Source: Dermatemys mawii
Taxonomy: Eukaryota; Chordata; Testudines; Dermatemydidae
Assembly: GCA_007922305.1 (NCBI GenBank)
Contig: ML677334.1
Coordinates: 60,428,858-60,492,857, forward strand
DNA length: 64,000 nt
Reading direction: 5' to 3'
The notes below the pieces were generated by a model. That model saw only the letters and a list, made by a program, of their open reading frames with translations. It ran no database searches and was not told the DNA's origin. The translations under genes and the position numbers were made by a program. Position 1 is the stretch's first letter; the number at the start of each line of letters is the position of its first letter. Shown one piece after another: positions 1 through 64,000 of the stretch.

Positions 1-432
1 AGGCTAAACCCTGCTTTCTAGCAGGGGTGCCGGGGCAGAGGCTTGGAGTAGCCAGCAAGGAGCCCAGCTGTGAGCCCTAATGAGGGCTGGCTCATCATAG
101 CAGACTGGGCTAAGTGAACACAGCTGAGGCTGGGAGCTGAGAGGGCTAGAAAAGCCCTGAGCCATACTCAGTTGGAGGGCAGGCCGGAAAGGGAATAGGA
201 AGCTGTTACGCTGTCAAGCTGTCTCCTTGCTGAAGGCAAGGTGCCCGGAGACCCAGGAACCAGGACAGAGAGGATAACTGTTGGGGGATTGGGAAGAGCA
301 CTTTTCTTGCATTGAAGCCAATAAGTATGCACTGTAAATAAAGGACACTTGGGTGAAACACCAGAAGAGGAATGAAGACCTTTATTTCTGTTGGCCAGAA
401 TACAGAGCACAGGAGAAGGACACAGAGACCTG
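1..432. other. Unassigned sequence at the left edge
   Basis: No gene or recognised repeat boundary is visible. An AATAAA at 337-342 with a T-rich stretch after it hints at an LTR or 3' end, but no matching terminal repeats are seen inside the window. Confidence 0.25.
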
Positions 433-1640
433 TGTGGACCCTGTGACAGCTACCAAAGCAGATGTTCTGGAGATTATCTCTGAGTTTAAGGCCATGAGAG
501 AGGAGCTGATGACCAACTTCTTGCAGTAAAGAAGGAAGTTGAAGACGTGGAAGAGCAAGTCACTGTGCTAGAGACTGGCCTCAGAGAAGCAAGTGAGAGA
601 GAAACAAAGCTGCAGAGCCACAGGGCACTGATGGAATACACAGAGAAGGGGATGCAGTTTAAATTCCTTGATATAGAGAAGGCGCAACACCAGAAATATA
701 GGGGCTGCCTAAAACCAGTGAAGGAGGAAGCCCAATCTGCTATGTAAAAAACTTTAATTGTGGAGTTGTTACATCTGAGCTGTCTGGATGAAACAAAAGT
801 GAAGACAGCACATATGGCACTGCTCCCCCTGCCTCAGATTCACACACTTCAAGGCCAGAAGCAACCATCACAATAATTTAGTCTTATCTCCAGCACATCT
901 CAAGCATCAGAGCCTCACCCATCCACTCCTGCAAGAGCCCCATATCTTCTGACTGAGTTACTGAAGTACTCAAATCTTCATTTAAATCTTTCAGGTTACA
1001 GAGAATCCACAATTTACTTTAGTTCAAACCAGCAAGTGACCCAGGCTCTATGCTCATAATAATAAACCTATATACTTAATTGTGAAATTTCACAATTAGG
1101 TGTATAATTGATTTAGTTGGTGTTGGTCCTGCTTTGAGCAGGGAGATGGACTACATGACCTCCTCAGGTCTCTTCCAATCCTAATCTTCTATTAATCTCT
1201 CATTCATCCTTATCAGCAGAAAAAATTAAATTATGAAAAAAAGCCAGAGAGCATTCAGAGCTCATACTCGAAGGCCACAAGGTGCAATTTTTTCACAATT
1301 CTTCCGCCCTAACTTTAAAAAAAGAGGAGAGAGCTGGGGAAATGAAGGCATCACTTAAGAGGACCGAATTCTGCTACAAATGGGTATTCCCATTTAAACT
1401 TTTATTCAGCTTCCAAAATTAGCATTATACAGTAAAAGACTTCAAACAAGAAAAAAAACACACTCCAGCTGTTTGGGATAAGTCCAAACTTCAGATGTCC
1501 AAGACGACTCTCTAGAAGCAGAACCTACAGATAAGCTTCTGAAAAATACTTGGTAAACACTGAAACACAAGAAAACAGCTGGGGAAAAAAAAGAAAACAT
1601 TCTAGAAAACAAGGAGTTCCTGGGAGACATCCAGAATGAA
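433..1640 (+). mobile_element. L1/Tx1-like LINE, decayed ORF1 region
   Basis: Frames at 450-745 encode a Glu/Lys-rich helical stretch (DILEIISEFKAMREEL, then VEEQVTVLETGLREASERE) like the coiled coil of an L1-type ORF1, with stops. A Phe/Arg-rich piece at 1220-1340 could be the distal part of ORF1. The CR1 tail at 1115-1197 interrupts it. The assignment rests mainly on the ORF2 pieces found further along on the same strand. Confidence 0.4.
1115..1197 (+). repeat. CR1-type 3' tail
   Basis: The stretch reads GGTCCTGCTTTGAGCAGGGA followed by a GGACTACATGACCTCCTCAGG-like block and CTTCCAATCCTAAT, the typical 3' end shared by turtle CR1 LINEs and their SINEs. Confidence 0.75.
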
Positions 1641-2184
1641 CAACTGAACAGTAACTATGTTAATGTTTTAAAGCAAATAGTATGAAGGTTGCTTTAATTG
1701 AGGTGATCAATAAAGCGTTCTTCTGTATCTTAAGGACAATAAGGGGCGAGAATACCAAGAATGGAGGAGATCGGAGGAAATAAAGAAGGGATAGGGAGGA
1801 CCCATCGGGGTACTGCATATATCCTCCTCATGACTCAAATGATCAGATAGTAACCAATTCATAAGGGCGAGGGTCAAGGACCTTTAGGAGGAGATTGTAC
1901 CTCCACTGGACTGCAAAAGAAGCAGACCAAGTGTGCATGACAGGGGACTAGAAGAGTTAGGATTCAGAAAAGCACAGTCATCTGGGGGCTGTTTTACATG
2001 TGTTGATATTTTATTTATGAAATTAGAGTAAGGGTAATGCAGAAGAGGAGAGGGGATTAATGCAAGAAATAGATATGGAACTTTACGAACAAAATCCATG
2101 CCATCAAACAGCTGAAGAATCACAATCATTTCAAGTTTTTCAGTAAACTAAATAGTTACTCTCAATGGTTCTTCCTTTTAAAAA

Positions 2185-2620
2185 TGATATCTTTGAATGT
2201 CAAAGAGCTAAATAATGTCACTAAAAGACGAAGAGCCCTGGTAGAACTTAAAAAAGCGCTCAGATTATTCTACTTCAAGAAATTCATTTTTAGGAGCAGC
2301 AAATTATGGGCATGAAAGTTTATTGGTTTCAACAGACTTTTTGCTTCTGCTTAAAAAAAGAAAAAAGGAGTGGGCATATTTGCTAAACACATACCTTTTC
2401 AATTTAAGAATAAGGAGGGATGATTTATATTTCTGAAGGGCTCAATTGCTGGGTTATTAATAATAGTGGGCTAAGTGTATCCTCCCAACCAAAATCAAAA
2501 ATATTTTAAGGACTTCTTTAAAACACTGCAACACTTTGCAGAAGGGGAAATTGTACTTAGAGAAGACTTCACCAACATATCAATTCCTCATTGGGACAGA
2601 TCCAGGGATTTCCCTACACT
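2185..2620 (+). mobile_element. L1/Tx1-like ORF2, endonuclease domain
   Basis: A frame with a few stops encodes SLNVKELNN..TKRRRAL, FIFLKGSIAGLLIIVG, VYPPNQNQKYFKDFF and EGEIVLREDFTN..HWDRS. These match the order of the L1-type apurinic endonuclease fold, including the position of the GDFN motif (here REDFTN, so degraded). A diverged reverse-strand copy of the same segment lies at 36365-36790. Reading stops being recognisable near 2620 and resumes near 6425, on the other side of the insertion. Confidence 0.7.
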
Positions 2621-3640
2621 TCCTCCTGCCCCCTTGAATTTCCCCAACACTTCTCCCCGCAGTTTTGGGAACTAGTTACATGCAAAGCTACCAATTTAGT
2701 GATTGTTTGGAAATTTGAATTGAAATTGAAACTTTAATACACACTTTAAAAGCGTATAAAGTGTATGATAAAATACATGTATCTGAAAAAGTATAATAGA
2801 TTTGAAAACTATGAACATAGACTAGCTTCCTTATACAGCTGTTTTTTATGATGTCAGTGCATTCATTTTGATGAAGTTGGCCAACCTAATAATTTCAAAT
2901 TATTATTTTTAAGCAAAGTCTATATGAGCTCTCTCTGGCAGCTAGTGATGAGCTAGGGGCTGGAGGGAAAGGCTTCAGGACCAGATTGTATTTACATTAA
3001 CACCTAATCTACCTAGATATCCAGCACTAGCTGTATTGCCCAAGTGATAGATTTTGGCTGGGATTGAGTTACCAATCACTTCAATGCGAGGGGATAGTGA
3101 ACTGTTGTTGTTCTTATTGTATGAGTAAAGGGCAGTAGAACTGCACTTAGCCTGTGCTGAATGAGGGCACCAAGAGAGGTGTTTTGCTTGATGGTCTGTT
3201 CGAGTAACAAGTACTATTTGACCTGCCCCTCTCCGCTGTTTAAAGACAGAGCTGATTAGCCTCCATAGATAGTCTTTTGTCTTGTTAAGTGACTGCTACA
3301 GCTGAAATCACTGATGATCAGGTTTAAGTGCTTAGACTGCTGTGGGACAGTGTTTCTGTGGACGAGACAGCCCAGCCTGTACTAGCAGTGAAGTTTCCCC
3401 ACTGAGAGCTCAGCTGAAATCACTGAGAGCTGGATCAAACCTCAAGCAACCACCTCACAGAGCTCACAGTGGCAAGCGACGGTACAGGGTCATTGGCAAC
3501 AGAATGATGGAGTGAACAGTGGCACAACAAACAACAGAGGCCAGAGCGAACACTGAGCAGCTGGAGGAACAAGCAAGGTGCCTTCTTGCTCCCCAGCTGG
3601 GTGATGAACTCATCTGAAAACACCTCTGAATTCTGAATCT
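2620..3640. other. Unassigned insert sequence between the LINE and the hAT gene
   Basis: No coding frame or repeat ends were recognised. It is probably the 5' flank of the hAT element that split the LINE. Confidence 0.3.
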
Positions 3641-6093
3641 CCACTGACCAAGGACAACACTTGTGAGTGTTAATGAGGCTGTTAAGAATGCTGGAGACAC
3701 AACACAGTTCATGCGAACAAACATGGCTGTGGCATTGTACTTTCTATTCAAGCAAGAAATAACACACACTACAAACTGTAGATCAATGTTAAGTGCATTG
3801 TCATCTTGAAGCTGATCACTGGTTTTGAACAAGACCAGCAAATGCTCACTATCTTTCTGCAAGAAACAAAACTGACTGGCTAGAACAGAGGTGGGCAACC
3901 TATGGTCTACGGGCCACATATGGTCTGCGGGCTTGTCCTGCCCGGCCCCCTGAGCTCCCAGCCAGGGAGCCTGCCCCTGGCCCTGCCCCCACCTTCCCCC
4001 CTCCCCAAGAGCCTCAGCGTGCCACGTGGGCAGCACTCTGGAGGGCGGGGCAGTGTGTCTGGCTCCACGCAGCTGCAAGACATGCTGCTGAGTGGCGTGG
4101 TAAGGAGGTTGGGGCTGAAGCCAACGGGTTGCATAATGGGCAGGGAGTCCCAGGGGGCAGTCTGGGAGCAGGCGGAGTTAGATGGGGTGTGGGAGTCCCA
4201 GGGGTCTATTGGGATGTGGAAGGGGGTGGATAGGGGTTGGGGCAGAGAGGGGTTGGTCTCAGGAAGAGGTGGTCAGGAGACAAGGAGCAAGAGGGTGGGG
4301 TCCTGGGGCAGTGGTTAGGTCCAGGGGGATCTTTGGAAGGGGTGGTTAGGGGACAAGGAACAGGAGGGATTGGATGGGTCAGGGATTCTGAGGGGGGCAG
4401 TCAGGGAGTGGGGGGTCTTCAGAGGTGTGGTCAGGGGACAAGGAGCAGGGGGGAGTTCGATGGGGTAGTCAGGGGGCAGAAAAGTGGGAGGGGGTTGGAT
4501 AGAGGGTGGGGCCAAGCCGTTTGGGGAGGCACAGCCTTCCCTACCCAGACCTTCATGCAATTTTGCAACCCTGATGTGGCCCTTGGGCCAAAACATTTGC
4601 CCACCCCTGGGCTAGAAGCATGGGATGCAACAGTGAAAGACTCAACAGTTGAAAAAGTGAAGAACTCTTTCACCACATTCAAAATATTTGCATATATGGC
4701 TGATGAATGCACTGATGAAAATGGGCATCAAGTATTAAGTCACTGTATAAGTTAACTTGATGTCAGTGGTAAGCTAGTAGATGCATTTCTATATGTTCAA
4801 GTTGTAGAAGACACATTGGCTGCATCTGTGACAACCCATATCTTAGAAGAGTTAAATGCTTGCAAATGGACCCCAAAAGGACGGCTGCTTGTGCATTTGA
4901 TGGAGCTGCAAACTTCCCTGGAAGACATGGTGGAGTACAAGCTTGCTTAGATAAAAGTGTAACCCTAATCTCTACTATACACACTGCAGAAGCCATATAC
5001 TCCAACTAGCACTAGTAGGAGATGCAGAATCTTCAAAAGACGTTTAAAAAGCTATACATGTAATGTCTTCATTATATTCTTTTTTCCAGCATGAGTCCAA
5101 AAAGACTGAATATCTGGGAAAATATAGAAGATACACTGGGAACGAAGTTCAGATTAGTCCAACCTGAGAAAACGCTCTGGCTTTCTCATGAGCCATCCTT
5201 GGCTGTTGTCTTAAAATTACTCCAGCTGTTATTATTGGCTTTGGAAAGTAACTACCAAGATGGGATGGATTTAAGTAGTGAGGCTGGTGGATTACTTTTG
5301 CTACTATATTCAGAAAAGATTATTGCCATTCTCTCTCTCATAAGTCTACTGTTGAAATCACGTAGGTCATTAAACAATGCCATCCAGGCATCTGCTACAA
5401 CAGTAGTAGATCTTTGTCCAGCAATAGAAGCTACATTGGATCAGAGAGCTATCCATTGAAAAAGTACTGGAAGAAGCAAAGACTTCAGTCCAGAAGTTGA
5501 CTAATGAAGACATTTATATTGAATTCTTAAGTGAAGGACAAGAAGTGATTGTTAAGACAATTGAAAAAGACTAAATTATTAAAAATCTACAACAGCGACT
5601 TCTAGATTCTACTCAACACTATGGAACTTTTACAGATCCCTGTCTGATAAAAATACTGAAAGTTGAGTGGAGTGAGGCACTACAAGCAATGGGACTGCCA
5701 TGTGCTCAGGACAGAATAGAGGATTTGAACACAGAATGGAATATCATACAATTAATGAATAAAGATTTGACTTCAACTTCTTTTTTATCATTACTAGTGT
5801 CTCGACCCAATCTTTGTGCTATGTTTCCTGGGATGAAAGTAGTAGGAATTCATCTCTTGTTACTCCCAGTAATAGCAGCTACAGTTGAGCATTCTTCTTC
5901 ATCACCGAATAGAATTTTGTATTCCGAAAGAAGTCAACTTCTGCCTGATCATGTGAATGAACTAATGAGAATATCAATTGAAGGAATGGTAGTACCAGAC
6001 ACACAAGAAGCCACCAAAGATGAACACATTGCATTCAAGAAGTTTATTAATGGAGCTGTGCAAAATTATAACAAGAAACCAATAACGATGTAG
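3640..6093 (+). pseudogene. Dead hAT-type transposase gene (DUF4371 plus hAT dimerisation domain)
   Basis: Broken plus-strand frames encode, in order, a DUF4371-like part (FAYMADECTDENGHQVLS, then LVDAFLYVQVVEDTLAASV and ILEELNACK) and a C-terminal hAT dimerisation region (LLLLPVIAATVEHSSSSPNR, LLPDHVNELMRISIEG, then FINGAVQNYNKK). Several stops and frame changes rule out activity. The gene is split at 3886 by a hAT MITE. It resembles the transposase-derived proteins related to ZMYM and KIAA1586; this family call is from memory. The element's own terminal repeats were not found. Confidence 0.75.
3886..4609. mobile_element. hAT-type MITE with 8-bp target duplication
   Basis: The 724-bp element is flanked by perfect direct repeats GGCTAGAA (3878-3885 and 4610-4617). 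The ends are CAGAGGTGGGCAACC and TTGCCCACCCCTG. It is G-rich inside and non-coding, and it splits the hAT transposase remnant. A truncated relative lies at 46445-46759. Confidence 0.9.
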
Positions 6094-6215
6094 ATGTAGT
6101 GCTTCACAGAAGCCTTGAATAGTCAACTTTAATTTGTGTGATGATTTTAAAACGAGTTAAATTTAATAAAATGGTCATGAAACATTTTTCAGTTTTTAAT
6201 ATGGTGCCATACAGC

Positions 6216-6338
6216 TAGGGTGACCAGATATCCTGATTTTATAGGGAGAGTCCCAATTTTGGGGTCTTTTTCTTATCTAGGCTCCTATTACCCCTATCCC
6301 CAGTCCTAATTTTTCACATTTGCTGTCTGATCAACCTA
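6216..6338. mobile_element. Short MITE with 8-bp target duplication
   Basis: The 123-bp element has flanking CATACAGC at 6208-6215 and 6339-6346. Its ends are TAGGGTGACCAGA and TCTGATCAACCTA. A second copy in reverse orientation is at 30401-30524. Confidence 0.88.
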
Positions 6339-6424
6339 CATACAGCCCACCTTCATCCTCATCCCATCAGCCCTAATCCTCCAATCCATAAATTTGAACA
6401 CCTCCCCCCTCCATTTAAATTCCT

Positions 6425-7980
6425 GGGGAAAACACTGGACAGATCTGATGAAACAGACTAAGGAGATAGGGAAGCAAGTATGTACATCATTGGAGTTCTC
6501 AATGCCAACAATTCAGTCTCCCAGATCGCTGGAGAGAATTGCACCCAGGGAAAGAGATTACATATTGTATTCACACCTCAGTTATATACTAGAACAGAGT
6601 TAATATTAATCTCTAAATCCTTAATGAAGCAGGTAGGAGCTACAGAAACTGTCAGCCTTAAGATCATGTACCAGTGGAAATAACATCTGATCACATGAAT
6701 GGGTCCCAAAAAGCAACTTTTTCGAAAAATGAACTGCTTGCTTCTCCAAGAAAAAGATCAGGTTGCAGCAATTAAATGTGAAAATGTTCGGATTTTTCAA
6801 ATAAATGACACAGACAATACAAAAAGAGGCCTTCTCTGGGTGGCAGGGAAAGCAGTATTTAGGCCTTCAGTTGATAAGCAGAGTCTTTCAACTGAAAAAA
6901 AAGGAAGCGCTCAAAAACAACTAGAACAGGAGATAAAGCTTAGAAGATACCCATAAAAACACAGGTTAAAAAAAACCATATCAAGCACTAACTAACATTA
7001 GGGGGAAACTGAACATACTTATAGCAAATTCCACCGAAAAAACCCGCAAGTATACAAAGCACAAATTTTATGAAAAAGGAAATAAAGAGTAATAGGCTAT
7101 TGGCTCAAAAGCTTAAACGGATTCAAGAGCAATGTATTATTCCACCAAATAAAAACAATCAGCAGAAAACAGTTGCAAACCAATAAAATATGTGCTAAAT
7201 TTGCTTTTTATTTATAAAAAATTCTTTATCTCATTTACTCCGAGTTCTGAACTTAAACACATCTGGACGTACAAGCTTGCCAAAGATAAGCAAAATTGAT
7301 AAAGAAACTTTAGATAATGAAATAACAGAAGAAGATATCCTATAGGCAATAGCAAGTATGAAAAATGGTAAAACTCCAGGTCCTGATAACTTTCTAGCTG
7401 AATTTCACAAGGCATAGGAGATATTAGTGGGTTCCTTGAGAGGTACCGTCAACGCTATTCTGTTTGAGGAGGAACTTACACAACCTATTAAAGAAGCTAC
7501 TGAGGCTGTTCTCCTAAAAATGGAGAAGACCTCATCTAGACCAATATCGTTGCTAAACCATGACAAAGATTTTAGCAAAACTATTTCCTAGGCCAGGCCT
7601 GCACAACATGCGGCCCGGGGGCCACATGCGGCCTGCACGGGCTCTCTGTGTGGCCCACAGGGGGTGAGTAGGGGTGGGGCAAGCCAAGCGGCGGGGGTCG
7701 GGGGAAGCGGATGGGGTTGGGCGAGGGCGGGGCTTTTCGGCCCGCAGCTGGGTTTTTTTGCAGTAATATGGTCCTCACTGCTTTCAGAGTTGTGCAGGCC
7801 TGTCCTAGGCAAATGCAGTCCATGTTCTTAGCCAATATAAATCCGGATCAAACTGTATTCTTTAAGGATAGACAAATGTCAGGCAATATGCAGAGAGTAC
7901 TTGAAATCATCCATAACGCAGATTTAAAAAAATCAGTATCTTTTGTTATCACTAAAGCTAAGATTTTGTCACGAATATTT
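6425..7980 (+). mobile_element. L1/Tx1-like ORF2, distal endonuclease and reverse transcriptase
   Basis: After the insertion the LINE resumes with WTDLMKQTKEIGKQ, then RERDYILYSHLSY and LILISKSLMKQV. The start of the reverse transcriptase follows (ASMKNGKTPGPDNFLAEFHK at about 7355-7415, then RPISLLNHD), and after the MITE at 7594-7802 comes NINPDQTVFFKDRQMSGN. Stops and frame changes are frequent. The copy ends near 7980, before the catalytic FADD box, where other repeats are joined. Confidence 0.78.
7594..7802. mobile_element. hAT-type MITE inside the LINE reverse transcriptase
   Basis: Perfect 14-bp terminal inverted repeats (CAGGCCTGCACAAC) and a perfect 8-bp target duplication TCCTAGGC (7586-7593, 7803-7810) define a 209-bp element. 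It is younger than the LINE it splits. Confidence 0.93.
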
Positions 7981-7983
7981 TAG

Positions 7984-8220
7984 TAAAAGTCATGGACAGG
8001 TCACAGACAAACAAAAATTCACAGAAACCCCGACCAGTCCCTGACTTTCGCTAAAAATATCCCTGATAAAATGGGGAAGCGGGTTCAGCTCAGCACCCAC
8101 TGCTGCTGGGGCTCCTGGATCCCCGACCGCTGCGGTGAGTGGGAGCTCCGGGGTCCCTACCATGCGGCAGCTGAGCAGCTCCAATGGGTGCGTGACAGCA
8201 GGAAGAGATAGTACCTTAAC
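7984..8220. repeat. Non-autonomous DNA repeat with a GACTTTTACTAAAAATA-like end
   Basis: The stretch near 7984-8055 (AGTAAAAGTCATGGACAGGTCAC) is the reverse complement of the right end of the repeat at 25091-25497, so both belong to one family. The termini of this copy are not sharp. Confidence 0.5.
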
Positions 8221-8222
8221 AT

Positions 8223-8390
8223 GTTTCAGAGTAGTAGCCGTGTTAGTCTGCATCCACAAAAAGAATGAGGAGTACTTGTGGCACCTTCGAGACTAACCAG
8301 TTTATTTGGGCATAAGCCTGAGTCCCTAGCCCACGAAAGCTTATGCGCAAATAAATTGGTTAGTCTCTAAGGTGCTATAAGTACTCATTA
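8223..8390. mobile_element. Penelope-like tail in inverted-repeat form
   Basis: The left half (8263-8316) and right half (8340-8390) are near-complements of each other: AGTACTTGTGGCACC and GAGACTAACCAG against TTGGTTAGTCTC and GGTGC..AGTACTC. The right half contains the stem-II remnant and GAAAGCTTATGC of the tail described at 21737. It ends at 8223 with the reverse complement of ACACGGCTACTACTCTGAAAC. Confidence 0.75.
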
Positions 8391-8479
8391 TTTTTACATT
8401 TACATGGTTATGATAGTTGAATGCCACCCTGGAAAATTGGGTCCCACAGCAACCAGAAAGAAAACAAAAAGGACAGGTT

Positions 8480-8710
8480 ACTTGGTAAACTGGACACAAG
8501 CAAATGACATGCATCTTAATACAGCCAAATGTAAAGTTATATATGCAGGAACAAAGAATATAGACCACACTTACAGGATGGGAGACTGAAAAAGACTTAA
8601 GGGCTCTGATGGATAATCAGCTGAACTTGAGCTCCCAGTGCAACGCTGTAGCCAAAAGGCCTACTGCAATCGTTGGAAAATCACCAGAGAAACACAAAAT
8701 GACCTAGGAT
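8480..8710 (+). mobile_element. CR1-type LINE ORF2 fragment
   Basis: The frame encodes QANDMHLNTAKCKVIYAGTK then HTYRMGD, the region after the reverse transcriptase in CR1 ORF2. It is followed in broken frames by LKGSDG..QLNLSSQCNAVAKR-like text. It ends about 260 bp before exon 8 of the EF-hand gene, in the part of the gene downstream of that exon. Confidence 0.7.
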
Positions 8711-8968
8711 GAACACTAATCTAATCTAAACAGCCACTTTAACAGTATAACCTCAATACTGCACTTCAATGTTAGCACATCTCTTGGTTTGAAACCCAAG
8801 ACCTGGGGCAGAAGTGAACTTGTACTATGTTACCAATTGAGTAATCCCAACATTGGTACAAGAAAATAGATGACAATACACAGCACAGGATAATCAGAAT
8901 GTTTTAAGTTAATATTAACTCTACATTTGTGTACCATTTATTAAGAATGGGTTGGCACTGCCACTCAC

Positions 8969-11900
8969 CTTATAACTTCCCTCTCTGATTTTATTGGCAG
9001 AGTTGACATCTCCACCAGCTTTGTAAGAACTTCAAAGAAGAGAGTCTCTACACCATAAGGGTCATGTATTATGCTCTCTTTGGGCCGGACTGAGGAAAAA
9101 AATACAGATGATCACTTTAAAGGGAATTCCACAGACTATTTCCACCTTAAACATTTCGCCCAAAGAGGTATACGAAAACAAAATTTAATCCTACCCAGAA
9201 GTTTAATCAACATAAACCAAAGAATGTTAAACTGCCTGAGTGCCAATTGCCAAAGAAACTCACAAGATGCAAATTCTAGAAGATTTCTTGAAGGAAAAAA
9301 AAATTACTTTGGTAGTCTGGTTGAATTGCTGGCTTGGAAGTCTTAGACTTGTCTGATGACCTAAAAAACTGTATGTTTACAATATTTAAGTTTTCCCTTC
9401 CAAGGCGTGAAGAGAAGATCAGGTTTGGGTGTGACACTTGTGATGTTGCACTCTATATGATTTTATGAAAATATGCTGATGTGTGAATATAATGTAACTA
9501 AAATATGCTTCATGCAAAAGGTCTCTTGTACGGTATCATTACAAAGCTTATAATCTATTGAGTGTGGTCATCCTATTTGTATAAATGTATCACTCTTATA
9601 TCTGAAACTATAAATATGAAATATAACTCTGAGGGCCTATTGTAATTATGCGAAGTATGGGCCATTAATGGTGGTTTGGAATCTTGATGGCTCCCATCAA
9701 CCAGGACAACTGACTGTGGATGGCTCTGTTTGCAGGCAGGCCTTCCTGAGAGTCAGGCTGGGAGGAATGAAGGCTTGGAGTCTCACAGGAAATGTGACCA
9801 TGTCACCTGGTACTGAAATCCATCTGAGGCCTTGGCTACACTTGCACGTTATACCACAATAAAGCCACCCAGAGCACTCTACCTTACTCCCATCCACACG
9901 GGCAAGGCACGTAGAGCACTCTGACTCCGGGACTAAAGCGCTCCTGGTACTCCACCTCAGCGAGAGGGATAACGTCTGATGCGTATTGGGTGAGACGCCC
10001 CAATGTCAGTATGAACTGCGCTCTGACTGACCTCCGGAAATGTCCCATAATCCCCTTACATCAAGTGGCCAGTCTTCTCATTGTTGTGAAATTGGCTACA
10101 GGAATGCAGAAGTGCCCTTTCAAAGCTCCATTTCAGACAGCCAGCTGCTTATCTGCTCTGAGACAAAGCAAACATTTACTGTTTGCTTTGAGCGAGTGAA
10201 AGAGAGGCAAGGGAGTGAGGGAGGTCTGAACTTACAAGACAGTGTGTTGACACACACTCAGCACCCCAAAAACCCACTCTCTCCCCCGCACATACACACA
10301 ACACACTCCCTGTCACACTCCACCCCGCCCCCACATTTTAAAAGCACGTTGCAGCCACTTGAATGCTGGGATAGCTGCCCATAATGCACCGCTCCCAATG
10401 CAGCTTCAAGTGCTACAAATGTGGCTACGCCAGTGCGCTTTCAGCTGTCATTGTGGACAGACTGCGGTGCTTCCCCTAGTGCGCTCTATGAAGGCTGGTT
10501 TAACTCAAAGCACTCTACCTCTGCAAGTATAGCCAAGCCCTTAAACTTGGTGCTTTTCCATTTAGAAGGGACAGGGTGGGGACCCAGAGCGAGAAAAGAT
10601 TCCTGCCTTGTGCCAAAACCATATAAGGGGGTGCAACAGAACAAAGGAGGCTGCAGTGATGAGAAATCCCCTAGCTACCACCTGAGCTGGAACAAGGGCT
10701 ATAGCAGGGGGAAAGAATTGTGCCCAGACTAGGAAGGCATCTAGTCTGCGAAAGAAACTTATTGAAACATCTCTGAGAGTGAGATTTTATCTGTATTCAG
10801 TCTTATTACTGTATTAGATATAGACTTGCATATTCTATTTTATTTTGCTTGACAATTCACTTCGTTCTGTCTGTTACTACTTGGAACCACTTAAATCCTA
10901 CTTGCTGTACGTATTAATAAAATCACTTTTTACTTATTAATTAACATGGAGAATGTATTAGTACCTTGGGGGGCAAACAGCTCTGTGTGTATTTCTCTAT
11001 CAGTGTTATAGAGGGCAAACAACCTAGGAGTTTGCCCTGCATAAGTTTTATACAAGGTAAATGGATTTATTTGGGGTTTGGACCCCACCGAGAGTTGAGC
11101 ATCTGAGTTTTAAAGACAGGAACGCTTCCTAAAATGTTTTCAACTGAGCCTACAGTTGTCAGGGGACATGGTTCAGACCTGGGTCTGGGTTTGCAGCAGG
11201 CTAGTGGGTCTGGCTCAAATCAGGCAGGTCTCTGGAGTCCCAAGCTGGCAAGGCAAGAAAGCAGGGACAGAAGCAGTCTTGGCACATCAGCTGGCAACCC
11301 TAAGGGAGCTTCTGTGATCCACCAGTCACAACACTGCACCCCATATTCTTCAGTGGTATTATTATGATATGATTATGACATAATTATGATGTATTTTATG
11401 CACTCTCCTATTTTTCCATAGACTGGTCTGTGACCCAAGCTTTGAAACAAAGAGTTCCAGCCATATGCAAAAACTATATAAGGGCGGGAGTGACATGATC
11501 TGGTGTTCTTCGCTCTCCACCCAAGACAATTCCTGGAAACACCTGAGAAACAAAGATTGAACTGAGAAAAGTGCTGGACCCAGGCTAAAGGGCTCAGTGG
11601 TATCACACTGAGCCGTTTAGCCTGGGTCCAGCACTTTTCCCAGGCTGGGATATCACTGATCCCAGGCTAAAGGGCTCAGTGGTATCCCAGTTCCAGGTGG
11701 CACCCCAGGGGGAACTCATTACACCAGGCTCTAACCTTACAACAGGATGATAGCCTAACTTCAGAGCACATTATCAGGGTTGAGAGAAACCCATTTTTGT
11801 TATGGACAAGGTTATTGTTTACAGAAGCATTCCTATATACACATAAGTTCCATTAGAGTAATTTCTTGAAGACTGGCTCAGTTTCCCTTTCTTATTTTTT

Positions 11901-14900
11901 GTAAATTGGTATGTAGTCCATTACTAGTATCAGACTCCTTAAATAATAATATATTTTAATCTGTTTTCTCCTGACTTGTGTAGGCTTCTTTATTTTAAAC
12001 AACAGTTAAGATACACACAGAGAGGGAAAGAGTACCGCATGACTACCTCTGAAACATGCTACTCAATATTCAAAGAGGGATCCAATGAGAATACTATTCT
12101 TGATTAAATTAAACACCTAAAATACAGATTAATTAGGTGGCAGCAAAATCCTAGGCAATATGAAAGTGGAAAGGAATGCACAAATCTTTCCCCTTCTTAT
12201 TTCCATTCTTTTAAGGTTTTGGGTAGATGAAGCATATCCTGCCATAATCTTAATGGACACTAAATGTAGTTTTCATTTAATAACCTGCTAGGTTTTTTTA
12301 TATAGTTTTAGAGTTTTATATAGTTTACATAGTCCTTAAAGCATAGTTTTCCAGTGTCAGGGAGAAAAGCTGTCCTTGCCTGGGAATCAGACAGAAATTA
12401 TACTGCTGAAGCTGCTCCTAACTATGCTGACTCTTCTGAAGAGTGTGGGAGGCTGTGATATGCCTCAAAATCTTTGTCTATACTGCATTTTATCCTCATT
12501 TAAAAAGTTACAGAAAGTACACCAAGAGCAACTCTCCATATTTTAGCAAGTGGTGACAAACTGTCATCTGGAAGGAACTTCCATTAAGTAGTCTGTATCA
12601 CCACTCACTTCCCCAAACACTCAATAGATTCTCATGGACTTCTGGAAATTGGATACAGTCAGGCCCAAGTGCAGGAGCAGGGTGTGCGCCTGCATCACAT
12701 CAGCAAGTCTGTGTGTTGTGCTTCCCGCTTTTCTCTCATCAGTATGAAGGCTGCATCTCAATCTACAAATATGTCAAATGTGAGACAAGACATCTGCAAG
12801 TGAATTAGACATCATCTGGGTTCATACTGGGGGACAGAAACAATGACCTCTCAGCCAAAAAAACGAGTCTTTATAGCTTGTGCTAAAAAATCAGGCTCTC
12901 AAGCTGAGAGGTGCCACACACTCACATCCTCTGCAAACTGGGCACAAAAGGGGACACTAAACACACACTGACAGGTATATTACGCAAACAAGTGGGTGAC
13001 AAATGATTGAAATGTGAAACTATTTTGGAAATTCACACCAGAATTTTCCAGATTATCACAGTTTTTAAGAACAAAACCTGTTCTAAAGAGGTCTTTTCAC
13101 TGTGGGAATCTCATGCAACGATAACAACATCTCCCCACAAGGTGCGTAACAGGGTATGAATCCCTTGACCTCCTGACATTAGCTGTTCATATGTTTTCTC
13201 CTTGACATGCTAGTAGTCTCTCACTATGTCTCACTCATCCCTTCAGGTACTTGGGTTGGAGCTACTAGGAACCACCTGATCTGGCTACCAAGAACTTGAC
13301 ACCAAGAGGAGCCAGCAAAATAATTCTCTCTCTCTGTGCAGGGTCCTAGGACTCAACATTCAGGCAAACTTACCTTATAACAATTACAAGTTTTCAAGCT
13401 ATGATCTGTATTCTCTGAATCCTAACCTATGTCACTGGATTGTCATGATGCCAGTTTCCTATCTGACAGCTGACTAAAATTTTATATTATCTTAAAGACA
13501 TTTTCCAAAGTTATTTTAGATGACTGACTTATTAGTATCTAATATTCTTTATGATACTCTGAAGATTTCCTTTTTATATCAATATTAGTTTCTCTAATCC
13601 ACAATCTCAATTCTGCTCCCATTACACTGGTCTACATTTTTTTTAGAAGTCGTCTGCTTCAGAGATAAAATGTGATATTTATTATGTATTTTGATGTGCT
13701 GAATTCATATATGACAATTAAAACAACTGATTGGCTACTGTTCCTAAGATATTTAAGTTTTTGCATTTTATGTCTATGTATATTGTGTAGATAGAGTTTT
13801 AATCATAAATTGTAAACCTAGGTCTTTTCATGTGTTTATGGTTGCTTTACATGATAATATTTCACCTGTCCTGTTTATGTAACACTTTGAAAATCAGCAA
13901 AAGGGTTATATAAATAAAATGTATTATGAAACAAAAGGCAAAAAACTATTATGTACATAGTTTAGTCCTATTCAGTGTCTACTTGGCGCTTCTTGGCTTG
14001 TTTCTTGTATTCATTAAATGGAGCATCTCTTGTCACTGTCCAGCAATAGTCTGCAAGCACTGATGGGCTCCATTTGCCCTGATAGTGTTTCTCCATTGTT
14101 GCAATGTCCTGGTGAAATCGCTCGCCATGCTCGTCGCCCACTGCTCCGCAGTTCGGTGGAAAAAAATCTAGATGAGAGTGCAAAAAATGTATCTTTAGTG
14201 ACATGTTGCAACCAAGGCTTTTGTATGCCTTGAGGAGGCTTTCCACCAACAACCTGTAGTTGTCTGCCTTGTTGTTTCCGAAAAAAGGAATTGCCACCGA
14301 CTGGAAGGCTTTCCATGCCGCCTTTTCCTTGCCACGCAGTGCATGGTCAAATGCATCATCTCGAAGAAGTTCACGAATCTGAGGACCAACAAAGACACCT
14401 TCCTTTATCTTAGCTTCACTTAACCTTGGAAATTTTCCATGCAGGTACTTGAAAGCTGCTTGTGTTTTGTCAATGGCCTTGACAAAGTTCTTCATCACAC
14501 CCAGCTTGATGTGTAAGGGTGGTAACAAAATCTTCCTTGATTCAACAAGTGGTGGATGCTGAATACTTCTCCTCCCAGGCTCCAATGACTGTCGGAGTGG
14601 CCAATCTTTCTTGATGTAGTGGGAATCTCTTGCACGACTATCCCATTCGCAGAGAAAACAGCAGTACTCTATGTATCCAGTCTGCAGACCAAGCAAGAGA
14701 GCAACAACCTTCAAATAGCCACAAAGCTGCCACTGATGTTGGTCATAGCTCATGCACCTCAAAAGTTGTTTCATGTTGTCATAGGTTTCCTTCATACGGA
14801 CTGCATGACCAACTGGAATTGATAGCAAAACATTGCCATTATGCAGCAAAACACCTTTAACACTCGTCTTCGATGACTCAATGAAGAGTCTCCACTCATC

Positions 14901-17900
14901 TGGATCGTGAATGATGTTGAGGGCTGCCATCACACCATCAATGTTGCAGGCTACAAGATCACCTTCCATGAAGAAGAATGGGACAAGATCCTTTTGACAG
15001 TCACGGAACATGGAAACCCTATCACCACCTGCCAGGAGATTCCACTGCTGTAGTCTGGAGCCTTACTCTTGGGTAGTTCCAAATCCCTGACAAGGTCATT
15101 CAGTTCAGCTTGTGTTATGAGGTGTGGTTCAGAGGAGGAGAATGGGAAAAAATGTGGGTCCTGTGACATTGATGGTTCAGGACCAGAAGTTTCATCCTCT
15201 TCCTCGTCTGACTCAAGTGAGAATGATTCCGGTGCATCAGGAACCGGCAGTCCTTCTCCGTGGGGTATTGAGCGTATAGCTGATAGAATGTTTGGATAAT
15301 GTACAGTCCACTTTTTCTTCTTTGACACACCTTTCCCAACTGGAGGCACCATGCAGAAGTAACAACTGCTGGTATGATCTGTTGGCTCTCTCCAAATCAT
15401 TGGCACTGCAAAAGGCATAGATTTCCTTTTCCTGTTCAACCACTGGCGAAGATTTGTTGCACAAGTGTTGCAGCATATGTGTGCGGCCCACCTCTTGTCC
15501 TGATCTCCAATTTTGCAGCCAAAATAAAGGTGATAGGCTTTCTTAACCATAGTGGTTATACTGCGCTTTTGTGATGCAAAAGTCACTTCACCACAAACAT
15601 AGCAGAAGTTATCTGCACTGTTCACACAAGTACGAGGCATCTCTGCTCACTTTGGCTAAACAGAAATGTGTCCCTTTGCAAAATCAAACACTGACAAATA
15701 AGAGAGCATGACACTGTAGGATTTCTAGAGCTGATCTAGGGCAATATGTTCAGCAGAGTGATGTAAGCTTCATTATGATTGCATCATCCATGACTTCTAG
15801 GAATAACATGATGCAATTCATATCATGTATGACCCAATACCAGCTTCAGATTGCATCATTCATTGTTTTGCCTAAAAAGCAAGTACTGTCCAAATCCAGT
15901 CATAGATTTATTCATAGATTCAGTAAAAGATGTATTTTAGTCATTTCTGGTTTAAACTGAGATCCCTTCCCTTTATAACTCACTTATCCTCCGCCATTCC
16001 CATATCAAGAGTCGTATATACTGACCCAATAGCATATCTTGAAAACTAGAGCCAATCAACAATTTTAAGCATCATTTTTGTTCTCAGTGACCCAGAATTA
16101 GTAAGGTTTGACTACATTTATTTCAGAAGCATTTTGGCTGTAGAGCAGTGTTATCAATGAGTTTTGCCAGTAGAAAAAAAAGAAGGATCAGTTTTTTTCT
16201 CTCTTTCACTGTACAGTTCTTACCCATAGATTGAGCAAAACGATGGTCATCTGTCAGAACGGTTACAAAGTCTGGGAAATTCACCTGCCCATCACCTGCC
16301 AGATAAAGCTCAGTTCAGCCATGGAGAAAAAAAAAAAGACATGATAGACTATATAAAGTAATAAAACCATCAATTAGAAAATATCTATATTAATATGGAT
16401 TTATTTTAGTTTTCTTTCATGCTTACACTGGATTTTGGCATCTCTAATTTGAATAAAAAACAATTTATTTAACCAGGTGCCTAGTTACAGAGACAAAACC
16501 AATCTGATATTCCATAAATAGAGAAAATAAAATCAGCAGACACTCCAGAAAAAATGAAAAGACAAAGCATGGGGACAGGAAAAATGAAAACCAAATAGAT
16601 ATAGAACAGCTTCTACTCAGTCTGGAATTCAGTTTTAGTATCACATATGCAAACATGGGGTCTGATTCCCACAAGTGCTCAGCACCTCTCCAGATCAGGC
16701 CTATTATCATTAATTATTTGAATGACTGTAGAGCCTAATTATGGACCAGACCCCATTGTGCCTTGTACAATCACAGAACAAAAAGAGAGTCCCTGCCCTC
16801 CAAGGGATTTACAATCTACAATCTGTATTCTCACATGCACAAACCCATGCCATCCCAAGTATCTCACACTGACACATCCATACACGCACATGCTCTGCCA
16901 CATTGTCCACAATACTACCCATGTATACACATGCTCCACCAATAAATACGTATTGCTATTCTGAAAACATACGATCAATATCAGCACGATTCAGTGCCTC
17001 AAGGATTTCTTGATGGGTTACATTAATGCCCACACTGTGCAAAATCAGCTTCAGGCCACGCATCTTAACATTATCCTCTGTGCTGCTGAAAATCTTGAAG
17101 ACATCTTTGAATGCTGCAAAAGTATATAAAGCACAGCAAGTTAATCAGATTTTTCATGTGTGTCCACTGCAATGAAACAAGTTTATGTAATGTACTTCCC
17201 AAAATAAATGGCTAACTTTAACATTGTCTCTACCTACTCTCTTCAGCCTATCTAGCACCAGCCAGCTTTTTGTCTCTTTCCAAAAATCTACTTAGAGTGC
17301 AATGGCCTTCTCCACTATAGTCTGTGTCATCTAGGCCTGCCCTCTTGAATCTATCTGCGTAATTTATTCTCCTCACTTTAACTAAAACCTCTTTCCTTTC
17401 TTGACTATATTTCAATTCCTTTCTTATTCTATTATTATTTATTTTAAAATATTTTAAAAAAGCCTTCTATTTTGATTTGTAAAGCAATGTGTGATACACT
17501 TGCTCATTTTCATTCCATTAGTACTAGTAACAGCCCCTTTAAATCACCAATGCAAAACAATTTTTAAAACTACTAATTTACAAGACTGAAGACTGAGTTG
17601 AAGAAGTGAGGCAAGGAGGTTCCACATTACCTGCTATTTGCTTTTGAGTCAAGAGTTCCTCACGCTCTGCTGGAATATCCAGAAGCCTGAAGAGACCAGA
17701 TAGATTTCTGTTCCTGCTGCAAGGACACACATTTAACAACATGATTTCTCCTTGCTGTCTTCCTGTCCATGGACAGACTTAGCCCTACCCAGCTTATTAG
17801 ATCTAATAAGATCACAGTCCAAGGTGACAATATTAATTCAGTACGTTAATTAGAATACTAATTTGATATCATTATTTTTAATTCTGTCTCTTTGGCAGAG

Positions 17901-20900
17901 AGCTTTCAAGACTTCCATAGTGGTGCTACAGCCATGAAAGAGACATGAAGCCTTGATGGGGGAACCACATATGCTAGCATTAGTCACAATGTATTTGTGT
18001 GGCTGCCCACCTATACGTAAGCAGAGTCTGAATGAGCTCTCATCTGACATTTAGCTGTGAGCTGTGGAAAAAGACATCAGCAGCTGATCTCGTTTGCTTG
18101 GACTCTTGTGACTGGTGTTGGATCCCCAGTCTACTTGTTATTGGCACAGGAATAATAAAGGATTTTATCCTTGTTGCGTGAACCAAGGGCAGTACTTTGG
18201 GACAGTGTCTTTATTACAAGAGACTGCGCAGTGTGCTCCCCCACTAACAGCTGAAATCATAGGTGTCGACCCCGTGGATGCTCCGGGGCTGGAGCACCCC
18301 AGGAAAAAGCTCCCCGCCCTGCCGCAGCTCACCTCGCCTCTGCCTCCTCCCCTGAGCGCTTTGCATCCCCGCTTCTCCTCCCAGGGCTTGCCACCACAAA
18401 ACAAGCTGTGGGAAGATGCGGGAAGGAGTGGGAACCCAGCATGGTCAGGGGAGGAGGTGGGGAAGAGGCGGGACCAGAGCAGGAATTTGGGGGAAGGAGT
18501 CCAATAGGGGCAAGAAGGAAGAGGAGTTGGGGCGGGGACTTTGGGGAGGGGTTTGGAATGGGGGCAGGGTGGGGGTAGAGTCAGGGTGGGGTCGAGCACC
18601 CACTGGCGCCAGGAGAAGTTGGTTCCTACATAGCTGGATAAATGGTAAAAGTATGTCACAACTATACTACACCAGAAACATCAAAACTGGCCAGAGATGT
18701 ATTAAACTCAAAATATCTGATTAAAAAAAAATACAGAGGAAGCTCATCTGCCAAAACACAAAATCTATATAGCAGATCAGGCTTTTTCCACTCACTTCTT
18801 TGTTGGAACATTCAACCCAGTATCTGTCGAGAATGAAATTTTCTCTGCATCTCTAATGTCCAGATCTGAGATGTGAACCTCAGTTTCAATATCCAATAGG
18901 GATGGAAGTGTCTGTTCCTCTAGTATTTCAAGATTTGAGGATTGCACTAGTGTCTCAGTTTTTAAGAATGTCAGAGGCTCTTCCACTGAAGTTTCAAGAT
19001 GTGAAGATTGCTCCTGAATCTCAAAATGTAACAGAGACAAAAATTCTAGTTGTTCTTCTTTCACCAGTTCTTTCTTCTCTTCTTCTTCCTCTTCTTCCCC
19101 CCAAAGTATGTCAGGATTTGAGCTTTGTACATGGGCTTCGGTTTTTAATGAGGAGAGAGAATTTTTTTCCACTGCTAGTATTTCAAGATTTGGGGTTTGC
19201 ATCTGGTCTTTAGTATGTACTGGAATTTTAGGATCCTCCTCCTCCTGAAGAGACAGCAGAGCAACAGACACTTGAATCTCCACTTCTTCCTTGACCTGTT
19301 TGTTGGCTTTTTCATAGTGCTGTCATAAAGAACAAAAACTCACTATAATTATAGCCATCTAGTCTCCAAAATTAAAATTATACTCTCAGCCAAGAAAACT
19401 GCTGTCTCAACACTGCACCCAGTATAAACCTTCATCATGAGCCAAGTAACACTCTTCATAGGCAGACTGCTTACTCAGCTGCTGCTACTGTACTCGCAAG
19501 GGTAAGGTCAAGAATATCCCAGAGGCAAAGATGTGGTTATGACCTGACACAAGTTGATGCAAAACATCTGCTCACTAATCTTAATATGAATGAACCACTT
19601 ATGACACAGAATGAACCACTTATGACCCTCCTTACGAAAAGATGCAGAACAATGACAGAAACAGGACTAGATGCAACTAGGATACTTTGTGCATACTTTC
19701 CACTTACATACATTTACTACAGCACATGAGCTGTTCAACTGCACTCCTGCAACACAATCTAAAAGGACATTTGGAAAAATAGTAGTCCTATTGGAGGTCT
19801 GAGAGTCATAGCCGAAGTATGATAATATATAGAACTTCTACAGCTATATATATTTAGTTTTAAAATATAAAATTAGACTGTGATGTTTATGTGACTTGTG
19901 TGCATGGTTCTTTTACACCAACCAAGATAGGGTCCCTGCCCTGAGATGTTTTACAATAGCCATCACAAATACATCATCAATACTATATGATAAATTAAGT
20001 ACATTAAGTCAACTAAAGAGACGGTCACCTAAAAAAATTAACATTTGTCTGAATTGTATTTCAAGTTAACACCAAAGATGAATATATCTAAAGAGGTTAG
20101 AAAAAAATATTTTCTTTATTTTTCAGTTTGTTCACTTTGTGAACTTGACAGCTGTCTGAGGTCAGCAGGTTTCCCTTGTTTGTTCCTTTTCAGAGGAGAG
20201 AGAGACATTTCTAAGTACAGAAATGTGTGACTAAAATCATAGGAAGATTCAATGGCAGGTGTAGTACAGGGAACCAAGCTTTAACTCATTTTGCTGTATT
20301 GACTTGATTTCTGTTAATAATTAAATATTACAGATAATCATCATCATACAACACAACATAGCAGTGTCTTCCAGTTTTAACAAACAATACCAAACCATTA
20401 ACAGTTTTGATAATACAGACCTCATTTCAATTAGTAAAGTGTTTCTCCTCCAAGGCCTTCCACAACCCTGCTCTTTATCACTGAACCAAATCCTTTAATT
20501 CTACTAGAGAAACCTATCTCACTGCTTCCTTATTTCCCACATATCATCACGTTATACTCTCCCTCCTCTCAATTCCTTCCCCAAAAATCAGCAGCCCCCT
20601 TCAGCACCTCCTCCTCCCACTGCGGGCCCCAACGATCAGCACCTTCCCATCCTTCCGCCCACCAGTCAGCTGTTTCATTGCACAAAGGAGGCTGGGGGGG
20701 GGAGGGGAGGAGCGAGGACGTGGCACACTTGAGGGAGGGGTGGAATGGGGTGAGAAGAGACAGAGTGGGGGTGGGTGGAATGAGACTTTGGGGGAGGGAG
20801 TGGAGTTGGGGCGGGGCTTGGGGCAGATCCAGGGGTTGAGCACCCTCCAGCACATTGTAAAGTCAGTGCCCGTGAATCCAACAGATATTTGTGAAGAGGG

Positions 20901-23900
20901 AAGGTGACAACTCTCCAGAGCTTCTAGGCAGAAGGCGTGTGCCAGAGACTTCAGGAAGCATTAGCTTGCTGGATGAGAATCCACAGCTAGGAGGACTGCA
21001 AAGAAGAGGAACCCCTGATAAAGGACTGGGAAGACTTTTGAGCCAAGAGAGAAGACTACATGGTTGCTGAAGCCCAATATAAACTAAAAGGATTGACTCA
21101 GCCAAGGAAAGAGGGCTGGAAGGTTTTGTGATCATTTTATAGTATTAAATCACATCAAGAAGGGGGGCCATATTATGAAAACACAAATTGTGTTATCCTT
21201 GTACACAGATTTGAAGGAGTTCTTTAAAATGTCCCGTCATATTTCAAAAGCATCTGTTTTTCCTAGCATTATATATTTAAAACAAAAAAGAACAAATCGA
21301 GAGATCTGAATTAACAGATGCTCAGCGGCCTCCATTTCATAATTTCCCCTTCTCAGGCTCTCACAGAGGACCAGTATTGGGTTCACAATGGTGATGGGCC
21401 CAGACTGGAAAGGGGCCCATTATGGACCCATCTAAACCATCCACATGACCGGACCTGGCCCCTCATGCAAGGCAGTCCAGTGTCCAGGCCTTGCTCTGTG
21501 AGTGGCTCCCAGCCAGCAAATTAAGTAGATTTGTGACTGACAGTTGATAAGAACCTGAGAAAGAAACTTAACTAGGGAAATGCATTCAACTAGTGTAATG
21601 ACAAAGCCATTAGTTTTTTTTTCTCCTCTTGATAATCGCCCATCCAAATTAAACAGCCTCTTAGAATCAGTATGGTAATTTATAACTTTTTTTGCATATA
21701 AATGCATCTTAGTTCTGTGCATTCCATTCTATACATCTGATGAAGTGGGCTATAGCCCACAAAAGCTTATGCTGAAATAAACTGGTTAGTCTCTAAGGTA
21801 CCAAAAGTATTCCTCATTTTATTTACGGATACAGACTAACACGGCTGCTAATTTAAACTCCATATCAGGAATCCCTTCCAGGGATATCCCTAGGACTGCT
21901 GTGGGCAAGAAGAGTCCTTGGAAATGCAGCTCCAGTGCCATTCTGCATGTTTCTGGACGGGCCCTGTGGCCAAGTCTGCTGCATCAGAGTGTGGGAGAAA
22001 CCCAACAGAAAGATTAAGGAGCAACTCTAAAGGACTCCTCAAAGAGATTTTCTCTCCATGAGCTCCCTCCTGCACTTTTTACCACAGGAAAGAATGATCC
22101 AGTCCTCAGTCTATGGGAATTTTTCCTGAGTAAGGAACTAATAAAAACCTCAGGATCTGGCTATGTGAAGTGATCTGAAAAGCATCTTTGGATTATTTTT
22201 TTCAAAGAACTTTAGGAACTAAGCACCCAAATCCACCTGAAATTCAATTGAAGTTTGGCACTTAACTCCCTTAGGCTTCTTTGAAAATCCCAGTCTTTTT
22301 CTACATTGGCTATCAACACTAGCACAGGACTGGACATAACATCCAAAAACGGCACTTCAGACTTTGTATGTTGTTACCATAGTCACATTCATTGGGTAGG
22401 TTAAAGGCACAAGGCTACTTACTCACAGTGTACTCAATCCATGATTATGGCACAATGATACAAACCATGGCATAGCTTAATTGATTTAAAAATACATATA
22501 TAGCTAAAGGTAGCACCCACTGCAGGAGGTCCTGCTGGCCATGTGATTTCCTGGTTTGATTCTTCATCTTCCATTTTAAATTCACCAGCCCACTCTGGAT
22601 GAACTTTGTTTGAACAACATCTGCAACATAAGATACAAGAAAGAGATTGACAGTGGCAGTTGTTAAACTTTTACCAATGCACAAGTGTGGCTGGTGCCTT
22701 AATAGCAATTGGAAAACATTATGTTTAGGGTGCTGGGAGTTGAGATATCCAAGTACATCGTCTTAAAGAAGTGCTCTATGGAGCGATGCATGTGGCTTGA
22801 TGGAAAAATACTGCATCATAAGTATTAACAAGAAAAGAGTAAAATGGAGTAATATGGTTCCTTAGCACCTTCACTTGATGTTGCTGTGAAATAGCAATTA
22901 AGTCTTCAATATAAAGATCTCCATCCACACAGTGAGATTTTGCAAACTCCAAAAGACAATCATTTCTGAATTTCCTTCTTTAGTAGCCCAGTTCAACTAT
23001 GCACTGCACAGTTCTGATAATATGAAAGGTGGTGGTTAAAATAAATTAGACATTTGAATAATCTATTTGCCCTGCCTAAAGTAATATAACAGGAGTAGCC
23101 AAACTTACTGACCCTCCGAGACGCATATGACAATCTTCAGAAGTTCAAGAGCCATTGCGTGCCTGCCAGGGCTCAGGGCTTCAACCCCCTGGCGAGCATA
23201 CCTGCCAGGACTCGGGGCTTTAGTCTTTTTGGAGGAGGATCTCAGGTTTCAGCCCTGCTCCTGCTGAAGCCCTGAGCCCTAGCAGGCATCGCCCCCACCA
23301 TAGTTGAAGCTCTGAGACCCTCTTTCCTGCTGGATGTGTGTGGGGGGGTCCCATGGGGTCAGATGCCCCCCCCAGATTTTTGCCAGGATTTGCTGACCCA
23401 CCTTGGTCACATCGTGTCGCTAGGCCCCCTCCTTGCACGGCAGCTGCTGGAGTTGGCAACCTGGGATCTGCGGCTGTGGGGAGAGGCAGCCGCAAACTGC
23501 ACGGAGCTGCAAGGAGAACTGCTGATAAGAGGGGAGGTGTGCCTTGGAGAGGACATGACTCAAGCTGTTGGGGGGTGAATCTTTAAACTGTAACCCCCTA
23601 CTCTCATCACACACCACTCATCTCTGACAAAAAGCCCCTGGCCTCACTACCGGGCCACAGGGCAGAAATCTCAAGCTTTCTCCACCTAATCTGGTAGGCA
23701 GAGAATGGGGCGGGGGGGGGGGGGGGGCGGGGGGGTTCCACAAGATACACTTTAACTGTAAAATACAAACAAAAAAAAACACACCACACATACAGCTCAC
23801 AAGCTGTGGTTTGGCCACCCCAGTAATATAACATTTAGCACTTTTATAAAGCTTTTAATCTTCAAAACACTTTACAAACTGACAAATTACACATAGGCAC

Positions 23901-26900
23901 CGAATTTCTGATTTCCCAGGGAAGGGGAGCTCAAGCCCTGCTCTGTCCCAGGCCCTGCGCCCAGTCCACTCCTTCCCCCCAAAGTCCCACCCCTTCCTGC
24001 ACCTGTTCCACCCCTTCCCACAAGGGCACCCTATCGACAACTGGTGCCTCCTCATATGGGTGGGGACGCTATCTAAATGGGAGATCATATGTCCTCCCCT
24101 GCCAACACTGTCATGCCCAGCTCAGGGCCAACGGGCTCTTCCTGCCACACATTACTGGGGGCGGGGGAGGAGGAGGACACTCTGTCCTCCCATTGCGCCT
24201 GACCTTCCCTCCTCCCCGCAGCACATTCCTCTGCTCTCCCTGGAGGGAGGGAGCCCAGGCAGGGAGCGGGAAGGAGCCGCTTTTAATGACAGCTCCTCCT
24301 GGTTCCTGCTCTGCATCCCAGCAGCTGCCTTAAAGAGCCTGGCTGTGGAGGCTGCTTCCACTCCCCACCTGGGCTTGACTGCTGTGGACCCAGACTGAAT
24401 GACCCGAAAACGTGCCAGGGAGGAGGAAGCGGGGCTCCAGCTTACTTGCCTGTGGTTCCCAGACACTGAGCCTAGACAGAGAGAGGAAGCTGCCTCCCCA
24501 GTCAGGCTCTCTCAGGCAGCCGCCAGCCTGCCATACTGCAGAGCAGCATCCCAGCAGCCGGAAGGGGCCTGTTCCTACTTCTTCCACTCCCCAGCATCTA
24601 GGGAAGCCCCCTCTGACATCACTCAGCCCTGCCTCACTTCTTTCCATCCCCAGCGCCTCCTGCACACTGCTGAACAGCTGACCATGGTGGACAGGAGGCT
24701 CTGGGAGGGAGGGGGAAGGAACTGAACAGCAGAAGGTCAGAGGGAGGGAAGGAGGGCCCACCAATAGATGCTAAGCAGCCACTATTTTTTTTCCAGTGCC
24801 CATGAAATTACATAAAAACATTCACTACCAAACAGAAGAAAAAGTTGTACAGTATTCATTTTTGGCAGTCTTAGGGATTTTCAGAGTGCACTGAATTGAT
24901 GGAATTAGGCTTGCAGACCCCCATAAATCCACAGTACACCTTTCCAAAGTCATCATCTTCACTTTCAAAATTCTCCATAACTCCACACCAGCCTATATCT
25001 CCTCTTATATCCATTCCTACTTTTCTTCTCTCTCTGCCTAAATATGCTTTTTTCTACCTGTTCCCTACACTGGAAATTCATTCCAGTTATGAGTAGGGCT
25101 CTGGGTATGTCACGGAGGTCTTGGAAGTCACGAATTTTGTGACTTTCCACCATCTCTATGACTTCTGCTCAGGTGGCCCCAGGGGCCATCACATCCACCA
25201 CTGTTGGAACAGCTCTGCTGCCACCCACTCAAGCAGTCCCCTGCAGTCAGCCACGCTGACTGCTGCTTGGGCAGCCCTGGGGAAGCTGGCCTGGGAACCT
25301 GAGCAGCAGCCAGTGCAGCTGACCCTGGGGACTGCTGGTGCTGCTGGCCCCGGACACCCCCCTCTCCAGCAGCAGCCCCCTGAGAAGGACATTTATAGTA
25401 TAAGTCTTGGACAGGTAACGGTCTGTGAATTTTTGTTTATTGTTCATAACATGTCCATGACTTTTACTAAAAATACCCATGACTAAACTGTAGCCTTTAT
25501 AATGACCATATGACATCATGTGCTTATATTTTGTATTGAACTGTATTTTATTACCTTATTGCTTTAGACTACAAAATTTCCATCTTCATGACTGGATCCT
25601 GTCTGTCTGCCACCCACATAATGTCTTACATACAGAAGTGGCAAATTCTTTAGAAGCAAAAATATGGCTTACTTTAGAATAGATTCATTGTCCGGTGGAG
25701 GGCCAACACAGCAGAAGAATAATCTCCATCTCCCTGTAAATTGAATAGAACAAGATTAAGTAACAGTCAAAAGGTCTACAAGATGACAACGAGAGCATAA
25801 TGTTTCGGCTTTGTTCTTGTGTGTGACTTCGGCAATAGATAGCTTTTGAAGACACCAAGGGACCCACAATACTATTGCCAACTAAAGCATGGCTTCTTTA
25901 AGGCAAGGGATAGAGGGTGCCTTTGGTTTTAGAGCTGAAGGACCAGGGCTCTGATCCTAGTTTTCTAGGAGGTATGCTGGTGATTTATATCATAATGGTA
26001 TCTGTTGTCTACAGAGTCCATTTACATTACAAATGGTTTTTACCTTTAACTTTACTCATCTCAGGTACTCCAGGAGAATATAAATTAAACATGGAAAAGA
26101 TACAGAAAAAGGTAGAGAGTCAAGACCTGGGTTTAGCTGAGCTCTAAAAATATAATCGCACACTGGGATTTGCCAACCTTTTGCATATTCAGATTGTCAA
26201 GCAATTCCCCTGACTCCTCATTTATTTCCGGATCACCTCTAAACTGTTCCCCTTAAAGTATTCCATGGACTTGCTTTGCCACTCCCAGACCTCATCACAT
26301 GCCTTCTCTACACTCCAATTCAGATGCTGAGTGGAAGTGAGATAATGAGGAAGAGGAGGGAGCGAATGGGAAAGGAAAGGTGTAGCAGAGTGAGGGGTGT
26401 GGCTGGGAGGCAGGGTGTGGAAGCAGGGGGAAGAGTTCAGGAAGGTGATGGGGTGTAATTGAAGAGAGGGAAGGACAAGGGAGGTGAGGGGTCAGGAGGA
26501 AGGGGTGATTGAGGACAAAGTGAGAGGGGCTAAGAGGTCACTAAGAACAAGGAGTTTGGGGATTTCGGAGGAAGACAAGGTGCAGGTGACAGTGTGTCTT
26601 TCAGGGTGTGTCACTGAAAACGGGGCGTGGGGACAGGAGAGAATGCGGGGACAAGGGTCTGTGACTGGAGACAAGGTGTGGGGGGCAGGGGGCGAGAGCA
26701 CCGGGTGATCTAGGACAACGTGTGGGGACAGAAGAAAGCAGAAACTGAGGAAATGGGGAGGGGGGCGGGGTGATTGAGGCGCACACGGTGAGGACAGGAG
26801 AGGGAGGTGGGGGAATAGCGGCCGCTGAGGCGCACAGGGCGTCAGCGATTACTTGAGCAGTCCCGGGTGGGAGGGTCTGTGTGGGGGCAGCAGGTGTGAG

Positions 26901-27040
26901 CGAGCGGCGGGTTATGGGAGGGGGCGGGAGTGACTGAGGAGTAGGGGAAGGGACGGGCGCATTCCCGCCTATTTGCCCCGCTCTCCCCCTCACTCTCCAG
27001 TGCCCCCCCCCGCTCTCTCTCCCTCACCTCTGCTCCCCAT
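8969..27040 (-). CDS. EF-hand protein of the SPATA21/EFCAB3 type, eight 5' exons, 3' end outside window
   Basis: Eight minus-strand exons join in phase: 27028-27040 (ATG), 25673-25733, 22521-22620, 18796-19319, 17631-17716, 16973-17113, 16224-16295 and 8969-9089. Each has a GT donor and AG acceptor, and the joined frame has no stop over 372 codons. The protein starts MGSRGRWRLFFCC, where Gly2 and Cys12-13 could be acylated, although Arg6 is unfavourable for myristoylation. An acidic repeat region follows (about residues 59-232), then an EF-hand pair region (about 255-335) with the loop DIDRDGQVNFPD, then a helical segment (TLFFEVLTKLVEM). From memory, this order and the segment after the loop resemble mammalian SPATA21 and EFCAB3, which suggests a testis or cilium role; the function is inference. 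The last exon ends with two bases of a codon, so more exons must lie left of 8969. None was recognised in 1-8968. Orthology to either human gene is unresolved. Confidence 0.82.
9430..11330 (+). mobile_element. Solo LTR, split by a MITE
   Basis: The ends are TGTGAC and GTCACA. Removing the MITE at 9828-10540 leaves about 1.19 kb. A likely polyadenylation signal AATAAA is at about 10917. No target duplication was found (TTGGG against ACACT), which could mean a rearranged or eroded copy. No gag or pol remains in the element. It lies in an intron of the EF-hand gene. Confidence 0.7.
9828..10540. mobile_element. Harbinger-like MITE inside the solo LTR
   Basis: The ends GGCCTTGGCTACACTTGCAC and, reading inward on the other strand, GGGCTTGGCTATACTTGCAG form about 20-bp inverted repeats. 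The flanking triplets are TGA and TTA, a slightly decayed 3-bp TWA target duplication. The TIR resembles the shorter elements at 41849, 49400 and 62861. Confidence 0.75.
11331..11750. repeat. Second LTR-like repeat with a long hairpin
   Basis: A CTATATAAGGGCGGGAGTGA block near 11474 looks like an LTR promoter and is followed by turtle LTR-like text. The hairpin at 11567-11638 lies within it. Boundaries were not found. Confidence 0.4.
11567..11638. repeat. Imperfect palindrome, 33-bp arms
   Basis: The left arm (11567-11599) and right arm (11606-11638) pair with one mismatch around a 6-base loop. Part of the left arm recurs at 11660-11686 (CCCAGGCTAAAGGGCTCAGT). Confidence 0.9.
11751..13967. 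other. Intron sequence with no recognised feature
   Basis: AT-rich sequence of the large intron between exons 7 and 8 of the EF-hand gene. No coding exon, RNA gene or repeat end was recognised. Confidence 0.5.
13968..15640 (-). mobile_element. Transposon-borne ORF of unknown superfamily, one clear frameshift
   Basis: A long minus-strand frame starts with MPRTCVNSADNFCYVCGEVT at 15640. Cys pairs (CYVC, CCNTC, CYFC) suggest a zinc-binding N-terminus, followed by an acidic linker (LESDEEEDETSG). Near 15055-15070 a small deletion shifts the frame after LPKSKA. The next frame (to 13968, ending KKRQVDTE) continues with LQQWNLLAGGDRVSMFRDCQ and runs about 360 residues without a stop. Motifs include FFMEGDLVACNI, KVVALLLGLQTGY, CCFLCEWDSRARDSHY, PPLHIKLGVMKNFVKAID and FPPNCGAVGDEHGERFHQDI. 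Similar repeat-borne proteins occur in many animals, but I cannot name the superfamily. It sits in an intron of the EF-hand gene on the same strand. Single-frameshift preservation suggests a fairly young copy. Confidence 0.7.
15641..16223. other. Intron sequence 5' of the transposon ORF
   Basis: Probably contains the left flank of the transposon at 13968-15640. No terminal repeat was recognised and no exon is seen before 16224. Confidence 0.35.
16224..17113 (-). CDS. Exons 6 and 7 of the EF-hand gene: the EF-hand module
   Basis: Exon 6 (16973-17113) encodes AFKDVFKIFSS then LKLILHSVGINVTHQEI, the helix-loop-helix of a degenerate first hand. The codon split across the exon 6/7 junction completes the second loop, DIDRDGQVNFPD. 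It has Asp at positions 1, 3, 5 and 12 and Gly at 6, so calcium binding is likely. Exon 7 (16224-16295) continues FVTVLTDDHRFAQSM. The intron between them contains an old repeat at 16735-16830. Confidence 0.82.
16735..16830 (+). repeat. Old amniote LINE-derived repeat
   Basis: The text ACCCCATTGTGCCTTGTACA, then ACAGAACAAAAAGAGAGTCC and TTTACAATCTA, matches a widespread old amniote repeat recalled as LINE-derived. A weaker related piece is at 19912-19970 (GGGTCCCTGCCCTGAG). Confidence 0.5.
18260..18628. mobile_element. GC-rich non-autonomous DNA repeat
   Basis: The ends TAGGTGTCGACC and AAGTTGGTTCCTA are diverged inverted repeats. The inside (GGATGCTCCGGGGCTGGAGC at about 18274) recurs in diverged form at 20580-20875, 23898-24080 and 50046-50220, so this is a multi-copy family. 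It lies between exons 4 and 5 of the EF-hand gene. Confidence 0.6.
18796..19319 (-). CDS. Exon 4 of the EF-hand gene: acidic tandem-repeat exon
   Basis: This 524-nt exon starts in phase 0 (HYEKANKQVKEEVEIQ) and ends with two bases of a codon before a GTGAGT donor. It encodes about four copies of a degenerate 22-28-residue unit with a core like TEaxVQSSNLEIL, followed by an acidic, Leu-rich stretch. A run of Glu (GEEEEEEEKKE) sits between the first two clear units. Such a segment is probably disordered or forms a short coiled coil. The plus-strand reading frame over the same bases is a shadow. Confidence 0.8.
19325..20570. other. Intron sequence, nothing recognised
   Basis: AT-rich intron between exons 3 and 4 of the EF-hand gene. 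Apart from a faint old repeat near 19912-19970, nothing is supported. Confidence 0.45.
20580..20875. mobile_element. Fragment of the GC-rich DNA repeat family
   Basis: Purine-rich text ending GGGTTGAGCACCCTCCAGCA matches the right end of the 18260-18628 element. The left boundary is unclear. Confidence 0.45.
21600..21852 (+). mobile_element. 5'-truncated Penelope-like element, 3' tail
   Basis: The stretch runs parallel to the 3' untranslated part of the copy at 28440-29050: CTCTTGATAATCGCCCATCC, then TAAATGCATCTTAGTTCTGT, then the ribozyme-like core. It ends with ACAGACTAACACGGCTGCTA, the typical tail end. Confidence 0.78.
21737..21774 (+). ncRNA. Hammerhead-ribozyme-like core in Penelope tail
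   Basis: CTGATGA (21737-21743) is followed by a perfect 6-bp stem II (GTGGGC, TATA loop, GCCCAC; 21745-21760), then AAAA where a hammerhead needs GAAA, then a 2-bp stem III (GC TTAT GC) and T. Penelope-like elements are known to carry minimal hammerheads with a very short stem III. The G-to-A change in GAAA, and G at the cleavage position (21774), predict that this copy is inactive. Confidence 0.6.
23090..23823. mobile_element. hAT-type MITE with 8-bp target duplication
   Basis: The ends CAGGAGTAGCCAAAC and GTTTGGCCACCCCAG are inverted repeats. TAATATAA flanks both sides (23082-23089, 23824-23831). The element is 734 bp and non-coding, and contains the G-run at 23707-23735. Confidence 0.85.
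23707..23735 (+). repeat. Guanine homopolymer tract
   Basis: Four G, a C, sixteen G, a C and seven G in a row. It could form a G-quadruplex, and its length may be unreliable in sequencing. Confidence 0.85.
23898..24830. mobile_element. Probable GC-rich DNA repeat, diverged
   Basis: It begins with TAGGCACCGAATTTCTGATT, like the left end of the 18260 family, and may end near CAGTGCCCATGAAATTA at about 24796. The interior is GC-rich with no supported gene. The boundaries are tentative. Confidence 0.35.
25091..25497. mobile_element. Non-autonomous DNA repeat
   Basis: The right end (GACTTTTACTAAAAATACCC, then ATGACTAAACTGTAG) and the left end (TAGGGCTCTGGGTATGTCAC) are weak inverted repeats. The right end matches 7984-8055 in reverse. 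It lies between exons 2 and 3 of the EF-hand gene. Confidence 0.55.
26450..26960 (+). repeat. G-rich degenerate minisatellite next to the CpG island
   Basis: Phrases such as GGTGATTGAGG, GGGGACAGGAGA and ACAAGGTGTGGGG recur about every 60-80 bases with many substitutions. The block lies in intron 1 of the EF-hand gene, just downstream of exon 1. Confidence 0.5.
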
Positions 27041-27440
27041 GGCGCCTCCGGACCCCGGCCCAGCGCCCGCCGCGCGCTGCGTCAGGGGGAGAAACTGTGA
27101 CCGAGCTTCGACGAGCGCTGACGTTGCAAAAACCCGGCACGTGCCTGCGGACGCGTTTCTGCGCGTGCGTTACCGACCCCCTCCCCCACTGACCTGTGTC
27201 CGCCCCCGCTTCCCTTGTCTGCAGGCCCCGCCCTGCTCCGTGCCGTGGCGCGAGCTGGAGTCGTACAGCTGCACGTGGCAGCGTTTGCCGCCAACACGCG
27301 GGGCGGAGCGCCGGGCGTGGCTGGACGTGGAGGGAGGCTGGCAAACGGGGCTCGCGCTGAGAAAGTGATCGCCCGTCCTCGCGCCTTCTGTCCCGTCCAG
27401 CAGCCGGTCTGTCACCCTGGCTGTCCCAGGCCCGGAGTTC
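26880..27440. promoter_or_regulatory. CpG island and promoter of the EF-hand gene
   Basis: CpG density rises sharply here relative to the AT-rich surroundings, and the minus-strand ATG of exon 1 (27038-27040) lies inside it. GC-box-like runs are present on both strands. Exon 1 carries only 13 coding bases before a GTGAGG donor. No convincing plus-strand gene starts from the other side of the island; the plus-strand reading frames here look like GC-rich noise. Confidence 0.65.
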
Positions 27441-28285
27441 GTTTAGACCGTAGTATTCGGTTATGACCCAAATTCTCTCCGGGTGACCGTCACTAACACC
27501 AGCGGTAGCAGGTGTGGACCTGCAAAGATCAGTAACAGTCCGGAATAAAGCAAAGACACCGAATTTGTTTGCAGTTATGGTGGCTTTCCTGGGTGCATCC
27601 CTTACCTAGGCAATACAATCAGGGTAGAGGGTGGTTGTTTAAAGTTTGGCAGTTATCAGGAAAGTGTGGCTGGCTAAGTTATAGCAATTGACAATGCCTG
27701 GCTGACACAATTTTGCGGGGGAAAAAACAAGCATTTGAAGATCTGGATGCTCCAAACATGCTGCTTTGATTCAGATATTCCAAAGTGTGAAACATGCTAT
27801 TGATTTTCTAATAAATTAGCTGAGATACTTGAGACAAACTGTAGCTAGGAACAGCTATATGCTCTGTTTTATTGTTTATTTCAGCCCTCAACAAACAGGA
27901 GTTTCAAGGTTTGTTTTTTAAGAAGGTGTCTTTGATGGAGAGTAAAGTTAAATACCCCAGAGTAGTTTGGAGAAGAAAGTGCAAGTTTATATGTTTTATG
28001 TATGCAGAGTGTTGAGATGCAGCTGCCTCAAACAGGTTGTATATATGCTGTTGTTTGTGCTAAACCAGACATGGACTTGCTCTTGAAAAAGGGAAAATGT
28101 AGATGTTCATTTGTGCTCTCCAGTAAGCAATTTTCTAAGGCTCCTAAAAAGAGCTGTATTCATCTTAGGAGGGTGCATTTGAGGAATTAATAAAAGGGGT
28201 GGGAAGATAGAGGTATTCCAGTTCTATTCTGTGTCTGATTCCACAGAATTTAGTTGCCAGACAGTCACTCGTGGCTGACAGGAAA
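27441..28285. other. Intergenic sequence upstream of the EF-hand gene
   Basis: No exon, repeat end or RNA gene recognised. Confidence 0.45.
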
Positions 28286-28400
28286 GCAGTCAGGGCCGGT
28301 GCTACCCATTAGGCGACCTAGGCAGTCACGTAGGGCAGCAGAATTTGGGGGGTGGCTTTTTGTCCCCCTCGGTGACAATTTGGCAGCAGCTCAACTGATC
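28285..28400. repeat. Fragment of a hAT-like DNA repeat
   Basis: It starts CAGGGCCGGTGCTACCCATT and continues AGGCGACCTAGGCAGTC, a familiar end of a turtle DNA repeat. The other end is missing, cut off by the Penelope-like element. Confidence 0.45.
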
Positions 28401-28439
28401 GTCTTCTGTACAGTGTCAGCTAAATATGATGATATGATA

Positions 28440-29050
28440 TATGATGGCACATATATGCCATCATGTGCCAGCAGTGCCCCTCTGCCATGTACATTGTGCA
28501 AACCAGACAGTCTCTATGCAAAAGAATAAATGGACACAAATCTGACATCAGGAATCCTAATATTCAAAAACCGGTAGGAGAACACTTCAGCCTCCGTGTT
28601 CACTCAAGAACAGACTTGAAGGTGACAATTTTAAAACAGAAAAACTTCAAAAACAGACTCCAACGAGAAGCTGCTGAACTGGAATTAATTTGCAAATTGG
28701 ATACCATCAACTTAGGGTTAAACAGAGACTGGGAATGGCTGGATCATTAAAAAATTGAATCTATTTCCCCAAGTTAAGTATCCTCACACCTTGTCAACTG
28801 TCTGATATAGGCCTTCCTGATTATCACTACAAAATTTCTTTTTCTCCTACTGATAATAGCTCATCTAAATTAAATAGACTCTTAGAATTTGTATGGCAAC
28901 TTCCACCTTTTCATGTTTTCTGTATGTATATATACATCTTACTTCTGTGTGTTCCATTCTATGCATCCATTGAAGTGGGCTATAGCCTACGAAAGCTTGT
29001 GCTGAAATAAATTTGTTAGTCTCTAAGATACCACAGGTACTCCTGTCTTA
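28440..29050 (+). mobile_element. Penelope-like element, GIY-YIG C-terminus and 3' tail
   Basis: A frame at 28463-28750 encodes CPSAMYIVQTRQSLCKRING, HKSDIRN, KPVGEHFSLRVHS and LQREAAELELICKLDTINLG. This is the C-terminal GIY-YIG nuclease of a Penelope-like element, with YIV and the downstream Arg and Glu elements visible. The reverse transcriptase is missing (5' truncation). The tail (28966-29002) keeps stem II and GAAA of the hammerhead-like core, but CTGATGA is changed to CATTGA. It shows that the isolated tails at 8223, 21600 and 55310 belong to the same element. Confidence 0.82.
28967..29004 (+). ncRNA. Degenerate hammerhead-like core
   Basis: Stem II GTGGGC/GCCTAC (one wobble), GAAA (28991-28994), GC TTGT GC and T are kept, but CTGATGA is lost. 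Predicted inactive. Confidence 0.5.
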
Positions 29051-29925
29051 TTTAATAAATTGTCTAGGGGAAAGATGGAAGAGAAGGTTAAATGCTGACC
29101 ATTATGGACAATATTTTTCTGCAAGATAGCTGCCTGAAAAGCTATGTGCAGAAATATCAACTATAAATTGCCCACTTCATCTTAAGTGATCTCCTACAAC
29201 ATGTGTGAACCCCTTATGCTTAACAATGTCCCACCTTGCATCTAGCTTAGAGTCTCTGGTTACCTTCTCCAAACCTGAAGAAGAGCTTCTAAAGCTTGAA
29301 AGATTGTCCTCTTTGCCAACAGAAGTTGGTCCAATAAAAGATATTACCTCATCCATCTTGTCTCTCTGATATCCTGGGACCAACACAGTTACAACAACAC
29401 TGCAAACAACTATAATGAAAAAACATGTAAAATAAATATTTCACACAATATGATTGCAGTACTTTCTTATACCTGGATTGAACATGCTGGCCATTTTAGA
29501 AAATGTCTTTATTTTCTTTAGAGAAATCAGTAAAATTGTAAAATATTTATTAGTCTTCCTAATGATTATTTTAATTTGAACTTGAAGGGAATCTATATGG
29601 GATTTTTTTTTTTCTTGTTAGAAAAAGTATCTTCTCTACTAGCCAGTTGGTTTTGTTGCAGGCTGAATCTAAGGCTGAAGATGCTTAGTTTGCCTGCAGC
29701 TCCTCCTAGCTGCATTCTGCATTACTGCAAGAAATAAGCTAGTTCAAGCAAAAGATAGTTTCTATTGCTTGCAGTGGTTTTGGGGGCCTATGCATGTACT
29801 CTCCATTTATCAAGAATTTAGAGAAAAAAAGAAGTAAATGACAAATAGGAGGAACTAGGTTTCCTTATATAAAAATAAATTGAAAAATTATTTTTAACGT
29901 GTAAATTTTAACTTGTGAAAAATTA
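29051..29925. other. Intergenic sequence, nothing recognised
   Basis: AT-rich. The piece at 29330-29400 (ATAAAAGATATTACCTCATC then TTGTCTCTCTGATATCCTGG) looks like another frequent turtle repeat tail, but its ends are not clear. Confidence 0.35.
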
Positions 29926-29983
29926 TTAACTTGTGTAAATTTGATTTCAAACTAATGTTTGAAATCAAATTTACACAAGTTAA
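29926..29983. repeat. Perfect 27-bp-arm hairpin
   Basis: The left arm (29926-29952) and right arm (29957-29983) are perfect complements around a TAAT loop. No target duplication or other transposon sign is visible. Confidence 0.95.
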
Positions 29984-30265
29984 GAAGGAAGGTACTGTAC
30001 ATCTGGGGTCGGGTTTGGGTTATGGGGGATTGCAAGTAACAGTTACAAGGTTCACAAGGTACATACATATCACAAAGTATAGATCCAGACTAGGGTGTGG
30101 GAGTTTTTAAAGCATCAGTAGATAAATGATTCAGGTACACCATCCATGGAATGTATTAAGAGTCCAAGTCAGTAGTCGTGTAGACAATAAGTACATGGGC
30201 GGGTTGTGTCCTTTGGTTCGTCAGAGAAGGGAGGAAGTGGGTTATTTCCATGGTTGCATTCTAGG

Positions 30266-30795
30266 TTACTTGACCTGATACTGGCAGTGTCCTGTGATGT
30301 GTTCTGTGTAGATGTCTCTGGAACACCTGAGGATGTCAGACACCATGAGCTGTCTCATGAGCTGGGTGTAGCGTTGACCAACTCCGCACACTCTCAGTAC
30401 TAGAGTGACCAGACAGCAAATGTGAAAAATCGGGACAGGAAGTGGAGGATAATAGGAACCTATACAAGAAAAAGACCCAAAAATCAGGACTGTCTCTATA
30501 AAATCGGGACATCTGGTCACCCTACTCAGTTCTGCCTCATTATGGGGGTCCCATGACCAGGATGTGGATCTGGACCTCGTAACCCTGGGCTCTCAGGGTG
30601 TTGGCCGGCGGGGTGTACTTCAGCACCTTCTATGCTCATGGAAGGCCAGTGACCAGTTTTCAAATGGCACCGTGATGTTTACCATGAGGACCTTATTTTC
30701 TGCGTCTGTCACGACAATGTAGGATTGCAGTTGGCTGTCTGTCCCGGGGGTGGCGGAGTCAACAGTGATCTTCCCAGGGATGGTGGGATAGTTTT
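30266..30795 (-). mobile_element. R2-type LINE fragment (restriction-like endonuclease C-terminus)
   Basis: On the minus strand, KITVDSATPG.. is followed by IVVTDAENKVLMVNITVPFE, then NTLRAQGYEVQIHILVMGPP, then after the MITE VCGVGQRYTQLMRQLMVSDI and a stop near 30266. The run with VTDAENKVLMVNITVPFEN fits the restriction-like endonuclease of R2-like LINEs. Stops inside show it is dead. The MITE at 30401-30524 splits it. Confidence 0.7.
30401..30524. mobile_element. Short MITE, second copy, reverse orientation
   Basis: The ends are TAGAGTGACCAGA and TCTGGTCACCCTA. The flanks are CTCAGTAC (30393-30400) and CTCAGTTC (30525-30532), an 8-bp target duplication with one change. Same family as 6216-6338. 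Confidence 0.88.
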
Positions 30796-30799
30796 CACT

Positions 30800-33128
30800 A
30801 CTACAATTTTTCTATGCCAGTTGTCCAAAATCACTATATTTTACAATTGTAATACTATTTTAAGGAAATTACGTAATTTTTAATAAGCATTATTTCAAAA
30901 TGAAAGGATTCTTTAGTGCTGCTTATAGTAGCCCAAAATATAATTACATGAACTGAGCAATGCAAGTTAGAATCCATTTGTAACTAATTCCTGTCATAAT
31001 TCAAGAGATCCTTGAATAATTAAAATAAATTTTGCAGAAACAATCTACATCATTACATTTTATACAACACATTTTAAGGGCCTATTGATGTGAATGGTTA
31101 AAATCCCATTGGTTTCAATAAGAGCCTAGGTTCTTGACAAATCTAATTAGCTGGTAGGTGGATTATCCAAAGACAGTAGAAAACCATGCAGGAACTCACA
31201 CAAAAATCATATTAGCTGATGTATATATCCATCAACAGCCCTACTCAATTCTCAGGCACAAAAACTAACCAAGATTAAGGAACTATGAAAACTGTTTCCA
31301 GCTCCAGCAGCACTGTCAACCTGATAAATGAACTTCAAAAGCATCAATTCTGTTTTGGTATGCACAGTTAAGATTGAGGCTTTAAAAATAATGGAATAAA
31401 TGGTCTCAACCATGACTTGTGGATGACTTGTCTTAACAGGCCACACAATTTTGAAGCGTTGGTTCTGCTCTCTTAAATGCTGCTTTTTCAGGGTAGACAC
31501 AGAAGAGCTGTTAAAAAGCTGTCGGAAGACTAATAGCTAGCTATATGCCGTAAAATCAGCACCAGTAAAGCATTATATTTTATTACCGTCAGGGCATATT
31601 GCAGTACTCATAGTTTTTTCCAGACATTTGAAATTGGTGGGGAACTGTTTGAGGGGAGAGAGATTTGAGTTTTTAAGTTCCTTACTGGTGTGGTAGTTGA
31701 TTATCTTAAATTATACCTCATATTGAAAGATGTATTTTAAAATTATATCAAACATACTTAGAACATACGGATAGGTGCTTGTCCCTATACCAGCCCCACC
31801 TATTACACTTCTTGTCAGGTGGAGTATAATAGATTTTCCCAAAATGAGCTAACTAGTGGCAGTTATTTTCTAATGGCAGTGAAAACTGCCAATTCTTTTT
31901 ACATGTATTTGTCTTTGGTCCAGCTGTGAAATGACTGATCACAGCATCTAGAAACAGTTGCTGATCCTTGTCTAGTAGCACCTCACACCTTCATTAGCTA
32001 ATCAGATTTCTCCTCTCAGAATGGTCCTTATGAAAAGACACAGTACTGTAGTTAAAGACCAGCAAGCTTGGGAGTTAGAATGTCTGGGTTGTCTTCTTGT
32101 GACAGATTTCTTGTGGTGTTGTTTTTGGGGGCCTTCTTTCACAAGTATCACTGAGCACAACATTTTCAAATTTGGTTGCTTAATTTTGCTGTCCATATCT
32201 GTATTTAAGCCCCTAAATAAGTGGATGTATTTTCAAAGATTCAGAACAATTGAGCCTCATTGTGTTCAGTACCTAAAAATGTATTTAGACACATAACTTG
32301 AGGGACCCGTGTTTATTTCACTTTAATGACAAAACTCTCAACTAAGAACCTAGAATATTTTTTAAAAAGAGTTAAAAGTAGTTTAAATGTTTTTCTGAGT
32401 TGCTCTGAAAGTGATTGTTTTACAATCATATTTTCATAGATTTTACAAAAGTTTCTCTTCTTTGTTGCTGTGTGAATAACCAATATAAACAGGCTGACTG
32501 AATGACTAATTGTACAAGTGAAACAGTGGAATTATTAATTTTGCCTTGAGCGTGTGCACTGCTTAGCAGGATGGAATCCTTATCCTAACACAAGAATCTC
32601 GGCACTGTCAGTACAAATACAGCTAGAAGGATTCTGTTTCGAGGCAACACAGATAGTTTTTTAAACTGTTTGTTTATTTAGGATGTTTTAACAAGTTTAC
32701 AGCTCCTTGCAATCTAAATATCAGAAACAAAACAATAATTACAACAGTTAGCTTTTCTTTAAAGAGACATCATACAGGAATATAGTCATCAGAACTTTCT
32801 ATTTAACAGGGTGTTATATTACAGAGAGAACATCATTACAGCACCTACAATATGTTGCTTCTAGTGATTTTTATTAAATTGAGTGAAATCTCAATATACA
32901 CATTTAACTGACGAGGCATGTCTATCGGATGTTAGTATTCAAAAAATAAAAATGAAAAAATTGTGAGGTTTGCTGTTTTATTTTGAAGGTGAATGTACTT
33001 TGAGTACTGAACAAACTGTAACAAAATATCTATTCTCTGTTTTGCTGGGTACGTAATTGGTGTGTTAATTTTTCCAAAATTGCAACCTCCCATATTTTTT
33101 TAACCATTTCTCTGCTTGGGCTAGCTAG
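30800..33128. other. Intergenic sequence, nothing firm
   Basis: AT-rich. Old repeat text (AATCCCATTGGTTTCAATAA, about 31103) is the only thing recognised. No gene. Confidence 0.45.
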
Positions 33129-33173
33129 CTATTATTTATTTTATTTTATTTTATTTTATTTATTTATTTATTG
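33129..33173 (+). repeat. TTTTA/TTTA microsatellite
   Basis: About 45 bases made of ATTTT units changing to ATTT units. Confidence 0.9.
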
Positions 33174-33882
33174 CCATTGAGCAGCTACCAATAACTGAGC
33201 AGCTACAGGCAGATGAAAGATTAATTCTTTATTTCTCCATGTGACCATTTCCTCTAGGAAGCCCTACGAGGATTAGCAAGGGATCATTTGGCAATAAATA
33301 TCTAACAGTTTGTAATATTTGATTACAGATTGCACCTTAGCATTCTTTAGTGACTGGGCCTTTCCATAATTTATACAGAAAATCTCCCCTTTACCACAAT
33401 TTCTCCAAAATGTATCCTAATTTTTCTCTCTCTCTTTCTTAACCTGAGTGGTGTGGGATATACATATATATCTTAATGGGAGTGGCGTGAGGGACCACTG
33501 AAATAATGACATAAAGAAATTTTCTTGTATTGTGCTACAGACTGAGGATGCTAGTCTTTTTCCAGCTTGAACCCCTTTCTTGTGGGGTAATTTGTCTGTG
33601 CACATCCACTAGGCAGTGCAAGTGCCCCTGCTTTCCAGGTGAGAGAATAAAAGGGATGTGTCTGCCTGCTGTCTTTCCCCTTACTTCCTTCTTACCACCG
33701 ATGGCGAGAGTTGGAGCTCCCTGAAATTTTCGCTGTTATAAACAAACTTATTTGTAAATCGTTTAGTAAGTTAATATTTAGTATAGTATCCTTGTTGATA
33801 GTTGTTTTGGTATCTGAAGGATTCATTATGAAGAAATCCCCAGGTTTTAAACAATGTGCTACATGAAGGATTATTATCCCTG

Positions 33883-34966
33883 TGTGACTTCTCCCGGGGC
33901 ACAAGCTAGACTTTTAAACAGTAGTGTCTCTTTAATTCTGCAGACTAGGGCGTCTCCTACATGGTTTTGCCAGTGATAAGCACAACCATTAGCATGTAAT
34001 GGGCACACCTCAAATTACATGAATGCTCTTACAACCACTCATGAACAGATACATGGCAACGCCCGCATATCCCTCAGTCCTAGCCTTGCATCTCTGAAAT
34101 GTGAGTCTTACACTGCGTAAGACCCTCCCTAGGACAGTGCAAGCTCATAAGTTCACCATTTTATCAAAGATAATGAATATGCAATAGCCCTTGTTAACAC
34201 GAGTAGATTCCCCAAGCCCTACAGCCAAAAACACACTGGTTTAGATAAAACAATAAAATAAGTGAATTAACTACAGAAAGAGATTTTAAGTAGTTAGAAG
34301 TGGTATGGCCACAGAAGATCAAAACTGGATACAAAAAGAAATAAAAGATAAAAAACGCAAGCTGATTCCTGAACTTAACCAAGGCTAAATTTTAAGCTAA
34401 CAGCTTTTCTCACCCCTCTGGATGTTGCAGGCAGTTCACAGTTCTTACTACACAGGCTGAGACCAATCTTCCCCAGTTCCAAGTCTTTCAAGTAATCTTG
34501 TTTCAGTAGAGAAGGGGAAGGAGAGAGATGGCCAGGGGTCTTTGTCACCCCTTTTTATATCTCGACCCTTTTTACTGGAAAAGTCCTTGCTGTGTCATGG
34601 GGTCAGACAGCCCCGTGCCTACATGCTCTGCATTCAGTCCTTCATCTGAGTTGCAAACTCTTGCATGCGCCTTCTGTATACGTGCAGTTTGAGATGTTTC
34701 CAGGGATGACATGCCAGTCCTGTGTTTATTGTTCTTTTGTTATTTCTAAAGAGCTAGTCTGCATCCCCAAACTCACATCATGTTTCAGCAACAAACATAG
34801 AGTAAAATCTCATAACTCTATATACAATGATGATACACATATGTTAACGGGACAGTAATACTCAAATGACTCTGACTTTTCCAATGATGACTTCACAAGG
34901 CATACTTTGTACAAGATTTATCATAATTTTGTAAAAGTGGTGACCATAATAGTTTAGACTGTCACA
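33883..34966 (-). mobile_element. Solo LTR
   Basis: The ends are TGTGAC and GTCACA. The flanks are CCCTG (33878-33882) and CCCTC (34967-34971), a probable 5-bp duplication with one change. On the minus strand a TATA-like GATATAAAAAGGGG (about 34550-34563) supports minus orientation. No internal retroviral genes are present. Confidence 0.75.
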
Positions 34967-35339
34967 CCCTCTCGTGGATAGGCAAGCTAGTTGTTTAATT
35001 TGTCTAGGTGAGGGACATGTGAGGGAGAAATGTTTTATTTGTACCTCCTTCCCCACCAGAACTAAGAAACAGAGAGGCAGTTGCCTGAAGATTCACCTCA
35101 TGAAGGAGACAATGTGATTGCTTTTGAGCAAAGCTCATCCTGAGATACCGGGGACTCTGACTCAGCTCTGAGTGCCCTTCCGGCTGCTTCTCACTCGAAG
35201 TACAAGTTTGGTGAAATATATCATATCTCATCTTTCCACTTGGATTGAAAGCATCCTGAGCACCTGATTCTGGCAGGCATTCAAATACTCATTTTTTCAT
35301 CAAGAAAATCCTAACCCTCGACTCCTCAGGCTTCATGAT

Positions 35340-36360
35340 CAATGGGAGATCTTTGTTTTTCATTACCTGACTCTCCCTTGATACAACCAACTCCTTTGCT
35401 AGCTCTTGCAATGACATCAGCATCACCAGCTTCATAGATGTCCTCAGCGACCATGCCAGCTCTGCCAGTGCCGCCAGCTCTGTCGACGCTTATCACAACA
35501 TCAATGTTTGGTGCAGCGCCAATGCACACTCCACTGCTATTATAACCCATTCACTCTCAGGGGCCTGTATCATCAGTGCACCTGACACCCTCAATGCCAG
35601 TGCTCCCTACCTGTTTGGTACCATCTCTACAATCTCCTCCCCCAGTACGCTTAACTTGGTCGGAACTTTAACTTCCCCAACTATCCAGAACCCTGTCTGG
35701 AAATGTTCCTGTCTACTACAGGGATGTTTGTTTCTTCTTCAGACGCTGTCAGAGAAGAAAACGTGTCTCCACCAAGATATTTTAACCAGTACAGGTCTTT
35801 CAGATACCAGACCTGGAAATGACCACTGGGTCCCTTATGGAGAAGCTTCAGCTTCGGGTTCCCTAGCATGGGTGGCTTATCCTGTGCCATTTGCTCCGTG
35901 GCCTTATTGGTCATGGGCTGCCCCAAGAGACTGTAGGCATCAATCTCACATCATGTCCAGAAGGAAATCTCCTCCTTCTGAAATGCAGGATCCTTTGTCC
36001 AGCACACAGTAACTATTCCACCATCTCCAGTGCTAGAACCTATGAGGAGGGGAAGTTGTTGGAGGAATCATTGTCACCAGGTGAGGCAGAACTTTAAATC
36101 TTTTCAGGAACCGTAGCGGTCCAGGAAGAGATTATTCAAGAAACCTACATGCTGTCCTGGATGTTTTGCATATTTGCATCCCAAAAAGGGTTCCCCTTCC
36201 TCTTAATAATGCACTAGACCTAGGAAAAACTACATAGGAGACACTGGCCTCCATACCTCCTGTAGCAAAGTGGGTGGATGGGTGCTAATAAGCTCCTTAC
36301 CAAGACTTTGGTTACTTCTTTAGCCATCCAGTTCCTGATTTGTTGTTGATTAGAGCTGTT
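35340..36360 (+). mobile_element. Retrotransposon gag-like fragment, probably DIRS-type
   Basis: The frame at 35656-36012 ends PYWSWAAPRDCRHQSHIMSR then SEMQDPLSS. Further on, in broken frames, come VLDVLHIC, LDLGKTT.ETLASIPPV and FGYFFSHPVPDLLL. The pattern is like a Pro-rich gag-like protein repeated in turtle genomes, which I recall as DIRS-like. Several stops. It abuts the reversed L1 piece at 36365. Confidence 0.45.
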
Positions 36361-36364
36361 TCCC

Positions 36365-36790
36365 TATCTCCCTAGTCTTTGGTTTATCCGCTCTGCCCAG
36401 TAAGGAAGAGGTGTATTGGTGAAGTCTTCTGAAGTACAATTTCCCCTTCTGCAAGGTGTTGCAGTGTTTTAAAGAAGTCATTAAAAGATTTTTGGTTTTG
36501 GCTGGGAGCATACACCGAGCCCACAATTAATAATAATCAAGCAATTGAGCCCTTCAGCAATATAAATCATCCCTCCTTTTCCTTAAATTAATATTTAGTT
36601 TGAAAAGGTATGTGTTTAGCAAATATTATGCCCACTTCTCTTTTCTTTTTTGAAGCTGAAGCAAAAAGTCTGTTGAAGCCAATAACCTTTCATGCCTATA
36701 ATTTACCACTCCTAAAAATGCATTTCTTTAAGAAGAAGAATCTGAGAAATCTTCTACCAGGGCTCTTTGTCTTTTAATTATATTAAGTAT
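36365..36790 (-). mobile_element. L1/Tx1-like LINE fragment, endonuclease domain
   Basis: The minus strand carries the same segment as 2225-2620: KRQRALVEDF.., AEGEIVL near 36440, and KPKTREIGKQL. The last phrase matches WTDLMKQTKEIGKQ at 6436, which supports the reconstruction of the split LINE at the left edge. Confidence 0.65.
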
Positions 36791-36799
36791 TTTTAAAAA

Positions 36800-37590
36800 G
36801 GGGAACATGAAAAAGTACAGAAAAATAGAAGCAGAGATGAATAGGAATCTAGTCTTAGAAGATTCTCCAATAACCAGTGGCCTCAATTCTTGGGTTCTGC
36901 CAAGCTGTGGGTAGTGCAGTATTCACGGGAAAAACAAAGGTACCTTTTGCAGCTTCTGGTTTGAGGACTGGCTGGGAGCTAGTTTTACCCTCTGTGTAGT
37001 TTACACCTGACTGCCCGCAACCCCAAAGGTCACTGAAGTGAGCAGGAACGCTTCAGGGGCAATACAGCCATGCCTGTTTTTTCCCAGCCACATCTACTAT
37101 ATTGGTGGCTGTGAAGGGTATTATAGTGACTTGATGGCTTGTTGCTACCCAGGGATTAGTGTTATGCAGCTGGGGAAAATTTCGGTGTAGCCTGTTAATA
37201 ACTTTTAATTCAAATCTGTTGAGATAATTATATAGGGTTTTTTAAGAGCAACATGATACCTGTTCAGTTGTGCAGCTGAGTTTACAACTCATTTGGATAT
37301 GCAGGTCTCTTTGAAAAGATGTGTGCTCCAGTTACAGCTCAGTTAGATAATTTGTAAACAGTCAGATGCTGAAATGTTGCCTCATATTCTTCTCAAGCAA
37401 AACTCATGTTAATAAAATCCCAAGCAGGTTGTTTTTGCTTGCTTATAAAGATCTCGGGAATTGTCCTGAAATAAACAATTTCTGCAGTCTCTTTGGAGTC
37501 TGTTGAAGTAAAGAATGTGGGTTTCAGTCCTACTACCCATGAGAACGAAGAGCTAGGAAACAGTGACTTACACATAGCTGATTACTTCTA
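36800..37590. other. Intergenic sequence, nothing recognised
   Basis: No gene, repeat end or RNA gene recognised before the tRNA. Confidence 0.45.
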
Positions 37591-37596
37591 TAAGAT

Positions 37597-37669
37597 GGGG
37601 AATTAGCTCAAATGGTAGAGCGCTCGCTTAGCATGCGAGAGGTAGCGGGATCGATGCCCGCATTCTCCA
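37597..37669 (+). tRNA. tRNA-Ala (anticodon AGC)
   Basis: The 73-base gene folds completely. The acceptor stem is GGGGAAT/ATTCTCC with one G-U pair, the D arm is TAGCTCAAATGG (A box), the anticodon stem is CTCGC/GCGAG with loop TTAGCAT (anticodon 37630-37632), and the T arm is built around GCGGGATCGATGCCCGC (B box). The discriminator is A. A run of seven T follows within a few bases (37674-37681), fitting a Pol III terminator. There is no intron, and CCA is not encoded, as usual for eukaryotes. It is probably transcribed. Two decayed copies lie downstream on the same strand. Confidence 0.95.
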
Positions 37670-38587
37670 GTTGCTTTTTTTCTAAAATCAGAAAACATTT
37701 ATTTCAAAGTGACCAGTTTTTCAGTTGTGAAGAATATGCATATTTTATGTTACTACTTGAGGCTTTCTAATTTTAGAAAGTGATGGGGGGGGGGCGGGTT
37801 GTTTCATCGGAAGGTCGGTTTCTGATGTCCTGTTTTCTTGAAGATTATCACAGCTGCATGCACAGGGGAGAGGGAATTCTTGACAGCTGAAACAATGAAA
37901 CGAAAGGACTGCAAGAGTTGCCGCTTGTTGCTTGTGATTTTTGTCTCTGATACTTCACTCATCTAAACACTTGTCCTTATTTTCTTTTTAAATTCTTGAT
38001 GCATCCTGCTCTTAACTTTTTTGTAAGGGATCAAAATGAACGTACATATTAAATTAATCCACCACATTTTAAGAAAGGGATGTGCACAATATGGTTAAAT
38101 TATATTGTTAACTGTTTATTAAAGATAAAGATAATTTTGACGGCACAAATTATTTTCTTTCATAACTATTGAAAAAATGTGCACAATGCAAAGGTTAAGG
38201 CAATTCAGCAGAGGTTGTTATAGTAGGTAAAAATATTAGTTTTGTAAAAGCTATGACGCAGGGATGATTTTTTAATTAGGTTATCCTATTTACAAATAAG
38301 ATAGCGGGGTTATGTCATGTGTCCTTATAGCATGGAAAAGCAAGGTGACCAGGAGGTGTGGGACAATTACAAGAGAAACTGGTGTCCATAAAAAGCCCAT
38401 TAACACTATATTAGAGGCAAAATGAGTGAGGTAATCTCTTACTGTGCCATCTTCTTTTGGTGAAAGAGAGAAGCTTTTGAGCTTACCTAGAGCTGTTCAG
38501 ATCTGGGAAAGGTACTCAGTGTTACAGCTAAATATGAGGTGGAACAGATTAGCATGATTTAACATTATTTTACTCTTCTATAAACTA

Positions 38588-38763
38588 CACTGCTACCTCG
38601 ACATAACGCGGTCTACGGAAGCCAAATAATCATACCGCGCTATAGGTGAAACCACATTATATTGAGCTAGAGGAGTGCACAGCCACACCCCCTGGAGCAC
38701 TCCTTTACCACGTTATATCACAATTCACCTTATATCGAACCGCGTTATGTCAAGGTAGCAGTG
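38588..38763. mobile_element. Tigger/mariner-like MITE
   Basis: Inverted repeats of 24 bp with one mismatch at each end (starting CACTGCTACCTCGACATAAC). The flanks are TA and CA, a decayed TA target duplication. The interior (CCGCGCTATAGGTGAAACC) is typical of this small-element type. Confidence 0.82.
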
Positions 38764-38869
38764 CATGTGTTCGATTGTCGAGGAATTTTGAGCATTTTTA
38801 TATCTAACACTGAGACCTCATGTTCAGCTGATTATCCACCACAATCTCCAATCCTTTACAGAGTTTCTG

Positions 38870-39260
38870 CTTCCCAGGATAGAGTCTCCCATCCTGTCAG
38901 TATGGCCTACATTCTTTGTTCCTCGAAGCATACATTAACATTTAGCCATATTAAAATGTATATTGTTTATTTGTGCCCAATTTTGAAAATTAGTTCATAT
39001 TGCTCACAATCCACTGACCTGTCCTCTTTATTATTAACCACTCCCCAGTTTTTGTCTCATCTGCAAACTTTCAGTGATGATTTTGTTTTCTTCCAGGTCA
39101 CTGATAAAAATTTTAAATAGTGTAGGTCCAAGAACTGATCCCTGCAGGGCCCTGCTGGAAACATATTTGCTCAATAATGATATCTCATTTACAATTACAT
39201 GTTGAGATCTATCAGTTAGTCAGTCCATTAACTGTGTGCTCATAGTATTCTCCATCTTAA
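38870..39260 (-). mobile_element. CR1/L3-type LINE 3' region
   Basis: The plus text AATAGTGTAGGTCCAAGAAC, then TGATCCCTGCAGGGCCCTGC and TTACAATTACATGTTGAGA, is the complement of a common reptile CR1/L3 segment. The plus-strand frame at 38761-39120 is a shadow of it. Confidence 0.6.
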
Positions 39261-39328
39261 ATATATAGAATGTCTTTCAAACGGGAATGATTTTTCAAAA
39301 ATGGAAGAAACTTTCGTTGTGCAACCAC

Positions 39329-39770
39329 CAGGGGTGAAAGTAAAATTTGTGATTTACCGGGAGGGGGCCTGGGGAGAGAAGCTTCCCCTGGAAGGGGTGG
39401 GGCTGGGGAATCAGCAGCCCCCAGCTTGATGCCCTGGGCTGGGTAGCTGCTCCTTTTGCCAAGGAGGAGAAGCAAAAGGGACAGGGAAAGCCAGAGCCAC
39501 ATCAGCACTTTAACGTTGCTGCTCTTTTTGCACCCCCCATTGGCGTCCCTGCCAGTTCCAACAGGGGGTGCAAAAGGGGCAGGGTCCTTTAAAGTGCCAA
39601 CATGGAGTGGCAAAAGGAGCAGCTATCCAGCCCTGTCAGCAGCCGGGGGGAAGAGGGGGGGCACAAAAGGTGCAGAAATGCTGGCAGCGCCTTAAAGTAA
39701 GGCAGTAGGGGCCGGGCAGACCTTTTACCTGTACGCCGTACCAGCCCGTACCGCCTTACTTTCACCCTTG
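39329..39770. mobile_element. hAT-type MITE with perfect 8-bp target duplication
   Basis: The ends are CAGGGGTGAAAGTAA and TTACTTTCACCCTTG. GCAACCAC flanks both sides (39321-39328, 39771-39778). It is 442 bp, GC-rich and non-coding. Confidence 0.93.
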
Positions 39771-40358
39771 GCAACCACTGTAATTAACATGTTAATTACC
39801 AGAAAGAGAGAACCTCCTGGGGTCTTGTGATATTAGTGGCTGGGGAGACTGACTGACAGTGGCTTCAGATTTTGCTGCTATTGATCAAAGAATATTAACC
39901 CAGTGACTCTAGCTGTTACATTGTTTTATTCTGAGAATAAGATGCATGTTGGTAAACCTCAGTGCTCAAGAGACAAGTTAAAGCAATTCTGTGCAGATTT
40001 CTGGAGGCAAAATATAGCCTTCAATGAGAGTAATCAAATGTGCTTGCTTTTAAGCAACAGAATGCTTCAGTTTGAATGTGGAAAACTAACTGAACCCAGA
40101 AAAGGATGAGAGCAGGTGAAGATCACAGTTGGTCAGATTGATGAGACAGCCTCTCAGAGATGACACAAACATTCTACTCTCTGAAAGAATTGTACTTCCT
40201 GAGTAGGCTGAGCCACCAGAGGAGAGTCCTTGCTAGTGCTAAATGGGTATGATGAAGCATCAGACATCACTTTATTCTCTGGTTGGAAAACTTGTGGTGT
40301 TTGAGGACAACTGCTCGAACACTTTTTGTGAACAAGCTAGAGGGGGTTAAATTCAGAG

Positions 40359-40431
40359 TGAGAATTAGTTCAAATGGGAGAGTGCTTGCTTAGTACCTAA
40401 GAGGTAGCAGCATTGATGCTCATCTTCTCCA
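40359..40431 (+). pseudogene. Decayed tRNA-Ala-like copy
   Basis: It aligns over its full 73 bases with the tRNA at 37597 (AATTAGTTCAAATGGGAGAG, CTTGCTTAG, ATTGATGC, TTCTCCA). The anticodon region reads TTAGTAC and both the anticodon and T stems are broken. A T-rich run follows (40438-40448). Confidence 0.75.
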
Positions 40432-41054
40432 TTAAAATATTTTTTTTTGGCTGTGTAGGGGAAGGGAGCAAATGGCAATTAAACCTTTTTTCTTTACTCT
40501 TCTGTATTCTTGTATGTGATGTTTTTTGTTTTAATTTGCATTTCTTGTTTCTCAGACTTGTATGTGCAAACAGAAAAAAATGCAATTAATATTTATTGAT
40601 CTGAAGAAGGCTCATACACAAAGCTATTAAAATACAATTAATTACTTTATTGTTGTTATTGGGAAGTACATTAATAGAAAATAATTTGTCCCATTGATTA
40701 TTTACTAAAAATAACTATAAAACTTAAATCAGAACTCTTTAAATGATTACACATATCCCAAAAACCTTCTTTTCTGCTGTTTTCTTCTTTCCGCCTTGGC
40801 TTAATTCCAAAATGAAATTCTAAACACTACAGTTTTAAAGAAATAAGTGAATAATATTAAAAGCCTTTATCTAATTTCCAATAGTAGACAGTAAAGGTAC
40901 ATTTTTCTGTTGTGAGTAGAAAGACCAATACAACAGCAGTAACACTGAAGTTATGTACACTTGAAATATGAACTATTACAGTAGAATATTTTATCATACA
41001 CTGCATAAGCAAAGTTTTCTGGTTACAAACTACTTTGGCATACTTCTGCAAAAA

Positions 41055-41125
41055 GGGGAATTAGCTCATAGAGTAGCCTACTGGCTTAGCGTACGGGCAG
41101 TACTAGGGTTGATACTTGTTCTACA
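41055..41125 (+). pseudogene. Second decayed tRNA-Ala-like copy
   Basis: It starts GGGGAATTAGCTCAT and keeps TGGCTTAGCGTACG around the anticodon AGC, but the D loop and T arm are damaged and the acceptor stem is mismatched. At 41147-41168 it is followed by GACAAAGAGTCCTGTGGCAC, a common turtle repeat tail. Confidence 0.7.
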
Positions 41126-41848
41126 GTATGTATTTTGACTGGATTAGCGACAAAGAGTCCTGTGGCACCTGGATTATTTATTCTAAAACTGAAAATCAGT
41201 AAAAATATAAACTCTTTTAATATTAGCTTGATTCAAAGCAAAAACTTTATTTGATAATGATGCAGTCACATGCAACAAGCAGAATTTCTATATTTCTTCC
41301 TTTATACTGGGGCAGGGGACAACAATATAACTGTAACAAGAACAACTACACATCTTTGGTATATATCCTAAATTAAGACTAAATCATTAACAGGAGCAAT
41401 GAAAAGCTGTTTTGAATTTCTTTCAGTCCTTATGTGAAGGATTTGTATGTACACTGTACTCTGATTTCTCTTTGACTGTCTGATTTTTATATGTTCTAAC
41501 ACGCTCCTGTAAAATTGTTCCAGTGCCAACACAAAAAAATATATTTATGCATATAGATATTACAATAAGAGTGATTAAACAGTCCATCATTTAAATTAAA
41601 TTTTGCTAAACTAAATAGCTTTTGAGTTTTATTTGGTCTATAAACTTCACAGTTTCATCAAACAACTTGGGAAATGTAAACTCTCTACAACCTCTGTCCT
41701 GCTAACCTGCTCCTGTTTAAATGTACCAGTTCTCAGCACTGTTACCTTTTGAAAAGCGATCATTTCAGGAATGGTAACTTCATTTACCTGCTTGTTTTAT
41801 CTCTCACTGTATAAAACTACAGATATTTGTTAAGATTGTATATTCTAA

Positions 41849-41985
41849 GGATATGTCTACACTACAAAGTTAAGTCGACTTAAGTTACATCAGTGTACAG
41901 GCACCACTGTAATTAAACTGCTTTCCACACTACGCTCCTTGTGTTGGTGTTGCACATCCGCAAACTGTATAGTGTAGACATGGTC
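41849..41985. mobile_element. Harbinger-like MITE, TAA target duplication
   Basis: The ends GGATATGTCTACACTA and TAGTGTAGACATGGTC are inverted repeats. TAA flanks both sides (41846-41848, 41986-41988). Confidence 0.85.
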
Positions 41986-42339
41986 TAAGATTGACTTACA
42001 TCCAGAGATTTTTCAGGATTTTTCAAATCCAACTTGAATGGAAGATCAGTGATAAAGACAGAATCATACATGATCTCTGTTTGAATGAACCATCTGACTT
42101 CACTTGCATCACTAAAATGACATCTACATTACACAGTTTTGTCCACATAAGGCAGCTTACGGTGACTTAACTATGGAGATGTAAACGTTGCAATGCTCCT
42201 CCAGCCATTTTAACTCGCTTGCTACACTGACATCATAAAATTGCCGTGAGAAAAGGTGTGGAGCTTAGGCTAACAAAGTTAGAGTGACGCAGTGTCAGTT
42301 GTTATCCCCAAAAATCTCTGTTATAGAATAATAAGTAGG

Positions 42340-43030
42340 TGACATATAAATAACAGGTTCAACTCCTACCAGCATCTATCAACTGGGAGAATGAGAAATC
42401 TGCGTGCCTCCTGCCCATGTTACACTGAAATAAAGGACAGAGAGAATATAACCTTGAACAGAACGAAGATTTATTGATAGTTACAACTTGGGGAGATGGG
42501 AAAACAGGTCCACTAAAGTGGATCACTACAAATATCCAAGAATAGATCCCAGCAAGAGGCATAAAACCCACTCCCTTAAACTGTCTCTTGGTTAAACTAT
42601 TAAGTGCCCAAAACCAATTATTGTCTCTCTTTCACCGCAGATGGAGGTCACCAGCTACTGATGGACCGTCTCAGAAACATCAGAGGATCCGGCTCTCTAC
42701 CGCTGAAGCAGGAGATCAACAGATCTGGGCTGATGGCAAAGTCTTCACTGGATCCTTTGATGGAATACAGATATCAGGAAAGTATCAAAGTCCTTCGCAG
42801 GTATTAGTGGCTGAAGTTTTGATCCAATGCCCGCACAAAGAAACTGGATGTGGCTGCCTCGATGGTGGAGTTCCAGCCAGCTCTCAAGTCCCTCAAGTTC
42901 TGGCGGGAAACAGAGTTTCAGTGGAAAAATGCCATAAAGGATACCAAGATGGTGTTCAAACCTTTCCTACTACATGCACCATCTTGAATTCTTACACTCC
43001 ATTTTGAATTGCAGCAACATTTATTATAAT
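42340..43030 (-). mobile_element. Probable LTR
   Basis: On the minus strand AATAAATCTTCGTTCTGTTC (about 42472) looks like a polyadenylation signal, and AAATGTTGCTGCAATTCAAA (about 43010) looks like an LTR start. No sharp ends or target duplication. The plus-strand frames here (42588-43007) match nothing I know. Confidence 0.35.
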
Positions 43031-43700
43031 ACATAACAAAAGTATAATCATACACCAAATACACCTTACACGGTGTAAACACTGCACTGCTTATTTTGCC
43101 TTAAGTGGCCTCCAGAAGACATCTCTCATTGCCCACCATGGCCACTCTGGTCACCATTTTGAACTCCACTGCCCTGCATTCAGGTAGACAGATGAAAACC
43201 CCTCCCTTGTTAAAGCCCCAGGAAGTTTTGAACTTGCTTTTCCTGTTTGCTTGGTGTGGAGAGCTCACATAGCAACCGCCGAGCTGAGCAGGCCAGCTCC
43301 ACACAGCCATCTCGCTTCTACTGGAGTACATGATAGATGGTGGAACTTCAGGGTCTGTGAGGTGAGGAAGCTGTGCAGTCACAGGCTCCACTCCAGCTGC
43401 AGGAACTTGCTTGGGGCATGGAGGAGAAGGGTCATGATAGGGACATGCGTCTGTGCCATGTAAAAATGAAAGAGCTGCAGCAGTAATAGCAGAAGGAAAG
43501 GGAAGCAAATAGTCACCCCTGGTCTGGAGCCACAGACATGCTGCTTCTACAAGGAGGGGGCTAGGATCAGTGTGGGGGTGAATAGCCTCCCTGTTGAGCT
43601 CCTCTTGTAGCCTTGTTCATAATGCAATTTCATATTCCTTAGTAGTCTGGCTACTGGCTATCTACCCCAGGAATGCTGGGACATTGAAGTTATCAGAGAG

Positions 43701-44723
43701 TGTGAGGGGGTGGACTAGGCCCTGAGGCTTCCTACTGGAGGCCTTGCAGCTCTGCCATACTCTTCCCTAGAGAAGAGCAGTGGAGAGGTCCTTCAAGCTG
43801 CCTAGAGTGGTTGCATGGGATGCAGCCACTCAAGAAAGAGGCTGCAGGGAGAAGCCCATCAGACTCATATAAAAGGAGCTGCAGGGCTAGAGTGAATTCA
43901 ACCTGCTGCTGACAGGGAGTTGGGGAACAAAAGTGGCTGGCTGAAAGGGTGTGAGAGAGCCTGAGCATGGCTCCTGGCTGGCTGCTGGGACTAAGCATAT
44001 TGTTACTAGAAGTGACCAGAGGAGTGAGGAAGAAGCATCTGGCTGGTTGCCTGGACTCAACAAAGACAGGCTATGGGGAAGTGGCCCAGGGAAATGTAGA
44101 GCAGCAATTAGTAAAGGGATGAAGCCCAAGGCTGCTATAATTAAAGGGTCACTAAGTTGGAACCTGGAGCAGTAGGTGGGATTGGGTCCCCACACTAGTC
44201 CCTGCGTAGAAGTGGCTATCCCCTGAGGAAGAGAATTAGAACTGTGGAACCCCAGGGAAAGGGGCTGCACTTATGGGACTGAATCAGTGGGGAGCTATGG
44301 TCAGTGAACTAAGTTTAAGAGTAGCTCAGCTGGGGTCACTGAGGACTCAAATGCAGGCAAAGGGCCTCAAGGGAGGAGAGTAGGTGGGTGCTATTCCACT
44401 CAGAGCAGGAACCTTTGCAGAACTGAACCCAGGAAGGACTACAGAGAAGGACATGTCCAACTGAGGGTGCTATGAAGGGCAGCAGTGGGCTGTTCTAGAA
44501 GACTGAGTCCAGGGAGGGCTGCAGAATATTCTGGCTTGTGGACCCTGGAAGGGGTTTTCGTTTTGCGCATGGACAGAGAGTGATTTGGCCAGTCACCCTT
44601 GGTGACCAAAGACCAACCTGACAAGTACAGTGGCTAATAGGGGGGTACTGTGAGTAGAGGAAACACCACAGGCATGCACACAGTTGACCAGGGTGCTCCC
44701 GAGAGGTGAATGCACCCATTACA
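43701..44723 (+). mobile_element. Solo LTR with 5-bp target duplication
   Basis: The 1023-bp unit starts TGTGAGGGGG and ends CCCATTACA, flanked by GAGAG on both sides (43696-43700, 44724-44728). A TATA box (TATAAAAG, 43868-43875) gives plus orientation. A 5-bp duplication fits an endogenous retrovirus or Gypsy-type element. No internal genes. Confidence 0.8.
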
Positions 44724-45260
44724 GAGAGATTAGATATTTACATAAACAAGAATATCCATGTTCTAATAGTTACAAAACAAAGAGTTTGGAAAGGATATGA
44801 ACTCTCATTCCCCAGTGCTAACCAGTACCTAAAAGGAGGGTTAGTAGAAACTTTTCCTGTGCACAGGTTAACTCCCTACTGCAGGTTTTCTTGCACCACA
44901 TATGAAGCATCTGGTGCTGGCCATGACTGGTAACAGGATTCTTGATAAGATGGACCACAGTTCTGATGCAGGATGGTAATTCCTATGAGGAAACTGTACA
45001 GTGTGTGTTTTCAGGAGCTTGCACTGGGGTGGTTACACTGATGCAAACTGCTTCAAGTTTGCTTGACCTTAGTTCTGTTACACACTGATGATTCAAGGAA
45101 TTCACTCTGAAGATGTGACATTTGTAATCTGCTTTGTGAACAATGTATTAAGATTTCCACAAGTGTGACCCTCCCTACACTAGACAGCAAAGTTTTAAAA
45201 TGGTTGTAAAATTCCCCCATTTATTATTTTTTTTAATATGGAGATATGCCTCTCATATAA

Positions 45261-45438
45261 GAACTGGAAAGACCCTGAAAGGTCATGGAGTCCAACCCCC
45301 TGCCTACAATAGCAGGACCAAATTCTGTCCCCTGACAGATTTTTTGCCCTCATCCCTAAATGGCCCCCTCAAGGATTGAGCTCACAACCCTGGGTTTAAG
45401 GAGGCCAATGCTCAAACCACTGAGCTATCCTTCCTCCC
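45261..45438 (-). repeat. Cry-type tRNA-derived SINE with CR1 tail
   Basis: The minus strand reads GGATAGCTCAGTGGTTTGAG (A box) then GGGTTGTGAGCTCAATCC (B box), a body with GGGGGCCATTTAGGGAT, and a CR1 tail (GGTCCTGCTATTGTAGGC, GGGGTTGGACTCCATGACC). This is the well-known SINE of cryptodiran turtles and the strongest lineage clue in the window. Confidence 0.85.
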
Positions 45439-45671
45439 ATCTGTAAATGTGATACAGGTCTCAAGGGAAGTACTTGGAAAAACCAGTAAAACTCTGCTAT
45501 TAAGTTAGCATTTAATTATGGCACTCTAACAGTCTTTCCAGTCACAGTAAAGAAGTCATCATCAGCCAAAGGACGAAGTGCTTCTTCAAACATTTATTTA
45601 ATGACAGCCTTAAAGAGAAGAGAAAAGCTTGAGAACATATGCAAAAGGCTACATGCTACAAAGCGCCTAAA

Positions 45672-45828
45672 CCAGGGATCGGCAACCTTGGCACGCGGCC
45701 CCCCAGGATAAGCACCTTGGTAGGCCCAGCTGGTTTGTTTACCTGCTGTGTCCGGAGGTTCAGCCGATCGTGGTTTCCACTGGCCGCAGTTTGCCGCTCC
45801 GGGCCAATGGGGGCTGCGGGAAACACCA
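45672..45828. mobile_element. hAT-like MITE, truncated
   Basis: It begins CCAGGGATCGGCAACCTTGG and continues with GCTGCGTCCGGAGG-like text and GGCCAATGGGGGCTGCGGGA, a very common turtle element. The right end is missing. Confidence 0.65.
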
Positions 45829-46229
45829 GATCTCTCCTGTTCCACAGATGGAACTTATGTCTATGTAAGAAACACTAATTGAAACCAGAATTAAGCTAGT
45901 CATTCAGGAACACCTGATGACCAACTGACTAGCAGGCTAAGCTTACGCCTACTGGTATGTCAGGTGGACAGCAAGTACATAGATTCCAAGGGCAGAAGGG
46001 ACCACTGTAAACACTGATTACTTGTATAGCAAATGACATACATACAATTTCTAGAACATATCTTTTATTAAAAATTGAATTAAAAATTGTCCAACTTCCA
46101 TTAGATTGTATTATATCTTTCTCTCCTGGATTGAAGAGCCCATACCAAGTATTTATTCCCCACATAGATACTTACACCACAATCAACTTACCCCTTAACC
46201 TTCTCTTTGTTAAGCTAAATAGACGAAGC

Positions 46230-46410
46230 TCTGAGTATCACTTTAAAGGATTGGCAAACATGCTGTAATCATTCTCTGAGCTCTTCTCTGAATCCCCTTT
46301 AATTTATCAACATCCTTCTTGAACTGTTGGTATCCAAACTGGACAAGTATTCCTGCAGCAGCTGCACCAGGGCCAAATACAGGTTATTTTTACCTCTTTC
46401 TACTGTTACT
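46230..46410 (-). mobile_element. CR1/L3-type LINE fragment
   Basis: The text ATCAACATCCTTCTTGAACT, then CAAACTGGACAAGTATTCC and GCACCAGGGCCAAATACA, is the complement of a common CR1/L3 segment. It lies where MCM4 core exons would be expected. Confidence 0.6.
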
Positions 46411-46444
46411 AGAGATTTCCATTTAGTTTTCCTAAAAACTTAAG

Positions 46445-46759
46445 TGGGGCTTAAGTGGTGGGGTCCGGGTGGTGGTGGGAAGGGGTCTCAGGTGAGGGCA
46501 GTCAGGAAACAGAGAGCAGAAGGGCTAGCTAGGGAGTGGGGTTCTGGGTGGGGGGGCAGTTAGAGTGAGGGGGGGGGTCGCTAGAGGGGGCAATCAGGGG
46601 ACAAGGACGGGGGGTTGGATGGGTCAGGGATTCTGAGGGGGCAGTCCGGGGATGGGAAATGGATGGGGGTCGGATAGGGAGCGGGACCTTCCCTACCTGG
46701 CCCTCTGCACAATTTTGAACACCATTGTGGCCCTCGGGCCAAAAAGTTTGCCCACCCCT
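46445..46759. mobile_element. hAT-type MITE, left-truncated
   Basis: The right end GGGCCAAAAAGTTTGCCCAC then CCCTG matches the element at 3886-4609, as do the internal GGGGGCAGTCAGG-like repeats. The left end is not found. Confidence 0.65.
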
Positions 46760-47700
46760 GCTTTGGAGAGTAAGGTTTCTTATTTAACAAAGATTAGAAT
46801 CTAAGCTTTCCTCTAAAGAAGTAGGTTTCTAGCTCTTATGATTGCAAAGACAAGGATACGGTGAAATGTCCGAATGTGCAGGAAGCTCCAGTGTTCTGCT
46901 GCTCAGAGTACTAACTTTCTCAAGCTACAAAAGAGTGAAAACTAGCAGAAAACTTCTCTTCAGAATCCCGTGGACAGCCTTAAAACTGAGCCACAGTTTC
47001 ATTGTATTGCTACATAGGAAAGCAGTGAACAGCAGCAGAATCACACTCTAGAGCTATATGCTGGGAGATGAGGGACTTAAAAGAAAGGCAAGGAAAAGAA
47101 TTGCAAAGGCAGCCCCATGGTTGCAGCTGTAGCTAGGTATGTAACAGATTTAAGACAGGCACAGAAAGACTGATAAAGATCCAGTGACCATTACTCCGTC
47201 ATTCTGGAATTCAGCCTTGAACTTATTGTCTTTTGAAGCTGCTTGCTTCCTCCACATACCTACATGGCAGAGAGAAATAAGCTGGAGCACTGAGCAGGAT
47301 CCATCGACTACAAACTGGCAGGAATCCCAGCACAATCCTCCTTGTCAACAAATTTAGTGAGTGGAATGGGGAGACGTTCTGAGCATCTCACGGGAATTTG
47401 CCTTTGGAGAGCAGCAACAACTGCCTCCCTGAGTTCTCTGGTATTGTCTCTGGTTATGAAGCATCTGGTAAATATTTTAAGAACTTATATAATAAAATAT
47501 ATTTTATGCAGAAGTTTGTGTACACAAATGTTATATTATCTTTTCAGATATTTATAGAAGTGCGTAAGCACTGGGCTATATAGGTATAAATACTGCTCCC
47601 TCGTTGAATGATAGTATGTAGCGGTTTAAGATTAATTTATGCTTAACTAGTGCAATTAAAAAAATAGAACTCAACTGGAAGAAAGCCTGTAAAAAAGGCA
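46760..47700. other. Sequence inside the MCM4 pseudogene gap
   Basis: Nothing MCM4-like. A minus-strand stretch at about 47310-47480 stays open for some 55 codons (containing ELREAVVAALQRQIPVRC) but matches no protein I know and has no clear splice sites. Confidence 0.4.
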
Positions 47701-47886
47701 GATGTTACCTGTGGATAGCAGATCAGCTGTCTGTATAGATTTGTGTCAAAAGATCTCAGATGGTCACAGTTTACATTTAGAAATGGTTCCCCAACCATAC
47801 TGATCTGCAAGATGTTTAAAAACACCACATTAAATCACAAGCATTTTAGTCTGAAAAGCAAGTTAGTGCTAGCTGTATTACTGTAG

Positions 47887-48204
47887 CAGGGGGGTCAGCA
47901 ACCTTTCAGAAATGATGTGCCAAGTCTTCATTTATTCACTCTAATTTAAGGTTTCACATGCCAGTAATACATTTTAACTATTTTAGAAGGTCTCTTTCTA
48001 TAAATCTATAATGTATAACTAAACTATTGTTGTATGTAAAGTAAATAAGGTTTTAAAAATGTTTAAGAAGCTTCATTTAAAATTAAATTAAAAGGCAGAG
48101 GCCCCCCAGACTGGTGTCCAGGACCTGGGCAGTGTGAGTGCTACTAAAAATGAGCTCACATGCCACCTTTGGCACATGTGCCATAGGTTGCCTTCCACTG
48201 CCGT
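47887..48204. mobile_element. hAT-like MITE
   Basis: It starts CAGGGGGGTCAGCAACCTTT and ends GGCACATGTGCCATAGGTTG then CC. The target duplication is not clear. Its right edge lies a few bases from the donor of the 48210-48304 MCM4 block. Confidence 0.65.
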
Positions 48205-48304
48205 AGTACCTCCTCAAGTTGCTTATATAGAGTGGTTCATTAAGATCCAAGCCAACGTTTTCTTCTGCTGTAGCCAACAGATCAATAAAACGCTGAAGAA
48301 ATCT

Positions 48305-49399
48305 CTAAATATTGAGAATAATATAATATATTTTTTTAAAATTTTAAAGTGCCCAAAGGGACAGAGCTGTGATTTCACTGCTACACCATTCCTACACTGG
48401 ATGACATTTTCCTGGCCCAAATTGCCTTCAAAAATACTCTATCGCAGGTACTCAAAAACTCCCAAAGGGTAGGGATTCTCCTATAGGAAATACAGGGTAT
48501 TTCTCTCATGCACACTACAAGTTCCTTAATTCCAACACTCCCTTTCAAATTTCACACAGTAAAGTATACCAGTTACTTTGACAAAGCCTTATCAAGCTAC
48601 TATCCCTTTTTATTGAACTAATTTTATAAATACAAGTTAAAAGAATACTTCTGGGAACAGGACAACATGCTAAATTTATTACCATTAAATAAAATACAAA
48701 ATTTTACTGAGGATTTTAACCTCTATCACACCCTAATGCCTACAAACCTTACTCCATGACCAAAATCCCAACATAGTAAGCTGTGTACAAACAGAATAAA
48801 AAGAGCTTTCCCAAAAAGGTTACCATCTAAGCAGAAAAGACAAGAGACAACAGATGGATACAAACAGGGACATAAAAAGAAACAGGGAAATGGTATTGGT
48901 TAGTATGACAGGCAGTGGCCTCAGCACATCAGTAGCCTAGCTTTTGTAAAGGTTTTTGCAGGCCACACAGAAAAGGAGAGGCTTAAGAAGAACTTAAGAG
49001 GAGGAGAATAAGGTAGCTTTATAGATATTTACAGGGAACAACTCCTAAGTGTAAAGGGCAGCATGGGAAAAAGCAGAAAGATACTTTGAAAATTTTACAA
49101 ATGGGCGATAGAAGCGGTCCAACTTTAAAAGAAAGTAGACTTCTTAAAAGTTAATGAGAGTTGATGGGTAAGGTGCAGTTAAGGCCATGACAGACCTTGA
49201 AAATGAAGACCAAGTAGCTTATGCTCAATGCAGCTGAGAAGAGGAAGCCAGTGAAGAGACTTAAAAAGAGAGGGGTGATCTGCTCAAAACAACATACTAC
49301 AAAAATATTTGTGGCAACATTCTGAGCAGGGCAAGGTTTCATTTGTTAAGGCCAGAGAAAAGGGTGTTGCAGTAATCAAGACACAAGAGGGGAGTTTTA
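48305..49399. other. Intron sequence of the MCM4 pseudogene, nothing recognised
   Basis: No repeat ends or exons recognised. Confidence 0.4.
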
Positions 49400-49629
49400 G
49401 GCCAGGTCTACACTATAGACCTATACTGATATAACTGCACTGCTCAGTGGTGTGAAAAATTCATGCCCAAGCAACACAGTTATACCAGTCTAATCACATG
49501 TACAGATAATGCTAAGTCAATAGGAGAGCTTCTCTCATCAACAGGGAGGTGGATTAACCATGCTGACAGGAGGAGGAACTCTCATTGGTAGAGGAGCACC
49601 CATACAGCATTTTAAGTGTAGACCTGTCC
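49400..49629. mobile_element. Harbinger-like MITE, TTA target duplication
   Basis: The ends GGCCAGGTCTACACTA and AGTGTAGACCTGTCC are inverted repeats. TTA flanks both sides (49397-49399, 49630-49632). Confidence 0.87.
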
Positions 49630-49977
49630 TTAGATGGATGGACAGAGAAGGTTGGATCTTAGAGAGATTATGCAGGTTATATTTTCCGCTGGGAAGATCA
49701 AGAGCTCTGTTTCAGATATGTTGAGTTTGAACTCACAGGTAGACATCTATGAGGAGATGTCAGAGACCTGGGCTGCAATTTTAGTTTCAACACAAAGACA
49801 GGTCTGAAGTAGAGAGGCACAACTGAGTTTTGTACATAGAGGAGACAGCTGAATTTGTGTTTGCAGATGAGATTACCCAGAGATAAGGTGGAAAGGGAGA
49901 AAAGAAGGGAACTCAGGACATAACCATTTGAAACTCCCACAGAATGTTAGAGGGCGGACGAGGAGGATCCTCTTAAG

Positions 49978-50397
49978 TAGAGGTGGCCAACTTGTGGCTC
50001 CAGAGCCATGTGAGGCTCTTCAGAAGTTAATATGCAGCTCCTTGTACAGGCACCGACTCTGGGGCTGGAGCTATAGGTACCAACTTTGCAGTGTGCTGGG
50101 GGGTGCTCACTACTCAACCCCTGGCTCTGACACAGGCCCTTCCACCACTCCACCCCTTCCGACCCCCTCCCTTGACCCTGCTGTGCCCTCACTCCTCCTT
50201 CCTGCCTCCTGTACGCCATGAAACAAATGATTGGGAGATGCAGGGAGGGAGAGGGAGGTGCTGATCAGCAGGGCTGCTGGTGGGTGGGAGGCACTGAGAG
50301 TGGGTGGGTGGAAATCTGATTAGGGGGACTGCTGATGTACTACTGTGTTTCATTGGTAAATTCTGGCTCTCTCTCAGGCTCAGGTTGGCCACCCCTG
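49978..50397. mobile_element. hAT-type MITE, with a second repeat nested in it
   Basis: The ends are TAGAGGTGGCCAAC and GTTGGCCACCCCTG. The flanks are CTCTTAAG and CTCTAAAG (8 bp, one change; 49970-49977, 50398-50405). At 50046-50220 the interior holds a piece of the GC-rich repeat family of 18260-18628. It lies 27 bp from an MCM4 pseudogene exon. Confidence 0.85.
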
Positions 50398-51726
50398 CTC
50401 TAAAGGACACGCTTGTTCACCTACCTGGAATTTTTCTTTGCATGAAACTACATTAACATCTGTTCCTCAGATCACAAGCTTTTGTCCAAGAGATTGTTCA
50501 CTTGCCAATGCATTCTCTGCTGGCTGTGGGAAGAAGAAAGCCATCAGTATGGATAACATAAATATATTTTTGCTGGTAATTTTTCTTCTAAATGTGAAAC
50601 AGCTACCTACCCCATCAGAATGCAAGTCCACCTGTCTGGCTTTGGGGGCAGATCCTCTGCCTGACTGGAGTTCCTCACACACCATAGAATGTATTGTATG
50701 GATTAAAATTTATATTTGTCCAAGCCAGAAAGAACACACTTTGCTAAAATAGTTTATTTTAAACCCCAACAATATTTTAAAACCCTGTAGAGCTTAACAA
50801 ACAGCTCACACTCAGGGCAAAAAGGGATGTTTTAGGATGAATATATTGTTATTGGGGTATGTTAATTAAATTAAATGCAAGGCACTAACTAACCTGTAAA
50901 TGAAAACAATCCTGTTCATTCAAAAAGGCCCTTTTTGTTTTTAAATTGACAGCTGTGTAAAAGCCTACATTAAATCTTTCAGTACTGGCCACTTAATAGT
51001 CAACAATACACAGATATCAGCATTTTGCTCCTACTACTGACAAGCATACCGGATTCGCGAAATTGTGGTGGGCTGGAAAACAAAACATCTTGAGCGCTGG
51101 GCTTTGCATGTCAACTGCTGGAAAAGTTGGCACTGGGTGTAGATCTGGAGTCAGCTGTTCAAAATTTTTGTGAAGGAGGAAAAATCTTCAGTGCGTGCTG
51201 CAAGAAGATGAAAGCTGGTAAGTAGCTATTTCAGATGTTAGCTGCAATGTTCTACACAGATTAATGTTAAAAGATCAAAACACAAAATAAATAATATGAT
51301 AGAATAGCAAAGAACTTGACTGTTATAAAATTAAAAAGCAAAGTGCAATATTTTGTTGAAATGAAAAGAGTATCTGTGAGATTCGAAAAGTGGAAAACAG
51401 CTTAAGGCAATTTAAAAAAAATTATTACTGCAATTATCTTCCTAAATGCTTAAGAAATCAGAGCTGCTACTAGTAGTGCTATGAAAAGCTAGCTCATACG
51501 ATGCTTTTCATCAGTAGACTCCTTTGTAAAGTGCTTTAAGAGCAATATCATTATCCCTATTTTCCAGCTTGAGAAGCTGAGGCAGAAAGGAGGAAACGAC
51601 CTTCACAATGGTGAGTATCAAAGCTTTTCAAGTGCAGTGCTAAGTTTCACATATCATATTTGTAAATTTGCCTCTGTTTCTCTTTTAAAAAGCATTCTCT
51701 TGCACCAATGCATTGTTGAAGACCAA

Positions 51727-51952
51727 GGCCACGTCCATACAACAAAATTTTGTTAACCTAGCTATGCCAGTGACGGATGTGAGAAACAGCCCTAGCTGAC
51801 ACAGCTATGCCAGTAAAAAAACACAGTTGTGATAACAGAAGTGTTTAACAGAAATGGAAAAGACTGCCCCACAGCAAGCTGATCTTACAAATGACATTAC
51901 CTACCTTCCCGTATAACTGTGTGGGCAACGGCTCTGTAATGCAGACAAGGCC
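51727..51952. mobile_element. Harbinger-like MITE, decayed
   Basis: The ends GGCCACGTCCATAC and ATGCAGACAAGGCC are weak inverted repeats, with CAA and TTA as flanks. Confidence 0.65.
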
Positions 51953-52394
51953 TTACAGAAAAAACAAGTTTAGCTGAGACTAACAAAGATCAATGCTGCT
52001 TAAGTTGTCGTCCTCCTCTGAAAAGGGTTTAAACCAATAACTTCTTACATCCTGCATGTCCAAAGACTTTTACATTCTTGCTTTAATGACAAAAAGCTGC
52101 TTTTATCATTCTTCCCAAGGTGTTAGCCCTGCAGAGCAAACATGGGTGAAAGTAAGCTGGACTCCATCTGTTCTTGGGCATCAGCTGCTTAGGCTTAAGC
52201 TGTCAGGGATGTGAAAAAGCCACACTCCTGAGCACAGCTAGGAAGACCCAACCTGGATGGTAGGTGGGCAGCTACGGTCATTTGGGGAGAGGCGTTCTGT
52301 CAGCATAGATGGTGCCTATGTTATGGGCCGGGGTTACAGCAGCGCAGCTATGCCACACCAGTACTGTATAGTCATAGATGATCTTGAAAAGGGG

Positions 52395-53420
52395 GTAAAC
52401 AATGGCAAAATTTACAGATGATACAAAACTACTTAAGATAGTTAAGTCTGAAGCAGACTGCAAAGAACTACAAAAGGATCTCACAAAACCGGGTGAGTGG
52501 GCAACAAAATGGCAAATGAAATTCAATATTGATAAATGCAAAATAATGCGCATTGGAAAACATAATCCCAACTATACATATAAAATGACGGGGTCTAAAT
52601 TAGCTGCGTTACCACTCAAGAAAAAGATTTTGGAGTCGTGTATAGTTCTCTGAAAACATCCATCCAATGTGCAGCAGCAGTCAAAAAAGCTAACAGAATA
52701 TTGGGAATCATTAGGAAAAGAATAGATAATAAGACAGAAAACATCGTTTTGCCTCTACATAAATCCATGGTATGCCCACATCTTGAAAACTGCGTGCAGA
52801 TATGGTCAAACAATCTAAAAAAAAGATATACTGGAATTGGAAAAGGTATGGAAAAGGGCAACAAAAATGATTAAGGGTATTGATTGGCTTCCATGAGGAG
52901 AGATTAATAAGACTGGGACTTTTCATTTTAGAAAAGAGACAACTAAGGGGGAGTATGACTGAGGTCTATAAAATCATGACCAGTGTGGAGAAAGTAAATA
53001 AGGAAGTGTTATTTACTCCTTCTCTTGACACAAGAACTAGGGGTCACAAAATAATATTAATAGGTAGCAGGTTTAAAACAAACAACAGGAAGCATTTTTT
53101 CACACAACTGCACAGTTAACCCATGGAATTCTTTGTCACACGATGTTGTGAAGACCAAGACTATAACAGGGTCCACAAAAGAACTCGATAAATTAATGGC
53201 GAATAGGTCCATCAATGGTTACTCACCAGGATGGGCAAGGGTAGTGTCCATAACCTCTGTTTGCCAGAAGCTGGGAGTGGGGGCGACAGGGGATGGATCA
53301 CTTGGTTATCTGGTCCATTCATTCCCTCTGGGGCACCTGGCATTGGCCACTGTCAGAAGACAGGATACTGGGCTACATGGGCTTTGGTCTGACCCAGCGT
53401 GGCCATTCTTATGTTCTCTG
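52395..53420 (+). mobile_element. CR1-type LINE, 3' half of ORF2 and 3' end
   Basis: Broken frames encode [75 protein letters not shown] and NSLSHDVV. This is the end of the reverse transcriptase (FADD box as FTDD) and the following ORF2 tail. The untranslated end (GGGGCACCTGGCATTGGCCA then GTATGGCCATTC-like text) closes at about 53420. It sits in the first intron of the MCM4 pseudogene. Confidence 0.85.
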
Positions 53421-54033
53421 CGCTGTGCACATGCCCTTGCCAAGCACCAAACAGGGAGCGGGGGGCTGCCCACCTCCCCCACCCCAGGCACTACTTAGCC
53501 TGCCTGTACCTTCCCGGCCGGACGCTCATCTCCTATGGAGTTTGAAGGGCTGCCGCCGCAGTCAGCTGCCCCCCGTCCCATCCCGACGCACTCGCGCCCT
53601 GCAGAGAAAAACTGCACTTGGAGTCGGGGGGTTGGTGCTTCGCCCTCACTTGCTGCCGCGGCGGCTCGGGGTGGAGGCCGGTGAGGACACGACGCTGCTC
53701 CAACGGCTGCTGCTCCCTGCGCGTGTGGAGAGAGAAACTGAGGCAGAGCAGAACGACCGAACCCCGCCCCGCGCCCCCTCTCCCGCGTGCCCGCCGGCCC
53801 CGCACCGGGAGCGGACAGCCCGGCCCAGCTCTGCGCCGCCCCCCGGCACCTGCTCCGAGCCGGGCCCTGAGACCAACAAACAGCACAACACAGAGCCCCC
53901 TGCTCGCCCAGGGGGACGCCCCCGCCCCCCTTCGCGCGCAGATATTGGAGGGGGGAGGGGTTGCGGCGTCTCGCGCTCTTACCCCGCTTCTCTTCCGCGA
54001 GCACCTTCAACCAGCCCGTGAACCCCGAGAAAA

Positions 54034-54090
54034 TTCCGCGCCAAACCGGTCACGTGGGTGAGCTCTCGCGGGTTTTCCCACCAATAGCCG
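54034..54090 (-). promoter_or_regulatory. E2F site, E-box and CCAAT box
   Basis: GCGCCAAA (54038-54045) is the complement of the standard E2F site TTTGGCGC. CACGTG (54051-54056) is an E-box and CCAAT is at 54081-54085. These suit a replication gene such as MCM4. Confidence 0.6.
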
Positions 54091-54422
54091 CACGGGAGAG
54101 CCTAACTCGACCCACAAAGGGGGGCGGAACCACCCATCTAGGTTCTAGATACGGACGATCGTGCCATAGGGGTTCTGTGGGACTCTCTGCATGGACAGAG
54201 CAAAGTCTCACAAGAGCCCGATTCTTCCACAATACCGGAAATTCACCCAGGTAAAGCCTACGTCAGATTCACTGGCAGGGTTCCCCCTCTCTCCGTGGTG
54301 ACAATGGTGCCGCCCAGACTTGACCAAGTTTCGCGGCACAGGCCGTCATCAGCCCTTCTTATGGGTGCCGGGGCCGGCTTCCGTGTCTCCGGCTAGTTTC
54401 GCGAGCTTTGTGGCTGTTACTC

Positions 54423-54434
54423 GGAAGTGACGTC
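54423..54434 (+). promoter_or_regulatory. ETS/CRE-type site before the UBE2V2-like exon
   Basis: GGAAGTGACGTC joins an ETS core to a CRE half, a common housekeeping promoter arrangement, 64 bp before the ATG. Confidence 0.5.
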
Positions 54435-54497
54435 TTGCATGCGGCGGAGGTGACGTGCGGTGCGCAGGCTCGGGCCGGTGGGAGGGGTCTGCACAAG

Positions 54498-54513
54498 ATG
54501 GCTGGATCCACAG
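54498..54513 (+). CDS. UBE2V2: Probable first exon of UBE2V2 (ubiquitin-conjugating enzyme variant)
   Basis: ATG GCT GGA TCC ACA G ends at a GT (GTCTGT) and encodes MAGST plus the first base of a Gly codon. Human UBE2V2 starts MAVSTG with a very short first exon in the same phase, and UBE2V2 is the neighbour of MCM4 in tetrapods. UBE2V2 is a catalytically inactive partner of UBE2N in K63-linked ubiquitin chains. The next exon was not found up to 64000, so intron 1 exceeds 9.4 kb, as in mammals. Weak points: the donor is not a strong consensus, and only 16 coding bases are available. PRKDC, the usual head-to-head partner of MCM4, also starts MAGS, but the following residues do not match it. 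Confidence 0.45.
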
Positions 54514-55020
54514 GTCTGTGCGGGGGGCTCGAGATGGGCCTGGGGCGGGTGCGGAGAAGCGGGTGTCCGCTCTGTGGGCTGCGAGGGCCCCGGGGTGGGG
54601 CTGGGAATGTACCTGCCTCTCTCCAGCAAAGGGGAGCTGGTGTCAGGGCTGAGGCGCGGCGACAGGGCCCTGCGATAGCCAGAATCTGGTGCGGGGGGTC
54701 CCCAGCAGAGCCCCGGTGCGGGGGGGCGGCACGGCAGCGCCTCCCGTCTCAGTACCGGGAGTAGGTGCGGCGGGGCAGGAGTTCTCTCTCCCTGCGGCGG
54801 GGCGGGGGGGCACCCACATCTCGGGTCCTGGTGCGAGGCTGGCAGAGGCCGAGCGTGGAGCCCGAGTCCGTACGGTGGGGAGGGAGAGGACCTCAGTGCC
54901 CGCACGGAGGATGGGAGGCGGCGAGGCAGAGCCAAGGGGAGATGATGGTTTAGTGCCCGCTGCCGGGGTGTGGGTGCCTCAAAGGCAAGGCCGAGTAGGA
55001 GGGACACAACCCGTCTGAAA

Positions 55021-55460
55021 AAGAACAAGAGCACTCGTGGCACCTTAGGGCTTGTCTTCACTAGCACGGGGAGAGATCGAGCTTATGGCGATCGGTTTAT
55101 CTCGTCTAGTCAAGACACGATAAATCAATCGCCAGCGGTGCCCTGTCGATTCCATAACTCCAGCTCGCCAAAAGGTGCAAGCTGGAGTCAAGCTGGAGTC
55201 AGGACGGCAGGTAAGTCGGCTGTAGATACGCCGATTTCAGCTATGTTATTAACGTAGCTGAAATTGCGTATTTACAGTCGATCCCCTGCCCTAGTGAGGA
55301 CCAGCCAGAGACTAACACATTTATTTCGGCATAAGCTTTTGTTCAGATGCAGTGGGCTGTAGCCCAGGAAAGCATATGCTTCAACACATTTGTTAGTCTC
55401 TAAGGTGCCATGAGTACTCCTGTTCTTTTTGCCAATACAGACTAACACGGCTGCTACTCA
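55021..55460. mobile_element. Penelope-like tail in inverted form, split by a MITE
   Basis: An inverted left part (AAGAACAAGAGCACTCGTGG, then after the MITE AGAGACTAACACATTTATTT) faces a direct right part (about 55340-55460) ending TGCCAATACAGACTAACACG. The direct part keeps stem II (GTGGGCTGTAGCCCAG) and GAAA (55368-55371), but CTGATGA has become CAGATGC. Confidence 0.72.
55048..55306. mobile_element. Harbinger-like MITE inside the Penelope-like tail
   Basis: The ends are GGGCTTGTCTTCACTAG and CTAGTGAGGACCAGCC. The pre-insertion site can be read from other Penelope tails (CACCTTAGAGACTAAC), so the right-hand target duplication is damaged by a small deletion. It is 75-80% like the copy at 55529-55798 by eye. 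Confidence 0.78.
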
Positions 55461-55528
55461 GAACCCATCTCAGTGTCTAGTGCAGAGCGACTTATTGTAC
55501 AATCCAGGGGGACGGATACCATCTCATA

Positions 55529-55798
55529 GGGCTTGTCTTCACTAGTGCGGGAAGAGATCGATCTTATGGTGATCAATTTATTGCGTTTCGTCGAGACGTG
55601 ATAAATCGATCACCAGCGGCACCCCCATCGACTCCAGCTTGCCAAAAGACACAAGCTGGAGTCGATGGGGGAGCACACCGCTGCCGCTGTGAGGACAGCA
55701 GGTAAGCCAGCTGTAGATACCCCGATGTCAGCTACGTTATTAATGTAGCTGAAATTGCGTATCTACAGTCGATCCCCCGCCCTAGTGAGGACCAGCCC
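55529..55798. mobile_element. Harbinger-like MITE with internal perfect hairpin
   Basis: The ends are GGGCTTGTCTTCACTAG and CTAGTGAGGACCAGCCC. ATA flanks both sides (55526-55528, 55799-55801). Inside, 55622-55641 and 55652-55671 are perfect 20-bp complements around a 10-base loop. Confidence 0.85.
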
Positions 55799-58700
55799 AT
55801 AGTCTGCTGCAGATGGTGACGGACTGTATGGCAGTACATGGGGATGGGGCATCCCAGTTTGGTGACCAGTTTAAGTGTTATGGGGTAGCTCAATAGCCCA
55901 ACCTGGGAGAGCAGAGCCCACCCTATTGTTCAGTAAAGGCATTATTGGGCACAGGGCAGAGCCTAAATCTGGGCTTCAGTGTAATGGACACGTGAGGATT
56001 TGGAGAGGGTTTAGGAAGGAAAGGAATCAACCTCAATGAATAGGGGGAACAGCAGGGGAGAACCTAGGGACAGGGGAGTGAACTGACTTCAGCATTCAAT
56101 TCAGGGAGTATAGGGATCAAGCTAATTTGACTTAATGTCAAATTAATGATAAATATCATTTTTTTTTCTCAAATGTCATTTAATGTCAAATCATCTATTG
56201 AGCTTTTGGACATCTAGGGCTGCAGACCAGAACCTTATGATGTAGAACTCACCTCTGTGTCTAATGCAGGTGGCGTACAGTGGAAGAAGAATAGAGAATA
56301 CTAGGCAGAAGTTGAGGGAAGAAACCTCCCCTTACTATGCCTGATTTTTGGAAATAGGCGTGTATGGCAGATCTTGTAGAAAGGGAAGAGAGCACCCCCT
56401 AGGGCCTCAGGGAGCTCCTGTTGCAGAGACCTGGTGATGCTGTACTACCCTTGGTGGCAATGGAAAAGCCTGCATTGCCCAATGTAGGCCGAATTGGGGT
56501 GGGCCTCCATGTGAGATGGAGGGGTATATTGAAGGAACTATGTATTTAATTAGTTGTGGGAAAATTGTATTTTGTTACTCTATGTAGAAATGCCTTGTGG
56601 TGTTTGGATTAAAATAAGATTTTGTTTATAACGTACTTTTGAGGTAGAGTTAGTTCCCAGATTCTTTGCACTCCTGCCTGTCTCTGAGTTCTAGGTCTTC
56701 TGGTTTCCTCTAATAAACAGGAAGTAAAGTTGGTTTTGCTTGTGAGTGAATTTTTGCTTCTTGCAACTTTTTGCATTCAGTTATTTAATTCTGGCAGTAA
56801 CTAAAAATTCATGTTGTTGAAACAGAAAACTGTCCTACTCCTGCTGTGTACTCATTCAATTCTGTAAGGTAGAAATAATAAGCTGCTAAAACTCATTGCA
56901 TTTTCTATACCAGAACTCTTTGCATATTAACAAATAATACAGGTATTTTGTAAAGCTTGTATGTGCATATATGTACATTTATTTTCCTTATTATTGAAAT
57001 GCAGCTACATGTATAGTAAAACAGAGTTGGTGCTTAACTGTATGTGTATACCTTTTCATCTCCAGAGATCCTAAAGCGTTTTATTCCATACTCCCCTAGC
57101 ACCACTGAAAATCAGCCATCTTTTCAATAGAGGGAACAGCCAGGCAGAGTCAGAGAACTACATAACAGGAAGAGAAGTTGGTTTTTAAGGTCTCAACCAA
57201 ACACACGTGTCCCTTTTCCAGGAAACTGCACGGTACTCTCTTAGGACAAAACTCATTGCAGGCAGAAGCAGATGTGACTCCAGTGAGGTCAATGGGATTC
57301 TACCTGCTTTATGTCATGGCTTAATTTCATCCTTATTTCAAAATGAGGAAGGTCAGAGCTGAAACTGCCAGAATGTGTAATTTTTGTTTGGATGAATTCT
57401 AGGGGCATAATCCTGGCCCCACTGACGTAAATGGAAGAACTCCTGTTAAATTCAGTTTGGCCAGGATTCCACCGCAGGTATTCCTTTCCTGAGACTTAAA
57501 CCACTAACCAGGTATCTGAGCATTTAGGAATACTACAGAACATTTTCAAACAAGAAGAAATGTTGTTTGAAAACAATTGTCCCTGAACATGCCTTAAAGA
57601 AAATATATACTTCAGCATGGTCAGTTATGTTGTCTGATAGCATCACCATAACCAATTATCTACCTTTCAAAACACCCTCATTTGTTTATTTCATATGCAG
57701 ATGTTATAGCTGTTAAGCAGCTGCTCAATCTGGCCTTCAATATTGCAATTATTTCTGTTTGTAATTAGATCCATTCAGAAGGCTACATCAGTTGTGCTGG
57801 CAACATTAAAGGTTTTTGAAAATATGGGTCAAGATATTTCTTTAAGAAAAGGACGGTTATTGTTAAAGTACACACGATGTTGTGATTACATGGTACTCAT
57901 TGCATTCAGTTCCTTGAAATATATTGTACATTTTGTTGTTTTTTTTTTTAAGGCATAAAATTACCAGCCACAGGAAAAACATTATCAATGATTAATATTT
58001 AAAGCCTTTTATAAAATTGTTTCCTCCCTTTCTTGCTCCAATGTGACTTTTATAACCAATTAAAATACACTATATATAACTGTTAATACAACAATATTCT
58101 GGCAATGCAAAACCAAAGTCTAAATATATAATCTACGCTCTTTTTTCTGTTGTTTGCATTATAATGGTTATCAAATATATTATTTTTTAGTTACGTGTTT
58201 TCTGCAACTATGGGTGCGCTTGTATCTAAGAGCCATGATCAAATAACTAAACTGTATCATAAGACGTATGAGTTATCAGGGTTTAAACTGTGCATTTATC
58301 ATTGTTTTCATATTCTATTTTTAATTGCTTAAATATACAACCTTAACAATTGTTTTGCCTTTAATTTATTGGTGTGTTAACTGTCACCATCTCATTTCCT
58401 TTAAAAACTATAAGGTTTTCTTTAGTGGCTACCAAATAGTAAAAGTCAACTGGTAACTAAATGTTTCAATTTTGTAGGCTTATAACTGGTAGCTTTTGGT
58501 CGAAGGTTAGTTATTTTAGATTTGAAGGCTTACCTCTATATTTAATTACAAACTTTACTAACCAATGTCAAGTTGAAAGTGTGTTTTGGCGGAGTCCAGC
58601 TAGCACTTCAACCCAATATTACTTTACTTTTCTTTATCAAAATTTCATCTTAAAAAACATCAGAATGTCTCAAAAAAGAACTGGTAGGGCATTCAACGTG

Positions 58701-58913
58701 TTCTACGTTGCCACATAATCCTGTTGCACTTACCCCGCCCAAATTGCAGTGTCCGCACAAAATTTTGAAAAAATGTGAAAAGATTTACAAACTTGATTTT
58801 GTTTTAATGTTCAGATCCCACTCAAGAAATCAGTTAACTAGGCTGGAGGTGTAAACTGGGTGGGGTGAGCATGAGTGTGTGAAGCATTTTACAGCAGTAG
58901 AGCACCTTGCTGA

Positions 58914-59127
58914 GGGCATTTCTATACTATGGATGGTGTAGCACCATAGCTGTGTCTGTATCACCTCATAGCGTAGATACAACCTACGCCAACAATTTTT
59001 CTGTCAATGTAGGATTACATAGCTGTCTATTCTGAAGATGATGTCAGCACAGCTAAATGGGGTGTGGTTTTTCACACCCCTGACTGATGCAGCTGTGCTG
59101 ATAAAACTTTCAAGTATAGACCTAGCC
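58914..59127. mobile_element. Harbinger-like MITE, decayed
   Basis: The ends GGGCATTTCTATACTA and AAGTATAGACCTAGCC are inverted repeats. The flanking triplets TGA and TCT no longer match. Confidence 0.65.
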
Positions 59128-59340
59128 TCTGACACATCTTATGACTCTGCAGAGCACGTCTCCCCTCCACTACACTTCAGTAAGTCTGTAGGAAGAGAAC
59201 TGGTGGTGTCACACTAAACTGAAAAATTTGAATGCTTAAATCTGTAAAATGCTAAACTTCAAACACAAACATAAATAAGTCTGCATGTTCTCTGTCTCGC
59301 TATATGCATATTCCTCCTTGCTCTATGCCTCTATTCAAAT

Positions 59341-59573
59341 TGTTTTCAAACCTTTGTACTGGTGACCGTTTTCACATAGCAAGCCTCTGAATGTGACTCC
59401 CTTCTCCCTCCACCCCATATAAATATACTAAAAGGTGTTTTTAATATATAACACCATTATAAATGCTGGAGGCAAAGCAGGGTTTGGGGTGGAGGCTAAC
59501 AGCTTGTGACCCTCCTGTCATGTAATAACCTCACAACCCCCTGAAGGGGCTTGACCCCCAGTTTGAGAACTCC
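59341..59573. mobile_element. hAT-like MITE
   Basis: The ends TTTTCAAACCTTTGTACTGG and CTTGACCCCCAGTTTGAGAA are the typical inverted ends of a common turtle element. Target duplication not resolved. Confidence 0.6.
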
Positions 59574-61254
59574 TCCTCTATTCTCTATGCCTGCCTCCTT
59601 CCACCCTTGGTGCGCCTCAGTCCATGACCAGGTAACAGTCATCTTGAAGTCCATGCACTTTGCCCCCGTTTTTGGATTCCTACACTTCAAATTTTTAACT
59701 GTCTACCCAGAATCCATTCTTGGAGTCAGTAGCAGATCAGTTTGTGTTTAAAATGATTGTAAAATAGACTTAGCTCTGCCTGCTCAGCTGTGTGAGAATG
59801 GCCTTGGCTGTAGCTCCAGGCAACCAAAGTGGAGGGCGGGGGAACAAAGTTGAAACTGGTACTATCTTTTGCCTGGTTGAGTAAAACTCAGTAAGCAGCA
59901 AATAGTGGTATGCTTCAGCCAGGGTGAAAACAAATAATCTATATTTTACAAAAGGCTCTTGTAAATTTATAATCCTTGGGTTCTTCCCTACCTTTGTGGC
60001 ATGGCTGGGCAAGAACTTTTTTAGTTTTCATCCAGGCCCTTCCCTTAACATTATGGTGACCCCTTTTTATAACCCTGCCTTAGATGTTAGTTAACTCCTT
60101 TCCCTAACTGTCTCAGTGTGGTATATCACAGCTGCCTTTACCTCCCCCTGACCCACACACATGTACACTTTTTTCAGCCCACCCTGGTCAACTCCCAACT
60201 AAAAGGCACTTCTCAGCTAGGCCAACAAGTCAAATTTAGTGAGTTCTGTGTTAAGCCATTTTGGAGATATGAACAAAAATTGCTTTAAAACATTCAGTTA
60301 ACTTCAGGAACATGTTCAGAGGATGTTAAAGCTAATTTTCTGGCTTCCCAGAAAGACCCTAACCTGGGATAAAATGTACCATGTAAAATTTCAGGAAGAT
60401 TTATCTTTTTTGGGAGGTGAGGATGCTCCATAATATAATCTTAAGGACTATAGGGGAGATTTTCAAAGTAGGTGCCCAGCTCCCATTTGATTTTAATGAG
60501 AGTTGGGTTAAATGCGTAAAATCATCCTTACAGCAACAGAAGTACCTCCCATCCAGCTATACAGCCTTATGATTGTTTTGTTGACCTCCCTGAAAAGTGT
60601 TCTAAAGTCTGTGTTGTATTTCAAACTGATTCAAGGTATTTAAGCTGCATAAGCAATTTGTACTATACAACAATTTAAATAAATGTAAACTATTTGTGAC
60701 TTGAAGGTCTGAGGCATGATTAGATGTCAAGAGGACAATCTTGGGGGGCAGTGGTGAGGCTAATCCTGAGGCAAGAGCATACCATTGAAGAAGCAACATT
60801 CAGAACAGTCTTTGTTCCTGTCCTGCTTCAGAACGCTTTTCTAATTTTAAAAAATGTACTAAAATTACTTCAGTGTCTGATTCCCCACCATTTGTCTTGT
60901 CTTTTTAGATCTTACTGAGATTTAATTCAATCCATATTTTGAAGAAAATCACTTCATTAATACTAATGTCATGAATATAAAGTGGTCAAACTAGTTTTGA
61001 AGAGTGCACACTTTGTTTTTGTAGCCTTATGAATAACAGATGTGTAGTGCATTTCAAGTGCATGGCTATAAATACTTTTATTTCGCATTTTAAAAGGAGT
61101 GGAACATCCAGCTCGAACTTACAGCTGCAGAGCTCAATTTAATTGAACATACAATTAATATTGATTTCTTTCATCAATTGCATCATTGAATTAGGGCCTT
61201 AAAATGAGGAATTAAGCATACTAATAAAATAAAAAACTAGGAATTCAGATAGAT

Positions 61255-61345
61255 TTGCAAGACATATATCCTAAGACCTAAGCATACATTCTAAGCCCTA
61301 AGCATATAGCCTAAGCCCTATATCCCAAGGCATATATCTTAAGCA
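61255..61345 (+). repeat. Degenerate short tandem repeat
   Basis: About five imperfect units like CATATATCCTAAGCCCTAAG in a row. Confidence 0.7.
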
Positions 61346-62860
61346 CCATAAGCCAAAAAAAGAAAAAAAAATGTTGCAGAAATAATGGGGGGGAAATTAC
61401 TGCTCATGCTCAATATGCATCTTTCAAATGCTCACAGCTTAAGTAAATCAAAACCGCTTTTTTCTGGACCAAGCAAAAGCAATGTCCTTAATGGAGGACT
61501 ATGTTAATGCCATGATTAAAGTTAAAAAAGTCTTTCACACTGGTTAGAATTTTTTAAAAGAAAAGGTGTTTATTTTTATCCCTTGCTAGCTTGAATGCTT
61601 GAGATGGTTGTGCAAACGTTAAATCACTACACCTTTGATCAAAGACCACACATCAGGCCAAAATGTGACTTTCAGAAAGCAATGAGTACATGAAAATAGG
61701 ATACAATAGCAGTTATGTTTTAGTGGGTGGTACATAGTTCCTGCTCTTGTATTTTTAGGCAACGCCTATATATGCAGATATACAAATGTTAGATTAATGT
61801 TGTGATCAGTGATTGATTATTTTACAAACATAGATTAGGATTCCATCTGTATGTCATAGTGTATATCATATCACTTTCATATCATAGTGAATACTGAGTC
61901 ATGTCAAGGAGAGTCCCATATGCAAGGTTGAAACTTATTATGCTTGCTGTTACAGTGATTCCTAATCTATTTAAGCAACTATACTAGTTTGTCAAACTAA
62001 GACCTTGCAACATTATCTGCATTAGTGGGCTCCTTTTGTGAGTGTCGCCATGAAGGGAGACCATCTTGGATACAATTTCAGGATCAGGAATTTTGAGTTC
62101 TGCTTCCATCATCTAGTGACATCCTTTCTCCATGAAATCTCCTTCCTACACCTTATCTGAAAAGGACATTACCAAATTTAAAATTATACACTGAAAATAA
62201 ACAAATATCTCTACTTATGCAACTGCCACCTCCTGGGATTATTAAAAATGAATTATTTTAAACTCCAGTTTACTTGTCACTATACTCCTTGTTTATTTTT
62301 TTCATTCTCTAGTTGGACAGTGAAAAGTTGCGTGCAGTTTCGTATAGTTGGTTTCAGTTTTAGGGTTGCAATGCTGGAGTTAAAATAACTGTTGGACTCT
62401 AAAAAGATACAATGCAAATATTAGGCTTTATAAACCTTTCAAAAAAGTTACAAATTTAATTTGATGTCTTTTAAATGAGTGGGACAGAGACTGGGCCCTC
62501 AGCTAAGCCTGAGTTCACAGCTGCCTATGTCACATTCTGCTGTGCAAAATCTAATATCTAATACAACTGGCAATTTGCCAAATCCCAGAATATGCCATTT
62601 CATATACCAGGAATGCAAATAGTAAAAACGCACAGAAATAAGCAGTGAAACTATTCAACATCTCATCTGTGCTACATTCATTAGCTCTTCCTCTCAAACT
62701 CTTACCTCCTTTGCACAGTTTTCAGCTCCCTTATCTCCACTCTCCTCCTGAACACTTTGAGGTGTTGAATGATGAGCTATTAATAGACTTACCTGCTTAT
62801 TTCCTTGTGGGTTTTTTAGTTTGAATTAGTAGAATATGCAGTATATCAACTTAACTCTAA

Positions 62861-63151
62861 AGCTGTGTCAACACTCAAAAGTTGTCAACCCAGTTACGTC
62901 ACTCAGGGATGTGAAAAATCCACTATCTGAATGATGTTGTTAAGCTGACCTAAACCCCGGTGTAGACAGCACTAGGTCTATGGAAAAATTCTTCTGTGGA
63001 CCGAACTACTGCCTCCCGGGGAGGTGGATTAATTACATCGATGGGAGAACCTCTTCTGTTGTTGTAGTGAGTGTCTACACTGAGGCACTAAAGCTGCACA
63101 ACTATAGCCTTGCAGCTTTGTCACTGGAGCATGTCAAGTGTAGACAAGCCC
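62861..63151. mobile_element. Harbinger-like MITE, TAA target duplication
   Basis: The ends AGCTGTGTCAACACT and AGTGTAGACAAGCCC are inverted repeats. TAA flanks both sides (62858-62860, 63152-63154). Confidence 0.82.
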
Positions 63152-64000
63152 TAAATTAACAAAGGCCTTACCTGTACTGGAAAGTTTGTACTTGTGGAAT
63201 GATATCTATTTAAAATGTAAGAGAGAGGCATTTAAACAGTATTAAACTAATCCATTTAACTGCCTGCATGTTATGCGTTTGCACCAGTGTTTTTAGATTT
63301 ATTTTAGTTCCTTCAGTGAACATTCCCTAAAAGAGATAAGGTGAAAGTCTCATGTGTGAGAATTTCCCAAAATTTTGCCTTTAACTACATCAGAGTAGAT
63401 ACACTGATGCAAACCCCTAATATAATGATATTGCTGTGGGTTAAGTGTCGGTCTTATGTCAGTCCTGTGCATGTTCTCTGAGAGTTTGCACTGGTTCAAA
63501 AAATGCAGTATAGATAGAAATACAGTTATCAGCACTGTTACGTTCATGTAGATAGCTGTAAGCATTGATCCATATTAACCGCCTTGCAGTGCTCCAGTGT
63601 CTCCCATGCCTCTTAGTATCTGTACTCTCATATCACTAGTGTACTCACATTCACTCACAAGTTGTTCCTCCTGACCTCCACGTGCCCACAATCACTGTCA
63701 TGCTTCTGTATATGCATGCCAGATTCAGCTTTTAAGCATTATATATAGGATCATTGTGACAGTAAGTGAGGTTTGGGTCTGGGAGTGGAGAAGAAGGGCC
63801 AAGTAGAAGCATGCTCTGATAAGCTTCCTCTGATTCATCAGAATAGAATTCTGCCAGACCACAGGAGGTTTGTCAGAGGGCATATCTGCTTTGATGAATC
63901 TCAGGAGGTTCATCAGAACAAAGTTGTTCTCTTGTCCACTTTTCCACTTTTGAGGCAAGCTGGAGAGGGAAGGAGGAGGTTTATGCTCCGTCCTGCGTAG

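What the first reader, a model, noticed from the sequence alone, without database searches (positions are those of the whole stretch)
8969..27040. A multi-exon EF-hand gene next to a MCM4 locus that fits no gene known there in mammals
Eight exons, found by reading splice sites and phase on the minus strand, join into one open frame of 372 codons; seen in sequence. The EF-hand module and the segment after it resemble SPATA21 and EFCAB3 (established families, recalled). In mammals neither gene lies next to MCM4/UBE2V2. This is either an unlisted reptile paralogue, an ancestral gene lost near MCM4 in mammals, or SPATA21/EFCAB3 moved by rearrangement.
Basis: partly seen in the sequence, partly recalled or inferred. 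Interest (0 to 1): 0.75.

Follow-up and report, generated by a model that had tools for sequence, protein, structure and literature searches.

The report
Turtle EF-hand gene beside MCM4
The window holds most of a real, intact turtle gene for a calcium-binding (EF-hand) protein related to sperm-tail proteins; it sits between MCM4 and UBE2V2, is a distant cousin of EFCAB3 and SPATA21 rather than EFCAB3 itself, and computer annotation already lists it in other turtles without explaining it.

Summary
Eight minus-strand exons (27040 to 8969) join without a stop into 372 codons; three more exons lie just left of the window, giving 11 exons and 490 residues. Eight annotated turtle proteins match at 79-87% identity over 60-100% of the query. 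The order in the window's own genome is PRKDC(-), MCM4(+), this gene(-), UBE2V2(+), so the locus claim is right, but MCM4 proper lies outside the window; the MCM4-like exon at 45522-45608 is a decayed inverted copy. The gene is not EFCAB3: this genome has a separate EFCAB3 on contig C89, and turtle and mammal EFCAB3 form one clade without it. Four of four core introns compared agree with EFCAB3 in position and phase, so it arose by a copy that kept its introns. No second SPATA21-like locus was found, by an insensitive search, so a moved SPATA21 remains a serious rival. Likely product: a sperm-axoneme scaffold with one calcium site; this function is inferred. New member of a known kind, modest interest.

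The parts
27028..27040 (-). exon 1 (start codon, MGSR), in a G+C-rich stretch
   Evidence: like the first residues of P0001
25673..25733 (-). exon 2
22521..22620 (-). exon 3
18796..19319 (-). exon 4, acidic low-complexity region
17631..17716 (-). exon 5
16973..17113 (-). exon 6, EF-hand 1 (degenerate loop) and start of EF-hand 2
16224..16295 (-). exon 7, rest of the EF-hand 2 loop (DIDRDGQVNFPD)
8969..9089 (-). exon 8, helical module after the EF-hands; exons 9-11 follow off the window
   Evidence: off-window exons
45522..45608 (-). decayed copy of the last MCM4 exon, inside an inverted copy of the MCM4 3' end spanning about 44732-46434; not part of the gene
54498..54513 (+). candidate UBE2V2 exon 1 (ATGGCTGGATCCACAG|GT); further UBE2V2 exons lie off the window
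   Evidence: exon 1 itself is assigned by likeness to a recalled start, MAVSTG

Best explanation
This is an intact 11-exon protein-coding gene (490 residues) of a turtle, lying between MCM4 and UBE2V2 on the opposite strand. It is an old paralogue of EFCAB3 within the EFCAB3/SPATA21 family, made by a copy that kept its introns and separate from EFCAB3 before turtles and mammals split. Shown: gene structure, conservation in turtles, separateness from EFCAB3, shared introns. Inferred mechanism (about 35% likely as stated): like EFCAB3, the product is a structural protein of the sperm doublet microtubule. Its EF-hand pair, with a degenerate first loop and one canonical second loop, and the helices after it would form a docking surface for an axonemal partner such as a TSSK6-type kinase module, tuned or stabilised by calcium. 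The acidic N-terminal half, which begins with a conserved FFCC motif, would be a flexible tether.
For: Spliced frame with no stops and correct splice signals; 8 turtle homologues at 79-87% identity; Emydura (a side-necked turtle by recalled taxonomy) keeps exons 1-8 in line with the other five turtles aligned. Best PDB sequence match is bovine EFCAB3, 8otz_u: E 5.6e-17 with the window's own 110 residues and E 5.8e-26 over residues 236-447 of the Chrysemys orthologue, past the EF-hands. Own EFCAB3 on another contig, C89; three other turtles have annotated EFCAB3 (Emys, Emydura, Gopherus), Emydura on a different contig from its copy of this gene. Turtle-gene clade 100/99, EFCAB3 clade of turtles and mammals 99/97. 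Holding the gene with turtle EFCAB3 is rejected at p 0.023. Four of four core intron positions and phases agree with own EFCAB3. EFCAB3 belongs to a sperm doublet-microtubule module with TSSK6 and CFAP97D1 (PMC13066092 and PMC11779644, passages).
Against: No expression evidence was available. Function is carried over from a paralogue about 37% identical in the core. The AlphaFold model is confident only over about residues 256-395, and its nearest listed folds are general EF-hand proteins, which says nothing about sperm. The AU rejections are moderate (p 0.023 and 0.039) and the tree program warned of long branches. No second SPATA21-like locus was found, which suits the moved-SPATA21 rival.
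Confidence: 0.6

Rival explanations
1. It is the turtle orthologue of SPATA21, at MCM4/UBE2V2 in turtles and elsewhere in mammals because of a rearrangement in one lineage.
For: Human SPATA21 core against this genome at E<=1 gave 6 matches: three on C18, one on C38, one on C246, and this gene itself; no clear second SPATA21-like locus. The rooted tree does not reject gene + SPATA21 (p 0.46). Source annotation calls the Chrysemys and Trachemys proteins SPATA21-like. Both have a shortened first EF loop (alignments).
Against: Core identity to SPATA21 (36.5%) is no higher than to EFCAB3 (36.6%). The SPATA21 query is weak: it scored this gene only at E 0.42, so a diverged true SPATA21 could be missed. 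The SPATA21 N-terminal half shows no counterpart in the sequences printed (by eye).
Confidence: 0.32
2. It is a recent, turtle-only duplicate of EFCAB3.
For: Shared introns; only turtle proteins came back.
Against: Turtle EFCAB3 groups with mammal EFCAB3 at 99/97 without this gene; gene + turtle EFCAB3 rejected, p 0.023.
Confidence: 0.05
3. It is a pseudogene or a splicing artefact.
For: No RNA evidence was available; some turtle models are irregular, P0008 most.
Against: Frame open over exons 1-10 to a stop in the candidate exon 11; 79-87% identity in turtles with exons reproduced in the three aligned.
Confidence: 0.03

Closest known systems
EFCAB3 (sperm doublet-microtubule associated protein; PDB 8otz, 9fqr, 9v10)
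   Same: EF-hand pair plus the following helical module aligned over about 210 residues; four core introns in the same place and phase.
   Different: Separate locus in the same genome; about 37% core identity; first EF loop degenerate and shorter; long acidic N-terminal region; it ends soon after the SPYA motif, without the long EFCAB3 C-terminus.
SPATA21
   Same: Same EF-hand/helix module to the SPYA motif, 36.5% mean core identity; shortened first EF loop.
   Different: No shared N-terminal half seen (by eye); mammalian SPATA21 lies at another locus (recalled, not tested).
EFCAB13 / Efcab3-like
   Same: Related to EFCAB3: PMC8662591 (passage) says a recombination split one conserved gene into EFCAB3 and EFCAB13 in human and gorilla.
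   Different: Not compared here; no EFCAB13 sequence was fetched.

Membership tests
EFCAB3 (one-to-one orthologue) | groups with EFCAB3 of turtles and mammals | tested here: not met
   EFCAB3 clade 99/97 with 12 rows excludes the 9 turtle-gene rows
EFCAB3 (one-to-one orthologue) | only EFCAB3 locus in the genome | tested here: not met
   EFCAB3 exons at 71-89% identity on C89; the window is on C9
EFCAB3/SPATA21 superfamily | EF-hand pair followed by the conserved helical module up to the SPYA motif | tested here: met
EFCAB3/SPATA21 superfamily | shared intron positions and phases in the core | tested here: met
   4 of 4 introns compared, read by eye, against own EFCAB3 only; SPATA21 introns not available
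SPATA21 (one-to-one orthologue) | groups with SPATA21 when non-mammal SPATA21 is included | tested here: inconclusive
   gene+SPATA21 p 0.46, gene+EFCAB3 support 54/0; only mammal SPATA21 was in hand
SPATA21 (one-to-one orthologue) | lies beside NECAP2/SZRD1 (recalled) | tested here: not met
   neighbours are MCM4 and UBE2V2; whether another SPATA21 lies beside NECAP2/SZRD1 in this genome stayed unanswered
Functional calcium-binding EF-hand | canonical 12-residue loop | tested here: met
   second loop DIDRDGQVNFPD (Asp at 1, 3, 5 and 12), first loop degenerate; Pfam: the joined exons score below the curated cut-offs, the Chrysemys orthologue passes one, EF-hand_8 30.1 against 28, and Pelodiscus and Emydura none
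Sperm axonemal protein | presence in sperm doublet microtubules | not testable with these tools
   no expression or proteome data here

The most novel reading that the evidence does not exclude
A third, ancient branch of the EFCAB3/SPATA21 sperm EF-hand family was present at the MCM4-UBE2V2 interval of early amniotes, was lost from that interval in mammals and perhaps other lineages, and survives as an intact gene in turtles of both living suborders (the suborders recalled, with Emydura as the side-necked turtle).
Probability: 0.42. Interest if true: 0.4.

Novelty: new member of a known kind. Interest (0 to 1): 0.3.

Why it matters
Sperm-tail proteins are known to turn over fast between lineages (recalled), and EFCAB3 is part of a TSSK6/CFAP97D1 module that mouse work calls functionally indispensable (PMC13066092, passages). 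An extra old family member kept intact in turtles would show that the module's parts list differed in early amniotes, and it gives a defined locus at which gain, loss or relocation can be checked in birds, crocodiles, lizards and mammals.

Tried and rejected
EFCAB3 moved by rearrangement: rejected. Recent EFCAB3 duplicate: disfavoured. A first scan of the window for short recalled motifs of MCM4, UBE2V2 and PRKDC gave no match; the longer queries did. Exon 4 as a real internal repeat array: the best self-match (48) did not exceed the best of 100 shuffles (49), so no claim. Rooting the three clades with calmodulin did not resolve them. Pfam gave no clear family for the transposon-like reading frames. 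VIA-align on the model listed general EF-hand neighbours; EFCAB3 was not among the 50 rows shown, which is inconclusive. Literature: 'spermatogenesis-associated protein 21' with 'turtle', 'spergen-2' and three gene ids plus SPATA21-like each found 0 papers in the held library, which is incomplete. Recalled SNAI2, CLXN and PRKDC C-terminal pieces gave no match in the 264 kb at E 0.01.

Full report
What was claimed and what is there. Reading the strand and listing splice contexts gives exons 27040-27028, 25733-25673, 22620-22521, 19319-18796, 17716-17631, 17113-16973, 16295-16224 and 9089-8969, with seven AG acceptors and eight GT donors. Joined they are 1118 nt, 372 codons plus two bases, with no stop.

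It is a gene, not chance. A search with the joined protein returned 8 proteins at E <= 0.001 out of 4608 candidates, from Chrysemys, Mauremys, Eretmochelys, Pelodiscus, Emydura, Natator, Trachemys and Dermochelys, all turtles, at 79-87% identity over 60-100% of the query. A ninth species, Chelydra, has a 148-residue fragment. Three of the eight (P0001, P0003, P0006) were shown aligned back to the window and reproduce the exons. Some models are irregular: P0006 has a 5' extension and reads on into intron 7, P0005 and P0007 end at about the end of exon 8, P0008 begins differently. Source names are SPATA21-like, EFCAB3-like, uncharacterized or unnamed, so the gene is listed but, as far as three literature searches show, not described.

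The gene runs on beyond the window. The window is C9:60428858-60492857 of an unnamed 1.81 Gb genome. Exons 9 and 10 lie at window -772..-959 and -2259..-2401, and a candidate exon 11 of seven codons and a stop at about -3817. The protein so joined has 490 residues and no internal stop. In six turtle sequences, 38 of 47, 20 of 24 and 33 of 40 residues of exons 6, 7 and 8 are invariant, against 96 of 174 in exon 4; the counts for exons 9-11 in that call mean nothing because the Emydura model stops early.

Where it lies. Twenty neighbouring stretches were fetched and joined with the window. Recalled human proteins place PRKDC N-terminal exons at -47.3 to -52.2 kb (-), exons of the C-terminal half of MCM4 at -23.4 to -17.3 kb (+), this gene at about -3.8 to 27.0 kb (-) and UBE2V2 exons at 82.8 and 95.8 kb (+), with a candidate first exon at 54498. 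The UBE2V2 exon for residues 7-55 was not found in this stretch. So the gene lies between MCM4 and UBE2V2, tail to tail with MCM4. The MCM4-like exon in the window (45608-45522, minus) has an in-frame stop and lies in an inverted copy of MCM4's 3' end: four aligned pieces, 84-92% identical, over about 44.7-46.4 kb. It is not the MCM4 gene, and the EF-hand gene thus sits between an MCM4 3' end and its inverted copy.

What family it belongs to. The best PDB sequence match is bovine EFCAB3 (8otz_u): E 5.6e-17 with 110 residues joined from the window, and E 5.8e-26 over residues 236-447 of P0001, which runs past the EF-hands through the following helices to the SPYA motif. A tree of 29 rows (the window protein and 28 chosen from the 211 proteins fetched) over 196 core columns gives the turtle gene as one clade (100/99), EFCAB3 of turtles and mammals as another (99/97) and mammal SPATA21 as a third (100/100). 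Mean core identities are 36.6% (gene-EFCAB3), 36.5% (gene-SPATA21) and 34.2% (EFCAB3-SPATA21). The program warned that long branches meet. With two irregular rows (Natator, Dermochelys) left out, 27 rows, holding the gene with turtle EFCAB3 is rejected at p 0.023, and with mammal EFCAB3 at p 0.039. Rooting with two calmodulin lobes, with those two rows and one wombat EFCAB3 left out (28 rows), leaves the three clades unresolved: gene+EFCAB3 54/0; gene+SPATA21 p 0.46; EFCAB3+SPATA21 p 0.457.

Two genes in one genome. A search with Emys EFCAB3 found exons at 71-89% identity on contig C89, 8182153-8193848. Annotated EFCAB3 also exists in Emys, Emydura and Gopherus; in Emydura it lies on a contig of 10.2 Mb while its copy of this gene lies on one of 26.8 Mb. 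Comparing splice sites by eye, four of four core introns fall at the same residue and phase in EFCAB3 and in this gene: in the Ala codon before the first Phe of the EF core (phase 1), inside the second EF loop (phase 1), just after the second EF-hand (phase 1) and in the Ser codon before Tyr-Tyr (phase 2). This fits a DNA-level copy, not a retrocopy. Human SPATA21 against the same genome at E <= 1 gave six matches: three on C18, one each on C38 and C246, and this gene itself at E 0.42. The five others are short EF-hand matches; none was examined further. The search is weak, so SPATA21 may be absent, diverged, or be this very gene. The NECAP2 and SZRD1 requests that would have helped to settle it did not complete.

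How it may work. The second EF loop, DIDRDGQVNFPD, is canonical with Asp at position 12; the first lacks the usual acidic ligands. The model of the Chrysemys orthologue, built on 42 sequences, is confident over about residues 256-395 and low elsewhere; its listed solved neighbours are general EF-hand proteins. EFCAB3 is reported as a sperm-specific doublet-microtubule protein bound with TSSK6 and CFAP97D1, TSSK6 lying outside the seam, and it is lost together with them when Tssk6 is removed (PMC13066092, passages; PMC11779644, passages). SPATA21 came up in a screen for PKA-RI-alpha partners (PMC8700991, passage). By analogy, this protein probably serves the sperm axoneme; that step is inference.

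Verdict. Observation confirmed, interpretation partly supported. It is a new member of a known family, already in automatic annotation; the open and interesting point is whether it is a third ancient branch or SPATA21 at another address.

Noticed in passing
13968-15646, minus strand (intron 7): Two long overlapping reading frames (364 and 231 codons) inside intron 7, the upstream one cysteine-rich; no clear Pfam family. Looks like a mobile-element protein.
   Followed up: partly
5064-6093, plus strand: Two reading frames that may be a decayed hAT-type transposase: the second has a weak dimerisation-domain match, E 0.031, below the cut-off; the first has none of note.
   Followed up: partly
44732-46434, minus strand: Inverted copy of the 3' end of MCM4, with its last exon and downstream sequence, 84-92% identical in four pieces; one alignment ran to the end of the query, so the copy may be longer.
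   Followed up: yes
25673-27040 (exons 1-2): The N-terminus MGS..(R/K)W..FFCCVGPP is conserved in six turtles; the cysteine pair after an aromatic stretch could be a lipid-attachment site, untested.
   Followed up: no
L035, L036, L039, L040, L041, L042, L044, L045: Short EF-hand matches on C18 (two neighbouring places), C38, C40 and C246 of the same genome, possibly calmodulin-like genes.
   Followed up: no
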